Shown here: one piece after another, positions 1 to 39,089 of the stretch
How the letters are laid out: every line of letters starts with the position of its first letter
Position numbering within the stretch: position 1 is the first letter of the stretch
DNA from: a virus
Length of the DNA: 39,089 nucleotides
IMG/VR virus record: IMGVR_UViG_3300020215_000884
Span: 1 to 39,089 of that record
Reading direction: 5' to 3' (one strand)
Notes under the pieces: generated by a model
Database searches by the model: none
What the model was told of the DNA's origin: nothing
Seen by the model: the letters and a program-made list of their open reading frames with translations, nothing else
Translations under genes and position numbers: made by a program

Positions 1-213
1 ATGACGATAAGAAGGGGTGAGGAGATACTGCTGTCGTTGAAGCTCGCTGGCGGGCCGCTCGTCTTTTCGTGGGCCGATGCTGAAGCAGCCATCGAACAGG
101 CCCAACGGGAAGCAATTGAGGCTGCGGCGCGGCTGATCGAAACCGGTGAAGGCGTGGCGCGCTTTGATCGAGCCCGGCTGATCCGTTCCCTCATACCAGA
201 AGGGGAGGGGTGA
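1..213 (+). CDS. Hypothetical protein, 70 aa, possibly continuing the right-end operon
   Basis: I do not recognise this small protein. It is rich in Ala, Glu and Arg and probably helical over residues 25-65, without a signal peptide or membrane segment. The ATG is the first base of the window, so the true start could lie upstream. If the molecule is circular, this gene would follow directly on the stop codon that ends the window. Its stop overlaps the next start in a GTGA quartet at 210-213, so the two genes are probably translated together. Confidence 0.55.
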   Translation: MTIRRGEEILLSLKLAGGPLVFSWADAEAAIEQAQREAIEAAARLIETGEGVARFDRARLIRSLIPEGEG

Positions 214-572
214 TCGTGGCCAGCAAGGTTGGGCGATTGCCTTCGGCACCGTCGCCACTCGGCAGAGCCCGAGCCCCTTCGGGTCTCGGCCCTACGGGCG
301 AGTGTCGAGCTATCGCGGGCGCGGCGATGAAGCGCCGTGGAAGGGCTCCGAACAAACGGACGCCGGCCGAGCAGGCGGCTTACGACCTCGGCTACCGCCA
401 CGGCTACAAGGCCGGGAGAAGCCACCAGCCGCGAGAATATCAGGGGCATTGCAAGAAGGAGTTCACTCATTGCTGGGGCTGTGTCGCCTACAGCGTTTGC
501 CCCTTCCGGGCTGAATGCTCGAAGTGGCGCACTGCGCCAGTCGGCGACAGCTTTTTCAGCGCCTACGCGTGA
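210..572 (+). CDS. Cys-rich small protein with repeat-derived N-terminus
   Basis: The open frame is 120 aa. The first 39 residues or so are encoded by a copy of the dispersed palindromic element at 231-319 and look like low-complexity Pro/Gly/Arg. The remaining 81 residues, from an internal ATG at 327, look like a normal protein: a basic start (MKRRGRAPNKRTPAE), a GYRHGY motif, then Cys residues in CKKEFTHCWGC and CPFRAEC that could bind zinc. The GTG start overlaps the upstream stop (GTGA), which favours the long form, while the ATG at 327 has no clear ribosome binding site. The role is unknown; small zinc proteins are common in phage early operons. Confidence 0.55.
   Translation: MIVASKVGRLPSAPSPLGRARAPSGLGPTGECRAIAGAAMKRRGRAPNKRTPAEQAAYDLGYRHGYKAGRSHQPREYQGHCKKEFTHCWGCVAYSVCPFRAECSKWRTAPVGDSFFSAYA
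231..319 (+). repeat. Dispersed palindromic element, copy R1
   Basis: The copy starts GGGCGATTGCC and ends CTATCGCGG. It holds the hairpin TGCCTTCGGCA, the CCGAG...CTCGG arm with its CC and GT flanks, and the GCCC-TAC-GGGC hairpin. It lies in the N-terminal part of the gene at 210-572, in the same reading frame as copies R3, R4 and R6. Confidence 0.75.
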
Positions 573-612
573 TTGAGTGGGCGGGCAGCCCTTCAAATAG
601 AGAGGGAGAGTA

Positions 613-831
613 ATGGGAGACGTCCCTGCGCTGATCGCCGAGTTGGAGAGCTGGCAACAAGCCTACCCGCTAAGCGCCTTCCCGGAACCCGACTTACAGC
701 GCGCGCGGGAGCTGCTTGAGGCGGGTGGCATGACCTTGGCCGCCGTGAGTGCTTCCAACATGCGCCATGTCGTCAATTGCATCGTTCCGCCCGTTCTTGA
801 AGCGCTCAAACCCCTAGCGGAGGACCAGTAG
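613..831 (+). CDS. Hypothetical protein, 72 aa
   Basis: I do not recognise the family. The ATG follows a good Shine-Dalgarno sequence (GAGGGAGAG, about 3-9 bases upstream), so the start is secure. The protein is acidic and mostly helical, with no membrane segment. It is the last convincing plus-strand gene before the convergent junction with the lysis genes. A 34-codon reading frame follows immediately (832-936), but nothing else supports it. Confidence 0.55.
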   Translation: MGDVPALIAELESWQQAYPLSAFPEPDLQRARELLEAGGMTLAAVSASNMRHVVNCIVPPVLEALKPLAEDQ

Positions 832-943
832 ATGAAGACGATGGCGGGATGTGGTAGGTGGGGGGATGTCTGGTCCCCGCCTAGCTCGACAGATTCCCTT
901 GAGCGGACAGGCTTATCGTACCGCTCCCAAAGTTAGCCCCGGC

Positions 944-980
944 ACTAAATTTAGTCGCTCAGCTAAACAGGACTAAATTT
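944..980. terminator. AT-rich dyad at the convergent junction (terminator or attachment-type site)
   Basis: The 170-base gap between the converging transcripts contains the perfect 12-bp palindrome ACTAAATTTAGT (944-955) and a second ACTAAATTT (972-980). The arms AAATTTAGT (947-955) and ACTAAATTT (972-980) can pair as a 9-bp stem with a 16-base loop. AT-rich arms of this kind stand out in this GC-rich sequence. The position, between the ends of the plus-strand accessory genes and the minus-strand lysis genes, suggests a bidirectional terminator. The paired direct and inverted AT-rich repeats could also bind a recombinase. The rest of the gap shows nothing recognisable. Confidence 0.35.
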
Positions 981-1001
981 GCCACCCACATGCTTCGACG
1001 G

Positions 1002-1250
1002 TTATCCGTCGAACCTGTCTGCCGTCCGTTCCGCCTTGGCGCTCACTGCCGCTGCAAGCGCCGCCCGTTCCGCCCGCATTTGCTCCCGGGTGCGCGTATC
1101 GGGCGCGCTGTCGGTCAGGTCGTCGATGATGCCCGTAAGCTTGCTGGCGACGCCCAGGAGGGGCGAGGCGACAGAGGCGCCGGGAATCGCCGCGGAAACC
1201 TGTTGAGCCGTCTGCAGGACGCCCTGGATGATGCGGAGTATGTCGGCCAT
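1002..1250 (-). CDS. Hypothetical small phage protein, 82 aa, end of lysis cassette
   Basis: This is the last gene of the leftward late unit. The ATG at 1250 lies two bases after the stop of the lipoprotein gene, so the two are probably translated together. The N-terminal half (MADILRIIQGVLQTAQQ...) is a mildly amphipathic helix with a small-residue stretch around residues 20-40. The C-terminal half is charged and Ala-rich. There is no lipobox or clear transmembrane span. I do not recognise the family; the position suggests an accessory lysis or morphogenesis role. Confidence 0.6.
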   Translation of the reverse strand: MADILRIIQGVLQTAQQVSAAIPGASVASPLLGVASKLTGIIDDLTDSAPDTRTREQMRAERAALAAAVSAKAERTADRFDG

Positions 1251-1252
1251 TG

Positions 1253-1609
1253 TCAGGATCCCTTCAATGCTGTGCTGATCGCGGCCATGCCGGCCTTGGC
1301 TTCGCTGAGGGCAGCATCCATGTCGCCCGTCGAGCATGTGGCGGCGAACCGCTCGGCGCGGCCGAGGGCGGCGTTGGTCGCCCGGATCCCGCTCGCCACG
1401 GCCTTGCCCTTGGGCGAGCCGGGAACGATCACGTTGGCGTCGCCCAGTGCGTTGATGGCGTCGAGCGCCAGGTCGAACGCCTTCCATGCCGTCTCGAGCT
1501 TGTCGTCGGCGACGCAGGCGGCCCGCTGGATGGCCGGAGGCGCCGTGGTCGTGAGCCCCGGAACGCAGCCCGCCAGCAGCAGCGGCGCGAGGTAAAGCAT
1601 CTTTCGCAT
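1253..1609 (-). CDS. Phage lipoprotein, 118 aa
   Basis: The protein begins MRKMLYLAPLLLAGC, a short basic start, a hydrophobic core and a lipobox (LLAGC) with the acylated Cys at residue 15, so it should be exported and lipid-anchored. The mature part is Ala-rich and helical with two further Cys residues. The start was chosen at the ATG at 1609 because GGAGAGAG precedes it. Open frame continues upstream but overlaps another gene. Being small, lipid-anchored and beside the lysozyme, it could act as an outer-membrane spanin subunit or superinfection-exclusion protein, but no spanin signature is visible. Confidence is high that it is a lipoprotein and low for the role. Confidence 0.75.
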   Translation of the reverse strand: MRKMLYLAPLLLAGCVPGLTTTAPPAIQRAACVADDKLETAWKAFDLALDAINALGDANVIVPGSPKGKAVASGIRATNAALGRAERFAATCSTGDMDAALSEAKAGMAAISTALKGS

Positions 1610-1620
1610 CGTCTCTCTCC

Positions 1621-1824
1621 TCATCTCGGAATATGATCCGGCCCATAGGACAGGCTCTCCCCGTCCCATTCGAAGCGGCAGATGGGCGGGCTGCCGTGGG
1701 ACAGATCGGCGCGGTCGAAGATGGCGTTGGCCTCGCGGACGAGCTCCGGAACGTCTTCCGGGCGCGAGCGGGCGGCTTCCTCGATCTCGGCCTTCAGCCG
1801 CCACCAGCGGGCGCGCTCAGTCAC
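1621..1824 (-). CDS. Hypothetical protein, 67 aa
   Basis: The GTG start at 1824 overlaps the end of the preceding gene (its TGA is at 1819-1817), as is usual in this operon. The protein has a charged N-terminal helix (VTERARWWRLKAEIEEAA) and a short C-terminal part with Trp and Tyr residues ending near SLSYGPDHIPR. No membrane segment or known motif is seen. The start depends on overlap rather than on a ribosome binding site. It may be an accessory lysis or tail protein; the function is unknown. Confidence 0.55.
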   Translation of the reverse strand: MTERARWWRLKAEIEEAARSRPEDVPELVREANAIFDRADLSHGSPPICRFEWDGESLSYGPDHIPR

Positions 1825-2251
1825 CGGTACGCCCCTCGTAGACGCAGCCCGGAAACGGCGGCTCGCCCTCGGCCAGATAGTCCTCGCAAAACCAGGGCTG
1901 TCCCTGGTCCTCGGGATGATCGTCCGCGCAGAACTGGCAGTCGGTCGCGATGTCGTAGATCGCCTGGGCTTCCTGGTCGAAGCCGAGCCGCCGAAGCTCG
2001 GTCGATATTTCGAGAAGCCGCTCGACACAGGGGGACGGAAGCTCGGCCGCCTTGGCCGGTGAAGAGAGCGAGGCGAAAGCGGCGAAAGCGGCGACGAACA
2101 GGAAGCCCATGCCGGCGATGCCGAGCATGTCGCCTCGCCGGTGGTTGTCGGGATCCGTCCTCGGGTGGCCGGCCGGCGTGAAGTAGCTGGCCCGGAAGAA
2201 CAGGAACGCGGCGACGACGGCAACGGCGATCAGGATGTGAATCGTGTTCAT
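1817..2251 (-). CDS. Two-span membrane protein in the lysis cassette, 144 aa
   Basis: Two hydrophobic segments can be seen, at about residues 4-20 (IHILIAVAVVAAFLFF) and 42-62 (MLGIAGMGFLFVAAFAAF). The second is followed by an AKAA sequence that could be a signal-peptidase site. The C-terminal 75 residues hold five Cys residues and are acidic, so they are probably outside the cytoplasm and disulphide-bonded. The ATG at 2251 overlaps the lysozyme stop in an ATGA quartet, giving tight translational coupling. It could assist lysis or be an envelope-modifying protein; no spanin or holin family can be assigned. Confidence 0.65.
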   Translation of the reverse strand: MNTIHILIAVAVVAAFLFFRASYFTPAGHPRTDPDNHRRGDMLGIAGMGFLFVAAFAAFASLSSPAKAAELPSPCVERLLEISTELRRLGFDQEAQAIYDIATDCQFCADDHPEDQGQPWFCEDYLAEGEPPFPGCVYEGRTGD

Positions 2252-2718
2252 GGCTTTTCTCCACGGTAGAGGCGGGCTTCGGCCTCGCGGCGGCGGGTGA
2301 GCCCGCGCATCACCTTGCCGCCGGCGCGGTTCCACCTGACGAACTCGGCCGCGGCGCCCCTGAAGTCGCCGGCCTTGTGCTTTTTGAGGAGCGTCGACTT
2401 GGCGAGGTTGCCGGTGCCGAGGTTGTAGGCGAACGAGACCAATGCATCGAACTGGTGCTGAGCCGTCGGCGCGTTGCCGAGCAGGGTCTCGACCTTGCGC
2501 GCGAAGGCGGACAGATGCCCGGCGAACCGCTCGTCCGCCTGACGCTGGGTCCAGACGGTGCCGCGCCTGATGTCGGGACCGGTCGAGCCCCAGCCGATCG
2601 TCCACGGGTCTCCGCCGGAGGCGGGGTCGGGATAAGCCTCTATGAGGCCGTCCTTGCGCTTCCTCGCGAGGCCTTCGAACGCCTTTATGAGGTCGGCGCC
2701 GTCCTTGCTCACCTTCAT
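2248..2718 (-). CDS. Endolysin, phage lysozyme (glycoside hydrolase family 24 type)
   Basis: The 156-residue length is normal for T4/P22-type lysozymes, which cut the MurNAc-GlcNAc bond of peptidoglycan at the end of infection. The catalytic Glu is E15 in KAFEG. The following Y-x-D and TIGWGST segment (about residues 28-46) matches the active-site cleft that holds the Asp and Thr partners. A later QFDALVSFAYNLG motif (about 88-100) is typical of the helical lobe. No signal peptide or anchor is present, so release must depend on a holin. The gene overlaps its neighbours by ATGA at both ends. Confidence 0.93.
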   Translation of the reverse strand: MKVSKDGADLIKAFEGLARKRKDGLIEAYPDPASGGDPWTIGWGSTGPDIRRGTVWTQRQADERFAGHLSAFARKVETLLGNAPTAQHQFDALVSFAYNLGTGNLAKSTLLKKHKAGDFRGAAAEFVRWNRAGGKVMRGLTRRREAEARLYRGEKP

Positions 2719-2915
2719 GGCTTGCGCTCCTGGTCGGTAGGCTGGCGCTGGCCGGCGAGCGTGCCCGCGAGCGCGATGAGCCCGGTCAGCACTCCGCTGA
2801 TCCCGATGGCCTCGACGGAGCGGTTGTTGTAGGCGAGAACGCAGGCGGCGACGAACATCACCCCGAGCAGCCCAAGCACGGCCAGAAGGGCATGGAAGCG
2901 GCGCTCGGCGGTCAT
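2715..2915 (-). CDS. Candidate holin, two membrane spans, 66 aa
   Basis: This small protein has two hydrophobic segments (about residues 8-28 and 35-53) and charged ends (MTAERR... and ...DQERKP). That is the usual form of a class II holin with both termini in the cytoplasm. It lies directly before the lysozyme gene and overlaps it by ATGA, the classical holin-endolysin order. Its ATG also overlaps the stop of the gene before it. Assignment rests on topology and position only, since holins have little sequence conservation. Confidence 0.7.
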   Translation of the reverse strand: MTAERRFHALLAVLGLLGVMFVAACVLAYNNRSVEAIGISGVLTGLIALAGTLAGQRQPTDQERKP

Positions 2916-3247
2916 ATCTTCCCGTTCGCCCTGAGGACGACGATGACGATGGTGATCACGCCGAGCAGCACCGGCACCCAGATTCGCAGCATGTTGGCGA
3001 GGCTGAGCGCGCCGTCGAGGCGGCTGCGGTCCGTTTCCAGGCTGTCTACCTTGGTCTCGACCACCTTCAGGCGGGCATCGATCGCGGCGACCGCTACCGC
3101 TATGCCCTTGATCTCCACCACCTCGCGAGTAAGGGCATCGATCTTGGAGGAGGTGTTGTTCATTGAATGCACCACTTCACGCAACTGGCCCCGCATCTCG
3201 CCGAGCATCAGGTGGATGTTGTCCGGAATGACGGGCTGATCAGCCAT
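2912..3247 (-). CDS. Coiled-coil protein with C-terminal membrane anchor
   Basis: The 111 residues from the ATG at 3247 contain a long heptad-like helix (about 15-80; KIDALTREVVEIKGIAV, DARLKVVETKVDSLE) and a single transmembrane span near the C-terminus (about 88-106, WVPVLLGVITIVIVVL). The arrangement is like XhlA-type hemolysin proteins, which partner holins. The start at 3247 was chosen because AGGGGA lies seven bases upstream; earlier in-frame starts are too close to it or lack one. It is the first gene of the lysis cassette, after a 70-base gap from the tailspike gene. Confidence 0.65.
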   Translation of the reverse strand: MADQPVIPDNIHLMLGEMRGQLREVVHSMNNTSSKIDALTREVVEIKGIAVAVAAIDARLKVVETKVDSLETDRSRLDGALSLANMLRIWVPVLLGVITIVIVVLRANGKI

Positions 3248-3316
3248 CGACATTTCCCCTGCCACGGTGAAGATATCGCTCGACCGTCCCCACAGGCCGA
3301 GAGATGGGGAAAAAGG

Positions 3317-5074
3317 TCATCGCGGCACCGCCGTCCACGTGCCGGGAGTCCCAGGCGCGTCGCAGGTCCAGTATTCCGCGGTCGTGAAGGCCGTCACGTC
3401 GCCGTTGTTGAAGACGCGCTCGCCCTTGGCGTGATAGCCGGTCGTCGGCGGAGCTTTGGCCACCGTGATCGCCCGGCCCTCGTTCCCCGCCCCGAGGAAT
3501 ATCTCGATCGGGTTGAGGACGCCCTTCTGAGCCGCCGAGCGGCCGAAATTATAGGGGCTGGCGGTGGTCGTGAACTGCCAGGAAACCGGCTCGTTGCCGG
3601 TGTAGAAGCCGACCAGCCCGGTGCCGTTGAACTTCAGCCCGGTCGCATCCGGAGCGATCGTGGCGTGCGAGAAGCGATAGACGATGTCCTGGGCGAGATT
3701 GGAGAACGCCTCGCCCCAAGAAGCGGTGCTGCCGCTGCCGACGGCGGTGTAGAAACCGCCGCTCGAGGAAAGCCGTCCGGAATCCGCATGCTCGAGAAGG
3801 CCGGAGATGCCGGCGCCATGCGTTCCCCCGACCGCGAAGGCAGGGGAAACGAGGATCGTCGGCGGCTGCGAGCCTTCCGAATAGCAGCTGACAAAGAGAT
3901 TGCCGTGCCCGGAAGGGGACGTCGCGCAATAGGCGCCGCCGGCCTTGTAGGTCGTGCCGCTGACCCAGGCCGAGGCGGTGACGGCTTCGCCGTTCGTCTT
4001 CTCGACCCAGGCCGTGCCGGTCCCCGGCGCCTGCGTTGACGCGGCCGCCTCGTGGTCGGGATGGACGGCCCAGGTCTTGCCGCCGTGAGTGACGACCGCC
4101 GCCAGGGTCCTCCCGCCGCCGTTGCCGACGACGCCGTTCAGCGAGGCGTGGCACTGGATGATCGTGCCGCCGAGGAAGCTCTTGTTTTCGATCCCCCAAT
4201 TGCCGTTGCCGACGAGATCGAGACCCATGATGACGAACGCATTGGTGTCGCCGCCGTCCAGGAAGACGCCGGAGCCTCCGCAGTCCGTGATCCGCCCGCC
4301 GATGATCCGGAAGAGGCTCCCCTCCCCCGTCGCACCGCCGTCGGCCTCGCAATGATAGCCGTTGCCCCCGAAGTCCCTGATCCCGACATTCTCGGCGAAG
4401 ATGCGGGCGCTGAACTCGATCCCGTGAGCTCCGGTATCGGATCCGGAGCCGACCAGGACGAGGTTGCGGAAGGTCGTCCCGGCTCCGGTCGTCGTGCCGC
4501 TCACCGCCTCGTGACGGACGTTGAAGCCCGTCTTGTCGGCGGCGAACCTGAGGACCGTGGCCGCGCTGAGGTTGGTCGAGCCGGTCGCGCAACCCTCGAT
4601 TATCACCGCCTTGTCGATGACGATCGTGTCGGAGAAATAATATTCGCCGGGAGGAAAGAATATCCGTCCGCCGGCGGGGTCCGTGAACGGCGCAATGGTC
4701 TCGGAAACCATCGCGATCGCCGCCTCGAGCGCGTCGACAAAATCGGTCGTGCCCGGGTCTACGTTGGGCTTGATGGTGGTGATGTCGATGAAGCCGCGCG
4801 CGGCAATCTCCAGCCATCGCCCGGCCTCAAGCGGATCGACGTCATCCGGCCTTATGATGCCCGGAGGCTGATCGTCGGCTTCCGAGGATGGAGCCCAGAC
4901 ATAGACACCTCCGGCCCGGTCGCCGGCCGCTTCACCGCCCTCGACGATGACGTTCTCCCCGCCTTCCAGATCGGCGGTGGGGAGCGCGCGCAACGCCTCG
5001 CGCGTCGCCACGCTGAGCAGTTCGTCCGCCGGTCCCGCCGGAAGGCGGACGACAATCGCGGGAGCGTCTACCAT
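3317..5074 (-). CDS. Tailspike or tail fibre with right-handed beta-helix (pectate-lyase-like fold)
   Basis: The protein has 585 residues. The first 110 or so look like a virion-attachment head with a segment on display of parameters (GGVYVWAPSS). It is followed by a parallel beta-helix signature from about residue 120: GGRIFFPPGEYYFSDTI, VIIEGCATGSTN, then repeated short Asn/Gly-rich turns (GIEFSARIFAENVGIRDFGGNGYH, in parts; GVFLDGGDTNAFVIMG). This is the pectate-lyase-3 style found in podovirus tailspikes that bind and often cut surface polysaccharide. The C-terminal 40 residues are a small separate domain. The active site cannot be located by eye. It lies next to the ejection genes, as expected for a P22-like adsorption protein. 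Confidence 0.82.
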   Translation of the reverse strand: MVDAPAIVVRLPAGPADELLSVATREALRALPTADLEGGENVIVEGGEAAGDRAGGVYVWAPSSEADDQPPGIIRPDDVDPLEAGRWLEIAARGFIDITTIKPNVDPGTTDFVDALEAAIAMVSETIAPFTDPAGGRIFFPPGEYYFSDTIVIDKAVIIEGCATGSTNLSAATVLRFAADKTGFNVRHEAVSGTTTGAGTTFRNLVLVGSGSDTGAHGIEFSARIFAENVGIRDFGGNGYHCEADGGATGEGSLFRIIGGRITDCGGSGVFLDGGDTNAFVIMGLDLVGNGNWGIENKSFLGGTIIQCHASLNGVVGNGGGRTLAAVVTHGGKTWAVHPDHEAAASTQAPGTGTAWVEKTNGEAVTASAWVSGTTYKAGGAYCATSPSGHGNLFVSCYSEGSQPPTILVSPAFAVGGTHGAGISGLLEHADSGRLSSSGGFYTAVGSGSTASWGEAFSNLAQDIVYRFSHATIAPDATGLKFNGTGLVGFYTGNEPVSWQFTTTASPYNFGRSAAQKGVLNPIEIFLGAGNEGRAITVAKAPPTTGYHAKGERVFNNGDVTAFTTAEYWTCDAPGTPGTWTAVPR

Positions 5075-5175
5075 TTGCCCAAAGCCCTGCTATGATCGAA
5101 CGATGCACGTCGCTTTTCTCTGCTGGAGAGCTGTCCGCGTGCTGTTGCTGTTCGTGCTGATGTATTTCTTTTCAT
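5068..5175 (-). CDS. Candidate 35-aa basic mini-protein bridging ejection and tailspike genes
   Basis: A short frame fills the otherwise empty gap exactly. Its ATG (5175-5173) overlaps the stop of the large ejection gene in an ATGA quartet, and its TAG (5070-5068) overlaps the beginning of the tailspike gene. The product starts MKRNTSARTATARGQ and ends ALGKW. It is very basic, with no membrane segment. It may be a real tiny protein or a translation-coupling ORF that keeps ribosomes on the message up to the tailspike start, which has no strong ribosome binding site. A plus-strand 40-codon frame over the same bases has no supporting context. Confidence 0.4.
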   Translation of the reverse strand: MKRNTSARTATARGQLSSREKRRASFDHSRALGKW

Positions 5176-7763
5176 CGCCGATCCTTTTCCTCCTCGGCTG
5201 CCGCGGGAGCTGCCAGCTTCCCTAGGGCCTCGCGCATCGGGAGGATGTCCTGGGCGATGGCGGGATCGCGGTTGGCGACGCGCCCGAGCTTGCGGGCGAT
5301 CTCGGCCGGCTCTCGCTTTTGACGCGCCATCCAGACGAGCGCCCTGGCAAATGCAGGAGAGGCCAGAAGGCGTCCGGTCAGGTTCTCGGCAACGAAAGAC
5401 AGGCCCATCGTCCCCCAGCCGAAACCGTAGGAGGCCATTCGTCCTACTTCCGAGACATTGGAGGCGCCCGCCGTGCCGCTGTAATTGGCGTAGCGTCCGG
5501 CGTTCCTCGATCCCTCGGCGATCTTCGCCAGATCTTCGATGGCCGCCCGGCTCTCGCCCTTGAACAGGGTGGAGCGGGTCCGCTCGGGCAGCTTGTCCCA
5601 GTTGGTGAGGAAGGTCTCGAGCGAAAAAGCCTGGCCTGAGGCGCCCTGCTGACCGCTGGAGGCCCGGCCGAGCTCCTGGATCAGGGAGCCGCGGATTATG
5701 CCCGCTTCCTCATCCGATACGGTGCTGAGAAATGTCCGAAGCTTGGCGCTGTCGCCTCGGCCCATGCTGGCGAGCTTTTGGGCGACGGCCTCTGCCGACC
5801 GGCCATCCCGGCGCCCGACGACCTCGCCGATGACGTCGTCAATGACCCTCAGCCGCTCAGCCCATTGGCGGTCGGCCTGACGGAAGGAATCCCGCGCCGA
5901 CTCGGGCAGCGACTCCGCGATATCCTCGCTGAGCTGCTGAAGCACATCCCCCGCCCGCCGCTGGAAATCGGAACCGCGCAATTCGTCGCTCTGCGCCATG
6001 GCGCGCACGCCGGTTCTCAAGCGACGGATGGCGTCGATCGGCACCCGGCGCAATTCGCCCTGGTCGTCGACGAGATCGGCCCTGAGGCGGTTCAGGGCGG
6101 CGATTTCAGGCGCATTGGTGTTGGCCGTGGGAGCAAGCTCGGCGAGATGCGCATCGAGGCTTTCCACGGCCTTGCGGCCGCTCGAGAAAATATCTCCTGT
6201 CTCGGCTCGTGCCGTCTCATAGAGGCGCCGGCCCTCTGCGGCGCTGCTGTCGATGTAGCGCTGGGCGGCCTTTCGGGCGGTCTCGCCCAGCGCCTCCTGC
6301 CGAACCGGCGTCCCTTCCGCGGCGGCGATCGAGGCCAAGCGGGCGGCGGCCTGGCTGTTGACGCGCTCGGCGCCGCGAATGACAGGGCCTGAGCCGAAAG
6401 GCGTTTGAACGAGCCCAGCGGTAACTCGGCGAGTGAGGGGGCCGCCGACATCCGCGGCAAGGGGCTCAACCCCCTGCCGCCGTGCGGCTTCCATCAGGTC
6501 TACAGCAGAAGTGCCACCGTCCCCAGTGCCAGTGCCACCACCACGCGGCTTGATATGGTTCCCGATAAGGCCGAAAACCGCTCCGGCGCCGGCGCCGATG
6601 GTCGCGCCAGCGCCGGCGTTGATGAGGCGGTCTGTAAGCGAGCCTTCGGCTGAGTTGAAGCCGTAGGCGCCGCCATATCCTGCGCCGACGCGGGCGAGCT
6701 GTCCGGCCGACGAGGCGCCGAAGGTTGGAAGGAGGAGCCCGCCGCTGACCTGCCCCGTGATCCGGGGAAGATAATGATGTTGCTCATCGTAGGCGTCTAT
6801 AGCACGCTCTCTGCGCAAATTCTCGCGCATAGTGCCGCCGTTGAAGATCGTTTCTCCCGCGGCGGCGATCTCGTCGGCGAGGCCCAGGGTCAGGGTATCC
6901 GCGACGCCCCGCACGCCGGCGTCGATTGTCTCCAAAGCGCCGCCTTCGCCTCTTTGCGGCAGATCCGGGACAGGCGTGTCGGTTTCGCCTCGGGCTATTC
7001 TCTGTTGATAGGCTTCTTCGGTTTCGCCGGGCCGCCGATCGTCCGTTATGTCGACCCTGAGACCTTCGTCGCGCCCAACAAGCTGATCCACCAGGTTGCT
7101 GGGGGTGGGCGCCACGACTTCGGGAGGGATTTGCCCCCTTACCGCTGCCAGCGCCTCATCGATCTGGGGAGCCGCCTTTCCCGCCTTGACCTTGGCCGCT
7201 TCCAATACGCGGATGAGGCGCTCTCGTTTGTCGGCGACGGTCTCGTCGCTGTCGCCAAGCTGCGGAAAGTATGCGCGCCTATACCCCTCCAGTTGCTCAC
7301 GGGTATAGGCCGCCCCGGTGCCGAGCGTGAGGGCGGCATCGACAATGTCCAGCTGCGCCGCCTCCACCCTCTGTCGCTCCGGCCCGGTCGCCCAATTGCG
7401 CGCATCGTCTCCGAAAAGCCCCGCGAGGGAGGCGCCGACGCCAGGCTTGGCGGCGCCGGGGTTTTCGCGAAGCGCTGCCGCAATGTCGGACATCCCGCCC
7501 TTGATTCGGGTGGCAAGGAAAGCCGCCGTCCGCTCGGCCTCCACCAGCTTGGGATCGCTGACGTCCTGTTGCAGCTCCTTGCGCCCGCGCTCGATCTGGA
7601 TTTCCTTCAATTCCCGGTCGAGGGGCGCCGTGGAAAGATCGATTTCCAGCTTGCGGCGCTGCAGCTCGCGATTAGGATCGCCGCCCGTAACGGGAACGAG
7701 CCCGCCCTGCGCCGACGCCGCGCCCTGTTTCGTCCAGTCGATTTCCCACGGGTTCTGCTGCAT
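5172..7763 (-). CDS. Large internal virion (DNA-ejection) protein, 863 aa
   Basis: The position after two smaller injection-type genes and before the tailspike, together with the size, matches the largest ejection protein of P22-like phages (gp16-like), which leaves the capsid to help DNA cross the envelope. Residues 1-280 are disordered and charged. A hydrophobic Gly/Ala-rich block follows at about 330-395 (GQVSGGLLLPTFGASSAGQ, GAGATIGAGAGAVFGLIGN), which could insert in membranes. After it come long helical segments rich in Ala, Arg and Glu. The start at 7763 was chosen because ATG there overlaps the upstream stop as TGATG; the earlier in-frame start would overlap the transglycosylase. No enzyme motif is seen. 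Confidence 0.72.
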   Translation of the reverse strand: MQQNPWEIDWTKQGAASAQGGLVPVTGGDPNRELQRRKLEIDLSTAPLDRELKEIQIERGRKELQQDVSDPKLVEAERTAAFLATRIKGGMSDIAAALRENPGAAKPGVGASLAGLFGDDARNWATGPERQRVEAAQLDIVDAALTLGTGAAYTREQLEGYRRAYFPQLGDSDETVADKRERLIRVLEAAKVKAGKAAPQIDEALAAVRGQIPPEVVAPTPSNLVDQLVGRDEGLRVDITDDRRPGETEEAYQQRIARGETDTPVPDLPQRGEGGALETIDAGVRGVADTLTLGLADEIAAAGETIFNGGTMRENLRRERAIDAYDEQHHYLPRITGQVSGGLLLPTFGASSAGQLARVGAGYGGAYGFNSAEGSLTDRLINAGAGATIGAGAGAVFGLIGNHIKPRGGGTGTGDGGTSAVDLMEAARRQGVEPLAADVGGPLTRRVTAGLVQTPFGSGPVIRGAERVNSQAAARLASIAAAEGTPVRQEALGETARKAAQRYIDSSAAEGRRLYETARAETGDIFSSGRKAVESLDAHLAELAPTANTNAPEIAALNRLRADLVDDQGELRRVPIDAIRRLRTGVRAMAQSDELRGSDFQRRAGDVLQQLSEDIAESLPESARDSFRQADRQWAERLRVIDDVIGEVVGRRDGRSAEAVAQKLASMGRGDSAKLRTFLSTVSDEEAGIIRGSLIQELGRASSGQQGASGQAFSLETFLTNWDKLPERTRSTLFKGESRAAIEDLAKIAEGSRNAGRYANYSGTAGASNVSEVGRMASYGFGWGTMGLSFVAENLTGRLLASPAFARALVWMARQKREPAEIARKLGRVANRDPAIAQDILPMREALGKLAAPAAAEEEKDRR

Positions 7764-8173
7764 CACCTCAGACCCACCCGGCGGGAATAGGCGCGTGTCC
7801 TCGGCCCCCAATTCTCAGGGTCCGTGCCACCGTGATATTCGAGAACCGCACGGTCCCAGCTTCCGGTGCGCCGGTAGCTTTCCAGCAGGTGAAGCGCGGC
7901 GACGCGGGCGGCCGCGTCGGGGCCGGAATAGGCGTCGACGCCGTGCTTTCGCAGGAACGCCTCACGAGTGGCGGGAATGACCTGGTAAACGGTCCTTGCG
8001 CCCGCCGGAGAAACCTGATCGGCGTTTGAGCGCTCGCCGCGCGTGCGGATGCGGGACAGGAGCCCGGCGGGGAGCCCGTATTCCCGTTCGAGCGGAGCCT
8101 CAAGCCGGTCATAGGCGGGATCGAGGTAGGAAACGCCGTCACGGAAAGGTATGCGAGCCTGGCGGGCTCGCAC
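7763..8173 (-). CDS. Virion-associated lytic transglycosylase (SLT-like)
   Basis: This 136-residue protein resembles the soluble lytic transglycosylase domain. It has a helix with REYGLPAGLLSRIRTRGE, in which E48 is the likely catalytic Glu, then VSPAGARTVYQVIPATREA, matching the SPAGA-x-GLMQ-x-MP-x-T motif of the family. The end (AVLEYHGG) corresponds to the usual A-x-YN-G motif. Such enzymes cut peptidoglycan locally during DNA entry, which fits its place among the ejection genes. The GTG start at 8173 overlaps the previous gene by 35 bases; AGGGAG lies directly next to it, closer than ideal, so the exact start is uncertain. Confidence 0.82.
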   Translation of the reverse strand: MRARQARIPFRDGVSYLDPAYDRLEAPLEREYGLPAGLLSRIRTRGERSNADQVSPAGARTVYQVIPATREAFLRKHGVDAYSGPDAAARVAALHLLESYRRTGSWDRAVLEYHGGTDPENWGPRTRAYSRRVGLR

Positions 8174-8894
8174 CTCCCTGGACAGGCTCCCATGAATTTC
8201 GATCGTTCGGATTGCCGCCCCTGAAGCGGAAGCCGTTGACTACCTGTCCGGGCTGGGGGCCGGCTTGCGGCGCCGCTCCTCCCGGCGGGCTCATCAGCAT
8301 GCTCACTTGTCCGGTTGTCGGGTCCGTGACGAGCCTCGGCTGCGGCGCATAGCGGTTGCGAAGTATTTCCCGGCCCTCCGGGGACTGCGGGTCGATCCCG
8401 GCAGCGTTCAGCTCGCGGACAAACGGTGATTCCTGCTCGGCCCGAGGCGCAAGAACGGTCGTAACCGACTTGCCGAGCTGTACGAGGCCGGTGAGGCTTT
8501 CGTCGCTGAGGTCGGCCGCGGCCAGTTCCTCATCCCCGAATCCGGCCTGCCGGAGAAGGGGCACCAACTGCTGGAAGTTTGACGCGCGCTGTTCGACAGG
8601 CAGCGACAGAAGGTGGGACGCGACGCGGCCCATGACCTGAGCCTCCTGATAGGCCTGCTTGCGCTGCGATTCGTCGAGCTTGCCAAGCTGCTCGCCCAGA
8701 TCGTACTCGCCGCCTCCGATCGCCGCCTGCGTGGCGCCACGATAGTCTCCCGCGCCGATCCTGCTCGAAACGGCTTCGCGCGTTTTCTCTTTGCGGTCGT
8801 ACTCGCGCTCCTGCCGCTCGAGCTGCCGCCGCCGAGCCGCCATCTGGGCGCCGAGACCGAATGCCTGCAGGGCTTCCAGGGTGGAGAACGGCAT
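8139..8894 (-). CDS. Probable internal virion or ejection protein, 251 aa
   Basis: The protein begins MPFSTLEALQAFGLGAQMAARR and continues as a charged coiled-coil-like helix (about 18-45), helical repeats to about 160, and a Pro/Gly-rich tail (about 180-251; SPPGGAAPQAGPQPGQ). It has no enzymatic motif. Its place, between the smaller injection-type gene and the transglycosylase, and its helical, tail-disordered make-up fit a podovirus internal protein. The ATG at 8894 lies one base after the preceding stop codon, so coupling is likely. The exact role is inferred from order only. Confidence 0.6.
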   Translation of the reverse strand: MPFSTLEALQAFGLGAQMAARRRQLERQEREYDRKEKTREAVSSRIGAGDYRGATQAAIGGGEYDLGEQLGKLDESQRKQAYQEAQVMGRVASHLLSLPVEQRASNFQQLVPLLRQAGFGDEELAAADLSDESLTGLVQLGKSVTTVLAPRAEQESPFVRELNAAGIDPQSPEGREILRNRYAPQPRLVTDPTTGQVSMLMSPPGGAAPQAGPQPGQVVNGFRFRGGNPNDRNSWEPVQGGASPPGSHTFP

Positions 8895-8895
8895 G

Positions 8896-9561
8896 CTAGC
8901 CGCCCGCCGGGAGCTTGCTGACGCCCCCATAGCTGGATCCGAACGCCGCCGTCCCCGCATTCACGAGGTTCTGGATCAGGCGCTGGATGTTCTCCGACGA
9001 GGCGTTGGCGGCGTCGATCCGGGCCCGCCCAGCCTCTCCGGTGGCGCCGATGATCTGATTGGTCGCCTGCCCCCCCACTCCGGCGACCAGGCCGCGAGCG
9101 TTGGCGCCGGCCGACTGAAGCCCGCCGAGATAGGACAGGTAGTTTCCAAACTCTCCGCTGGCGAGGTTCTGGTTGAACTGGGAGCCGGCCTTCAGGGTCG
9201 CACCGCTGATGCCCGAGCCCCCGGCGAAGGCGCGATTGTTGATCGCTCCCATGCCCTCGGCCAGACGGGTGGTGTAGCCGGTCGAGCCCTTGTAGGTCTC
9301 GAATGCCCTGGCGGCAGCTTCTGCGTCGCCTCCCAGGCCGAGCAACGCCCCGATAGTGCCCTCGGCGTCGCCTCCCAGGCCGATGGTCGGCGCGTTCAGC
9401 CCATATTGATAGTCGCGGTTCTCTTTCGCAGCGGCGATTTGCATCGCGGCCGTCTGTTGCGCGATCTTGGCGACCTTCCTCGCGCCTTTGCCGCCGAAAA
9501 GTCCGCCAAGCGCGCTGCCGAGGACGCTGATCCCCGCAGCGGCGACCATCGGGGCGACCAT
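8896..9561 (-). CDS. DNA-transfer or internal virion protein, 221 aa
   Basis: The N-terminus is hydrophobic and Gly/Ala-rich (MVAPMVAAAGISVLGSALGG), followed by a helical KVAKIAQQTAAMQIAAAKENR stretch (split here as seen) and a body rich in Gly, Ala, Asn and Gln. This composition and the order after the gp10-like stabiliser match small ejection proteins of P22-like phages (gp7-like). A GGGGGA ribosome binding site sits about six bases before the ATG. It is preceded by an 83-base gap carrying the TTAGGTTT/hairpin element, so it may have its own RNA processing or expression control. Confidence 0.62.
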   Translation of the reverse strand: MVAPMVAAAGISVLGSALGGLFGGKGARKVAKIAQQTAAMQIAAAKENRDYQYGLNAPTIGLGGDAEGTIGALLGLGGDAEAAARAFETYKGSTGYTTRLAEGMGAINNRAFAGGSGISGATLKAGSQFNQNLASGEFGNYLSYLGGLQSAGANARGLVAGVGGQATNQIIGATGEAGRARIDAANASSENIQRLIQNLVNAGTAAFGSSYGGVSKLPAGG

Positions 9562-9615
9562 CAGGAATCCCCCGCGCTAGTATCCCCATGAATGCAGCCG
9601 CGCGCCATGCGCGAA

Positions 9616-9646
9616 CGGTAAGAGGATACCGCCTCTAAACCTAATC
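9616..9646 (-). promoter_or_regulatory. Late-operon intergenic element A (TTAGGTTTAG plus hairpin)
   Basis: On the minus strand, GATTAGGTTTAG (9646-9635) follows the preceding gene's stop codon at once. It is followed three bases later by the hairpin CGGTA-TCCTCT-TACCG (9631-9616). The same arrangement occurs at 16563-16602 and 18646-18682, and a variant at 11339-11373. It could be an RNA processing or stabilising site or an internal regulatory element. There is no T-run, so it is not a simple terminator. Confidence 0.5.
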
Positions 9647-9989
9647 AGGGCTCCAGAGCGGAAATGCGCGCTTCATGGTCGGCGAGGGCAGTATTATGGT
9701 TGGCGAGGGTAGTATTGATCGTGGACACGGCCGCGTTCGCGGTGTCGGCGTCCGCCTGGGCCGCCAAAGCGGCCGTTTCCGCGGCTTCCGCCGCGGCGGC
9801 GGCGGCCTCGGCGGCGGCCTGGGCGACCTCGATCGCCGTCGCGAAGTCGACCAGTTCATTCAGGAGGTTGCGGATGTTGCGGACATTGCCGTTGAGCCAG
9901 CCCAGGAACTCGGCCGTAGGCCTGCCCTCGCGGTCGACGATGGCGCGGACCTGCTGAAGCTCGGCGAGGTTGACTGGAGTGAAAGGCAT
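9645..9989 (-). CDS. Coiled-coil virion protein, candidate tail needle or fibre component
   Basis: This 114-residue protein has a short folded N-terminus (MPFTPVNLAELQQVRAIV), then a continuous Ala-rich helix with heptad-like spacing (about 48-113; AIEVAQAAAEAAAAAAEAAE, ...NHNTALADHEARISALEP). Long Ala-coil trimers of this type are common in phage needles and fibre stalks. It directly follows the gp10-like stabiliser (TAA immediately before ATG), which is where P22 has its tail-needle gene. It is much shorter than P22 gp26 (233 aa), so the needle assignment is tentative. Confidence 0.5.
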   Translation of the reverse strand: MPFTPVNLAELQQVRAIVDREGRPTAEFLGWLNGNVRNIRNLLNELVDFATAIEVAQAAAEAAAAAAEAAETAALAAQADADTANAAVSTINTTLANHNTALADHEARISALEP

Positions 9990-11336
9990 TTAGCGCCATC
10001 CCTCATTGGCCATGGCGCCGGCTATCCGCACTTTCACGTCATCATCGATACGTATTTCGAAGCTGCGGTAAGGCTGGTCCGGAGTTCCCATCCTGTAGAG
10101 GCTGACGACGTCCATCGGCGCGCGCGCCTCAAGCTCCTCATAATGGGCGGGATAGTCGTCCTGGCCGTCTTTCCAGCGGACCCGCAGGGTGAAGTCCGCG
10201 GATGCGCCCACGCCGATGGACAGGCTGTCCTGTCGCCCGCTCCGGCCCATGAAGGCGAGCGTGCCGCTGAGCTTGCGGACCATGACATCGCCCCGGTCGG
10301 CATTGGTCGACGGATCGAGCGTCGAGACGATGCCGCTCGACTCCTCCCCGACCAGACAGGTTCCGTCCGCGGCGAAGGTCGCGACGTGCGGATTTCCCTG
10401 TGCCCATGCGAACTGTGGCCACACGCCCTTGGCAGGCGATGCCGGATCGTAGACGAAGGAGCCCTGACCGGGGATCTTCAGGACGTAGAATTTATGGCCG
10501 TCATGCTCCAGGACCATGGCTGACGGCTCGCCGGTGCGCTTCCTGAGCCGCTCCTCGATGCTGTGGTCGCTGATCCGCTGGGGGACGTTGCCGAGCCTGT
10601 AGACGACCGCGTCGTCTCCGACCCAGATGAGGCTGTTGTCGAAACGATGGAGGGTGTCGCGGGCGAGACAGCCGCGGGAGAATGTCCGGCCGGCCGCCCT
10701 CAGGAATGCCGCGTCGGAGTCCCCTGTCGGCTGCCACACCTCAGCCGAACGGCGACCGAACAGGAATAGTTCGCCCGCCAGGGCCCGCGAGGCGACGAGC
10801 CCGTCAGGCGAGCTCTCGGCCGTGGCGAAATGGAGCGCGTCGACCTCGTCCGAACCCGGTTCCAGCCAATAGAAGCGGCCGTCCGGACAGGCGAGGATGA
10901 GGAAGTTGTTGAGGGTGTCGATGTCGGCGACGGCGCGGTCGTCCGGCATCTCGATCGCCTCGAGATCGGTACCGTCATATTGGTGTGGAATCGTCGAGGA
11001 GAGAAGGAACAGCTTCTCGTAATTCGCGACCATCGGGGCCCGCCCGGAGCCTCCTACAGCGCCGATGTTCGTTTTCGTCCCATCGTCGATGCTGAGAAGC
11101 GAGCCCCCGGCCACCGCGAAAAGGAGACCGCTGAATACCTGGTCCTGTTGGAAAAGCCCCCTTACCGCACCGCCGAGGTCGATATGTTCCGTGAGGCCCG
11201 GCCGCTGGAGGCGCATGACGTTGTCGGGCGAGGCACCGGATTTGTCTTCCTCCAGGTAGAAATTGACGCACAGGCTCTCGGGCTGGAAAGCGTCGTCGCG
11301 CCTGTAGGCGCTGAGGGCGAGCGGCACCGGCGGCAT
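9990..11336 (-). CDS. Packaged-DNA stabilisation protein (P22 gp10-like)
   Basis: At 448 residues it is close to P22 gp10 (472 aa), a beta-propeller tail factor that closes the portal vertex after packaging. The N-terminus (SAYRRDDAFQPESLCVNFY) and the repeating Trp/Gly beta-strand segments (for example RFYWLEPGSDEVDALHFA, SLIWVGDDAVVYRLG, HKFYVLKIPGQGSFVYD) match the family's propeller blades. It lies after the connector gene and before the coiled-coil and ejection genes. The stop TAA abuts the next ATG. Its start is preceded by an 8-bp hairpin whose 3' arm includes the AGGG that would serve as ribosome binding site, so its translation may be controlled. Confidence 0.82.
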   Translation of the reverse strand: MPPVPLALSAYRRDDAFQPESLCVNFYLEEDKSGASPDNVMRLQRPGLTEHIDLGGAVRGLFQQDQVFSGLLFAVAGGSLLSIDDGTKTNIGAVGGSGRAPMVANYEKLFLLSSTIPHQYDGTDLEAIEMPDDRAVADIDTLNNFLILACPDGRFYWLEPGSDEVDALHFATAESSPDGLVASRALAGELFLFGRRSAEVWQPTGDSDAAFLRAAGRTFSRGCLARDTLHRFDNSLIWVGDDAVVYRLGNVPQRISDHSIEERLRKRTGEPSAMVLEHDGHKFYVLKIPGQGSFVYDPASPAKGVWPQFAWAQGNPHVATFAADGTCLVGEESSGIVSTLDPSTNADRGDVMVRKLSGTLAFMGRSGRQDSLSIGVGASADFTLRVRWKDGQDDYPAHYEELEARAPMDVVSLYRMGTPDQPYRSFEIRIDDDVKVRIAGAMANEGWR

Positions 11337-11338
11337 TG

Positions 11339-11373
11339 CCCTGAAGATAGCCTTCAGGGTACTGGAAACCTAA
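11339..11373 (-). promoter_or_regulatory. Late-operon intergenic element D: TTAGGTTT plus perfect 8-bp hairpin before the gp10-like gene
   Basis: On the minus strand TTAGGTTT (11373-11366) is followed by the perfect hairpin CCCTGAAG-GCTAT-CTTCAGGG (11359-11339). This ends two bases before the ATG and holds the only AGGG near it. The sequestered ribosome binding site suggests translational control of the gp10-like gene. The hairpin sequence differs from elements A-C, but the TTAGGTTT box and order are the same. A second short dyad, GCCGC-TAG-GCGGC, lies about 20 bases further upstream. Confidence 0.5.
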
Positions 11374-11428
11374 AGAAGGGACCAAACTTGCCGCCTAGCG
11401 GCTTTCGAGCTTTGGAGGGATATGTGGA

Positions 11429-12049
11429 CTAGCCCGGAAACCTCAGCACGGTCTCGGCGATGTGGCCAACCTCTCGGGATAGGGTGTGGTCGATGTAGAT
11501 GGGGATTCCGGCCTCCCTAAGCCGGCGGCAGAAATAGCGGTCCTCCCCTATGTGAACGTTTGGCGCGGGCCACTCCTCCTTGAACATTGGCCAAAAGTCT
11601 CCGCCCGTCGCCTCGGCATGACGCTGAAGGTCGTCCATCACTCCCATCGCCAGGAGGCACATGCCGAGACCCACGCTCTCAACCTCCTGAAGACCGTCCC
11701 GCCCGACGCTTTCGACTATCGCCCCCTCCGCAACCGCGGTGGCCGAGTGCGGCGGGGCGCGGCGCGGCTGGTTTATCCCGATCACCGGCTTCTTGTGTTC
11801 CAATAACCTAACCAAAGCATTGGCCGGAAACTCGTGGTCGCAATCCAGCATAAGCGCAAAATCCGCGCGCGCTTGGCGGGCTCGAGAAAGGAGAGCGTTG
11901 CGCGCCACGCTTAGCGCCGAAAGGCTCACCGTGGACGTCTGGACGTCAGCTGCGATTTTACTGACCGTGAACGCTACGAGGTTGGCGAGACTGTGAACGA
12001 ACTGAGGGGGAGCGCCGCCATGAATGGGAACGAGTATCGCGATATTCAC
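11429..12049 (-). CDS. GT-A-fold glycosyltransferase-like protein, 206 aa
   Basis: The start MNIAILVPIHGGAPPQFVHSL and the motif FALMLDCDHEFP (DxD at D69-D71, the usual metal and nucleotide-sugar site) are characteristic of family 2-type glycosyltransferases. Later IGINQPRR, GMCLLAM and EDRYFCRRLREAGIPIYID (the ED motif of the acceptor side) support this. No membrane segment is seen. It lies inside the virion operon between a carbohydrate-binding-like protein and the gp10-like gene. It might glycosylate a virion component, or the host surface after infection. The GTG start at 12049 is the best available, although its ribosome binding site is distant. Confidence 0.78.
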   Translation of the reverse strand: MNIAILVPIHGGAPPQFVHSLANLVAFTVSKIAADVQTSTVSLSALSVARNALLSRARQARADFALMLDCDHEFPANALVRLLEHKKPVIGINQPRRAPPHSATAVAEGAIVESVGRDGLQEVESVGLGMCLLAMGVMDDLQRHAEATGGDFWPMFKEEWPAPNVHIGEDRYFCRRLREAGIPIYIDHTLSREVGHIAETVLRFPG

Positions 12050-12076
12050 TAGCGATGATTGGCAGATTTCCGCTCC

Positions 12077-12874
12077 TTACGCTATTCTTTTCACGGAAAA
12101 ATTGTCCATCGAAAGCGTTGCGCCGGACGTAGCGGCAAGCGTGAACGTCTGCGTAAATGTGTCCGAAATCACCCGCTCTTCCGTGTAGGTGCCAGGGACT
12201 GGCCGCCCCGTCCCACTGCCGGCAAATGAGAAAAACGCCGTGCCTGCCACTCGCGACACGAGCGTGAACGTGACTTCATAGGTGCCGGCGTTGACCGGAT
12301 GGATGCTTGACGTTTGCGTACACGTCTTTGTGCCGGACCCGCCCGCGGCGTTCAGGGTGCCGCCGGAAATGTTGGCGGGATTCGCCCCGCCCAGCGTCCA
12401 CCCATCGGCGCTGTCGAAACCGCCGTTGACGACGAGCTCGACGTTAAGCGGCGTTTCGACGGGACCAGTGACGACTATATCGTCGACCGACAAAACAGGG
12501 CCGCCGTTGGCGACGAATGTTTGGGTCGGGCCGGCACGGATAAGCTCGCTGTAGGTGCCGTTTGCGCTTCGGGCTAGCCCGTTGGTACCCCCCAATTGTG
12601 CCTGAAAGGCCGATCCTTCAAAGTCGGACACCGTATACTCGACCTGGTAGAACAGGCCTTCCACAAGGGGGGAGTTCGTGTCGCGAAAAGCGGTTCCGTT
12701 CTCGCCGAATGTCAGCTTGCCGTCTGCAATGATGTTGGTGCCGCCGCCCTGGTCCGTGATCGTCCAACCAGCCGCGCTATCGAACGTCCCGTTGTCGATC
12801 AGGTTCTCGGGCCCGGCCGGGCCCGGCCGCCGTCTCGCCAGCAACAGCCGGAAATCGAGGGCTCGCGAACGCAT
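12077..12874 (-). CDS. Tandem carbohydrate-binding-like (jelly-roll) virion protein
   Basis: The 265 residues contain two similar modules of about 120 residues. The first begins NLIDNGTFDSAAGWT (about residue 25), the second LVVNGGFDSADGWT (about residue 147). Each ends in a D-N/D-hydrophobic strand (LSVDDIVV and LSMDNFSV). The NGxFD...W start is typical of CBM4/9-like beta-sandwich modules, often used as decorations on phage particles. The ATG at 12874 overlaps the preceding stop as TGATG; a TTG just upstream is less likely. Its neighbour is a glycosyltransferase, hinting at a sugar-related virion decoration. Confidence 0.7.
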   Translation of the reverse strand: MRSRALDFRLLLARRRPGPAGPENLIDNGTFDSAAGWTITDQGGGTNIIADGKLTFGENGTAFRDTNSPLVEGLFYQVEYTVSDFEGSAFQAQLGGTNGLARSANGTYSELIRAGPTQTFVANGGPVLSVDDIVVTGPVETPLNVELVVNGGFDSADGWTLGGANPANISGGTLNAAGGSGTKTCTQTSSIHPVNAGTYEVTFTLVSRVAGTAFFSFAGSGTGRPVPGTYTEERVISDTFTQTFTLAATSGATLSMDNFSVKRIA

Positions 12875-13173
12875 CAACCGAACACGATGAGGCCGGTTGC
12901 GGTCGTTCCCGTCTCCCTGACGATGACGCCGTTGCCGACCGGGATATATTCCCCTTCCAGGGCAGGAATGGTCACATCCGCCCCGCTGCCGGTCGCGCGC
13001 AGCACGACGTTGCCGGCGCCCGCCACCCTAAGATACTTGGCGGCGGCGAGCGTCGCGTCGTCCTCGGATATGTCGACCGCCGCGATAACCGTGATCTCGG
13101 CGGTGGCGGCGAGGTCGGAAATGCTCTGCTCGTCCAGGCCCACAGGCGCGGCCATGCCGTTCATGCGCTCCAT
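12874..13173 (-). CDS. Small beta-rich virion protein, 99 aa
   Basis: The N-terminal 23 residues are polar and helical, and the rest alternates hydrophobic and small residues as in a beta-sandwich (EITVIAAVDIS, VVLRATGSGADVTIPALEG, GNGVIVRETG). The ATG at 13173 overlaps the stop of the connector gene as TGATG. The order, directly after the head-tail connector, suggests a head-decoration or tail-accessory function. I do not recognise a family. Confidence 0.6.
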   Translation of the reverse strand: MERMNGMAAPVGLDEQSISDLAATAEITVIAAVDISEDDATLAAAKYLRVAGAGNVVLRATGSGADVTIPALEGEYIPVGNGVIVRETGTTATGLIVFG

Positions 13174-13811
13174 CAGTAAAAGCTCCCATAGGCTTCGCGC
13201 CGCGGCCGGCTGAAGCCGCTCACGAGGTTGGACCGGAAAATACCGGCAAGGCGAGAGGTGGCGCCCGTGACGTCGCCGCCATATTCGTCGGCGATCTGGA
13301 GGGCGAGAGCGGCCTTCAGCCCATCCTCGTCCCGGGTGGACAGGGGCGCGAGGTCGTCGAGACCCAGATCCCCGATCTGGATCCAGCGTCGGATCGAGCC
13401 GTCGTAGATATATTCCTGGGTCTCGCCGCTGTGGGCATCCGAGATGACTACCACGGAACAGTCACGCGGCGGCCTCAGGTCCGCGTCGGCGACGCTCGCC
13501 GGAGGAACCCAGCGCGAACCGTATTCGGCAGGACTGCCCAGCGACTCGCGGACGAGCTCGGGCAAGGTGATCTCGATTTCCACGTCGACATCGCTGTTGC
13601 GGAAGATGCGCTCGTTCTCGTGGGCGGTGTAGTCGCCGACCGGCACGACATCCCTCAGGCGTCCGAACGCGCCGGAGTCGATGAGGGAGCGGTAGAGTCC
13701 CTTCAACGATGCCAGCGCGTCGGTTGCGTCGGTCGATCGCGCCTCGCGACCGCTCGCCAGCTTACCCAGCTTGCGAAGCGCTCCGTTCACGACCGCCCGG
13801 CACGTCGCCAC
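13173..13811 (-). CDS. Head-tail connector (P22 gp4-like head completion protein)
   Basis: The protein opens MATCRAVVNGALRKLGKLASG with a DALASLKGLYRSLIDSGAFGRL segment (shown in part), the helical signature of gp4-type tail accessory factors that bind below the portal ring and act as docking site for gp10. Its 212 residues are slightly longer than P22 gp4 (166). The C-terminal half contains a helix (LKAALALQIADEYGG) typical of connector families. The location between the coat region and the gp10-like gene fits. The gene ends in a TGATG overlap. Confidence 0.72.
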   Translation of the reverse strand: MATCRAVVNGALRKLGKLASGREARSTDATDALASLKGLYRSLIDSGAFGRLRDVVPVGDYTAHENERIFRNSDVDVEIEITLPELVRESLGSPAEYGSRWVPPASVADADLRPPRDCSVVVISDAHSGETQEYIYDGSIRRWIQIGDLGLDDLAPLSTRDEDGLKAALALQIADEYGGDVTGATSRLAGIFRSNLVSGFSRPRREAYGSFY

Positions 13812-14162
13812 TTACTCCTCGGGCGTCTCGAGCGCCGACCGGCGCGCCTCGAGCGCGTCCAGCGCGCCGACTCGGGACTTGCCGCCCCTCTCTGCCTCGA
13901 TGAGCCGATCGATCTCCTCCACGTCGTCGACGCCGTCCAGATAGGCGGTCAGCTTCTCGACGCTCTGGTCCAGCGGACCCGGCTCCGTGGCTTCCTCTGC
14001 GGATGCCTTGGGGGCCGGCTTCTCGGCGGAGAAGGTCGGATTTGACCTCAGCTTCGCCAGGCGAGGGTGATCGTCCGGCACGTCCACGGCCTTGCCTCGA
14101 ACGAAGTGGATACCGGCTTCCGTGATCTCGGACTCTTCGCCGACATAGGTGATTTTCGCCAT
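13812..14162 (-). CDS. Small acidic head-associated protein, 116 aa
   Basis: The N-terminal 40 residues form a compact beta motif (MAKITYVGEESEITEAGIHF, VDVPDDHPRLAKLRSNPTF), similar to small domains seen beside coat genes in many phages. A Pro/Ala/Glu-rich linker and a C-terminal helical pair (about 70-112) follow. Start and stop overlap or abut their neighbours (TAATG with the previous gene), showing operon coupling. Its role is probably in head assembly or completion; I cannot assign a named family. Confidence 0.6.
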   Translation of the reverse strand: MAKITYVGEESEITEAGIHFVRGKAVDVPDDHPRLAKLRSNPTFSAEKPAPKASAEEATEPGPLDQSVEKLTAYLDGVDDVEEIDRLIEAERGGKSRVGALDALEARRSALETPEE

Positions 14163-14605
14163 TATGCGGGCTCCTCGATGTAACCATGAAGCTCGGCGAC
14201 GACGGTTCCGGTCGCGGCGCCGGTACCGGGGCCGGTCGTCACCTTCAGGACCACGTCCGTATACTTGGTCGTGACATAGTCCATGCCGGTCGCGGCAAGC
14301 GTGGTGGTGAAACCGCCGGCCTGACCGACCGTGGCGCCGCTGAAGTAGCGGTCGTCGTCATCCGCGTCGCCCAGCGACAGGACGATGGCCGGCGAGCCGT
14401 TGGTGTCCAGGTCGGACGCCTTCAGCATCCCGCCCGTCACCCGAAAGCGCGGGTGGAGCCGGAACATCGTCACGGTGTCGTCGGCGGCGAGGGCGGCGGT
14501 CAGGGTGAACTCACCGCGCTCGACCTTGATCGAACGGCCGCCGATACCCGGTCCGGAAACCGGATAGCGGGGAGCCGTCATCTGGAGAGATTTGTAAGCA
14601 GTCAT
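14162..14605 (-). CDS. Candidate head decoration protein, 147 aa
   Basis: The sequence is beta-rich and Thr/Gly-rich (for example RGEFTLTAALAADDTVTMF, VVLKVTTGPGTGAATGTVV) without membrane segments. The gene lies twelve bases after the major coat gene, the usual place for head-stabilising or decoration proteins. A charged loop (GDADDDDRYFSG, about residues 78-89) could bind metal or be surface-exposed. Assignment is by position and fold impression only. Confidence 0.6.
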   Translation of the reverse strand: MTAYKSLQMTAPRYPVSGPGIGGRSIKVERGEFTLTAALAADDTVTMFRLHPRFRVTGGMLKASDLDTNGSPAIVLSLGDADDDDRYFSGATVGQAGGFTTTLAATGMDYVTTKYTDVVLKVTTGPGTGAATGTVVAELHGYIEEPA

Positions 14606-14617
14606 CGTCTCGGCTCC

Positions 14618-15724
14618 CTATGCGTCGGCCACGGCCGCGGTGATGATTTCGAAGACGCCGTAGGCGGTGCCGCCACGGCTGATCTTCTTCTGACCGCGAA
14701 GCTCCTCGGTCGCGACGCCGGGACGGAACCCGTAGTCGCGGTCGGGATCGGAACGCGGCGTCGGCTGCTGCTCCCATGCGATGGCAACGGCGCTCTGCCC
14801 GCACAGGAAGTTGCGGACGACGTCGATCGAGGAAGCGCCGGCGCCGGCGATCACGGTGAGCTCGTCGGTTTCACGGATGATGACGCCGTCCCAGATGAGG
14901 TCGCCGTCCTGGAAGATCGGGTTGTCGATGCCGCGGGCCCGCGCGTCGCGGTTGGCCTGCTGCATCGCCGTGTCGTTCTTCAGATCGCGGAAGGCGAGCG
15001 GATGGGCGAACAGGACGAAATATTCACGTCCGTCCTCCGTCCGATAGGGGCGGATGCCCGGGTCGGCTGCCTTCGCCATGCGCTTGGCAAGCGAGATAAG
15101 CGACGTGGTCAGCTTGTCGTTGGTCGCGTCGATGTTCCCCAGCGCCGTTGCGAAGACGTTGGACGAGGCGTTCGACTTTGACGCTCCGAACAGCATCCGG
15201 TCGGCATTGTTGACGAGATGCGTGTTGCGCTGGCCGGCCGAGGCCGATGCATAGGCGACGGCCGTATCCGTGCCGGGAAGCCCGTTCTCGTCGTCGGCGC
15301 CGGGGACGATGATCGAGTTGAGCGATGCGACGATCGCATCCTTGAGGTTCGTCGCCGCCCAATCCTTCAAGAGCGGCTTGGCCGCCCCGAGAAGGTCCAT
15401 CTCCGTCCGGTAGGAGGTCGACTTGGGCACGACCACGCCGTTGCGGATCCAGCGGGTCCGCACCTGGTCGTTGAAGTTCTCCAGATCTTCCTCGTTGCCT
15501 TCCAGCACCTCGGAATCCTGGACGCCGCGGCCCTTGAGCCGGCCGAGCAGGGGGATGTTGATGATCGACGCACCGCCGGTCTCGGAACCGGTGAGGATGC
15601 GGAAGATCGCGGTCTGAGCGCGCCCCATGTAGGGCATGAACCGCGTCTCGCGGACATATTCGCTCAGGTATTTGTTGGACCACGTCTGCCTTTCGGAGGC
15701 GGTGGCAAGGACGACTTCGGCCAT
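14618..15724 (-). CDS. Major capsid protein, N4-gp56-like family
   Basis: At 368 residues, the sequence resembles the N4-gp56-type coat family: a helical N-arm (TWSNKYLSEYVRETRFMPYMG), a segment with INIPLLGRLKGRGV, RTRWIRNGVVVPKSTSYR, and GAAKPLLKDWAATNLKDAI. It probably adopts the HK97 fold. It follows the scaffold gene by six bases and precedes small head genes, exactly the expected order. No protease gene is seen nearby, and the N-terminus has no obvious processed delta domain, so maturation probably depends on scaffold exit as in P22. Confidence 0.88.
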   Translation of the reverse strand: MAEVVLATASERQTWSNKYLSEYVRETRFMPYMGRAQTAIFRILTGSETGGASIINIPLLGRLKGRGVQDSEVLEGNEEDLENFNDQVRTRWIRNGVVVPKSTSYRTEMDLLGAAKPLLKDWAATNLKDAIVASLNSIIVPGADDENGLPGTDTAVAYASASAGQRNTHLVNNADRMLFGASKSNASSNVFATALGNIDATNDKLTTSLISLAKRMAKAADPGIRPYRTEDGREYFVLFAHPLAFRDLKNDTAMQQANRDARARGIDNPIFQDGDLIWDGVIIRETDELTVIAGAGASSIDVVRNFLCGQSAVAIAWEQQPTPRSDPDRDYGFRPGVATEELRGQKKISRGGTAYGVFEIITAAVADA

Positions 15725-15730
15725 TTCTCG

Positions 15731-16447
15731 TTATCCCGGAAAGACGGCCTCGACTCCCGCGGTCGCCCCGGTCGGCACATGCTCGATTCCTCCCCCGGAA
15801 GGGGCGGTGACAAGGCTCGGCTTGGGCGCAGCAGGCTTCGCGGCCGGTTGCGGTGGCGCCGGCGGAGCGGGTCCGCCGGCAGGCGCTGCGATCAGTCCCA
15901 ATTCCGCTGCCCGGCGCCGGACATATTCGTCCGGATCGTCGCCGATCTGCGAAATCAGGGTCGACTGCTGATGCTGTCGGACGATCCAGTCGATCGGGTG
16001 GCGCTCGCGCATGTACTGGGCGGCGAAGATAGGATCACTGTTGGCCCGCTCCATCGCCCATTGGGCGGCGGCTTCGACCTTCTCCACGCCGTGATCCTTG
16101 CGCGCCAGCTCGTCGCTCATCTCGAAACGCAGTTGCGTCACGCGCTGGTCGACGAACCCTCTCTCTGCATCGTCGAAGGGAACGGGCTGGGGCTGACCGG
16201 ACGCTTTCGCCTCCTGCTCGGCCTTCCAGTGCTTCAGCTCCTTCAGCTCGTCCCGCAGGTCCAGGAACTTGGCGAGGGGCACGGTGTGCTCATCCCTGGC
16301 CTTCGGTTCCGGCTGCGGTTCAGGCTCTGGCGAAGGCTCCGGCGTCGGCTCGGGGGCCGGTTCCGGGGCAGGCTCGGGCTGCGGCTCGGGGGCAGGCGCC
16401 TCCGCTCCGAACAGTTCCTCGCCCATCTTCTCCAGTGCGTCCGCCAC
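15731..16447 (-). CDS. Capsid scaffolding protein
   Basis: The gene sits between portal and coat, as in P22-like phages. The 238-residue product is highly charged. Residues 18-48 are a striking Pro-Glu alternation (PEPQPEPAPEP and similar). A central helical region (about 55-160) and a Pro/Ala-rich stretch (about 190-220) follow. Scaffold proteins are typically acidic, helical and poorly conserved in sequence, binding coat through a C-terminal helix-turn-helix. The start at 16447 is preceded by GGAAGGG. A 158-base gap with the repeated TTAGGTTT/hairpin element separates it from the portal gene. Confidence 0.78.
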   Translation of the reverse strand: MADALEKMGEELFGAEAPAPEPQPEPAPEPAPEPTPEPSPEPEPQPEPKARDEHTVPLAKFLDLRDELKELKHWKAEQEAKASGQPQPVPFDDAERGFVDQRVTQLRFEMSDELARKDHGVEKVEAAAQWAMERANSDPIFAAQYMRERHPIDWIVRQHQQSTLISQIGDDPDEYVRRRAAELGLIAAPAGGPAPPAPPQPAAKPAAPKPSLVTAPSGGGIEHVPTGATAGVEAVFPG

Positions 16448-16562
16448 TGTTGCCCTTCCCTTCCGCTCGTATCGTGAGCGCCTACGACAGCAACTGTTGC
16501 GCCGTTGCCGCGTCCGGGTTGGTGTCGGGGACCGGAGCCTCGAAAGCTCCGCTTGGGGCGAA

Positions 16563-16602
16563 GCGGTATCGTGTTACCGCGCGCGGAAGGCTAAACCTAA
16601 TC
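16563..16602 (-). promoter_or_regulatory. Late-operon intergenic element B (TTAGGTTTAG plus perfect 6-bp hairpin)
   Basis: On the minus strand GATTAGGTTTAG (16602-16591) begins just after the portal stop codon. After ten bases comes the perfect hairpin GCGGTA-ACACGA-TACCGC (16580-16563). It shares the CGGTA/TACCG stem and six-base loop length with elements A and C, but the loop sequence differs. It lies about 115 bases before the scaffold gene; the remaining gap shows no other clear signal. Confidence 0.55.
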
Positions 16603-16605
16603 GGC

Positions 16606-18507
16606 TCAAACAGGCGGCCCCGCCCCCATATTGAAATAGGTTCTGGCCGTTTCCGCCTCTATCCGATCCGCCTCGGCCGCGGTCTTCGCCGCCTTCACCG
16701 CTTCATGGCCCTGCTCGAGCTCGGCGATCCGCGCCTGCATCATCTCCAGCGCCTGTTGGACCTGCGGGGGAAGCCCGCCCTGCTGCTCCTCCTTCAGCGC
16801 CTTGATTCTTTCCAGAACGCGCCCCTTGTCGGCCATCGGGCTCATCTCGATCAACAGCTCGAAATGCGGCGAGAAGGGGTCCACGCCAGAGCGGACGACC
16901 TCCAACATATCCGCGAACACTTCCTGCTGGAGATTGGCCGTGTCGGGCACGGTATCGACGATGATGTCCATATCCATTTCGGCGAGGCGGTTCTTCACTC
17001 CCACCTGGACCTGACCAGCCGTCATCATCGGCTGGCCGGCCGGATCGGTAAACGTCTGTCCTCCGACGACGACCGGCACCATGCCAGGCCCCATCACCGG
17101 CTCGTTGATCTGGAGGAACTCGGGCGCCTGCGTCTCGTCCGTGATCCGAATCCACATCGGCTCGGTCCAGAATTGCTGGGCGCGCCACCACATTTGCCGA
17201 TAGCACCGGTTCTCCCAGTCGCTGAAGCGGCCAAGCGGCCTGGCGAGCTCCGTCATGCCGGCCTGTTGCTTGACGAGGCGCGCGCGCCCGCTCTGGCCAG
17301 CCCCTTCCTGCCTGCCGAGGACCGCCGGCGTCGGCCCCATCCGCTCGATTTCCTGCTTGCTCTCGGCTAGAAGCAATTGCTGACCTGACGCGAGGTCGGC
17401 GACGGGGACGAGCTGCCAGCCTGAAGGGATCACGCCGTCCGCGCGGGACGCTTCCTGCCGGGCCGTGTCCGCGTCGACCTGGCCGGCTCCAGGCTGACTT
17501 TCCTGAAGCTGGCGGCTGTTCGCGAGGTGGAGAAGGCGGGACCTGCGCGCGTTGATCTCGTCCTGAATGGGGACCATGTTGCGCACGCGGCCGTAGCGCT
17601 CGTTGTCCCGGTCGATATAGCAGCTCACCGCCTCGATGGGGCAGAGGCTTCGGCCCTTGTCGTCGACATAGCCGGTGGAATCATGCTCGAGGACGCCGGC
17701 GCCCGTGTAGACGCAGCGATACCATTGCCCGGCCTTCTCGTAGAACAGGCTCACGACCAGGATACGGCTCGTCTTGCGATCGACCCATCGTCCCGCCGTC
17801 TCGGGCTTGTCCCCCCAGGTCTCCTCGAACAGCGCATCGTTGCCCGTAACGCTCATCAAGTCGCCGATACGGTCCGTCGCCTCCTGATAGACGCCGCGGA
17901 CGTAATCGCTGTGCAGCCACTGGGCGAAGCCGAGATAGCGGGCGTCCTTGAAATCGTGGCGGCGGGAACGGGGGTCGTAGAAGAACTCGCTCCATCGGAT
18001 CTGATTGGCGCTGATCGTCTCGCCGTCGCATTCGATGATGATCGCTGCAGGCCCCTCGATCAGAAAATCCTCGGCGCAGTCCAGCTTCACCTCGTCGAAA
18101 TTGGTGATGTCGGCGATATAGCGGAGCGTCTTGGTGGCGACGTCCGCCGCCTCCTCGCCGTTGGGGTTGCGCGGATAGGCGCGAGGATCGACCCTGCCTG
18201 CCTCCAGGACGCCGAGGATGCCGTCGATGCAGGGCTGAACGCGATTCGTCCAGATCGCCGGCTGCCCTCTCATCTTCAGCGTCGCCCGGACCTCCGAGTT
18301 GAGCTGCTTGGGCCCATCGTAATAGTCGCGGTCGGTCTGCTGCTTCTTCCGGGCCGCGGCGGTCAGGTCGCGGGCTTCATCGAAACGCTTCCTGAGATCG
18401 GTCAGCGCGGGGGGTTCCACTGGAAACAGCGTCTGCGACGGCCTGATCAGCCCGTCAGGATGACGAGGCATCTCCGACGACGCGCCGACGATCAGGGCAT
18501 CAGCCAT
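16606..18507 (-). CDS. Portal protein (P22-like podovirus type)
   Basis: The 633-residue product has portal family marks: an N-terminal helical region with DLRKRFDEARDLTAAARKK and DRDYYDGPKQL, then IWTNRVQPCIDGILGVLEA, RWSEFFYDPRSRRHDFKDA and DEINARRSRLLHLANSRQ, the core of the DNA-channel ring. The C-terminal 90 residues are helical, as in P22-like portals with a barrel. It forms the dodecameric vertex through which terminase packages DNA and to which the connector attaches. It overlaps the end of the 40-residue gene before it by eight bases. Confidence 0.9.
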   Translation of the reverse strand: MADALIVGASSEMPRHPDGLIRPSQTLFPVEPPALTDLRKRFDEARDLTAAARKKQQTDRDYYDGPKQLNSEVRATLKMRGQPAIWTNRVQPCIDGILGVLEAGRVDPRAYPRNPNGEEAADVATKTLRYIADITNFDEVKLDCAEDFLIEGPAAIIIECDGETISANQIRWSEFFYDPRSRRHDFKDARYLGFAQWLHSDYVRGVYQEATDRIGDLMSVTGNDALFEETWGDKPETAGRWVDRKTSRILVVSLFYEKAGQWYRCVYTGAGVLEHDSTGYVDDKGRSLCPIEAVSCYIDRDNERYGRVRNMVPIQDEINARRSRLLHLANSRQLQESQPGAGQVDADTARQEASRADGVIPSGWQLVPVADLASGQQLLLAESKQEIERMGPTPAVLGRQEGAGQSGRARLVKQQAGMTELARPLGRFSDWENRCYRQMWWRAQQFWTEPMWIRITDETQAPEFLQINEPVMGPGMVPVVVGGQTFTDPAGQPMMTAGQVQVGVKNRLAEMDMDIIVDTVPDTANLQQEVFADMLEVVRSGVDPFSPHFELLIEMSPMADKGRVLERIKALKEEQQGGLPPQVQQALEMMQARIAELEQGHEAVKAAKTAAEADRIEAETARTYFNMGAGPPV

Positions 18508-18622
18508 CCCTCATCGCCTTGAGCTTGGCGTCGATCTCCCTGATCCTGTCGGCGTAACCAGGCCCCATTCGGACGCTCGCGCGGCGCATGGCTTCTAGCC
18601 GAGCGATCTCGGCCTCCTTCAT
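18500..18622 (-). CDS. 40-aa basic helical protein before the portal gene
   Basis: From the ATG at 18622 the product is MKEAEIARLEAMRRAS... to the C-terminus KLKAMRDG, a charged helix with heptad spacing. Its stop overlaps the portal start (ATGGCTGA), so translational coupling is likely. A GTG at 18646 gives eight more residues but lies inside the conserved hairpin of element C and lacks a ribosome binding site. Small genes between terminase and portal are common in phages; the role is unknown. Confidence 0.55.
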   Translation of the reverse strand: MKEAEIARLEAMRRASVRMGPGYADRIREIDAKLKAMRDG

Positions 18623-18645
18623 CTTGGGCGAAAGCTTCTCCGGCA

Positions 18646-18682
18646 CGGTAATCCGATACCGCGAGCCGGACGCCAAACCTAA
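18646..18682 (-). promoter_or_regulatory. Late-operon intergenic element C (TTAGGTTT plus hairpin)
   Basis: On the minus strand TTAGGTTT (18682-18675) overlaps the terminase stop codon. Thirteen bases later comes the hairpin CGGTA-TCGGAT-TACCG (18661-18646). The stem sequence is identical to elements A and B, with a different six-base loop. Confidence 0.5.
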
Positions 18683-20064
18683 CCCCAGGCCGACCCGGTC
18701 GAGTGGGCCGGCTGCGGCTTGTGGTAGCGATCGCGCGGTTCGGTTGGCTTGGCCGGTGCCCGGCGCTGGCTCAGGCGGCAGTTGACCGCGAACTCTCCGA
18801 ACGCATCGGCACCGTGGCTGTTCTCGTCGTGGAGAGGGCCGGTATAGACCATCAGCGACCGATTCCATCGCTTGCGGTAGTTGCGCAACCGGTCGAGCCC
18901 CGCGGCGCAGCGCTCGGCGTCGAAATACACGAAGGGAAGCAGGCGGCGGGCGGCATTGATCCTGTCGGCCGGATCCATGGCGACGCCGACGCGAATGGGC
19001 TTCACGCCCAGCGCCTGAAGCGTCTGGAACCGTGTCCGTCCTCCCGCCCCCCATTCGCGGACCATCACGTCGTGAGGCAAAAAGTGGTTGCCGTAGCGAT
19101 AGGACCGGGAAGTCTCGACTTCGGGCGCCAGCTCCCGGAGCGCCTGGCGAACGATGGCGTCCGCCCCCTCGCCGGCCGTCTCGTAATAGTCGATTGCCCG
19201 AACCTGGGTGCCGTTCTCCTGCAAAAACCAGATTGCCGTGTAATCGTCGATGCCGATGTCCCAGGCGGTCAGCACGGGCAAAGCCGGATCATGGGGGAAG
19301 AGACCGATCCTGCCTTGCTCCTGTGCCTCGCTGATTTGTCGCCCGAAGTAGGAGCCCGGAACGGCGGCGTTGAAGTCGACGAGGTATTCCTGCCGATAGC
19401 GGGCGTCCCCTTCCTCCTCGGAACCCTCCTCGTCGATCAGCTCTTGACGTTCTCGCGCCAGTTGCTCGGCCGTGAAGACATTGGTCGATGTTGCCGCCAG
19501 ACGCTGCGTAAACCAGTGGCCCTGCCGCTCTCGTGCCTCAAAGGCGCGCGTGGCGTGGTTCCGGCCGCGAGGCGTCCAGATAAACAGGGCCCAGCCGCCG
19601 TTTTCGGCGAGAATCGGGCGAAGGTAGGACCAGCTGTTGGGCTTGGCCAACGACCATTCCGAGAAGACGACGCCTATCGGCGGCGAGCCGACGAGACTGT
19701 CGTAATTGTCCGACCCGACCACCTGCCAGGTCGACCCGTTGAGGAAGCGGATGAACATATCGACTTCCCGCGTCGAAGCCCTGAGCTCGCGCGGAAACGC
19801 CTCGTCTATCCGCCTCTTGCCGGTGTGCGGATTGATCGCCTCCCATATCGCCTTGCGGGCCTGAGACGCCTCGGGCAGCATGTGCCAATAGGTGCCGATG
19901 CGCTGGAATGCGGCGACGGCCGCCCAGTTGAGCGCGACATCGTCCTTGCCGGCTCGGCGATGCCAGGTGCAGTCGGCGCGAAGCCCCCCTCGCTCGAGAT
20001 ACGACCAGACGGGAAGCTGATAATCCCTCGGACGCCAACCGTTAGGAAGGCGGATTGTCGGCAT
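18679..20064 (-). CDS. terL: Terminase large subunit
   Basis: The 461-residue product is the packaging motor and nuclease. The ATPase has a Walker A-like loop at about residues 35-42 (HRRAGKDD), an adenine-binding YQ near residue 15, and a Walker B with catalytic Glu at about 130-137 (IGVVFSEW). The C-terminal RNase H-like nuclease shows AWDIGIDD (D269 and D273/274) and a later HGADAFGEFA motif with a further Asp. It overlaps the small subunit by 23 bases. A modified Walker A with RRAGKD is usual for podovirus-type TerL proteins. Confidence 0.92.
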   Translation of the reverse strand: MPTIRLPNGWRPRDYQLPVWSYLERGGLRADCTWHRRAGKDDVALNWAAVAAFQRIGTYWHMLPEASQARKAIWEAINPHTGKRRIDEAFPRELRASTREVDMFIRFLNGSTWQVVGSDNYDSLVGSPPIGVVFSEWSLAKPNSWSYLRPILAENGGWALFIWTPRGRNHATRAFEARERQGHWFTQRLAATSTNVFTAEQLARERQELIDEEGSEEEGDARYRQEYLVDFNAAVPGSYFGRQISEAQEQGRIGLFPHDPALPVLTAWDIGIDDYTAIWFLQENGTQVRAIDYYETAGEGADAIVRQALRELAPEVETSRSYRYGNHFLPHDVMVREWGAGGRTRFQTLQALGVKPIRVGVAMDPADRINAARRLLPFVYFDAERCAAGLDRLRNYRKRWNRSLMVYTGPLHDENSHGADAFGEFAVNCRLSQRRAPAKPTEPRDRYHKPQPAHSTGSAWG

Positions 20065-20308
20065 AGCGGACGATCTGGATGTTCAGGGGCGCTTCCGGAT
20101 CGCCGCTCACCTGCAGCGGCAGCACCTTCCCGACGAGGCTGAGGAAGGCCGTCGGATTGTCCGTGGCCTGGCGGACGAGATACGATTCACCGCCGGCCCG
20201 TTCGAGCGCGCCGAGGATCATGTCCTTCAGCGCCGCGGTCATCTTGTTCGGCGTGCCCTTGCGCCGACCGCCCGTCTTGGACCGTCTATTTCCCTCTACT
20301 TTAGACAC
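20042..20308 (-). CDS. terS: Terminase small subunit, short form
   Basis: The 88-residue protein starts with a basic tail containing TGGRRKGTPNK, seen in many short phage small terminases, followed by a helical core (ALKDMILGALERAGGESYL) and a beta/oligomerisation end (PLQVSGDPEAPLNIQIV). It recognises the packaging site and regulates TerL. Its position directly before and overlapping TerL supports the call. The start is GTG at 20308, one base after the preceding stop codon; the ribosome binding site is weak, consistent with coupling. Confidence 0.8.
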   Translation of the reverse strand: MSKVEGNRRSKTGGRRKGTPNKMTAALKDMILGALERAGGESYLVRQATDNPTAFLSLVGKVLPLQVSGDPEAPLNIQIVRYADNPPS

Positions 20309-20309
20309 G

Positions 20310-20618
20310 TCACGCCGCTTTCGCCCGGGGAGCGTAGCTCTCTAGGCTCGCCCGTTGCATTCCGTCCACGATCCTCATCGCCATCTCCAGGCTTACGCCC
20401 CATTGCGAGGCCAGTTTCTGGTAATATAGCACCATTGCCTCCAGTAACCTTGCGGAGCCGTCGAGTTTCTGTTCCTGGTCGGCCAACTCGCGCGCGGTAT
20501 CGTCCTTGCAATAGGAAGGGCATTCGGACCGATGGCCTCGTCCGCCGCGATTTACCGGCGCCGGCTGTTGCACCCCTACCCCTCCCTCATGTTTGTTGTG
20601 GCGCCAGCGGGTTGTCAT
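20310..20618 (-). CDS. Hypothetical protein upstream of the terminase genes, 102 aa
   Basis: The N-terminal 45 residues are basic and Gly-rich with two Cys residues (ECPSYCKDD). The rest is helical (ADQEQKLDGSARLLEAM, LASQWGVSLEMAMRIVDGM). The ATG at 20618 overlaps the preceding stop as TGATG; a GTG three bases upstream is an alternative. It may belong to the packaging or late-regulation module by position. I see no established domain. Confidence 0.5.
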   Translation of the reverse strand: MTTRWRHNKHEGGVGVQQPAPVNRGGRGHRSECPSYCKDDTARELADQEQKLDGSARLLEAMVLYYQKLASQWGVSLEMAMRIVDGMQRASLESYAPRAKAA

Positions 20619-20812
20619 CACTTCCGGTCCAGAAAGTGCTGGCTGGTGCCGTCATTCAGCGTCCTCACGCCAACGAAGTATGGCTTGCCCGATGCGACGA
20701 CGAAGTTTTTGGTGTTCAGCTCGGCAGCGTAAGCGATCAGCGTGTCGATCGTGACCTTGCCTGGCCTTTGGGGCTGGCGGCCGAAGAGCGGGTTAGTTGG
20801 CTGGACGGTCAT
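20618..20812 (-). CDS. Hypothetical protein, 64 aa
   Basis: The start MTVQPTNPLFGRQPQRPGK is followed by a small alpha/beta stretch (VTIDTLIAYAAELNTKNFVV, SGKPYFVGVRTLNDG). The ATG at 20812 is preceded by AAGGCAC and lies within the 3' end of the replication gene (20-base overlap). I do not recognise it. It sits at the join between replication and packaging genes, where late regulators often lie, but it has no visible DNA-binding motif. Confidence 0.5.
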   Translation of the reverse strand: MTVQPTNPLFGRQPQRPGKVTIDTLIAYAAELNTKNFVVASGKPYFVGVRTLNDGTSQHFLDRK

Positions 20813-21344
20813 AGGTGCCTTCGATCAATTTGGTGAACCTGCTGGGCTGAAGGAGGAAGTCGAAGTCGGCGCGCCATCCCCGGTCGTTTTCGCCGCGGAG
20901 GAACGGCGAGCGCTCCACCGCCGAGATGGCCTCGGTGAAGTCGTCGATGCTGTGCTGGCGGATTCGGGCCACGAGCTTTCGGCGCCGCTCCGGCGTCATC
21001 TTCGCCTTCGGCAGGCCCTGGCGGCCGGCCATGTCGTTCCAGACCTCCAAAACATGTTCGGGGAGGAGGGTCGGGGGCGCCTCGGCGCCATCCTCCCCGG
21101 AATGATCGGAACGATCATGGAGGGGAGGAGCGGGGGGGATTAGAATATTATCATTAAGGGGGGGTGTTACGTCACGCGTTACGTCACGGCCGTTACGCTT
21201 GGCTTTCTTCCTCTCGCGGTAGTTCGCCTGGCGCACGGCGGCAGAAGAGCGCGCCGGCTCCATCGCCTCGGCTAGCTCAGCCGCGTCCTCCAGAGTCAGT
21301 CCCTTCGCGGCGAGAAGGCGTAGAGCGGCGGCGTTGAGGCTCAC
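20793..21344 (-). CDS. Phage replication protein (O/DnaT-like), carries candidate origin
   Basis: The 183-residue protein has a short N-terminal helical domain (about 1-35), a basic segment (RQANYRERKKAKRNGRD), a Pro-rich linker, and a conserved C-terminal domain (about 98-180: WNDMAGRQGLPKAKMTPER, SAVERSPFLRGENDRGW, ADFDFLLQPSRFTKLIEG). That C-terminal pattern is typical of phage replication proteins that load the host helicase. The linker region of the gene contains an AT-rich stretch and tandem 12-bp repeats (21139-21197), as in lambda O. It overlaps the methyltransferase gene by GTGA. No helicase or polymerase gene is seen in the window, so host enzymes are probably used. Confidence 0.72.
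   Translation of the reverse strand: MSLNAAALRLLAAKGLTLEDAAELAEAMEPARSSAAVRQANYRERKKAKRNGRDVTRDVTPPLNDNILIPPAPPLHDRSDHSGEDGAEAPPTLLPEHVLEVWNDMAGRQGLPKAKMTPERRRKLVARIRQHSIDDFTEAISAVERSPFLRGENDRGWRADFDFLLQPSRFTKLIEGTYDRPAN
21139..21197. other. Candidate replication origin: iterons next to AT-rich stretch inside the replication gene
   Basis: Two adjacent 12-bp direct repeats, GTTACGTCACGC (21166-21177) and GTTACGTCACGG (21178-21189), plus a partial GTTACG (21192-21197), lie beside an AT-rich tract of 19 bases (21139-21157, with 16 A/T) in an otherwise GC-rich gene. The arrangement is like lambda ori, where iterons within the O gene are followed by an AT-rich unwinding region. The repeat also encodes RDVTRDVT, so a protein-level repeat is an alternative explanation. 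Confidence 0.5.
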
Positions 21345-22024
21345 GCCGCCTCTCCGCTGAACATGGTGAGCTGACGTTGGGCATCTTCAATGCGCTTGCA
21401 GGCTATGTCGAAATATTTGGGTTCGCGCTCTATGCCTATAAACTCACGGCCCATCTGGACTGCGGCGACTCCGGTCGTTCCGGAGCCCATGAATGGGTCT
21501 AGGATTGTGCGAGCCGTCGGAAGATGACTAAGCGTCCAGCACATCAGTTTGACAGGCTTCTGGGTTGGGTGGTCGGTGCCGTCGAGCAGCAGCTCAACAC
21601 GATTAACCGTGCAAATTCGGAGTGCGCCGCCGAATGATGTCCACGCCAGTTCTCCGTCGGACTGGTTGATTCTTTGGCCTTTATCCCAGACTAGCCACTT
21701 GCCTGTCGGCGGTAGAAGATCGGCGAAGTAGTTCCCGCCCCAAATAACCGCGCAAGGCGCTGCCGCGAGCACCATGGCAAACGTCTCGGCGTCCGGGCGC
21801 TCTGCGTCCCAGCCTAGGAAGTCGTGCGCCTTCCTGCCGCCATTGCCGCCTGTGGTGCGCTTCTGACCATCCTTGCCGATACCGTAGGGCGGATCGGTCA
21901 CGACAGCATCTGCGGGCTCGAGTGCCGGCAGCACATCCCGACAGTCCCCCAAATACAGCGTTGCCCGCCCGATCACTTCCTTGCGCAATGGGACGAGCGC
22001 CTTTGGCTGAGACGAGGCTGTCAT
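21341..22024 (-). CDS. DNA adenine/cytosine-N4 methyltransferase, beta class
   Basis: At 227 residues the motif order is that of a beta-class enzyme: the catalytic DPPYGIG at residues 44-50 comes before the AdoMet motif FMGSGTTGVAA at about 178-188, with the HPTQKP motif at 152-157. The target-recognition region lies between. No restriction endonuclease is seen nearby, so it is probably an orphan that protects phage DNA or marks regulatory sites. Start and stop overlap neighbouring genes (ATGA and GTGA). The base specificity cannot be read from sequence, though DPPY enzymes are mostly adenine-N6 specific. Confidence 0.9.
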   Translation of the reverse strand: MTASSQPKALVPLRKEVIGRATLYLGDCRDVLPALEPADAVVTDPPYGIGKDGQKRTTGGNGGRKAHDFLGWDAERPDAETFAMVLAAAPCAVIWGGNYFADLLPPTGKWLVWDKGQRINQSDGELAWTSFGGALRICTVNRVELLLDGTDHPTQKPVKLMCWTLSHLPTARTILDPFMGSGTTGVAAVQMGREFIGIEREPKYFDIACKRIEDAQRQLTMFSGEAA

Positions 22025-22287
22025 CGGGCGATGCCTTCGGCCCGCGCTGGTCCGGCTTCGCCCCGAGCCGAATCTTCGTTCGTCTCGGCCATTCGGGGAC
22101 CATCGCTATCGCGGCGACAGTCCCGACACTTCCCGCGCCAGATAGTCCGAAGCCGAAAGCACGCCTCGCAGAAGCCGAGTGAACGCACATTGCGGCCGGG
22201 CCGTCGGTCAGGCGCACCAGCGCCAATTGGGCAGTCCGGTTCGGCGTCAATCAGCCGCAACCACCATTCTTTGGAGCGCGTGGTCAT
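22021..22287 (-). CDS. Small zinc-ribbon-like protein with repeat-derived C-terminus
   Basis: The 88-residue protein has a short Cys pattern in its first 60 residues (CPIG, FCEACF and KCRDC), consistent with one zinc site. The last 30 residues (from about RDSDGPRMAETN) are encoded by repeat copy R2. The ATG at 22287 overlaps the upstream stop, and its stop overlaps the methyltransferase start. The core looks like other small phage zinc proteins of unknown function. The repeat tail is unlikely to be needed for the core fold. Confidence 0.55.
   Translation of the reverse strand: MTTRSKEWWLRLIDAEPDCPIGAGAPDRRPGRNVRSLGFCEACFRLRTIWRGKCRDCRRDSDGPRMAETNEDSARGEAGPARAEGIAR
22026..22114 (+). repeat. 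Dispersed palindromic element, copy R2
   Basis: Plus-strand orientation, antisense to the gene that contains it: GGGCGATGCC start, CGGCTTCGCC hairpin, CCGAG...CTCGG arm closed by an inner CGAA...TTCG stem, and an ATCGCTATCGCGG end. It forms the C-terminal codons of the gene at 22021-22287, in the same frame as antisense copies R7 and R10. Confidence 0.75.
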
Positions 22288-23126
22288 TTGACCTTCGCCG
22301 AGAGGGCGGCAATGAAGGTCATGTCGTTTTCGCCACAGTATCGGCGGAAGGCAGCTTCGTGCAGCTCGCCGGTCAGCATGTCGATGCTGTGGCCGATAGT
22401 GCCGCCCTTCCACGACCCCTTGCGCTCTCCGGTCTCGCCGGAAAACTGGATGTCGAGCGACCGCTGAATTTTGGGCCGACGGAACAGCGAAAGCCATTTG
22501 AACCAGCCCTCGCCGAAGCGCCACTCGCGCTCCTCTATTCTCGTAGTCGCCGCTAAAAGCTCGCCGTCAAAGTCATGAAAGGCGAAGTCGGCGGTTGGGC
22601 ACGCATCTCTAACAGACTCCTCATCCCTGTGCCGTGCCAAAACGCCTTCGGACGACAAGCCGCGCCAAGACCGCTGCGGAATTGTGCCAACGAGTTCGCC
22701 ATTAAGGCCATAGAGGCTGTGTCGGACATGCCGCCACTGCGTCCATGGCAGGAAGCAACCCCAGCGCTGTTCCGTGCTGCTGTCATTCGTGACCCGACCC
22801 AATGAGACGGACAGATGGCCATCGCTGTAGGTGAAGCCGTATTCGCGCGGACCAGCATCCCAGTAGCCGCTATCCGGTCCTCTCGACCACTCATAACGAG
22901 AAGTGTCCACCCAGTGGCGCCAAGGCTTGATCAGCGCAGGCAGGGCCGTGATCAGGGTATGGCCGAAGCCGCTGAATCTGAGGGTGCAGACCGGAGACTC
23001 GTCGCCGTCTCCGGAGTTGAGAACGATGGCCAGGGGCCGATAGCCGCGATGGTCGCGTGCGTAGGTGAAAGGACCAAAGTTGTGGTCGTTGTCGCTCCAG
23101 CGGCGACGGTTCGCGGCGCTAGTCAT
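22284..23126 (-). CDS. Hypothetical phage protein, 280 aa
   Basis: The start at 23126 follows AAGGAGC with nine bases spacing. The protein is rich in Trp, Arg and Tyr (for example WSDNDHNFGPFTYARDHRGY, LPALIKPWRHWVDTSRYEW) and ends with a compact region around KWLSLFRRPKIQRSLDIQF and GSWKGGTIGHSIDML. No membrane segment or catalytic signature was recognised. It is in the leftward early operon between the replication/methyltransferase genes and RusA. It looks like a single folded cytoplasmic protein of unknown function. Confidence 0.65.
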   Translation of the reverse strand: MTSAANRRRWSDNDHNFGPFTYARDHRGYRPLAIVLNSGDGDESPVCTLRFSGFGHTLITALPALIKPWRHWVDTSRYEWSRGPDSGYWDAGPREYGFTYSDGHLSVSLGRVTNDSSTEQRWGCFLPWTQWRHVRHSLYGLNGELVGTIPQRSWRGLSSEGVLARHRDEESVRDACPTADFAFHDFDGELLAATTRIEEREWRFGEGWFKWLSLFRRPKIQRSLDIQFSGETGERKGSWKGGTIGHSIDMLTGELHEAAFRRYCGENDMTFIAALSAKVK

Positions 23127-23256
23127 AAGTCCAAGCTCCTTGAATGCGCGAGGGATCGTTACCCGACAGGGCGGAGACCGGAACGGGCTCCGGTGAGCGA
23201 AGCGAACTAGAGCCAGGTGCCGAAGGCACGCGCCCATCCTGATCTTCCAGGCTCAT
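23119..23256 (-). CDS. Repeat-derived mini-ORF, 45 aa, bridging two genes
   Basis: The frame begins MSLEDQDGRVPSAPGS and ends RIQGAWTYD. Its ATG overlaps the stop of the gene at 23253-23552 (ATGA), and its stop lies eight bases inside the next gene's start region (ATGACTAG). Nearly all of it is repeat copy R3, read in the same frame as R1, R4 and R6. It is unlikely to have a specific fold. It may simply be the readable trace of a repeat insertion that keeps the operon translated through the gap of about 125 bases. Confidence 0.35.
   Translation of the reverse strand: MSLEDQDGRVPSAPGSSSLRSPEPVPVSALSGNDPSRIQGAWTYD
23147..23238 (-). repeat. Dispersed palindromic element, copy R3
   Basis: Minus-strand orientation: GGGCGCGTGCC start, TGCCTTCGGCA hairpin, GGAG...CTCC arm (compensating the usual CGAG...CTCG) with an inner CCG-TT-CGG, CCC-TGTC-GGG hairpin, and a CTCGCGC end that pairs with the start. 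It fills most of the gap between the neighbouring genes. Confidence 0.7.
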
Positions 23257-23552
23257 GCCGCCTCCTCCGCCTTGGCCTTGCAGAACTTGGACCAGCACCT
23301 CACCGCTTCCTCGGTATGGACCAGGCGCTCGCATTGGGCGCACCAGACCTTATCCACAGCCGGGCTCTTGAGTTGTGCGACTATTTCTCCACGCCTTCGG
23401 GCCCACCTCTCCTCCCTCTCGCGGTCGTCCTTGTTGTAGCTGGCCTCGAGGATGGCGGCGCCGAGCTCTTCGTCGGTAAGACGAAGGCGGCTGGCCACCT
23501 CCCTGAGGGTGGCGCCGGCGTGGAACAGGCAGAGGAACTCCTCGCGGGTCAC
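23253..23552 (-). CDS. HTH plus zinc-ribbon-like small protein, 99 aa
   Basis: The GTG at 23552 overlaps the RusA stop (GTGA). Residues 1-40 form a helical region (VTREEFLCLFHAGATLREVA, SRLRLTDEELGAAIL) resembling a helix-turn-helix. A charged linker follows, then a Cys cluster (WCAQCERL and CWSKFCK, about 70-91) able to bind zinc. Such proteins are frequent next to Holliday-junction resolvase genes in phage and may be DNA-binding. The specific role is unknown. Confidence 0.6.
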   Translation of the reverse strand: MTREEFLCLFHAGATLREVASRLRLTDEELGAAILEASYNKDDREREERWARRRGEIVAQLKSPAVDKVWCAQCERLVHTEEAVRCWSKFCKAKAEEAA

Positions 23553-23896
23553 GGTGCCGTCTCGATTCCGATGACGACCTTCCCGCCTCCCTTGATGGGC
23601 TCGGCGAAATGGTAGGACGGAAAGAAGCGGCTGTCGTTGACGCCCAAAGCCTCCGCGATGCCGTCGAAATAGGGCTTCAAACGGTTGGCGAAGTTCACCC
23701 GGTCGCCGCGGCGGTCGGGCGGGTAGAAGACGACGATGACCTTGATGTCGCCATGGGGGGGGGCGGCCGCCTTCGCCGCGAGCGTGGCGTTCCTCGCCCA
23801 CAGGCGATGCTTGGCGACGATCTCGGCCCTGTCGCGCCAGTGGCCCTTGTTGTGCCCCGAGAGAGAGGCGGGCGGCCAGGGAAGCTCGATGGTCAT
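23549..23896 (-). CDS. rusA: RusA-like Holliday junction resolvase
   Basis: The 115-residue size and the motif PPDRRGDRVNFANRLKPYFD followed by GIAEALGVND match the RusA family, dimeric nucleases that resolve four-way junctions during phage recombination or before packaging. The acidic residues D65, D78 and D88 and K74 align with the active-site region. The position of the second Asp in the E. coli motif (D-L-D) is Val here, as in some phage members. The ATG overlaps the stop of a 14-codon ORF, and the stop overlaps the next GTG. Confidence 0.87.
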   Translation of the reverse strand: MTIELPWPPASLSGHNKGHWRDRAEIVAKHRLWARNATLAAKAAAPPHGDIKVIVVFYPPDRRGDRVNFANRLKPYFDGIAEALGVNDSRFFPSYHFAEPIKGGGKVVIGIETAP

Positions 23897-23937
23897 GCGC
23901 GCTGGACCTGGCGTTCGGAGGGGATGGGGGGATTCAT
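23893..23937 (-). CDS. 14-codon coupling ORF before rusA
   Basis: A tiny frame, MNPPIPSERQVQRA, begins with ATG overlapping the stop of the upstream zinc-ribbon gene (ATGA) and ends with TGA overlapping the rusA ATG (ATGA). It occupies exactly the gap between the two genes. A functional peptide is unlikely; it would let terminating ribosomes reinitiate and so couple rusA translation to the gene before it. Confidence 0.3.
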   Translation of the reverse strand: MNPPIPSERQVQRA

Positions 23938-24170
23938 GCGGCCAGCTTCCGGAGCCGTTGGCGATAGGCTACCAGCTTCTTCTCGACGTCTGGAACGCGC
24001 ATGAAATTGAGGACCATGGCGTTGATCTCGATGTCGCAGTCGGTGCAGACGCCGCGATATTGGTTGAAGTCGGCGCAGACCCGCCACTGCTGGGTGCTGG
24101 GCTTACCGCAGCGGGCACACGGGACGCGCTTTATGCCTTTGAGCGTGTATGGGATGTAACGAGGCCTCAC
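23934..24170 (-). CDS. Zinc-ribbon phage protein, 78 aa
   Basis: The Cys pairs PCARCGKPS (about residues 18-21) and CTDCDIE (about 42-45) make a clear four-Cys zinc ribbon, followed by a helical C-terminus (MVLNFMRVPDVEKKLVAYRQ). Its neighbours are rusA and an ASCH-domain gene, with ATGA overlaps at both ends. The family is common in tailed phages of alphaproteobacteria but without known function; nucleic-acid binding is a reasonable guess. Confidence 0.65.
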   Translation of the reverse strand: MRPRYIPYTLKGIKRVPCARCGKPSTQQWRVCADFNQYRGVCTDCDIEINAMVLNFMRVPDVEKKLVAYRQRLRKLAA

Positions 24171-24478
24171 GCCGCGATCTCCCCTTCGATCTGGCCGGAA
24201 TCAGTTCTGATCGCGAACACTTCCACGGGCTGCGGGCCGAAGAATTCATGCGTGATCGTGCGCTCGGAATATCCGGCCCATGGGAGCGTGAGGCGGGTAA
24301 CGCCTTCAACCCCGCCGCCCTTCGGATAGCCGCGCGTAAGCACCAGGCGCCGGTACTCACGCCCTACCAAGCGTTTGCGCCAAAACGGCGACCGGAGGCG
24401 GTATTCCTCAGGTTTCGCACCAGCGCGGATTTGGTCGAAATACCGGCCGGCAACGGGGATTGTGAGAGTGGTGCTCAC
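24167..24478 (-). CDS. ASCH-domain protein (left-operon paralogue)
   Basis: The 103-residue product has the small beta-barrel pattern of ASCH domains: a start TLTIPVAGRYFDQIRAGAK with EEYR nearby (the E-x-R part of the binding cleft), then RLVLTRGYPKGGGVEG and a terminal beta strand (PVEVFAIRTD). ASCH proteins bind RNA or modified nucleosides, and some hydrolyse N4-acetylcytidine. It is clearly related to the gene at 36779-37078 on the other strand, sharing YFDQI, KRLVGR-x-Y and VLTRGYPKGGGVEG. The GTG/ATG starts and stops of neighbours overlap. Confidence 0.8.
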   Translation of the reverse strand: MSTTLTIPVAGRYFDQIRAGAKPEEYRLRSPFWRKRLVGREYRRLVLTRGYPKGGGVEGVTRLTLPWAGYSERTITHEFFGPQPVEVFAIRTDSGQIEGEIAA

Positions 24479-24927
24479 GCCGCCCTCACCGTCAGCCGCC
24501 GAAGCAGCTCGTCCAGGGCTTCTCGCGCGGCCTCGAGGTCACGGCGCATCTGGCGAGCCTCTGCCGGCGAAACCTCGTCATCGTCCTCGAGCGCGACAGA
24601 CAGGGCCATGTTGGCGCGGCAGATGGCCGTCGCCTTGCAGCGGTCGTTGGTCTTGTTGCGGCGGGCGCCGGCGACCAGGGCGTCGACGCTTCCGGTAAAG
24701 CGGCCGTTCCATTCCTTGCGGGCGAACTGGAACGTTACCGCGTCCATGCAAGCCGTGCCGTCACAGTATTTCGCCGCCTGATCCTCGCTTTTCCCGAGAA
24801 TGCGACCGATGTCGGCGAAGGTGAGGCCGTCCTCCGCCTTGATCTGGGACAAGTCCTGAGCGATGGCCGCCCGGATCAAGGAAGCGGTTAGCGTCGGGCC
24901 TTTGCCGTGGATTATCGGTTTACTCAC
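24475..24927 (-). CDS. HTH protein, probable phage regulator, 150 aa
   Basis: Residues 12-60 contain a helix-turn-helix-like region (LTFADIGRILGKSEDQAAKY), where a second helix would contact DNA. A Cys-containing middle (CDGTACMDAVTF, KCKATAICR-like) and an acidic, then basic C-terminal coil (about 118-148, EARQMRRDLEAAREALDEL) follow. It resembles phage Cro/CII-type regulators but is longer. It lies downstream of the left early promoter with GTGA/GTGA junctions, so an early regulatory role is likely. The target is unknown. Confidence 0.6.
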   Translation of the reverse strand: MSKPIIHGKGPTLTASLIRAAIAQDLSQIKAEDGLTFADIGRILGKSEDQAAKYCDGTACMDAVTFQFARKEWNGRFTGSVDALVAGARRNKTNDRCKATAICRANMALSVALEDDDEVSPAEARQMRRDLEAAREALDELLRRLTVRAA

Positions 24928-25172
24928 CGCTTATTCTCCGCTTCATGGATCTGGGACGTAGGGAAGGAGCGACCGACCGGGACGAACGGAATGAAGCCGT
25001 CGACGGGATCGGGGATGAAAGACGGCGCCGGCCAGTGGCCATAGGAATTCTCGTGGGCTCGATCCTCGCGAGACTCCCGCCGCCAGTGGAGGAAGGCGCA
25101 GACGATACCGATTCCAAGCCCGATCAAGGCCAAAGAGATAAGGAGATATTGCCAGGGGGAGAGGGAGGACAT
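24924..25172 (-). CDS. Single-span membrane protein, 82 aa
   Basis: A transmembrane helix occupies about residues 9-28 (YLLISLALIGLGIGIVCAFL), followed by a basic stretch (HWRRESREDR) placing the C-terminal 50 residues in the cytoplasm. The tail is Pro-rich. The ATG lies directly after the preceding stop codon with GGGAGG nine bases upstream. Early-expressed small membrane proteins in phages often interfere with host functions or superinfection, but there is no specific evidence here. Confidence 0.6.
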   Translation of the reverse strand: MSSLSPWQYLLISLALIGLGIGIVCAFLHWRRESREDRAHENSYGHWPAPSFIPDPVDGFIPFVPVGRSFPTSQIHEAENKR

Positions 25173-25589
25173 TCAGGCGGCCTCCCGGATGCCATCGACG
25201 CGGGCCGCCCAGCGGCCGATGAAGGTGACGAGCTGGTCGAAGTTGCAATCCCGCCAGTTGCCGGTGACGCCGTCCTTGATTGCGCGAAACGAGTAGACCT
25301 CGGACGACTTATATTCGCAGCGAACGACGATTACGGTGATGTGGTCAGACAGGCGCGTCAGCGCCTCGAAAGCCCTGCGCTGGCCATCTTTCAGGTCGGC
25401 GGCGCGCTCTTTGAATTCGGTAATCAGGAAGTGGCCGTTGAGCTCAACGAATCCGTCCAGATCGGTCATCGCGATTCCGCGCGGGAAGCACTGAGCGAAA
25501 ACTTCGATGTCGAAGTGCCGGTGATAGTTGAAACAGCCGCTCACCAAGCAATTCCAGGCTATCGGATTGTAGCCGCGGGGAGGTGTCAT
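25173..25589 (-). CDS. Putative PD-(D/E)XK nuclease-like protein, 138 aa
   Basis: The segment MTDLDGFVELNGHFLITEFK (about residues 41-60) has the order D-x-D-G...E-F-K expected of a PD-(D/E)XK active site, where the Asp, Glu and Lys lie on consecutive strands. A helix with DGQRRAFEALTRL and an alternating strand (HITVIVVRCEYK) follow. It could be a Holliday-junction- or Vsr-type nuclease, or an inactive relative. The ATG overlaps the stop of the ParB-methyltransferase gene. Neighbouring recombination genes make a nuclease plausible. Confidence 0.58.
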   Translation of the reverse strand: MTPPRGYNPIAWNCLVSGCFNYHRHFDIEVFAQCFPRGIAMTDLDGFVELNGHFLITEFKERAADLKDGQRRAFEALTRLSDHITVIVVRCEYKSSEVYSFRAIKDGVTGNWRDCNFDQLVTFIGRWAARVDGIREAA

Positions 25590-26734
25590 TGACGTACCTC
25601 CACGACGAAACCGGCATCGGCAAAGTGGGCAGTGAACGTCTGGAGCCGAGAGCCAAAATAGAAGAAAGCCTGCCCTTGAGTCGGCGCGGCCACCCTGCCG
25701 TCAGGCGAGGTGAATTTGATCCTGCCGCGTGTGAAGCAGATCGCCGTCGCCGCTTTGGCGAGCTTCTGGAACCACGCGGTATCCGTGTAATTGTGGGTGA
25801 GCATGATCGCCTCGGAAACGCGACCCGCGCCGCGCTCGGCAATCATTTTATCCGCGAAGTCGCCGATGGCCGGTTGGGCGTAAGGCGGGTTGAGCCACAC
25901 CTTTCCGCACCACTCCTGCGCCAAGCCATTGTCGGCTTCAGTGAAGAAGGTCTTCGCCTTGACGATGCGCTGCGCTTCCGGGTGGCTAGCCGGGTCGACC
26001 TGGATGGTGCCGAGCACCTTGCGCGCCAGCTCGATATACTCTGGCGGCGTGAACCATTCGTTGTTGCCGGTGAAGCTGGTGCGGTTGACGATCTTCTGCT
26101 CGACGGCTTCGGCCTGTTCCTCTTGCGGAAGGCGCGCAATCTCGGCAGCCGCGGAAACCGTTATCTCATCACGCTCGACGGCCTGAACCAATTCAGGAAC
26201 ACCATCTCGTTCTACCTTCCGGGCGCGCTGAATGCTGTCGACGCTCACATTCAAGAGCGCCGCGGCTTCAGCCTGCGTCGGGACATTTGCCGCAATTGCG
26301 GTATTTTCCGGGCGCCCCTTTGGGAGTCTCGCTATGCGCGTCCCGACCATCGCCCGCTGACTTTCCGACAAATGACGTCGGGCGAGGTTCTTGGCGATGA
26401 CGAAATCAAGGGGCTTGGAGCCTTCGTACTCGACGCGCGGATATTCAATTCCGAGATCGCGCGCCGCCATGTAGCGGTTGCGGCCGTCCAGAATCGTGTC
26501 GCCAATGAAGACGATGGGCTCGAGAACGCCGTTCTTCGCGATGTCGGCTTTCAGCTCCTCGAATGCGGCACCTTCGAGCCACGGGAACAGCTCGGCATAT
26601 TCGTGAAACTTTACGCCGACCGCGGGGACGCGCTCCATGCGCAAGGGATGAGCGGCTTCGACCGAGACCGCTTGCGGGCTCGGGTCCGGAGGACCGCCAG
26701 CCCGGTCCCCGAAGGGGATGCGCCCGGCCTCCAT
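25586..26734 (-). CDS. ParB-like domain fused to Dam-type DNA adenine methyltransferase
   Basis: This is a 382-residue fusion. Residues 1-33 are encoded by repeat copy R4. A ParB/Srx-type nucleotide-binding domain follows (about 36-125) with the signature ILDGRNRYMAA at about 81-91, then an HTH-like region (about 150-205, TQAEAAALLNVSVDSIQRAR). The C-terminal part (about 222-382) is a phage Dam-family adenine methyltransferase with NEWFTPPEY (225-233), VDPASHPEAQ and the catalytic LNPPY (281-285). ParB domains in such fusions may guide DNA binding. It probably methylates phage DNA. Start at 26734 has a purine-rich AGGGGAGGGGG upstream; an ATG at 26638 would exclude the repeat. Confidence 0.85.
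   Translation of the reverse strand: MEAGRIPFGDRAGGPPDPSPQAVSVEAAHPLRMERVPAVGVKFHEYAELFPWLEGAAFEELKADIAKNGVLEPIVFIGDTILDGRNRYMAARDLGIEYPRVEYEGSKPLDFVIAKNLARRHLSESQRAMVGTRIARLPKGRPENTAIAANVPTQAEAAALLNVSVDSIQRARKVERDGVPELVQAVERDEITVSAAAEIARLPQEEQAEAVEQKIVNRTSFTGNNEWFTPPEYIELARKVLGTIQVDPASHPEAQRIVKAKTFFTEADNGLAQEWCGKVWLNPPYAQPAIGDFADKMIAERGAGRVSEAIMLTHNYTDTAWFQKLAKAATAICFTRGRIKFTSPDGRVAAPTQGQAFFYFGSRLQTFTAHFADAGFVVEVRQ
26641..26730 (-). repeat. Dispersed palindromic element, copy R4
   Basis: Minus-strand orientation: GGGCGC start, hairpin CCCC-TTCG-GGGG, hairpin GGTCC-TCC-GGACC, CCGAG...CTCGG arm with inner CCGC-AA-GCGG, and a GCGC end. Stem sequences differ from other copies but keep pairing. 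It supplies residues 2-31 or so of the ParB-methyltransferase fusion in the same frame as R1, R3 and R6. Confidence 0.7.
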
Positions 26735-26737
26735 GGC

Positions 26738-27103
26738 CTACCCCCTCCCCTTCTTAAGGAGGGCTCTACGATCCTCGTTGGAGAGGTAGAGGGACGGCTT
26801 CTCGGAAAGCCAGTTGATCCGAGTGCGCCCATAGACAGGAATATCGATAACGTCGGATCGGCAGATGCGCCGGGGCGGAGGCGGGGCGATCGGCGGGGCC
26901 TCGTCGACAAGAACCTCAATGGCGCGGGCCCTGTTGCGGAGGCGGCGGATGAAGCCGCGTTCCTCCAAGGCCTCGAGCAACCGAAAGACACCGCTCCGGC
27001 TGCCAAGCCCCAGCGCCTTCCGCATCTCCTCGAAGCTCGGGCACAACTCCCTCGTCTGGATATAGACCAGCAGCTCGCGCATGCGGGGGGTGAGGCCGAT
27101 CAT
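26738..27103 (-). CDS. LexA-like winged-helix DNA-binding protein without protease domain
   Basis: Residues 1-65 (from [20 protein letters not shown]) match the LexA N-terminal domain: [20 protein letters not shown] is the recognition region, [19 protein letters not shown] the wing. The remaining residues are Pro-rich ([10 protein letters not shown]) with a short end, and the S24 peptidase domain of LexA is absent, so it cannot self-cleave. The ATG at 27103 overlaps the preceding frame's stop (ATGA) and has GAGGG upstream; an in-frame TTG earlier is weaker. It is probably a phage transcription regulator in the left operon. Confidence 0.75.
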
Positions 27104-27438
27104 GCCGCCCTCGTAGAAATACGTGCGGCGCGGCTGATCCAAGTTAGTGGCGTTCTCAGTGAGTTACGGGCAAAGGTGGACGTTCTGCCTGAGGGGTTGG
27201 GCGATTCTCCGTGGTATGGAGATACGCCTTGGAAACGAATGTTGTTGTCCACCTCGACGGGCCGCCGGCCGTTCAAATTCGCAAGGGCGTGGCCCGCGTT
27301 GTCGATCACACCGGAGGCATCCGGATTGAGCGGGCGATGGCCGTTTCCGATCTGGAGGAATATGTCGCGCGCGGAAAACGGGCGCTGGAGCGCTTTGCCC
27401 GCGGCGAGGGGGACGTTGTTGAGGACTGAGACGCTCAC
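27100..27438 (-). CDS. Unidentified protein, 112 aa (strand uncertain)
   Basis: The minus-strand frame joins both neighbours by exact overlaps: GTG with the Cro-like gene's stop (GTGA) and stop with the LexA-like ATG (ATGA). That strongly suggests a real coupled gene. Its third codon positions are mostly G or C. However, the product ([18 protein letters not shown]... ending [11 protein letters not shown]) is low in charge and unfamiliar, and a plus-strand frame at 27211-27429 encodes a more protein-like sequence ([27 protein letters not shown]). I prefer the minus strand because of context, at moderate confidence. Confidence 0.45.
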
Positions 27439-27629
27439 GCCGCAGCCTTCTCCGGCTGGTACTCGGCCATGAAGCGGCGAACACGGTCCTCTGTCTCCGG
27501 CCAAAGACGACGGCCGGTGCGAAGTTGGCGGACGAATTTCCAGTCGTTGACCGCCAACCGACCGAACGTGCTGTCCGGCATTCCGTGCTGGGCGGTGAAC
27601 GCTTGAATGTCAGCGAGTAGCGTCTGCAT
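27435..27629 (-). CDS. Cro-like transcriptional regulator, first gene of the left operon
   Basis: The 64 residues from the ATG at 27629 (MQTLLADIQAFTAQHGM, STFGRLAVNDWKFVRQL, PETEDRVRRFMAEY) resemble small phage HTH regulators found opposite CI-type repressors. It is the first gene after the left promoter, whose TATACT -10 box lies 11-16 bases before the ATG. The mRNA would therefore begin 3-5 bases before the start, almost leaderless, and no ribosome binding site is present. An operator with GCGGGA-N4-TCCCGT overlaps the promoter. A Cro role (turning off the repressor gene) is inferred from position and size. Confidence 0.65.
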   Translation of the reverse strand: MQTLLADIQAFTAQHGMPDSTFGRLAVNDWKFVRQLRTGRRLWPETEDRVRRFMAEYQPEKAAA

Positions 27630-27639
27630 GGGGGCGGAT

Positions 27640-27668
27640 AGTATACGGGACGTGTCCCGCACGCAAGC
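27640..27668 (-). promoter_or_regulatory. Left early promoter with operator O1
   Basis: The -10 box is TATACT at 27645-27640. A weak -35 (GCTTGC or CTTGCG) lies at about 27668-27662. The spacer is filled by the operator GCGGGA-CACG-TCCCGT (27660-27645 on this strand), so a bound repressor would block the promoter. Predicted start of transcription is about 27633, next to the Cro-like ATG at 27629. Confidence 0.6.
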
Positions 27669-27675
27669 GCCTTAT

Positions 27676-27691
27676 GCGGGAACCTTCCCTA
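27676..27691. promoter_or_regulatory. Operator O2 in the switch region
   Basis: GCGGGA-ACCT-TCCCTA has one perfect half-site and one with two changes relative to GCGGGA-N4-TCCCGC. Its centre lies 31 bp from O1 and 20 bp from O3, between the divergent promoters, as expected for a weaker middle site in a lambda-like switch. Confidence 0.5.
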
Positions 27692-27693
27692 AA

Positions 27694-27722
27694 TTGCGGG
27701 AAATACCCCGACGTCCGATAAT
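27694..27722 (+). promoter_or_regulatory. Repressor maintenance promoter with operator O3, leaderless transcript
   Basis: TTGCGG (27694-27699) and GATAAT (27717-27722) are 17 bp apart. The predicted transcript start falls at about 27729-27730, on the ATG of the repressor gene, so the mRNA would be leaderless as for lambda cI from PRM. Operator O3 (GCGGGA-AATA-CCCCGA, 27696-27711) fills the spacer and would let the repressor or Cro-like protein shut it off. Confidence 0.62.
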
Positions 27723-27729
27723 GGCTCGC

Positions 27730-28467
27730 ATGCCCGCCAGCGACGTAATCGACTATCCGAGACTCCGGCGATTGGTGCGCGATCGCGTCGGCGGGGTCGG
27801 TCAGCCATCGCCAAGAAAGGCGTCCTTAGCGGCGACACGCGGCAAGAACGAGGACATGGTCCGCAACCTGCTTGATGGAACAGATTCCTCCGTGGACGCT
27901 GTGTTTGGCCTTTGCGACTTTCTGAAAATCCCGCTGCCCCAAGTGATCAAAGCGATAGCCGGGGAGCGCGTCCCGGCAAGGACGTGGCTAACGGTGACGG
28001 GCTACGTCCAGGCGGGATCGTGGCGAGAGCCCGTAGACGACAATCCAGACGAGATGTTCCAAGTTGAGGTGGAGGAATTGCCCATCTATGATGGACAACA
28101 CGGGCTATTAGTCCGCGGTCATTCGATGAATAAAATATTTCCTCCAGCCACCGTGCTGCGGTGCGTGGATCTGATCCTAGCCGGCACAGATATCGAAATT
28201 GAGCTTGGCGACTATGTGATTGCCGAGCGAAAGAGGGCTGGCCTTCGAGAGCTCACATGCAAGCGCCTTCAACGAGCGGCAGACGGCTCATGGGAGTTGG
28301 CATCAGAATCGACGCTTCCAGAATTTAGGGACCCCATTCCAGTGGGGCTGCCAAGTGAGGGCTATGACGACATGGGCGAAGATGAAACGCGCGTCCGCGC
28401 CATAGTCATTGATGCCTATCTACCGCTTCCCCGCCGACCGCGGCGGCCCCTGCCAGATGAAGGCTAA
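27730..28467 (+). CDS. cI: CI/LexA-type repressor with S24 self-cleaving domain
   Basis: The 245-residue lysogeny regulator has an N-terminal HTH domain (about 5-75; DMVRNLLDGTDSSVDAVFGL). The S24 peptidase domain has the usual VTGYVQAGSW start, with A95-G96 as likely RecA-stimulated cleavage site, catalytic S132 in RGHSMNK and K178 in LTCKRL. It should repress both early promoters through the GCGGGA-N4-TCCCGC operators and be inactivated in the SOS response. I chose the ATG at 27730 because the promoter's transcript would start there; an ATG at 27721 lies inside the -10 box. The downstream lipoprotein gene overlaps its end. Confidence 0.92.
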   Translation: MPASDVIDYPRLRRLVRDRVGGVGQPSPRKASLAATRGKNEDMVRNLLDGTDSSVDAVFGLCDFLKIPLPQVIKAIAGERVPARTWLTVTGYVQAGSWREPVDDNPDEMFQVEVEELPIYDGQHGLLVRGHSMNKIFPPATVLRCVDLILAGTDIEIELGDYVIAERKRAGLRELTCKRLQRAADGSWELASESTLPEFRDPIPVGLPSEGYDDMGEDETRVRAIVIDAYLPLPRRPRRPLPDEG

Positions 28468-28738
28468 GCTCCTCACTCTTCTCGTTCTGCTGACCGGATG
28501 CGAGCGGTCGGTCTATGATGACTGGACTAGCGCAAGGACGGCAGAAACGGCCGATATAGCGGATGTTAACGCGAGGAACGCGCTCGCCCAAGTTTCTAGT
28601 CTTAAGGCCAAGGTTGTGGAGCTCGAGCAACAGAATGAAGCGCTCCGACGCGAGGTCCAGGACCTAGAGCGGCGTAACGAACTGATTATGGAAAGCCTCT
28701 CCTCTTTTCAGCGGACCTATAACAGCCACACGCACTAA
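28457..28738 (+). CDS. Coiled-coil lipoprotein co-expressed with the repressor
   Basis: MKAKLLTLLVLLTGC is a lipoprotein signal with the lipidated Cys at residue 15 (next residue Glu, so outer-membrane retention is expected). The mature 78 residues include a strong leucine-zipper helix (about 47-80; LKAKVVELEQQNEALRREV, QDLERRNELIMESL). The start lies inside the end of the repressor gene (11-base overlap), so it should be made in the lysogen from the maintenance promoter. A surface lipoprotein made by the prophage is a good candidate for superinfection exclusion. It ends just before a terminator. Confidence 0.72.
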   Translation: MKAKLLTLLVLLTGCERSVYDDWTSARTAETADIADVNARNALAQVSSLKAKVVELEQQNEALRREVQDLERRNELIMESLSSFQRTYNSHTH

Positions 28739-28739
28739 G

Positions 28740-28761
28740 GCGGGACGCTCCCCGCATTTTT
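28740..28761 (+). terminator. Intrinsic terminator of the repressor operon, overlapping operator-like site O4
   Basis: GCGGG-ACGCTC-CCCGC (28740-28755) forms a five-base G/C stem followed by A and TTTTT, a classic Rho-independent terminator one base after the lipoprotein stop codon. The same bases read GCGGGA-CGCT-CCCCGC, one change from the operator consensus, so the site may also bind the repressor next to O5. Confidence 0.7.
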
Positions 28762-28764
28762 CTG

Positions 28765-28793
28765 TTGACGCGGGAAGCATCCCGCACTAGTAC
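28765..28793 (+). promoter_or_regulatory. Right early promoter with operator O5
   Basis: TTGACG (28765-28770) and TAGTAC (28788-28793) are 17 bp apart. The spacer holds the perfect palindrome GCGGGA-AGCA-TCCCGC (28770-28785), the best operator in the set. Transcription would begin at about 28800 and run into the right-hand operon; the first gene starts at 28822. The -10 box is poor, so an activator or another start is possible. Confidence 0.62.
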
Positions 28794-28821
28794 GGCTCCC
28801 AATCACACAGGGAGCTGACCA

Positions 28822-29013
28822 GTGCCAACCACCTACGCGATCGCGTCCGACTATTCCGAGGTCCTCCCAACTGAGGACGGCTTCGGCAAGTTCGCCACGG
28901 AGCTTGAGGCGGTCGAATACTGGATTGACCTGCTGGAAACCCAGCGCGCGGTTACGGCCGAGCACCTTGCGCGCGCCAAGCGCCGTCGGCGCGCTCTGAA
29001 GCAAGCCACCTGA
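28822..29013 (+). CDS. First gene of the right operon, hypothetical, 63 aa
   Basis: The GTG follows AGGGAG by about seven bases; nearly the same leader (CACACAGGGAGC-GACC) stands before the next gene, an unusual repetition of a ribosome binding region. The protein has a short acidic N-terminus and a basic helical end (ERLARAKRRRRALKQ-like). No known domain. As the first product from the repressed right promoter it could be an early regulator or anti-host protein. Confidence 0.6.
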   Translation: MPTTYAIASDYSEVLPTEDGFGKFATELEAVEYWIDLLETQRAVTAEHLARAKRRRRALKQAT

Positions 29014-29040
29014 TCACTCATCACACAGGGAGCCGACCGA

Positions 29041-29748
29041 ATGTCACAGCAGCGGGAAGAGGGAAGGATTGGGGCGATTCCTGCTTCGCAGGACCGCTCT
29101 GCCGCCCTTCGGGCTGAGCCTGCTGCGCAGTCTCAGGCAAAGCCGGCTGCCGCTATCGCTGACGAGTTTCAGCGCCGCGTGCAGTTCTCTCCGTCCTACG
29201 ATCGCCGCGCTGAGGGCTACGGCATCGGCAATGTCCGCATCTGGTTTTACCTGATCGGACCGGCAGGCGCAGTTCAGTGGCAGATCGGAACCAACTGGTA
29301 CGTGCCGTCGGCGCAAGAGCATTTGAAGGCGCTTGATCCACGCGTTCAGAGCGTCCTCGAAAACTCGCTGGCAGGCAATCGCTATCAGCCGCAGGCATGG
29401 GACCTCGGCTATCATTCTCGCGAACCTCTCTACGACTATGCCCGAGAGGCGGGGCCCTCCCAATCCGCATGCGAGGTCCTAGGCGGAGATCCCTGCTACT
29501 ACGACGGCTCCAGCCTGAACGCCGAACTGCTGATTGTGCCCTTCCTAGAAGGAGGCGACAAGGCAGTTTGGGAGGCGCTGGAGGCGTACTATCGCCACAC
29601 GTTCGAGGGCCAGCCTTGGCCCTTCGACGATGCCGGAAAACTCACCGCGGCGACAACCGCGAAGACGGGTGCCGTCGAAGACGAGAGCGCGGTCGGCAAC
29701 GCCGATGCGCCCAACGACCCCTCCAAAGCTCGGGGTGAGGCATCATGA
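29041..29748 (+). CDS. Conserved-looking phage protein of unknown function, 235 aa
   Basis: Residues 11-41 or so are encoded by repeat copy R5. The core (about 42-205) is a normal folded protein with many aromatic residues (GYGIGNVRIWFYLIGPAGAV, WQIGTNWYVPSAQEHLKAL, RYQPQAWDLGYHSREPLYDY) and Cys residues (CEVLGGDPCYYDGSSL), ending in an Ala/Asp-rich tail. No signal or membrane segment. It has a good ribosome binding site (AGGGAG) and overlaps the next gene by ATGA. The composition suggests a single globular domain but I cannot name it. Confidence 0.65.
   Translation: MSQQREEGRIGAIPASQDRSAALRAEPAAQSQAKPAAAIADEFQRRVQFSPSYDRRAEGYGIGNVRIWFYLIGPAGAVQWQIGTNWYVPSAQEHLKALDPRVQSVLENSLAGNRYQPQAWDLGYHSREPLYDYAREAGPSQSACEVLGGDPCYYDGSSLNAELLIVPFLEGGDKAVWEALEAYYRHTFEGQPWPFDDAGKLTAATTAKTGAVEDESAVGNADAPNDPSKARGEAS
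29072..29163 (+). repeat. Dispersed palindromic element, copy R5
   Basis: GGGCGATTCC start, hairpin CCTGC-TTCG-CAGG, hairpin GCCC-TTCG-GGGC, TGAG...CTCA arm (compensating the usual CGAG...CTCG) with inner CTGC-TGC-GCAG, GGC-AAA-GCC hairpin, and a CGCTATCGC end that pairs with the start. It encodes residues of the gene at 29041-29748. Confidence 0.75.
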
Positions 29749-30236
29749 CGGGCAAGGACGGGCGCGTGCCTTCGGCACCGGGCTCTCGTGAACCGAGCCC
29801 TGACGGTCTCGGCCCTTCGGGCTTCGATCCCTCGCGCGTCACGTGTCCCGGCTGCGGTGCCAACATCGCAAAGGAGTGGGCTGCGGTTCTACCCGACGAG
29901 ACCGACCTGACGTTCGTGATGGAAGTTGCTGAGGGCCAGATGATTCAGGCGCAGACCCTCGGCGGCGTCGTCACCCAATTCGACAAGATGCAGAAGGCCA
30001 TCGGCAGGGAGGCGGGCGCGAAGACGACGACGCTCATCAAGTCGCTCGGCATGGATGAGAACGGCACGATCAGCATCACGTTCCGCATTTGCAATGTCGC
30101 GCAGAAAACTCGCCGCGATAGCGATGGAAGCCCGGAGGGGCGAGACGCGCAGCGGCTCGACGGCGAAGCCGCGACAGCGCGGGCCGAAGCGAAAGCTGAG
30201 GCATCGCCCAACCCCAGCCCGAAAGCCCAGCCATGA
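29745..30236 (+). CDS. Small protein flanked by repeat-derived ends, 163 aa
   Basis: Residues 4-33 come from repeat R6 and residues 124-156 from repeat R7 in the opposite orientation, so only the centre (about 34-123) is original. The centre has a CPGCG motif and a mixed fold (DETDLTFVMEVAEGQMIQAQ, TTTLIKSLGMDENGTISITF). The ATG overlaps the previous stop, and its stop overlaps the next ATG. The centre may be a small zinc-binding domain; the function is unknown. The double insertion is unusual. Confidence 0.6.
   Translation: MTGKDGRVPSAPGSREPSPDGLGPSGFDPSRVTCPGCGANIAKEWAAVLPDETDLTFVMEVAEGQMIQAQTLGGVVTQFDKMQKAIGREAGAKTTTLIKSLGMDENGTISITFRICNVAQKTRRDSDGSPEGRDAQRLDGEAATARAEAKAEASPNPSPKAQP
29757..29839 (+). 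repeat. Dispersed palindromic element, copy R6
   Basis: GGGCGCGTGCC start with TGCCTTCGGCA hairpin, GGCTC...GAGCC arm, GGTCTCGG, perfect GCCC-TTCG-GGGC hairpin, and a CTCGCGCG end. The coding frame (DGRVPSAPG) is identical to that of R3. Confidence 0.7.
30113..30212 (-). repeat. Dispersed palindromic element, copy R7
   Basis: Minus-strand orientation: GGGCGATGCC start, a CGGCTTCGCCG-type hairpin, CGAG...CTCG arm with inner GC-rich stem, GCCC-CTCC-GGGC hairpin, ATCGCTATCGCGG end identical to R2. It encodes the C-terminal residues of the gene at 29745-30236. Confidence 0.7.
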
Positions 30237-30487
30237 CCCCCTCAGAACCATGGAGGCCGATAGCCGAGGCGCTGGAAGCTTACGACATACAGTCGGGCCA
30301 GTGCCCGTTCGCCAAGAAGCGGACGCCGCCGAAGGAAAAACCGTGCCCAAAATGTGGCGCCGAGGCCTCAGAGGGTTGCCGAGAGCAGACCGTTGCCGCC
30401 TTTCGGTTCGTGCTCGCGGTTCGCCGTACAGTGGAGCGCGCCCATGCTTTTCCTCCCCAGGTGAAGAAGGAGGGGCAGGGACGATGA
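30233..30487 (+). CDS. Small zinc-ribbon-like protein, 84 aa
   Basis: The product has CPFAKKR and CPKCGAEASEGC, a possible three- or four-Cys zinc site (about residues 24-49), between a short N-terminal helix (WRPIAEALEAYDI) and a basic C-terminus. Zinc-ribbon proteins of this kind occur often in phage accessory operons. The start overlaps the previous stop (ATGA) and its stop overlaps the next start. Specific function unknown. Confidence 0.6.
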   Translation: MTPSEPWRPIAEALEAYDIQSGQCPFAKKRTPPKEKPCPKCGAEASEGCREQTVAAFRFVLAVRRTVERAHAFPPQVKKEGQGR

Positions 30488-30714
30488 GCCTTCTCGCCGG
30501 ATCACGCGGTGTGAACCGCTACGTCTATCGCCGGGGGCACGGCGCCAAGCGGCGGGTAATGCACCTCGCTGGCTATGACCGGCTGGGGCAGTTCCTTGCG
30601 CCGCTCTGTGGTTCGCCGCTGAACCTCGACACGAGCTGCAATCTGCCTCTCGGCCGCCCCGTCTGCAAGCTCTGTCTTCGTGTCGAGAACAAGCTTTCGC
30701 GAGGTCAACCATGA
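30484..30714 (+). CDS. Hypothetical protein with C-terminal Cys residues, 76 aa
   Basis: The start MSLLAGSRGVNRYVYRRGHG is basic; the middle (VMHLAGYDRLGQFLAPLCGS) and end (LPLGRPVCKLCLRVENK) carry four Cys residues with a CKLC pair, so a zinc ribbon is possible. The ATG overlaps the preceding TGA as ATGA. It belongs to a run of very short accessory genes and has no recognised family. Confidence 0.55.
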   Translation: MSLLAGSRGVNRYVYRRGHGAKRRVMHLAGYDRLGQFLAPLCGSPLNLDTSCNLPLGRPVCKLCLRVENKLSRGQP

Positions 30715-30788
30715 ACGCGCAGGTCGATGGGCTGTACGCGCTCGCTCATAATGTCGCCTTCATGGTGGATAGGGAGGCGGCGGAATGA
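30711..30788 (+). CDS. 25-aa mini-ORF between overlapping genes
   Basis: The frame encodes MNAQVDGLYALAHNVAFMVD with a short acidic end. Its ATG overlaps the previous stop and its TGA overlaps the MazG-like ATG, both in ATGA quartets. It may be a tiny protein or a coupling ORF that bridges the gap, like those at 23893-23937 and 31560-31661. Confidence 0.4.
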   Translation: MNAQVDGLYALAHNVAFMVDREAAE

Positions 30789-31081
30789 CGCGCACGGAGC
30801 ATCTTTTGTCGTGTCTCGCGGAAGAGTGCTGCGAGGTCGGCCAGCGTGTTTTCAAGGCGCTACGCTTCGGGCTTGATGAGATACAGGCCGGGCAGGAGAT
30901 GACGAACGCCACTCGCATCGCAGCCGAGATGCGCGACCTGATATCCGTTGCCCAAATCCTTTGCGACGAGGGCGTTCTTGACCGCCAAGTCATGACTCCC
31001 GGCTTCGGCTGCGTTGCAATGAAGCGCGCCAAGATCGAGCGGTTCATGGCCATCTCTCGCGAACAGGGGGTCTTGCCATGA
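30785..31081 (+). CDS. MazG-like nucleotide pyrophosphohydrolase, first copy
   Basis: The all-alpha MazG signature is present: LAEECCEVGQRVFKA gives the metal-binding E-E-x-x-E (E13, E14, E17) and IAAEMRDLISVAQIL gives E48-x-x-D51. These enzymes remove pyrophosphate from nucleotides, clearing non-canonical dNTPs or lowering alarmone-like signals during infection. The 98-residue length is typical for single-domain phage members. A second, different MazG-like gene lies at 35186-35479. Start and stop overlap neighbours (ATGA). Confidence 0.75.
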   Translation: MTRTEHLLSCLAEECCEVGQRVFKALRFGLDEIQAGQEMTNATRIAAEMRDLISVAQILCDEGVLDRQVMTPGFGCVAMKRAKIERFMAISREQGVLP

Positions 31082-31563
31082 CCCTCTCGCGCAACATCGG
31101 CTCGCCTGATACACTCCCTTCTCCGCAGACCTCCCCAGGTGGAGTGACGATCAGCCAGTGCGGGGGAACTGGTGCGGAGAGATCCCCCGACCTCCCCATT
31201 TTGGGCGATTGCCTTCGGCACCGTTCGGGCGGGCTCCGCCCCGAGCCGCGTGCCGCGTCTCAGCCCTTCGGGCGCTCGTCGACTGGCGCACAGCCCATGG
31301 TTCCAGACTCCCCGCGCCTGTTCGGACCGTCGGCCGGCGCCATCGATCTGAACGCCATAGCGCACCAGGAGAACCGCCTTCAAACGGCGCCGCTGTCGGA
31401 ACTGGTTCTCGAGCATGCCGAGCTCAGCCGGTGGCTGGATCAGCCCTACGCCGAGCTCTGGGCCGATCAGCATGCCGAGAAGTCGGCGCGGATCAAGGCC
31501 GTCTGGCAGGCGATCAAGCGGCGGTCCCCGGAATATGCCGCGAAGATGGAGAGGCGTCCATGA
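31078..31563 (+). CDS. Hypothetical protein with repeat-derived middle, 161 aa
   Basis: The long frame from 31078 (overlapping the MazG-like stop, ATGA) has a Pro/Ser-rich first part, then codons supplied by repeat copy R8 (about residues 42-69). The convincing protein begins near M74 (31297: VPDSPRLFGPSAGAIDLNA) and is a helical domain (SELVLEHAELSRWLDQPYAE, KSARIKAVWQAIKRRSPEY). Either start is possible. I do not recognise the family. The end overlaps the next small gene. Confidence 0.5.
   Translation: MTLSRNIGSPDTLPSPQTSPGGVTISQCGGTGAERSPDLPILGDCLRHRSGGLRPEPRAASQPFGRSSTGAQPMVPDSPRLFGPSAGAIDLNAIAHQENRLQTAPLSELVLEHAELSRWLDQPYAELWADQHAEKSARIKAVWQAIKRRSPEYAAKMERRP
31203..31285 (+). repeat. 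Dispersed palindromic element, copy R8
   Basis: GGGCGATTGCC start identical to R1, TGCCTTCGGCA hairpin, GGGCGGGCTCCGCCC hairpin, CGAG...CTCA arm (one mismatch) with inner CGCG-TGC-CGCG, and perfect GCCC-TTCG-GGGC. The 3' end is diverged. It is read in a different frame from R1. Confidence 0.7.
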
Positions 31564-31661
31564 AGCGCATCCTCACCATAGCAGCCGGGGACAGCCGCTC
31601 GCGCGCTTGTGCGGTCGCTGCCTTCCTCCTTTTCGTCGTGATGCTGGCGGTGATGGCATGA
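31560..31661 (+). CDS. 33-aa single-span membrane peptide
   Basis: MKRILTIAAGDSRSRACAVA is followed by a hydrophobic end (FLLFVVMLAVMA), giving a small peptide with one possible membrane helix at the C-terminus. The ATG overlaps the previous stop and the stop overlaps the next ATG (ATGA on both sides). Small hydrophobic peptides of this size may be toxic or regulatory, or may only be coupling ORFs. Evidence is the overlap architecture and the hydrophobic pattern. Confidence 0.45.
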   Translation: MKRILTIAAGDSRSRACAVAAFLLFVVMLAVMA

Positions 31662-31981
31662 GCCAAACCGACGCCACTCATGCCGATCATTCTTGCTGCC
31701 AGAGCTTCAATGGCGGCACCGTCTGGATTTGCGGACGCGACGATGAAACTTCCGAGTGGCGGAGGACAACCCATCTCCAGCCGCGCGGGTGGAATGGGCG
31801 CGTCTTCGTCCCCTGCTGCAACCGCCTAGAGCTCCCCAAGAACACTGAGGCCCAATGGTACTCGGCCTATGGGGGCTATGTCTCGGGGTGGCGCTTTCGC
31901 TGTGCGCCTAACGCCGGCTGTAACGTCCGATCTGGCTACCGCCGCACCGCCCACCTTCGGGAGGGCTGGTATGCATATTAG
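31658..31981 (+). CDS. Hypothetical Cys/Trp-rich protein, 107 aa
   Basis: The product contains SCCQSFNGGTVWICGRDDE, VFVPCCNRLELP, YVSGWRFRCAPNAGC and ends TAHLREGWYAY. Many Cys, Trp and Tyr residues suggest a small zinc-bound or disulphide-rich domain. There is no export signal, so zinc binding is more likely. The start overlaps the preceding stop (ATGA). I do not know the family. Confidence 0.6.
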   Translation: MSQTDATHADHSCCQSFNGGTVWICGRDDETSEWRRTTHLQPRGWNGRVFVPCCNRLELPKNTEAQWYSAYGGYVSGWRFRCAPNAGCNVRSGYRRTAHLREGWYAY

Positions 31982-32123
31982 GCGCAGTCCCGCGTCAGTT
32001 GACACTCACCCGAAGGGCGGAGACGCGAATGCGGCTCCGGCTCCGCTGAGTGGCGCGGTCGGCGAAGCCGAGACGCCCAAATCCCCCGCCAACCCCTCAC
32101 CGGAGGACACACCAAATGGCTGA
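31971..32123 (+). CDS. Repeat-derived mini-ORF, 50 aa
   Basis: Between the preceding gene's end (10-base overlap) and the next gene's ATG (eight-base overlap, ATGGCTGA) lies a 50-codon frame starting MHIRRSPASVDTHPKGG and consisting almost wholly of repeat copy R9. The low-complexity Pro/Ala product is unlikely to fold. As with the mini-ORF at 23119-23256, the repeat appears to be kept open and coupled to both neighbours. Confidence 0.35.
   Translation: MHIRRSPASVDTHPKGGDANAAPAPLSGAVGEAETPKSPANPSPEDTPNG
31990..32081 (-). repeat. Dispersed palindromic element, copy R9
   Basis: Minus-strand orientation: GGGCGTC start, TCGGC-TTCG-CCGA hairpin, GGAG...CTCC arm with inner CGCATTCGCG, GCCC-TTCG-GGT hairpin. 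The outer end GACGCG pairs with the GGGCGTC start, a change matched on both sides. Confidence 0.7.
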
Positions 32124-32553
32124 CCGCGGCTCCGCTGTCCTGAGCGGCGAGCTCGTCACTCGGGCGCCGCGTCCCGATGCCTACAGGCCGACGCGCTATG
32201 AAGGTTTCATCGTCAGCGTCGACACGGGCCGGACCTATCCGCTGCGGCTGGACCGGGAGGTCAGCCACACCCGCGAACTGGAGCGGCAAGAACGGCCCTG
32301 TGCACCCCCGGCGACGCTCAAAGAGGCGGTCGGCGCGGCGCTTCGCAACCATGTTCTGAACCACAAGGACAAGCTCGTCATCAAGGCGACGGACGAAGCG
32401 ACGGGGAAGGCCACCCTTCATCTGTACGCCGTGAGGCGCAAGTCGGCGCCGGATTACGTCTGGCGCAACCACGTCCAGGTTCGCGAACACAGGCTCTACG
32501 TCGAGCCGATCTGCGACCTGAGTTGGGCAGTCCTCGCGGGAGAGGTCGAATGA
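32116..32553 (+). CDS. Hypothetical protein upstream of the exonuclease, 145 aa
   Basis: The protein starts MADRGSAVLSGELVTRAPRP and has mixed alpha/beta sequence with basic patches (YRPTRYEGFIVSVDTGRTY, LKEAVGAALRNHVLNHKDKL, TLHLYAVRRKSAPDYVWRN). It overlaps the exonuclease gene by ATGA, so it may belong with the recombination module, for example as a single-strand binding or host-nuclease inhibitor, but nothing specific is visible. Confidence 0.6.
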   Translation: MADRGSAVLSGELVTRAPRPDAYRPTRYEGFIVSVDTGRTYPLRLDREVSHTRELERQERPCAPPATLKEAVGAALRNHVLNHKDKLVIKATDEATGKATLHLYAVRRKSAPDYVWRNHVQVREHRLYVEPICDLSWAVLAGEVE

Positions 32554-33773
32554 AGCCCAATCCCGGCAACCCTCCCGGGCTTCGGCGGCCGATGATGGCT
32601 TCGCCTGCCGAGCGGTTGCACGAACAGGGGCTCGACGTCGAAAGCGTCGACGAAATTCTCGAAGGCCGGCGCGGGCAGCCGGGCGTTCCAACCCGCGTCG
32701 ATCCTCCCCGGCTCCCTGACACCCCCATGTTCCCGGAGCCGGGGATCTACTTCAACATGCCGGATGCGGAATACCACGCCATACCGGCTCTGTCGAACAG
32801 CGGGATCAAGTATCTCGCCTCGTCGCCGATGCTGTTCTGGGCGAAGTCCTGGATGAACCCCAATCGGGAGGAAGAGGACCGCGAGCATCAAATCCTCGGT
32901 CGCGCCTATCACTGCCGCCTCATGGAAGGGCTGGCAGCGTTCGAGGCCCGCTTCGCCGTCCTGCCCGACAAGGCCGAGTACAAGGACTTGCTCGTCACGG
33001 ACGACGATATCCGGAAAGCGTTGAAGGACGCGGGCGAGAAGCCCCGGAGCGGCAACAAGAGCGAGCGCATCCTCCAGCTTCTGGGCGTCGATCCGTCGGC
33101 CAACATCTGGGACTCCATCGTCGCCGAGCACGCCTTCGCCAACGAGGGCAAGGCGTACATCACGGCTGAGCAATGGAAGCGGCTCGAGATTGCCGCCTAT
33201 ATGATCGACCGCGACCCGGAGCTGTCCAAGGCGTTCAGCGGCGGCCATCCGGAGGTGGCCCTGTTCTGGTACTGCCCGACCACCGGCGTGCCGATGAAGG
33301 CGCGGGTCGACTATCTGAAGACCCGCGCAATGATCGACCTAAAGAGCTTCGGCAACCAGCGCGAGCGGAGCATCGAGCGGGCCATCGCCTATGAGATCGC
33401 AGGCTATCACTACAATATCCAGCCGAGCGTCTACTTCGAGGGCGCCGCCGAAGTCCGCAAGCTGGTGCGCGAGTGCGGGGCCTCCGTGATTCACGGACTG
33501 GACGACCCATCTTGGGCGCTGAGATGGGCGCAGCATGCCGAGCCCGACAGGTGGCTTTGGGTCTTCCAGCAGAAGGGCCCGGCGCCCGTGACTCGCGGCC
33601 TCTGGTATCCCCGGGCCGGCACCACGAAGACGATCACCGACGAAATTGTCGCTCAGCAGAAGCGCAAGTTTGTCCGCCACGTCGAGATGTTCGGCGCCGA
33701 GCCGTGGTTGGATATCGCGCCGATCTACGACCTTGCCGACGAAGACATTCCCCCATTCGCAACGGAGATTTGA
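32550..33773 (+). CDS. RecE-like PD-(D/E)XK exonuclease
   Basis: The 407-residue protein contains the family start PEPGIYFNMPDAEYHAIPAL with LSNSGIKYLASSP, then LGRAYHCRLME (H121), and the active-site strand pair ARVDYLKTRAMIDLKSFG, giving D254 and D263-x-K265. This is the exodeoxyribonuclease VIII-type (RecE/DUF3799-like) nuclease that resects double-stranded ends in 5'-3' direction. It is followed directly by recT, forming a two-component annealing recombination system. The ATG at 32550 overlaps the previous stop. Confidence 0.85.
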   Translation: MKPNPGNPPGLRRPMMASPAERLHEQGLDVESVDEILEGRRGQPGVPTRVDPPRLPDTPMFPEPGIYFNMPDAEYHAIPALSNSGIKYLASSPMLFWAKSWMNPNREEEDREHQILGRAYHCRLMEGLAAFEARFAVLPDKAEYKDLLVTDDDIRKALKDAGEKPRSGNKSERILQLLGVDPSANIWDSIVAEHAFANEGKAYITAEQWKRLEIAAYMIDRDPELSKAFSGGHPEVALFWYCPTTGVPMKARVDYLKTRAMIDLKSFGNQRERSIERAIAYEIAGYHYNIQPSVYFEGAAEVRKLVRECGASVIHGLDDPSWALRWAQHAEPDRWLWVFQQKGPAPVTRGLWYPRAGTTKTITDEIVAQQKRKFVRHVEMFGAEPWLDIAPIYDLADEDIPPFATEI

Positions 33774-33775
33774 GC

Positions 33776-34546
33776 ATGGCGACCGCGCCTGAAACCGAAG
33801 AGCATAGCGCGCCGCAGTTGCCGGCGAAAATTCCGCTGGTTGCCGATGATCGCGGAATCCTGCCGGTCATCCCCCGCGATACCGAAGAGGCAGCGCGCTA
33901 CGCTCAGGGGCTCATTGCCGCCGGGATCATCCCCGACGCCTACCGCGAAGGCGGGAAGAAGGACGGCGCGCCGAACAAGGCGCTCATCCTCACCGGCATC
34001 CTAAAAGCAATGGAGCTCGGCCTTGCACCGCAGACTGGCCTCGGCACCATCATGCCGATCAATGGGCGCTTCACCGTGTGGGGCGACGGCGCGATCGCGC
34101 TGATTCAGCGGCACCGGGTCATCTCCCGGCATATCGAGACGACATGCGGGCCGGGCTTCGATCCGGACACCGGCCTTGCGGACTGGCCGGACGAATACGG
34201 CTGGGTCGCCAGCTATTGGCGGGTCGGGCAGGAAGAGCCTTACGTGGGCCGCTTCACGGTCAAGGACGCCAAGCGGGCCGGGCTCTGGAACAACAGCTAT
34301 AAGAAGCCCTGGATGATGTATCCGAACCGGATGCTTCAGATCCGGGCGCGCACCTTCGCGCTCCGCGACGGCTTCGCCGACTGCCTCATGGGGCTCGGCA
34401 TCCGCGAAGAGATTGAGGACATGCTGACCGCCGTGGCCGACGAAGGTCCGGCAGGCGCGGATAACTCAGCCCTCGAAGACGAGCCCGTGACCGATGCTCA
34501 GGACAACACCGCTGAAGAAGCGGCGGGAGAGGCCGCGCCGCAATGA
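33776..34546 (+). CDS. recT: RecT-family single-strand annealing protein
   Basis: The 256-residue product has the RecT features: LILTGILKAMELGLAPQTGL (the GLxP-type helix), GTIMPINGRFTVWGDGAIAL, RFTVKDAKRAGLWNN and WMMYPNRMLQIRARTFALRD. These form the core that binds single strands and anneals complementary DNA. It starts two bases after the exonuclease stop codon, with a GGAG nearby. The C-terminus is acidic and Ala-rich, as usual for protein-interaction tails. The HNH gene begins inside its 3' end. Confidence 0.9.
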   Translation: MATAPETEEHSAPQLPAKIPLVADDRGILPVIPRDTEEAARYAQGLIAAGIIPDAYREGGKKDGAPNKALILTGILKAMELGLAPQTGLGTIMPINGRFTVWGDGAIALIQRHRVISRHIETTCGPGFDPDTGLADWPDEYGWVASYWRVGQEEPYVGRFTVKDAKRAGLWNNSYKKPWMMYPNRMLQIRARTFALRDGFADCLMGLGIREEIEDMLTAVADEGPAGADNSALEDEPVTDAQDNTAEEAAGEAAPQ

Positions 34547-34880
34547 AGGACGCGTCCAGCATAAGCGGCTCAAGCCAAAGGCCGGAGCGCCGCCCACGGC
34601 GGCCGAGAAGCGCCACAGGGAGCGCGTGGGGGCCATGCCGTGCCTCGTGCCGGGGTGCGGAGGCAGGGCGACCATCCATCACGTCACAGCGGGCATCTAC
34701 GGTGGCCGGATCCCGCGTTCGCATCGTCGTATCGTCCCGCTCTGCCGGGCGCACCATCAACACGACTACGGTCGCGAGTGCGTCGAGCGCCTGTCGCATG
34801 GCGGCTTCTGGCGCACCCACGGGATCAACCTTCTCGCTGAGGCGGATCGGCTTTGGGCTGAGAGCGTCGCCCTGGAATGA
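34494..34880 (+). CDS. Ref-like HNH nuclease
   Basis: After a very basic N-terminal arm (PLKKRRERPRRNEGR) the protein has a treble-clef HNH domain: C50-LVPGC-55, IHHVTAG (H62, H63), RRIVPLCRAHHQHDY (C84, H87, H88) and FWRTHGINLLAEADRLW. This pattern matches P1 Ref-type (RecA-dependent) nucleases, which cut displaced strands during recombination. It overlaps recT by 53 bases out of frame; the basic arm lies partly in the overlap, and an ATG at 34635 is an alternative start without the arm. Its position in the recombination operon fits. Confidence 0.78.
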   Translation: MLRTTPLKKRRERPRRNEGRVQHKRLKPKAGAPPTAAEKRHRERVGAMPCLVPGCGGRATIHHVTAGIYGGRIPRSHRRIVPLCRAHHQHDYGRECVERLSHGGFWRTHGINLLAEADRLWAESVALE

Positions 34881-34904
34881 CCGCTATCGGCAAAGGAAAG
34901 CAGC

Positions 34905-35189
34905 ATGAGGACCGAATACGGCATCCCCGTTCCGAGAGGGGTGCAGAAGGATTGGACAAGCGGGACGATGCTGAACGCCCGCCCGTTTCTGTGCCGCTAC
35001 ACCATTCCTCACGAATGGGGCGAGCCGTCCAAATGCGCCATGTGGCGAGACCGCTTCGGCAGGCTGCGTCTCATCGTCGCACACTATTCCAACGGCTGCT
35101 CAGCCACCGTTCGCATCGACGCCAACGGGAATTGGAAAACGTCCTTCGGGGACGTGACCGAACTTAAGAGGGAAGGAGAGGCGGGGTGA
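34905..35189 (+). CDS. Hypothetical protein, 94 aa
   Basis: The ATG follows AAGGA by about eight bases. The product is beta-rich with aromatics (MLNARPFLCRYTIPHEWGEP, CAMWRDRFGRLRLIVAHYS, ATVRIDANGNWKTSFGDV). It has Cys residues but no clear zinc pattern. The stop overlaps the next GTG (GTGA). A different frame from 34877 (coupled by ATGA) overlaps most of the gene, but its product is not protein-like. No family recognised. Confidence 0.6.
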   Translation: MRTEYGIPVPRGVQKDWTSGTMLNARPFLCRYTIPHEWGEPSKCAMWRDRFGRLRLIVAHYSNGCSATVRIDANGNWKTSFGDVTELKREGEAG

Positions 35190-35479
35190 GCGAGACTTTC
35201 AAGACGATTTCGGATTGGTGCGACGACACGTTCGGCCCAGCCACCCTTTTGCGCATCGCCACCCGAGCCAACGAGGAAATGGCCGAGCTGATCGATGCGG
35301 CCAGTCGTGGCGATCAGGTGAAGACGGTTATGGAAGCCGCCGACGTGCTGATCTGTCTCGCTCGGTATCCCGGTCTCTGGGAGGCCGTAGAGCAGAAAAT
35401 GGCGATCAATCGCCGTCGGACTTGGCGGCTTACGGGCGAGGGCTCGGGCTATCATATCCCACAGGATCAGGTGCAATGA
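35186..35479 (+). CDS. MazG-like nucleotide pyrophosphohydrolase, second copy
   Basis: The 97-residue product has ATRANEEMAELIDAA (E30, E31, E34) and VMEAADVLICLARY (E50-x-x-D53), the two metal-binding helices of the MazG fold. It differs from the first MazG-like gene (30785-31081) outside these motifs, so the two probably have different substrates or a distant duplication. GTG start overlaps the previous stop and its stop overlaps the next ATG. Confidence 0.72.
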   Translation: MSETFKTISDWCDDTFGPATLLRIATRANEEMAELIDAASRGDQVKTVMEAADVLICLARYPGLWEAVEQKMAINRRRTWRLTGEGSGYHIPQDQVQ

Positions 35480-36687
35480 CCCGCGATAGCGGCAGCCGCC
35501 GTGAGGCCGAGACCGGAACGGGCTCGGGGCGAAGCCCGGCAGAGCGGCCCGCCGAAGAGCGGGCATCGCCCAACCCTTGGATTCAGGAGACCCCAACAAT
35601 GCCCGGTGAGACCGAACTGCTGGCGGTCGAACGCTGCCTGAACTTCTTCGCGAGCGTCATCAAATCCGGCGAAAGCTGGTCGGCGACATGCGAGGCCGAG
35701 TTTCGCGCGGCGAAGGAAGCCCTGAACACCCGCGCCACCCCGGCTCTACCGGAGGAGCGGGCGAAGCTGGTCGAAAACCTGAAAAGCTTCGAAGCGGCCA
35801 TCCGCTCGGAAGTAGGGCAGGACCGAGAGGACGGGTGTAACGCTGCCGCCGACATGCGCGAGCGCCGGGCCGACGAACTGGCGGCCACCATCGCCTTTAT
35901 TGAACGCATGTCCGTCGCACCTCTACCGGATGAAGAAGCGGTAGAGCTTCTGGCGCGTCGTTTTTACGAGGCGCGGCCCGCGACCGGTTCGCTCGATCCC
36001 GATGAGCAGCGCCTTTCATGGGAAGAGGCTCAGACCGAGGCGGCGCCGTACGTGGCAGACTTACGCGCCTTCGCCCACCTCGCCTCCATCCCCTCCACGG
36101 TACCGGATGAAGAAGCGGTAGAGCGGGTGAAGCTGCCGCGAGAGGTGGGGCGCTCCTACGTTCGCGGGGCGAACGGCCAGTGGGTCGATCTGATAAACAT
36201 CGGGGGGCGAAAGGTTGAGGTTGATGCCGAGATAGCTCTGATAGTTCGCGCGCTGAACGATGCCGGGCTGCAACCGGTAGCCTCCTGTTCGGGCCACGGC
36301 CATCGCCCAGGCATAATCGCACTCTCTGACGGGCGCGAGATCATCATCGCCCGCGACTTTGACGAGGCGCGCCGGATCGAACGTCTGTTTCCACTCGACA
36401 TCAATGGTGATCCGACGGCCCCCCATCCCGGCCATGTTCTCGTACCGATAGAGGTGCTGGAGCCGTTACGAGCCGCCTACGATGCCTATGTGAACGTGAT
36501 GCAAAACTTCTCGGTCACAGGTGCAACGTCGGCTGAGCGTCGGTTCTCGGAGGGAGAGCGTGAAGACACCGCAAAAGAGGTGGCGCATGAGGCGCTGGCG
36601 GCAGTCACCTTCGAGCATCTCTACGCTGCCAACGAAGCCCTCGCCGCCGCTCCCGGGCCTTCCGTAGAGACGAACGATGAAGGGTAG
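35476..36687 (+). CDS. Long multi-segment phage protein with repeat-derived N-terminus
   Basis: The frame from 35476 (ATGA overlap) has 403 codons, but residues 2-33 or so come from repeat R10, and AGGAG stands nine bases before an internal ATG at 35599, which is a likely real start (362 aa). Residues 45-145 are helical and acidic. Two PDEEAVE segments (about 151 and 210) come from a 24-bp direct repeat (35924-35947 and 36101-36124). The C-terminal part has a conserved-looking domain (EVDAEIALIVRALNDAG, VASCSGHGHRPGIIAL, DGREIIIARDFDEARRIERL) of unknown function. It may be a repeat-built accessory protein. Confidence 0.6.
   Translation: MTRDSGSRREAETGTGSGRSPAERPAEERASPNPWIQETPTMPGETELLAVERCLNFFASVIKSGESWSATCEAEFRAAKEALNTRATPALPEERAKLVENLKSFEAAIRSEVGQDREDGCNAAADMRERRADELAATIAFIERMSVAPLPDEEAVELLARRFYEARPATGSLDPDEQRLSWEEAQTEAAPYVADLRAFAHLASIPSTVPDEEAVERVKLPREVGRSYVRGANGQWVDLINIGGRKVEVDAEIALIVRALNDAGLQPVASCSGHGHRPGIIALSDGREIIIARDFDEARRIERLFPLDINGDPTAPHPGHVLVPIEVLEPLRAAYDAYVNVMQNFSVTGATSAERRFSEGEREDTAKEVAHEALAAVTFEHLYAANEALAAAPGPSVETNDEG
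35481..35572 (-). repeat. Dispersed palindromic element, copy R10
   Basis: Minus-strand orientation: GGGCGATGCCC start, long hairpin CCCGC-TCTTCG-GCGGG, GGGC-TTCG-CCC hairpin, CCGAG...CTCGG arm with inner CCG-TT-CGG, GCC-TCAC-GGC hairpin, CGCTATCGCGG end. It lies between the overlap start 35476 and the strong ribosome binding site at about 35585. Confidence 0.75.
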
Positions 36688-36769
36688 GACGGCCTTCGGC
36701 AACCTGCTGGTCGGGCTACGCCCCGAGCCTGCTATGCAGTCTCGGCCATACGGCGACCATCAGGCGTAG
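36677..36769 (+). CDS. Repeat-derived mini-ORF, 30 aa, before the second ASCH gene
   Basis: The frame begins MKGRTAFGNLLVGLRPEPAM inside the end of the preceding gene (11-base overlap) and ends TAG within the ribosome binding region of the ASCH gene. It consists almost wholly of repeat copy R11. Protein function is unlikely. It is listed because the repeat is again carried in an open frame that abuts both neighbours. Confidence 0.3.
   Translation: MKGRTAFGNLLVGLRPEPAMQSRPYGDHQA
36686..36769 (+). repeat. Dispersed palindromic element, copy R11
   Basis: GGACGGCC start, GCCTTCGGC hairpin, GGGC-TAC-GCCC hairpin, CCGAG...CTCGG arm with perfect inner CTGC-TAT-GCAG, GCC-ATAC-GGC hairpin; the outer ends are shortened. 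It fills the gap between 36687 and 36779. Confidence 0.7.
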
Positions 36770-36778
36770 GAGAGCATC

Positions 36779-37078
36779 ATGAAAAAGACCCGCACCCTCT
36801 ACCTCCCGCTCAAGGGCATCTATTTCGACCAGATCAAGGCCGGCACCAAGCACGATGAGAACCGGCTGGCGAAACCCTATTGGGAGAAGCGGTTGGTCGG
36901 CCGCTCGTATGACTGCCTTGTCCTTACCCGCGGCTATCCGAAGGGCGGCGGCGTCGAAGGCGAAACCCGACTGACCCGCGCCTACGTCGGCTATACCCGC
37001 AAGAAGATTGTCCACATGCACTTTGGACCGGAGGAGGTCGAAGTGTTCGCTATCGATGTGAGGCAGCCTTCCCCGTGA
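36779..37078 (+). CDS. ASCH-domain protein (right-operon paralogue)
   Basis: The 99-residue product is related along its whole length to the ASCH gene at 24167-24478 (shared YFDQI-x-AG, KRLVGR-x-Y and VLTRGYPKGGGVEG, and the end VEVFAI). It starts MKKTRTLYLPLKGIYFDQIK with an ideal ribosome binding site (AGGAG, eight bases before the ATG). ASCH domains bind RNA or modified nucleosides. It ends in an overlap with the excisionase-like gene and so travels with the integration module. Its partner lies in the opposite operon. Confidence 0.8.
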   Translation: MKKTRTLYLPLKGIYFDQIKAGTKHDENRLAKPYWEKRLVGRSYDCLVLTRGYPKGGGVEGETRLTRAYVGYTRKKIVHMHFGPEEVEVFAIDVRQPSP

Positions 37079-37470
37079 CTCGGCGCCTTCTCACCGCCGC
37101 CCAGGTTACGGAGGAGTTCAACCTCCCGTCGGAAAGCTACGTCCGCACCATGCGCCTTCGCGGCCTCAAGCACGTTCCCCTCGGCCGCGCGATCCTCTAC
37201 GATGAGGCCGACGTCGCCGCCTTCATCGACTCCCAGAAGGTTCAGCTATGCCCCGCCCCAATTCCGGCCCCCGCCTCAAATGGCTCCCCAAGCGGCAAAG
37301 CTGGTACGTCGTCTGGTACGAGGCAGGCCGGGAAAGGCTCAGGTCTGCCGGCACGAGCGACCGCGGCCAGGCTGAAGCGGCTCTCGCCGAGATTATCGGC
37401 CAACGACAGCGGCGAAGCCGAGGTACCGGGTCTCGTGATCCGGCCCAAGTTTCCGTCGCGGAAGTCCTAG
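37075..37470 (+). CDS. Excisionase/AlpA-like HTH protein with long C-terminal overlap
   Basis: Residues 1-55 form an excisionase-type winged helix: RRLLTAAQVTEEFNLPSES, YVRTMRLRGLKHVPLGRAIL and YDEADVAAFIDSQ. This helps direct integrase towards excision. The frame continues out of phase with the integrase for 223 bases, encoding a Ser/Pro/Ala-rich basic tail that looks like a by-product of the overlap, unless it is used to couple the two. The GTG at 37075 overlaps the ASCH stop. Its place directly before int supports Xis. Confidence 0.72.
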   Translation: MTRRLLTAAQVTEEFNLPSESYVRTMRLRGLKHVPLGRAILYDEADVAAFIDSQKVQLCPAPIPAPASNGSPSGKAGTSSGTRQAGKGSGLPARATAARLKRLSPRLSANDSGEAEVPGLVIRPKFPSRKS

Positions 37471-38327
37471 ACCTCTATGGGACGGAACACGCCCCGACCC
37501 GCGCCGATCCCGCCCGAATCGGCTATGCGATCGACGCGCTGCTCTCGTTCTGGGACGGGAAGACGGTTGCCGAGATCAGCAAGACGAGCTGCCGCGCGTA
37601 CGCGAAGCACCGCCAGCGTGCGGCCGGCACGGTCCGACGGGAGCTCGGCACATTGACCGCCGCTCTCAACTTCGCCGTCCACGAAAAGCTTCTCGAGCGC
37701 GCGCCGCACGTCGAGCTGCCGGAGAAGCCGGAAGGCAAGGATCGCTGGCTGACCAGGAAAGAGGCTGCGGCGCTGCTGAACGCGGCGAGGACCGGCCGCA
37801 GCGACGTCCGCCTCTACCTGCCGCTGTTCATCCTCCTGGGGCTCTATACGGGCGCGAGGAAGCAGGCGATCCTCACTCTTCGTTGGCCCCAGGTGGATCT
37901 GGAAAGAGGCCGGATCGACTTCCGCCGCGGCTCCCGGCGGACGAACAAGGGGCGGGCGCATATCCCGATCCCCGCCCGGCTGCTGACCTTCCTCAAGCTC
38001 GCCCATCGCCGGCGGATGTCGGACGTGGGCTTCGTGCTTCACGACAAGGGGAAGCCGATCAAGGACATCGGCGGGGGCTGGGACGGGATCGACGCCGAAG
38101 GCCACGGGCAGGGTAGCTTCGGCAGCGCGTGCAAGCGGGCCGGGCTGGTCGACGTCACCCCGCACACCCTTCGGCATACGTGCGGAACCTGGCTGGCTCA
38201 GGCGGGAGTGGATTTGTGGGAGATCGCCGGCTGGCTTGGGCAGTCCTACGCGACGACTGTGGAGCTGTACGCTCACCATCATCCGGATCATATGGAGGAG
38301 GCGAAGCGGGCGAGCGACCGGCGCTAG
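37248..38327 (+). CDS. int: Tyrosine-family phage integrase
   Basis: The 359-residue protein has an N-terminal arm-binding region (PRLKWLPKRQSWYVVWYEAG), a core-binding SAM-like domain (about 68-160) and a catalytic domain with R204 in TGARKQAIL, H306-x-x-R309 in PHTLRHTCG, Q332 in WLGQS (usually His) and the nucleophile Y341 in ELYAHHHPD. It inserts the phage at attP/attB. The ATG follows AGAAGG by seven bases. The start lies within the excisionase-like gene, and its stop shares CTAG with the convergent HTH gene. The attachment site itself was not identified. Confidence 0.92.
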   Translation: MPRPNSGPRLKWLPKRQSWYVVWYEAGRERLRSAGTSDRGQAEAALAEIIGQRQRRSRGTGSRDPAQVSVAEVLDLYGTEHAPTRADPARIGYAIDALLSFWDGKTVAEISKTSCRAYAKHRQRAAGTVRRELGTLTAALNFAVHEKLLERAPHVELPEKPEGKDRWLTRKEAAALLNAARTGRSDVRLYLPLFILLGLYTGARKQAILTLRWPQVDLERGRIDFRRGSRRTNKGRAHIPIPARLLTFLKLAHRRRMSDVGFVLHDKGKPIKDIGGGWDGIDAEGHGQGSFGSACKRAGLVDVTPHTLRHTCGTWLAQAGVDLWEIAGWLGQSYATTVELYAHHHPDHMEEAKRASDRR

Positions 38328-38602
38328 ACGGTCTGTCGCGGCGTGATCACGTCTACCTGTAGCTCGTCAAGCCACTGCATCCTCTGCTCGTGACTCATCA
38401 ATTCCCATGCAACAATAGCAGCTAAAACATAGCGGGGCGTCCCCGACCCCCATTTCTCCCGAAGCTGGAGCGAGGCCGTATTTTCTGAGACGCCCACGAT
38501 GCGCGCCAAAAGCTTCTGCGGCAGCCCGGCGCGTTTGGCTCGAATCTGTAGCGGAGCCCCTTCCACGGGCTGAGAAGCTACATCGGCGGCGATCAACGTC
38601 AC
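38324..38602 (-). CDS. HTH regulator convergent with the integrase, 92 aa
   Basis: From a GTG at 38602 with AAGGAG ten bases upstream, the protein contains a Cro/C1-like HTH (LQIRAKRAGLPQKLLARIV, SENTASLQLREKWG) and a helical end (YVLAAIVAWELMSHEQRMQW). The upstream part of the open frame has no ribosome binding site. It is one of the few minus-strand genes in the right arm, has its own divergent region with the gene at 38682, and ends against the integrase (shared CTAG). It could regulate integration, or itself, in the lysogen. Confidence 0.68.
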   Translation of the reverse strand: MTLIAADVASQPVEGAPLQIRAKRAGLPQKLLARIVGVSENTASLQLREKWGSGTPRYVLAAIVAWELMSHEQRMQWLDELQVDVITPRQTV

Positions 38603-38681
38603 AGTGATTTTTCTCCTTGCCAAGCTAATTGCATAGGCGTAGAGAAAAGTCAACGCAGCAGTGATTTTGGAGGCAAGCGAA

Positions 38682-39089
38682 ATGCACGACGACGACCAGC
38701 CTTTGCCGAAAACCACGCCGGGCGGCGCGCTTCATTTGCTGAGGCAGCGGGAGCGGCGCTTCATCGAGGCGGCGAACAATCCGAACTATGACGAGGTGCG
38801 CGAGGAGTCTGCCCGCTCCTTGCTCCACACTGCCGAGCGAACCGTCTGGACCGTCTGTGCGCGCGTGTTGGGTTGGGAGTGGTCTCCGGCCTATGGCGGC
38901 TTCGTTCGGGCCGACTACCACCCCAACGGCCCGGGCTACAAATTCGACAGCCGCCCCTCCGAACTGGACGCGGAAGAGGCCTGCTTTATCGACGGCATCG
39001 AAACGCTCGAACAGGCGGTTGCCAAACTGGAAGAGGCGGATGCCGCCGAGGCGGACGAACTTTTAACGGCTGAGCTGGCTCGTGGCTGA
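38682..39089 (+). CDS. Hypothetical protein at the right end, 135 aa
   Basis: The ATG was chosen over a GTG at 38661 because GGAGG lies eight bases upstream. The protein begins MHDDDQPLPKTTPGGALHLL and has helices (LLRQRERRFIEAANNPNYDE, ESARSLLHTAERTVWTVCAR) and an acidic C-terminal helix (about 95-135). It has no membrane segment or known motif. Its stop codon is the last codon of the window. If the molecule is circular the next gene would start immediately after it. Confidence 0.6.
   Translation: MHDDDQPLPKTTPGGALHLLRQRERRFIEAANNPNYDEVREESARSLLHTAERTVWTVCARVLGWEWSPAYGGFVRADYHPNGPGYKFDSRPSELDAEEACFIDGIETLEQAVAKLEEADAAEADELLTAELARG

Follow-up and report, generated by a model that had tools for sequence, protein, structure and literature searches.

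The closest known arrangement to the one described here appears to be that of phage Mu, in which the activator C acts at four late promoters (Plys, PI, PP and Pmom). These separate promoters serve virion and lysis genes, share one protein-binding dyad and have weak −10 and −35 elements (PMC4461284). The position of the dyad differs: C activates from a site that overlaps the −35 element or lies upstream of it (PMC4461284), whereas the dyad studied here, GGTAT[C/T]-NN-[G/A]ATACC, covers the −10 position, and no C/Mor-like gene was identified. Another parallel comes from the CtrA sites of alphaproteobacterial phages (‘lytic deferment’), where unrelated phages share the operator of one host regulator; the CtrA motif, TTAA-N7-TTAA, is nevertheless unlike this dyad (PMC9437464). 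The stoperators of cluster A mycobacteriophages are likewise repressor sites distributed genome-wide, intergenic positions included, but they are many, asymmetric and bound by the immunity repressor (PMC9283540). Here, about three symmetric sites all stand at virion genes, and they differ from the putative immunity operators of the same phage (GCGGGA-N4-TCCCGC). Finally, lambdoid nut sites (boxA/boxB) also combine a short box with a following inverted repeat and recur within an operon; in the present case, by contrast, there is no covariation, and the geometry is tied to a −10-like TA and not to a hairpin.

We analysed a viral stretch of 39,089 nucleotides (the window). The phage is temperate, as an S24-type repressor and an integrase are present, and its virion operon is related to that of cyanophage Pam1. 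A search for prophages in sequenced genomes found none. There are exactly four copies of the box TTAGGTTT in the window, always on the minus strand and in the late operon (0.18 expected; at least four copies in 0 of 100 shuffles), and there is no further exact copy on either strand. All four boxes lie in or touch gaps of the late operon, which amount to 507 of 16,991 bp (3%); the probability of four out of four by chance is about 8e-7. Three boxes are followed by CGGTA-N6-TACCG, and these are the sole exact GGTAN6TACC sites in the window. The fourth (site B) has an unrelated 8-bp inverted repeat instead. The initial annotation had described a box plus inverted repeat in four late-operon gaps, with a common stem in three, an unrelated 8-bp stem in the fourth and no box noticed outside the operon, and the exact-match count, the shuffles and the pattern search of the window bear this out. 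Its statement that few gaps exceed 60 bases and that four of these carry the element is right about the four gaps, but the gap at 5075–5171 is also longer than 60 bp and has no box. The features are the following.

18675–18682, minus strand: site D box, TTAGGTTT, at the putative −35 position for the small ORF and portal gene; overlaps the TAG stop of the terminase gene by a few bases; TTAGGT-N18-TATCGG.
18647–18660, no strand: site D putative operator dyad, GGTATCGGATTACC, over the presumed −10; a dyad is at the same junction in L006, L007, G004 and G007–G012.
16593–16600, minus strand: site C box, TTAGGTTT, at the −35 position of the putative scaffold/capsid promoter; TTAGGT-N18-TAACAC.
16565–16578, no strand: site C putative operator dyad, GGTAACACGATACC, over the presumed −10; the scaffold start is 117 bp from the dyad, against 47–138 bp in relatives.
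11366–11373, minus strand: site B box, TTAGGTTT, at the −35 position of the putative needle-head promoter; without GGTAN6TACC; TTAGGT-N18-TATCTT.
11339–11359, no strand: site B inverted repeat, CCCTGAAG-N5-CTTCAGGG, over the presumed −10; differs from the dyad and occurs once in the window.
9637–9644, minus strand: site A box, TTAGGTTT, at the −35 position of the putative needle/ejection promoter; immediately 3′ of the TGA stop of the gene at 9645–9989; TTAGGT-N18-TACCGT.
9617–9630, no strand: site A putative operator dyad, GGTATCCTCTTACC; the presumed −10 position is the TA of the right half-site.

Comparison with Pam1 and PHROGs identifies the genes that follow these elements as a needle/ejection gene (8896–9561), a needle head/Hc3 gene (PHROG 578, 9990–11336), the scaffold gene (15731–16447) and a short ORF plus portal gene (16606–18507). 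The neighbouring genes named earlier (ejection, gp10-like, scaffold and 40-aa/portal) are thus confirmed. A one-mismatch dyad, GGTGCTATATTACC, lies at 20420–20433, 112 bp ahead of the small terminase gene, and is possibly a further promoter or a chance match.

We consider it probable that the four elements serve as late promoters within the operon of a temperate, podovirus-like phage and share a dimeric regulator. The role of −35-position element would fall to TTAGGTTT, and that of the −10 to a hexamer with a TA 18 bp further downstream. At three sites this −10 would be inside a two-fold operator of 14–20 bp for a homodimeric DNA-binding protein, and at the fourth a different inverted repeat takes its place. 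Transcription of the portal, scaffold/capsid, needle-head and needle/ejection modules would begin at these promoters. A dimer on the dyad would block polymerase; that is, a repressor would keep the virion genes silent in the prophage or until the late phase begins. What the sequences show directly is the repeat and its conservation, a symmetry that lacks covariation, a constant spacing and a tie to the downstream start; we infer promoter activity, repression and the use of one protein for all sites.

The fixed spacing within the elements, together with the enrichment of TTG/TTA described below, points to the box as a −35-position element with the dyad over the −10. TA is rare in the late operon, at 1.7% of positions. 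TTAGGTTT stands exactly 18 bp ahead of a TA in all four copies, and TTAGGT-N18-TA matches all four sites, site B included, and nothing else in the window (0.09 expected). Of 46 related sites, 11 have a TTG at position −21 relative to the dyad (0 of 5000 rotations), which gives a 17-bp spacer from TTGNNN to the TATYNN of the left half-site; a weaker second peak at −13 is 17 bp ahead of the TA of the right half-site. Altogether, TTG or TTA precedes the left or right dyad TA by 16–18 bp at 23 of the 46 sites (8.7 expected; 0 of 5000), in statistics that treat related sites as independent once near-identical ones are removed. The spacer is constant within each phage: 18 in the window, 16 in L006 (TTGCTT-16-TA, three occurrences) and 17 in L007. 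The seemingly odd distances between box and dyad (22, 22 and 14 bp in the window; 12, 12 and 20 in L006) are explained by the 8-bp gap between the two TA steps of the dyad.

Sigma-70 transcription starts 6–8 bp beyond the −10. The spacing of 16–18 bp, kept between copies, is that of a sigma-70 promoter, but the hexamers are not near TTGACA/TATAAT, and a consensus scan calls none of the four sites, so they are promoter-like only. TTAGGT is a poor −35, and most of the −10 hexamers are without the final T. At about half of the 46 sites, TTG/TTA is missing from the expected position, so that another −35 or an activator would be needed there. The eight-base box is better conserved than an ordinary −35 requires, so it may be read by another protein, for instance an activator or a sigma factor of the phage. 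Some sister phages that lack the dyad show a clear TTGAC-N18-GACAAT promoter at the portal/scaffold junction, which supports these junctions as promoter sites. In sister phages at eight loci (L015, L022, L024, L031, L036, L038, L045 and L103) GACAAT-N9-11-CTATGCYTRAA, with the 11-base box CTATGCYTRAA, replaces the dyad at the same junctions.

Conservation was assessed in relatives, defined as IMG/VR loci encoding related capsid and needle-head proteins. In the first loci fetched, TTAGGTTT is absent except from the near-identical L005 and from L015 and L016, where the matches appear to be due to chance. What is kept at the same junctions is GGTA-N6-TACC, in phages whose proteins are 45–72% identical, whereas the repeated box is phage-specific. 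For example, L006 has its own box, TTGCTTGCAA, in three copies adjoining the dyad. The junctions concerned are terminase/portal, portal/scaffold and needle or tailspike, and the dyads precede portal, scaffold, needle/acetyltransferase or tailspike genes. The initial annotation had suggested looking for the motif at the same junctions in relatives. Its proposal outlives that comparison because relatives carry the element there, although this holds for the dyad and not for the box itself.

The spacer of the dyad is specific, with 66 matches for N6 against 10–21 for N4, N5, N7 and N8 (overlapping loci being counted twice). In 14 dyad phages (records of 33–41 kb) there are 2–4 dyads per record, mostly 3, and 0–2 matches of the reversed pattern, although some whole-record dyads in G005 and G007 look like chance. 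Across all viral contigs, the TTAGGTTT-plus-dyad pattern and an extended dyad give match numbers at about the chance level for the size of the collection (an estimate made without a computed control), so the element looks lineage-specific. Overall, some 20 related phages keep the dyad at the starts of virion modules, though no early gene was found that is common to all of them. Elsewhere, L346 has two dyads 26 bp apart (4657–4696) ahead of an ORF resembling a small terminase subunit, with no detected kinship to the virion genes of the window.

The initial annotation had suggested that the elements form hairpins in the intergenic RNA, which would stabilise or process the late transcripts or be bound by an RNA-binding protein, and so set protein ratios. 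The sites can indeed be drawn as hairpins and, in the window, stand just after stop codons. Folding of the single strand gives little more: one of the four window elements folds better than its own shuffles (z −2.1), but the other three do not (z above −0.8), on which ground a stable RNA structure was rejected, and the dyad copies of L034 and L042 also fold like shuffles. Rfam has no match for the elements. An intrinsic terminator consists of a G+C-rich stem followed by a U run; this candidate was likewise rejected, as a terminator scan finds none formed by the four inverted repeats, which have no U run, and the only match nearby is a stem that precedes the site D box.

Aligned sites are more telling. 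The consensus of 45 non-redundant sites is AC-N-GGTAT[C/T]-NN-[G/A]ATACC-N-GT, and its half-sites, GGTAT[C/T], are mirror-equal: positions 4 and 9 have T in 33 and 35 sites, and positions 5 and 8 have C/T in 29/14 and 27/13. No symmetric pair shows covariation in a test that took sites with exact GGTA/TACC and so bears directly on the other symmetric pairs only. For the quartets themselves, the argument rests on a count of variants with the TYNNRA core: 25 exact, 1 compensatory and 1 single. The stem sequence is therefore fixed and the loop variable, without the compensatory stem changes of an RNA hairpin. Moreover, the innermost symmetric pair (5/8) would close a loop of 2 nt, and RNA rarely permits two-base loops. 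The equal inverted half-sites vary independently, as in the operator of a homodimer; equal half-sites without covariation are the signature of reading by a protein dimer. In seven cases the site is embedded in the coding sequence upstream (terminase, portal or acetyltransferase), with the distance to the downstream start kept, so the dyad follows the downstream start and not the upstream 3′ end.

Because covariation is lacking, stem variants are nearly absent, copies lie within genes and box and dyad have the geometry of a promoter, we prefer a reading at the DNA level, and the best reading of the elements would be promoters with an operator. The RNA-hairpin explanation is improbable, given also the in-gene copies and the constant distance to a −35-like box. 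From the earlier interpretation we retain a regulatory element at junctions where the expression of modules could be set, and not the hairpin.

Antitermination of the nut type, in which TTAGGTTT would be boxA and the dyad would form the boxB hairpin, the two being read in RNA by a phage antiterminator and Nus factors, would fit a box and stem-loop joined by a linker of variable length and repeated along one operon, and the L006 box slightly resembles boxA. Yet each phage has just two linker lengths, which differ by 8 bp, the separation of the two TA steps; the loops differ among copies within one phage, with no covariation; and no shared antiterminator-like gene was found among the dyad phages. 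We regard this explanation as very unlikely.

The symmetry of the core has another possible origin. Since TAT[C/T]NN[G/A]ATA holds a −10-like hexamer on both strands, the dyad could be two overlapping −10 elements on opposite strands, as described by Warman and colleagues, without a separate operator; shared −10 symmetry is known to yield divergent transcription (PMC12825309). However, a −10 has no need of the invariant outer GG/CC and would be expected to keep the final T of the hexamer, which is not conserved here; no oppositely directed genes stand at the dyad junctions either, which makes a bidirectional promoter highly implausible.

Coming back to promoters with an operator, the dyad might bind a late activator, as C does in Mu, and not a repressor. 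Mu likewise has several late promoters that combine a common dyad with weak −10 and −35 elements, but its C site either overlaps the −35 or lies upstream of it (PMC4461284). Here the −10 may lie in one half-site or the other, 8 bp away, and this freedom is difficult to reconcile with a fixed polymerase contact and makes a repressor the most plausible regulator. In addition, the dyad is only 12–22 bp from the start codon at tailspike genes and thus leaves no room for a downstream promoter. An activator is accordingly a doubtful alternative.

As for the regulator itself, all-against-all BLAST, phmmer and PHROGs revealed no non-virion gene family common to all dyad phages; the shared families comprise only virion, peptidase, holin-like and membrane genes. 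The binder may therefore be encoded by the host or by a fast-changing phage gene. It is conceivable, if rather unlikely, that a host-encoded homodimeric regulator restrains late promoters across many phages whose early regions are unrelated, and ties virion production to the state of the host; the operator would then be conserved because the host protein is, while the phage regulators have all been exchanged. A 134-aa LexA-type DNA-binding protein (26738–27142, minus strand, without the protease part) was rejected as the regulator, being present in only 2 of the 14 dyad phages. An immunity-repressor operator or stoperator was also rejected, since no exact dyad occurs outside the late operon and a different palindrome is found at the S24 repressor gene. 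There, GCGGGA-N4-TCCCGC-like palindromes cluster round the gene (27645–27711 and 28740–28785) and are probably the immunity operators.

A large group of uncultured phages has one conserved, putative operator at virion-module junctions without sharing early genes. If a host protein binds there, the state of the bacterium could control the making of virions in many phages; a phage-encoded binder would be one missed by similarity searches. The dyad site can be used as bait (a 20-bp duplex) for the binding protein.

The leader of the scaffold gene has features of its own. In the portal–scaffold gap of most relatives (for example, L008:4365–4437, L034:2345–2416 and L396:3518–3595) it contains tandem GCCGCCG-N(2-14)-GGGCG, a motif that is not in the window but is present in Pam1. 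The 159 kb of sequence preceding the capsid gene contain 182 matches, compared with 95 in 4.65 Mb elsewhere, and Rfam has no match to this leader in the loci searched; its appearance is that of a conserved leader RNA whose stem is bulged. The window has a hairpin, CGCTC-ACGATAC-GAGCG, just ahead of the scaffold start (16464–16480, minus strand), and relatives show, by eye, the same loop on other stems. Further along the window, on the minus strand, are an Acb3 family CBASS inhibitor (22284–23237, E 4e-89) and a ParB-like domain fused to an N6-adenine methyltransferase-like domain (25586–26734).

Follow-up and report, generated by a model that had tools for sequence, protein, structure and literature searches.

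Where on its genome would the virus behind IMG/VR record IMGVR_UViG_3300020215_000884 begin to replicate its DNA? To our knowledge, few phage origins have been mapped experimentally, and an earlier note on this DNA had proposed a candidate origin within a replication gene. The window, as we call the whole stretch analysed here (39,089 nucleotides, positions 1 to 39,089 of the record), looks like the DNA of a temperate phage, with repressor, integrase, RecE/RecT-like, portal, and head closure genes. Our answer is that the proposed site is very probably a replication origin of the lambda, P22, and SPP1 type, placed within the gene that encodes its initiator. The candidate has gained support from the linker repeats of relatives, which occupy several codon phases and keep a constant place.

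Repeats and tract in the initiator gene

The initiator gene (20793..21344, minus strand) encodes 183 aa from a GTG start and overlaps the upstream methyltransferase gene by 4 nt. In a PHROGs scan, its C-terminal half matched both phrog_345, “replication initiation O-like” (4.5e-22), and phrog_10469, “DnaD-like helicase loader” (2.2e-21). Similarly, P22 gp18 is homologous to the C-terminal part (tblastn 28.6%, E 2e-5), and 66 viral relatives of the gene were found. The earlier description of the gene as O/DnaT-like therefore holds for this half of the protein but not for the other, where an O-type N-terminal DNA-binding domain is absent: the phrog_345 match begins only at profile position 127 of 297, the frame upstream of the start stays open for just 14 further codons (an open frame of 197 aa), and AlphaFold places only helices 3-13 and 18-51 there. 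The same model, built with 22 sequences and with a mean pLDDT of 81, has disorder at about residues 52-94 and becomes confident and helical from about residue 91-95, with pLDDT mostly >90. Together with the PHROG matches, this delimits a C-terminal domain with a GWRADFDF motif (codons 94-183; 20796..21065, minus strand), which is the proposed helicase-recruiting part. A gene with the same N-terminus and another C-terminal domain (L071) gave a poorer model (mean pLDDT 66), in which the long helix is split into 18-29 and 37-54.

The matches of the initiator model among viral predicted structures are phage replication proteins. A fold search of the PDB returned no solved structure resembling the model (best E 3.5), and the C-domain profile had no sequence match there. 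For the N-terminus, a profile found nothing credible in Pfam or PDB, and residues 1-62 matched no named phage by tblastn. TALE-repeat matches were set aside as sums across a 14-residue stretch with no stretch passing alone, and a bZIP reading of the basic helix, considered for its resemblance to Pap1/Yap1, was not supported, as neither a Pfam scan of 12 N-termini nor a PDB profile search gave a bZIP match. A scan of genome contigs with the N-terminus matched 589 stretches, with 0 confirmed. Searches of alphaproteobacterial genomes returned the C-domain in 13/385 and the N-terminus in 21/385, the latter hits weak and mostly partial, and both were kept out of the statistics; Pfam PF09681 was found in 14/299 Firmicutes genomes, at loci judged by eye only.

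The proposed iterons lie within this gene at 21165..21197 (minus strand): five GTNAC boxes that overlap one another, of which four are the complete palindrome CGTNACG. They start at 21166, 21171, 21178, 21183, and 21192, and their coding strand reads CGT AAC GGC CGT GAC GTA ACG CGT GAC GTA ACA, that is, RNGRDVTRDVT. Five GTNAC within 60 nt make this the densest place in the window, the next separate place having 2, and when the full window was simulated 200 times under an order-2 Markov model, the counts reached at most 3 GTNAC and 2 CGTNACG, against 5 and 4 observed. A generic repeat test against synonymous permutation fell short of significance for the window gene by itself (0.063) and for its near-identical copy, L232 (0.072); a GTNAC-specific statistic was significant for that copy (p 0.007). 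Please note that this copy (L002/L232) is the only near-identical relative, and it is too close for judging synonymous drift in the window boxes. Near the left end of the window, 944-985 holds ACTAAATTTAGTC and another copy of GACTAAATTT, a palindromic repeat that is perhaps an operator.

Beside the boxes is an A/T-rich 19-mer at 21139..21157 (minus strand), the proposed DNA unwinding element. It is the sole 19-mer in the window attaining 17 A/T (17/19), and its codons end in A or T in 6/7 cases, versus 43/183 across the gene (hypergeometric 7e-4). The tract sits between two runs of seven C (21132..21164, minus strand), a layout that is nearly identical in L003, L085, L089, and L050, whose AATGATATATATTCTAAC tract is also present in L233. 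Both sets of coordinates given earlier for the adjoining repeats and tract, 21165-21197 and 21139-21157, proved exact and fall inside the minus-strand gene; because the model puts disorder at about residues 52-94, both elements lie in linker-coding DNA, as had been claimed. A second A/T-rich spot, at 28117-28150 (16/19 A/T at 28121), lies toward the end of the repressor-like gene and is without boxes.

The basic motif and its boxes

The proposed reader of the boxes is the basic end of the N-terminal helix (codons 32-50, RSSAAVRQANYRERKKAKR; 21195..21251, minus strand), as suggested by the AlphaFold helix at 18-51 and by genes selected through the peptide RQxRYRERK. An Arg/Lys-rich segment comes shortly ahead of the repeats in 10/10 of the compact N-termini first compared (the window and nine relatives), and then in further ones; the N-terminus of L006 is different and longer than the compact type. 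For a selection blind to the boxes, viral contigs were scanned for the back-translated RQxRYRERK. This gave 43 loci, or 34 after removal of 9 duplicates, and 6 more were dropped for having <60 nt of downstream frame, leaving 28. Clusters of four or more GTNAC within 60 nt stood downstream of the motif in 20/28 and upstream in 1/28, and 18/28 genes reached p<=0.05 against synonymous shuffles. Two of the six loci left out for their short downstream frame (L403 and L407) have the cluster upstream instead. The C-terminal domains vary among the RQxRYRERK proteins.

When 146 boxes were collected from the 22 genes that have three or more GTNAC pentamers, their consensus was CGTNACG and their spacings peaked at 5, 7, and 11-12 nt. 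Within the set defined by its C-domain, at least four GTNAC were present in 9/11 genes with the basic motif and 8/67 without it; the regular expression behind these counts was partly written after the sequences had been viewed, and the peptide-only selection is the test relied on. Another basic region goes with another box in L233 and L251, which carry RRRAYDRDRKR and KRRAWDRERKR and have a different box in common (GGAATTCC/GGAATCCG). CGTTAC boxes also occur in two Clostridia initiators, with RVARYRERQK and RVSRHRQKQK. The position of the A/T-rich stretch is less regular across the wider collection: the lowest-GC 18-mer follows the boxes on their downstream side in 13/13 of the compact-N-terminus set (including the window), and the A/T-richest 18-mer does so in only 8/20 of the wider RQxRYRERK set.

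We lean, by a small measure, toward reading these N-termini as a portable mini-reader: a basic helix of ~20 residues (RQxxYRERK), joined to varied C-domains, would read CGTNACG palindromes that its own gene encodes directly after it, and helix and boxes would change together as a self-matching cassette. In the C-domain family, this cassette would also include the conserved coding-strand C(TRRM)G hairpin, which may serve the host replisome as a place to load onto single-stranded DNA. The putative motif-box rule and the hairpin appear to be the new parts, and a limited literature search, not aimed at these motif letters, found no paper on an RQxxYRERK/CGTNACG link or on the C(TRRM)G hairpin. If the rule holds, the origins of many uncharacterized temperate phages could be read from sequence, and every such origin would bring a testable protein-DNA pair. 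With a DNA reader so small and its sites encoded right behind it, such a replicator would, if true, be compact to an unusual degree, and it would show clearly how a protein and the site it binds can evolve together in one coding sequence.

The site could also be an origin at which a host or other phage protein binds the boxes, leaving the initiator, like DnaD or DnaT, with helicase loading as its sole task. The initiator does lack the O-type DNA-binding domain, and its C-terminal half does match a family named helicase loader; we nonetheless think this unlikely, given that the box sequences of relatives vary in step with their own basic region, a pattern not accounted for by one host protein common to all.

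Constraint on the DNA in relatives

Relatives selected by the C-domain alone comprised 100 loci, which fell to 78 once 11 without an N-terminal part and 11 duplicates had been removed. A repeat cluster in the linker was found at p<=0.05 in 62/78 of these (400 synonymous-codon permutations), with 43/78 exceeding all 400 permutations and 16/78 showing no significant linker cluster. The test is calibrated by control ORFs of the same loci, which reached p<=0.05 in 34/375 cases and p<=0.005 in 3/375 (200 permutations). The clusters start mostly 40-70 codons ahead of the C-domain; their repeat sequence differs by lineage and their position is constant, with GGACAAAAATGTCC in L056 and L057, for example, and CCCGTCACAGTGACACC in L006, where it is used in two reading frames. 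Two initiator-like genes (L103 and L123) each have a TGACGTNAC cluster in the linker and a second, separate one in the N-terminal part; the N-terminal cluster of L123 reads ..VTRDVTLAALLRVW, and L094 and L139 also show an N-terminal cluster.

The same test, applied to phages with annotated origins, was matched by 0/400 permutations both for lambda O (cluster from nt 328, annotated iterons from nt 348) and for P22 gene 18 (cluster from nt 335, annotated rep_origin at nt 341-485), and lambda P and P22 gene 12 were negative. That lambda and P22 have this signal exactly over their origins weighs against the boxes being an operator or partition site of another protein, such as the ParB/Dam-like protein (25586-26734) or the repressor (27607-28467). 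Both of these are encoded nearby, and clustered palindromes are a usual feature of operators and centromeres, but the boxes accompany their own protein's basic motif across different C-terminal domains and their type shifts with the basic region (L233 and L251); we judge such a site very improbable.

Boxes in relatives fall outside the V-T codon phase in 72/146 cases, and two or more phases are used in 22/22 genes. As the codon phase varies in this way, it is the DNA at the boxes, rather than the protein, that is conserved. Conservation at the DNA rather than the protein level had been put forward earlier as a check on the candidate, and the permutation excess together with these phases decides it in favor of an origin. 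Least probable of the alternatives, and largely refuted, is a protein feature, with RDVT repeats in a flexible linker and the DNA repetition as a by-product: the two RDVT copies in the window do share one frame and one peptide, and tail-fibre-like genes (L097, L101, L111, and similar) do, by eye, derive the same DNA pattern from VTGDVTG protein repeats, yet the codon phases of relatives, the excess of their linker repeats over synonymous permutation, and the rare codons of the window boxes (2/2 Val codons are GTA, which over 13 window genes makes up 4.6% for Val, and 3/3 Arg codons are CGT, which makes up 8% for Arg) all speak against it. The VTGDVTG genes are a caution for pattern-only searches for origins.

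The hairpin, known origins, and genome context

Between the tract and the C-domain, members of the C-domain family carry a coding-strand hairpin whose loop is C(TRRM)G, with TAAC as the commonest form. Of the CTRRMG hexamers in the 195 nt that lead up to the C-domain, 44/72 have a perfect stem of 6 bp or more, versus 1/49 in the N-terminal part, 0/92 in the C-domain, and 2/2422 in the rest of the same loci; the Fisher value for this enrichment, 1e-72, is overstated, as related loci are not independent. The stems take 33 distinct forms, often two in tandem (loci including L241, L249, L262, L269, and L297). Among the best tetraloops, 30/39 are TRRM and 0/39 are of the complementary type, so that one strand is favored, and 37/39 begin in one codon phase, from which it follows that common descent or protein constraint contributes. 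An unanchored permutation test was passed at 0.05 by 25/78 genes.

The place of this hairpin is taken in the window by a nested inverted repeat at 21091..21129 (minus strand), whose inner stem, ATGATCG/CGATCAT at 21102-21118, lies ~56 nt before the C-domain. This is the same distance as for the family hairpin, with another loop. The single-stranded fold of 21050-21200 has a z of -3.4, with 0/200 shuffles as stable. Searches of Rfam gave no match for ten hairpin loci at the gathering threshold or for window 20700-22100 at E<=0.5. The putative hairpin is possibly a single-strand loading site or an RNA element.

How closely does the locus follow the known in-gene origins? The N-terminus of lambda O is a winged-helix DNA-binding domain, and lambda P, encoded next door to O, is a separate helicase loader. 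The window initiator has a short basic helix in place of the former domain, and whereas lambda has its neighboring P gene, the window yielded no gene for a loader or helicase. The sites differ as well, lambda having four iterons of 18-19 bp and the window five overlapping 7-bp boxes within 33 bp. The likeness lies elsewhere. The literature places lambda ori within gene O (PMC6022878) and describes the origin as ITN1-4 plus an A/T-rich sequence (PMC3349717), and its iterons are annotated in NC_001416; both phages have iterons and an adjoining A/T-rich region in the linker-coding part of the initiator gene, as well as an O-like C-terminal domain. P22 is alike in that its annotated rep_origin inside gene 18 (32840-32984) contains 32914, the position aligned to window residue 51; it differs in its repeats, which are of another sequence, and in its neighboring gene 12, which is DnaB-like. 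According to PMC6316719, oriL of SPP1 has direct repeats and an A/T-rich unwinding element inside gene 38, the gene of the origin-binding protein, which resembles the arrangement in the window; as described there, SPP1 differs in encoding its own helicase loader and helicase and in having a second origin, oriR.

The earlier claim of “the same architecture as lambda ori” consequently survives in part. An in-gene iteron cluster under DNA-level constraint, an A/T tract 3' of the iterons, and an O-like C-domain are shared with the lambda/P22 type; the O-type N-terminus, the 18-19 bp iterons, and the neighboring helicase or loader gene are not. As these three points are defining ones, the locus, to judge by its sequence, is a candidate origin that would work like lambda ori but as a variant with a different reader. 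Several copies of the initiator would use the basic helix to bind the CGTNACG boxes, the adjacent A/T tract would melt, and the C-terminal domain would bring the host helicase DnaB onto the opened strand, with the hairpin between tract and C-domain possibly assisting helicase loading. What the sequences show is the layout of the locus, the constraint on the DNA of relatives, the association of the basic motif with the boxes, and the hairpin of relatives; binding, melting, helicase recruitment, and origin activity are what we infer here.

Use of the host helicase is suggested because a PHROGs scan of 40 window ORFs turned up no gene for a helicase, primase, or loader apart from the loader-like C-domain of the initiator, in a record that may be incomplete; this agrees with the earlier observation that no helicase gene is present. 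The sole “helicase” label, phrog_16, fell on a methyltransferase. The gene at 25586-26734 (minus strand) is an apparent fusion of a ParB-like N-terminal part and a Dam-like adenine methyltransferase. Finally, a short way upstream of the initiator, 22284-23237 (minus strand) matches the CBASS inhibitor Acb3 (Pfam PF25187, 4.1e-89).

Follow-up and report, generated by a model that had tools for sequence, protein, structure and literature searches.

The window analysed here, a 39,089-base IMG/VR virus record with a GC content of 64%, contains the lysogeny/lysis switch of a temperate alphaproteobacterial phage, which has the gene order of lambda in mirror image and an operator sequence of its own. 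Three copies of the palindrome GCGGGA-N4-TCCCGC lie between divergent genes for a Cro-like and a CI-like protein, and a second array stands at the opposite early promoter, as a preliminary description of a lambda-like immunity region had proposed. The assignment to a lambda-type immunity region, in which five operators serve the CI-like and Cro-like proteins, is well supported. In the list below, mismatches are counted against GCGGGANNNNTCCCGC, and ranks refer to all window positions scored with a weight matrix trained on 38 sites from other contigs, the window being left out.

27435–27629, minus strand: Cro-like gene (64 amino acids, ATG at 27629), a small helix-turn-helix (HTH) protein; first gene of the leftward lytic operon
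27640–27666, minus strand: predicted cro promoter (−35 near 27661–27666, −10 near 27639–27645), with its start at or next to the cro ATG
27645–27660, no strand: putative operator 1 (OR1-like), ACGGGACGTGTCCCGC, in the cro promoter spacer; one mismatch, matrix rank 2, aligned in six loci
27676–27691, no strand: putative operator 2 (OR2-like), GCGGGAACCTTCCCTA, directly 5' of the pRM −35; the weakest site; two mismatches, matrix rank 9, same register in six loci
27694–27722, plus strand: predicted pRM (TTGCGG, 17 bp, GATAAT); the cI ATG lies 8 bases past the −10
27696–27711, no strand: putative operator 3 (OR3-like), GCGGGAAATACCCCGA, in the pRM spacer; two mismatches, matrix rank 3, aligned in six loci
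27730–28467, plus strand: CI-like repressor gene (245 amino acids) with an N-terminal HTH (helix KNEDMVRNL), cleavage motif A95-G96, S132, K178 and an S24 domain
28457–28738, plus strand: small lipoprotein gene (93 amino acids; lipobox LLTGC, coiled coil) in the rex position, overlapping the cI end
28740–28755, no strand: putative operator 4 (outer OL-like), GCGGGACGCTCCCCGC, one base past the lipoprotein stop and followed by ATTTTT; one mismatch, matrix rank 5
28765–28793, plus strand: predicted rightward early promoter, the counterpart of lambda pL (TTGACG, 17 bp, TAGTAC); TTGACGCGGG is conserved in six loci
28770–28785, no strand: putative operator 5 (inner OL-like), GCGGGAAGCATCCCGC, in the spacer of the rightward early promoter; no mismatches, matrix rank 1, aligned in six loci
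28822–38327, plus strand: right early operon region with small genes of no known function and exonuclease VIII-like, RecT-like and integrase genes (PHROGs matches)
32550–33773, right operon: exonuclease VIII-like gene (PHROGs match)
33773–34546, right operon: RecT-like gene (PHROGs match)
37248–38327, right operon: integrase gene (PHROGs match)

While this kind of region is ordinary, its details are useful, and the operator family is not described in the sources searched. What is new is an uncharacterised operator family, the count of three plus two operators and an outer right-hand site placed directly after the repressor operon.

Proteins of the switch and their surroundings

The CI-like protein is a repressor of the S24 (LexA/lambda-CI-like) self-cleaving type, for which self-cleavage is predicted from the sequence. 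It contains a Pfam Peptidase_S24 domain (E 7e-7), and profile comparison links it weakly to LexA and full-length lambda CI; lambda CI is the one significant match of its predicted structure (E 4e-6), and across 15 CI relatives S132 is invariant and K178 nearly so. Single-sequence searches of viral or genome contigs returned no close relatives of the CI-like, Cro-like or lipoprotein products; relatives were reached only via the operator pattern, and afterwards via alignment. The window provides a testable operator sequence for a repressor family of alphaproteobacterial phages that is found full length in no named phage of a 50,697-record collection, where matches cover mainly the peptidase domain.

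The Cro-like protein is predicted to adopt a helical HTH fold with weak matches to 434 repressor and Cro, and relatives with 50–63% identity are encoded at the same place in loci L006, L010 and L104. Further to the left, at the position of lambda cII, a gene on the minus strand (26738–27142) encodes a protein with a LexA DNA-binding domain only (Pfam E 1.5e-9), which may be a second regulator; no relative of it was found among the loci checked, including L006, L009 and L010. A 72-residue open frame on the opposite strand (27211–27429, plus), between cro and the LexA-domain gene, has a coding-like third-position GC and no clear family match in Pfam or PHROGs.

The left side of the window carries RusA-like, portal and endolysin genes (PHROGs matches) and a terminase-like gene, for which Acetobacter phage phiAX1 has the nearest relative among named phages (52% identity); at the DNA level, comparison with named phages gave no useful similarity. 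In the right operon, the 63-residue product of the first gene, which was considered as an N-type antiterminator, gave no significant hit to any Pfam or PHROGs family. A leader sequence, CACACAGGGAGC(T/C)GACC, occurs twice on the plus strand (28806–28824 and 29023–29043), before the first two genes of this operon.

Probable operator sites, their recurrence and the recognition helix

All five GCGGGA-N4-TCCCGC sites lie exactly where the preliminary description had placed them and are clustered beyond chance. A pattern allowing three mismatches is not enriched window-wide (53 found, 71 expected), but when no more than two mismatches are allowed the window has 11 matches, five of them inside these 1.15 kb; a Poisson estimate based on the other six gives ~1e-6 for such clustering. 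Sites with a single mismatch occur by chance elsewhere in the window, at 12375 and 17443. In the independently trained weight matrix, 28770 takes rank 1, 27645 rank 2, 27696 rank 3, 28740 rank 5 and 27676 rank 9. The perfect palindrome at 28770 is indeed the best match, as had been claimed, and the middle site at 27676, also in line with the preliminary description, is the weakest by the matrix, although mismatch count alone ties it with 27696.

Three of the sites were also said to fill promoter spacers, and this agrees with our predictions: 28770 sits within TTGACG-17-TAGTAC, 27696 within TTGCGG-17-GATAAT and 27645 within the cro promoter. The predicted promoters are only a moderate match to the E. 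coli consensus, and a consensus scan flagged none of them. In the window and in L006, L010, L105 and L106, 34 bp separate operator 3 and the cI start codon; operator 1 is 16 bp away from the cro start in the window and 15 bp away in each of the other four loci. Because both start codons sit where transcription should begin, the cI and cro mRNAs are probably leaderless. Leaderless cI and cro mRNAs have been shown by 5'-RACE for phage PY54 (PMC4488713).

The same operator recurs in other genomes. A DNA-only pattern, TTGACGCGGGANNNNTCCCGC (operator plus −35), which holds no protein information, matched 17 viral contigs, in four of which (L005, L006, L009 and L010) CI relatives adjoin the match; in a fifth (L011) the sites surround another repressor-type gene. 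In bacterial genomes, a two-site pattern matched Azospirillum sp. B506, a Methylocystis MAG and Sphingomonas aurantiaca, and in the latter two a CI relative lies between the arrays. The window, L006 and L010 share five sites with spacings of 31 and 20 bp to the left of cI and 30 bp to the right, and L105 and L106 keep the 31/20 register with an operator changed to GCGGGTA...TACCCGC. By these comparisons the operator recurs in the same places beside related repressors, in phages whose hosts include Sphingomonas as well as other alphaproteobacteria. When 298 genomes of the Sphingomonas family were searched, the operator-pair pattern found only the Sphingomonas genome already known; CI relatives are sparse in this family (10 of 298 genomes), and among those newly found L186 and L187 have the site. 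The CI relative of Sphingomonas aurantiaca (L104, 4293–5021) is without the catalytic lysine position and the Ala-Gly pair (EPGVW; TAREI versus TCKRL) and for this reason may not be inducible by self-cleavage; in this locus an operator extends into the final codons of the CI relative.

The presence of the site goes with the type of recognition helix in CI. A search with the CI protein only yielded 74 loci, which were then clustered and scored for an upstream site with at most one mismatch. Nine of the 13 clusters with a [VIL]R[DN] recognition helix have the site, against none of the 26 others (p = 3e-6, a value that is indicative only, as the clusters are not fully independent) and three of 1,695 control intervals, and groups that share the peptidase domain alone are without it. 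Such an association is as expected if the CI helix reads the site. Four of the 13 helix-type clusters lack a close match, and three or four of these have a changed or unknown operator. GTGGGA-type palindromes are found at about 2935–2965 in a closely similar group (L132, L134) with VREI and not VRDI, and the GCGGGTA variant occurs in the cro-cI regions of L105, L106 and L110, which have PDLIRD or PDLVRD helices. These pairs suggest that recognition in this repressor family follows a readable code, and they form a natural series of joint changes in operator sequence and recognition helix within a fixed geometry.

A model for the switch and its alternatives

Taken together, the five sites are very probably operators of the adjoining repressor, and we consider it highly likely that the locus works as a mirror-image lambda-type switch in which a dimer of the self-cleaving CI-like repressor binds GCGGGA-N4-TCCCGC. 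CI at 27645 would close the leftward lytic promoter and CI at 28770 the rightward early promoter, while the middle site at 27676, directly upstream of the pRM −35, appears placed to help pRM; the site at 27696, in the pRM spacer, would serve negative autoregulation and be a target of Cro. By analogy, the spacings of 31, 20 and 30 bp, which are near whole helical turns, would lend themselves to cooperative binding, and a loop could form between the two arrays, which are ~1.0 kb apart. From pRM, a lysogen would transcribe a leaderless mRNA for CI and the lipoprotein, until DNA damage leads to RecA-assisted self-cleavage at A95-G96, which would open both lytic promoters.

The palindromes might instead serve another protein (the Cro-like protein alone, the LexA-domain protein or a host regulator), with CI binding elsewhere. 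Relatives of the Cro-like protein occur together with the sites in L006, L010 and L104, so the sites alone cannot separate CI from Cro, and a LexA-type DNA-binding domain is encoded nearby (26738–27142). However, the site tracks the recognition-helix type of CI in a set chosen by the CI protein only, the LexA-domain protein is without relatives among the loci checked, and no further repeated palindrome is evident around CI; we regard this explanation as quite improbable. That the sites cluster merely by chance, owing to the high GC content of the genome, is hardly credible. The lack of window-wide enrichment of the loose pattern speaks for it, but it is rejected on the Poisson estimate, the independent matrix ranks, the fixed spacing and the recurrence of the sites by related repressors.

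For the outer site at 28740, it also has to be considered that it could be mainly an intrinsic terminator of the cI-lipoprotein transcript and not an operator. It lies directly 3' of the last stop codon, its hairpin is G+C-rich, and in 8 of the 12 loci 5–6 of the 8 bases that come after the outer site are T, while at the inner OL-like site there are never more than four. In L006, L010 and L105 a stop codon is at or next to the outer operator (TAG-CGGGA). Against a terminator role alone, the site has the operator sequence and varies along with it in L105 (GCGGGTA), the ~30 bp spacing to the inner site is conserved and the T-tract is missing in four loci; 28740 does score as terminator-like, yet such a signal is no more frequent than in shuffles, and the roles of operator and terminator are in any case compatible. 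A site that is mainly a terminator is unlikely. The outer site, usually with a T-tract behind it, may be a weak terminator too, and we propose tentatively, as a possibility with the odds somewhat against it, that the outer OL-type site serves the repressor operon both as operator and as intrinsic terminator. The RNA hairpin of the operator and the T-tract would then end the message, and bound CI would act as a roadblock. If true, operator and terminator could evolve only jointly, and transcription from pRM would be kept out of the co-directional lytic operon. Against this dual role stand the shortness of the hairpin, the four loci that have no tract, and Sinorhizobium phage phiLM21, in which a T-tract is accompanied by a separate terminator-like hairpin.

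L006, L010 and L105 have nothing in the slot between cI and the outer site, and L009, L103, L011 and the window have differing sequence there, variation that fits a slot for accessory genes. The lipoprotein that occupies it in the window belongs to no known family, with coiled-coil matches below the cut-off in Pfam and PHROGs, and no viral relative of it was found. It probably acts in superinfection exclusion or alters the host surface. Identification as RexA or RexB was rejected, as only the coiled-coil matches were obtained from Pfam and PHROGs; membership in the Ltp family (host cell surface-exposed lipoprotein) was likewise rejected, since no such match was returned by either collection.

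Relation to lambda and other phages

The preliminary description held that the layout departs from lambda, in that the repressor and its lipoprotein lie between the two early promoters with operator sites on both sides of the repressor gene. We reject this point: the lambda cI-rex genes are situated between the two operator regions, where cI-rexA-rexB is likewise flanked by pL and pR and has operators at either end, and the order in the window is the mirror image of that in lambda. The lambda rex genes lie beside cI and share its transcription from pRM, and CI at OL and OR represses the leftward and rightward early promoters (PMC11077077). The window resembles lambda in the three operators that separate its divergent cro and cI genes, the second array at the other early promoter, its accessory gene predicted to be co-transcribed with cI, its S24-type self-cleaving repressor, and the placement of recombination genes and integrase on the OL side, where the right operon matches that of lambda pL, and of packaging and lysis genes on the OR side. 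It differs in having two OL-side sites instead of three (in the window, L006 and L010), a variation in a number that is not required for lambda-like working. In addition, its operator is GCGGGA-N4-TCCCGC, sequence similarity is low, the spacing of 31/20/30 bp is unequal on the OR side with the arrays ~1.0 kb apart, a lipoprotein stands in place of RexAB, and cro is probably leaderless.

Among other systems, immB of PY54 is similar in its leaderless cI and cro and in a 16-bp palindromic operator upstream of cI, but it has one operator only (OR3), with another sequence (PMC4488713). Ltp of Streptococcus phage TP-J34 is a prophage-expressed lipoprotein that blocks DNA injection (PMC3952083); like the window product it is a small lipoprotein in a lysogeny module, but it comes from a host of a different type and the two share no family match.

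phiLM21 has a comparable set of a Cro-like gene, a repressor, a small protein with a lipoprotein-type signal, a repeat pair and an early operon. Its repressor is similar to the window CI in the peptidase domain (32%), but has another HTH, and its operator-like repeat is a different one (GTAGCGAT...ATCGCTAC). The approach used here points to candidate operators in this phage, whose prophage group had no lambda- or 16-3-type operators in a published survey (PMC12429752). In L195 (phiLM21), GTAGCGAT-type half-sites lie between the Cro-like and repressor genes (2281–2360), and two 19-nt repeats, 35 bp apart, precede the early operon (3583–3636); both are candidate operators. The gene after the phiLM21 repressor has a lipoprotein-like start (LLAGC).
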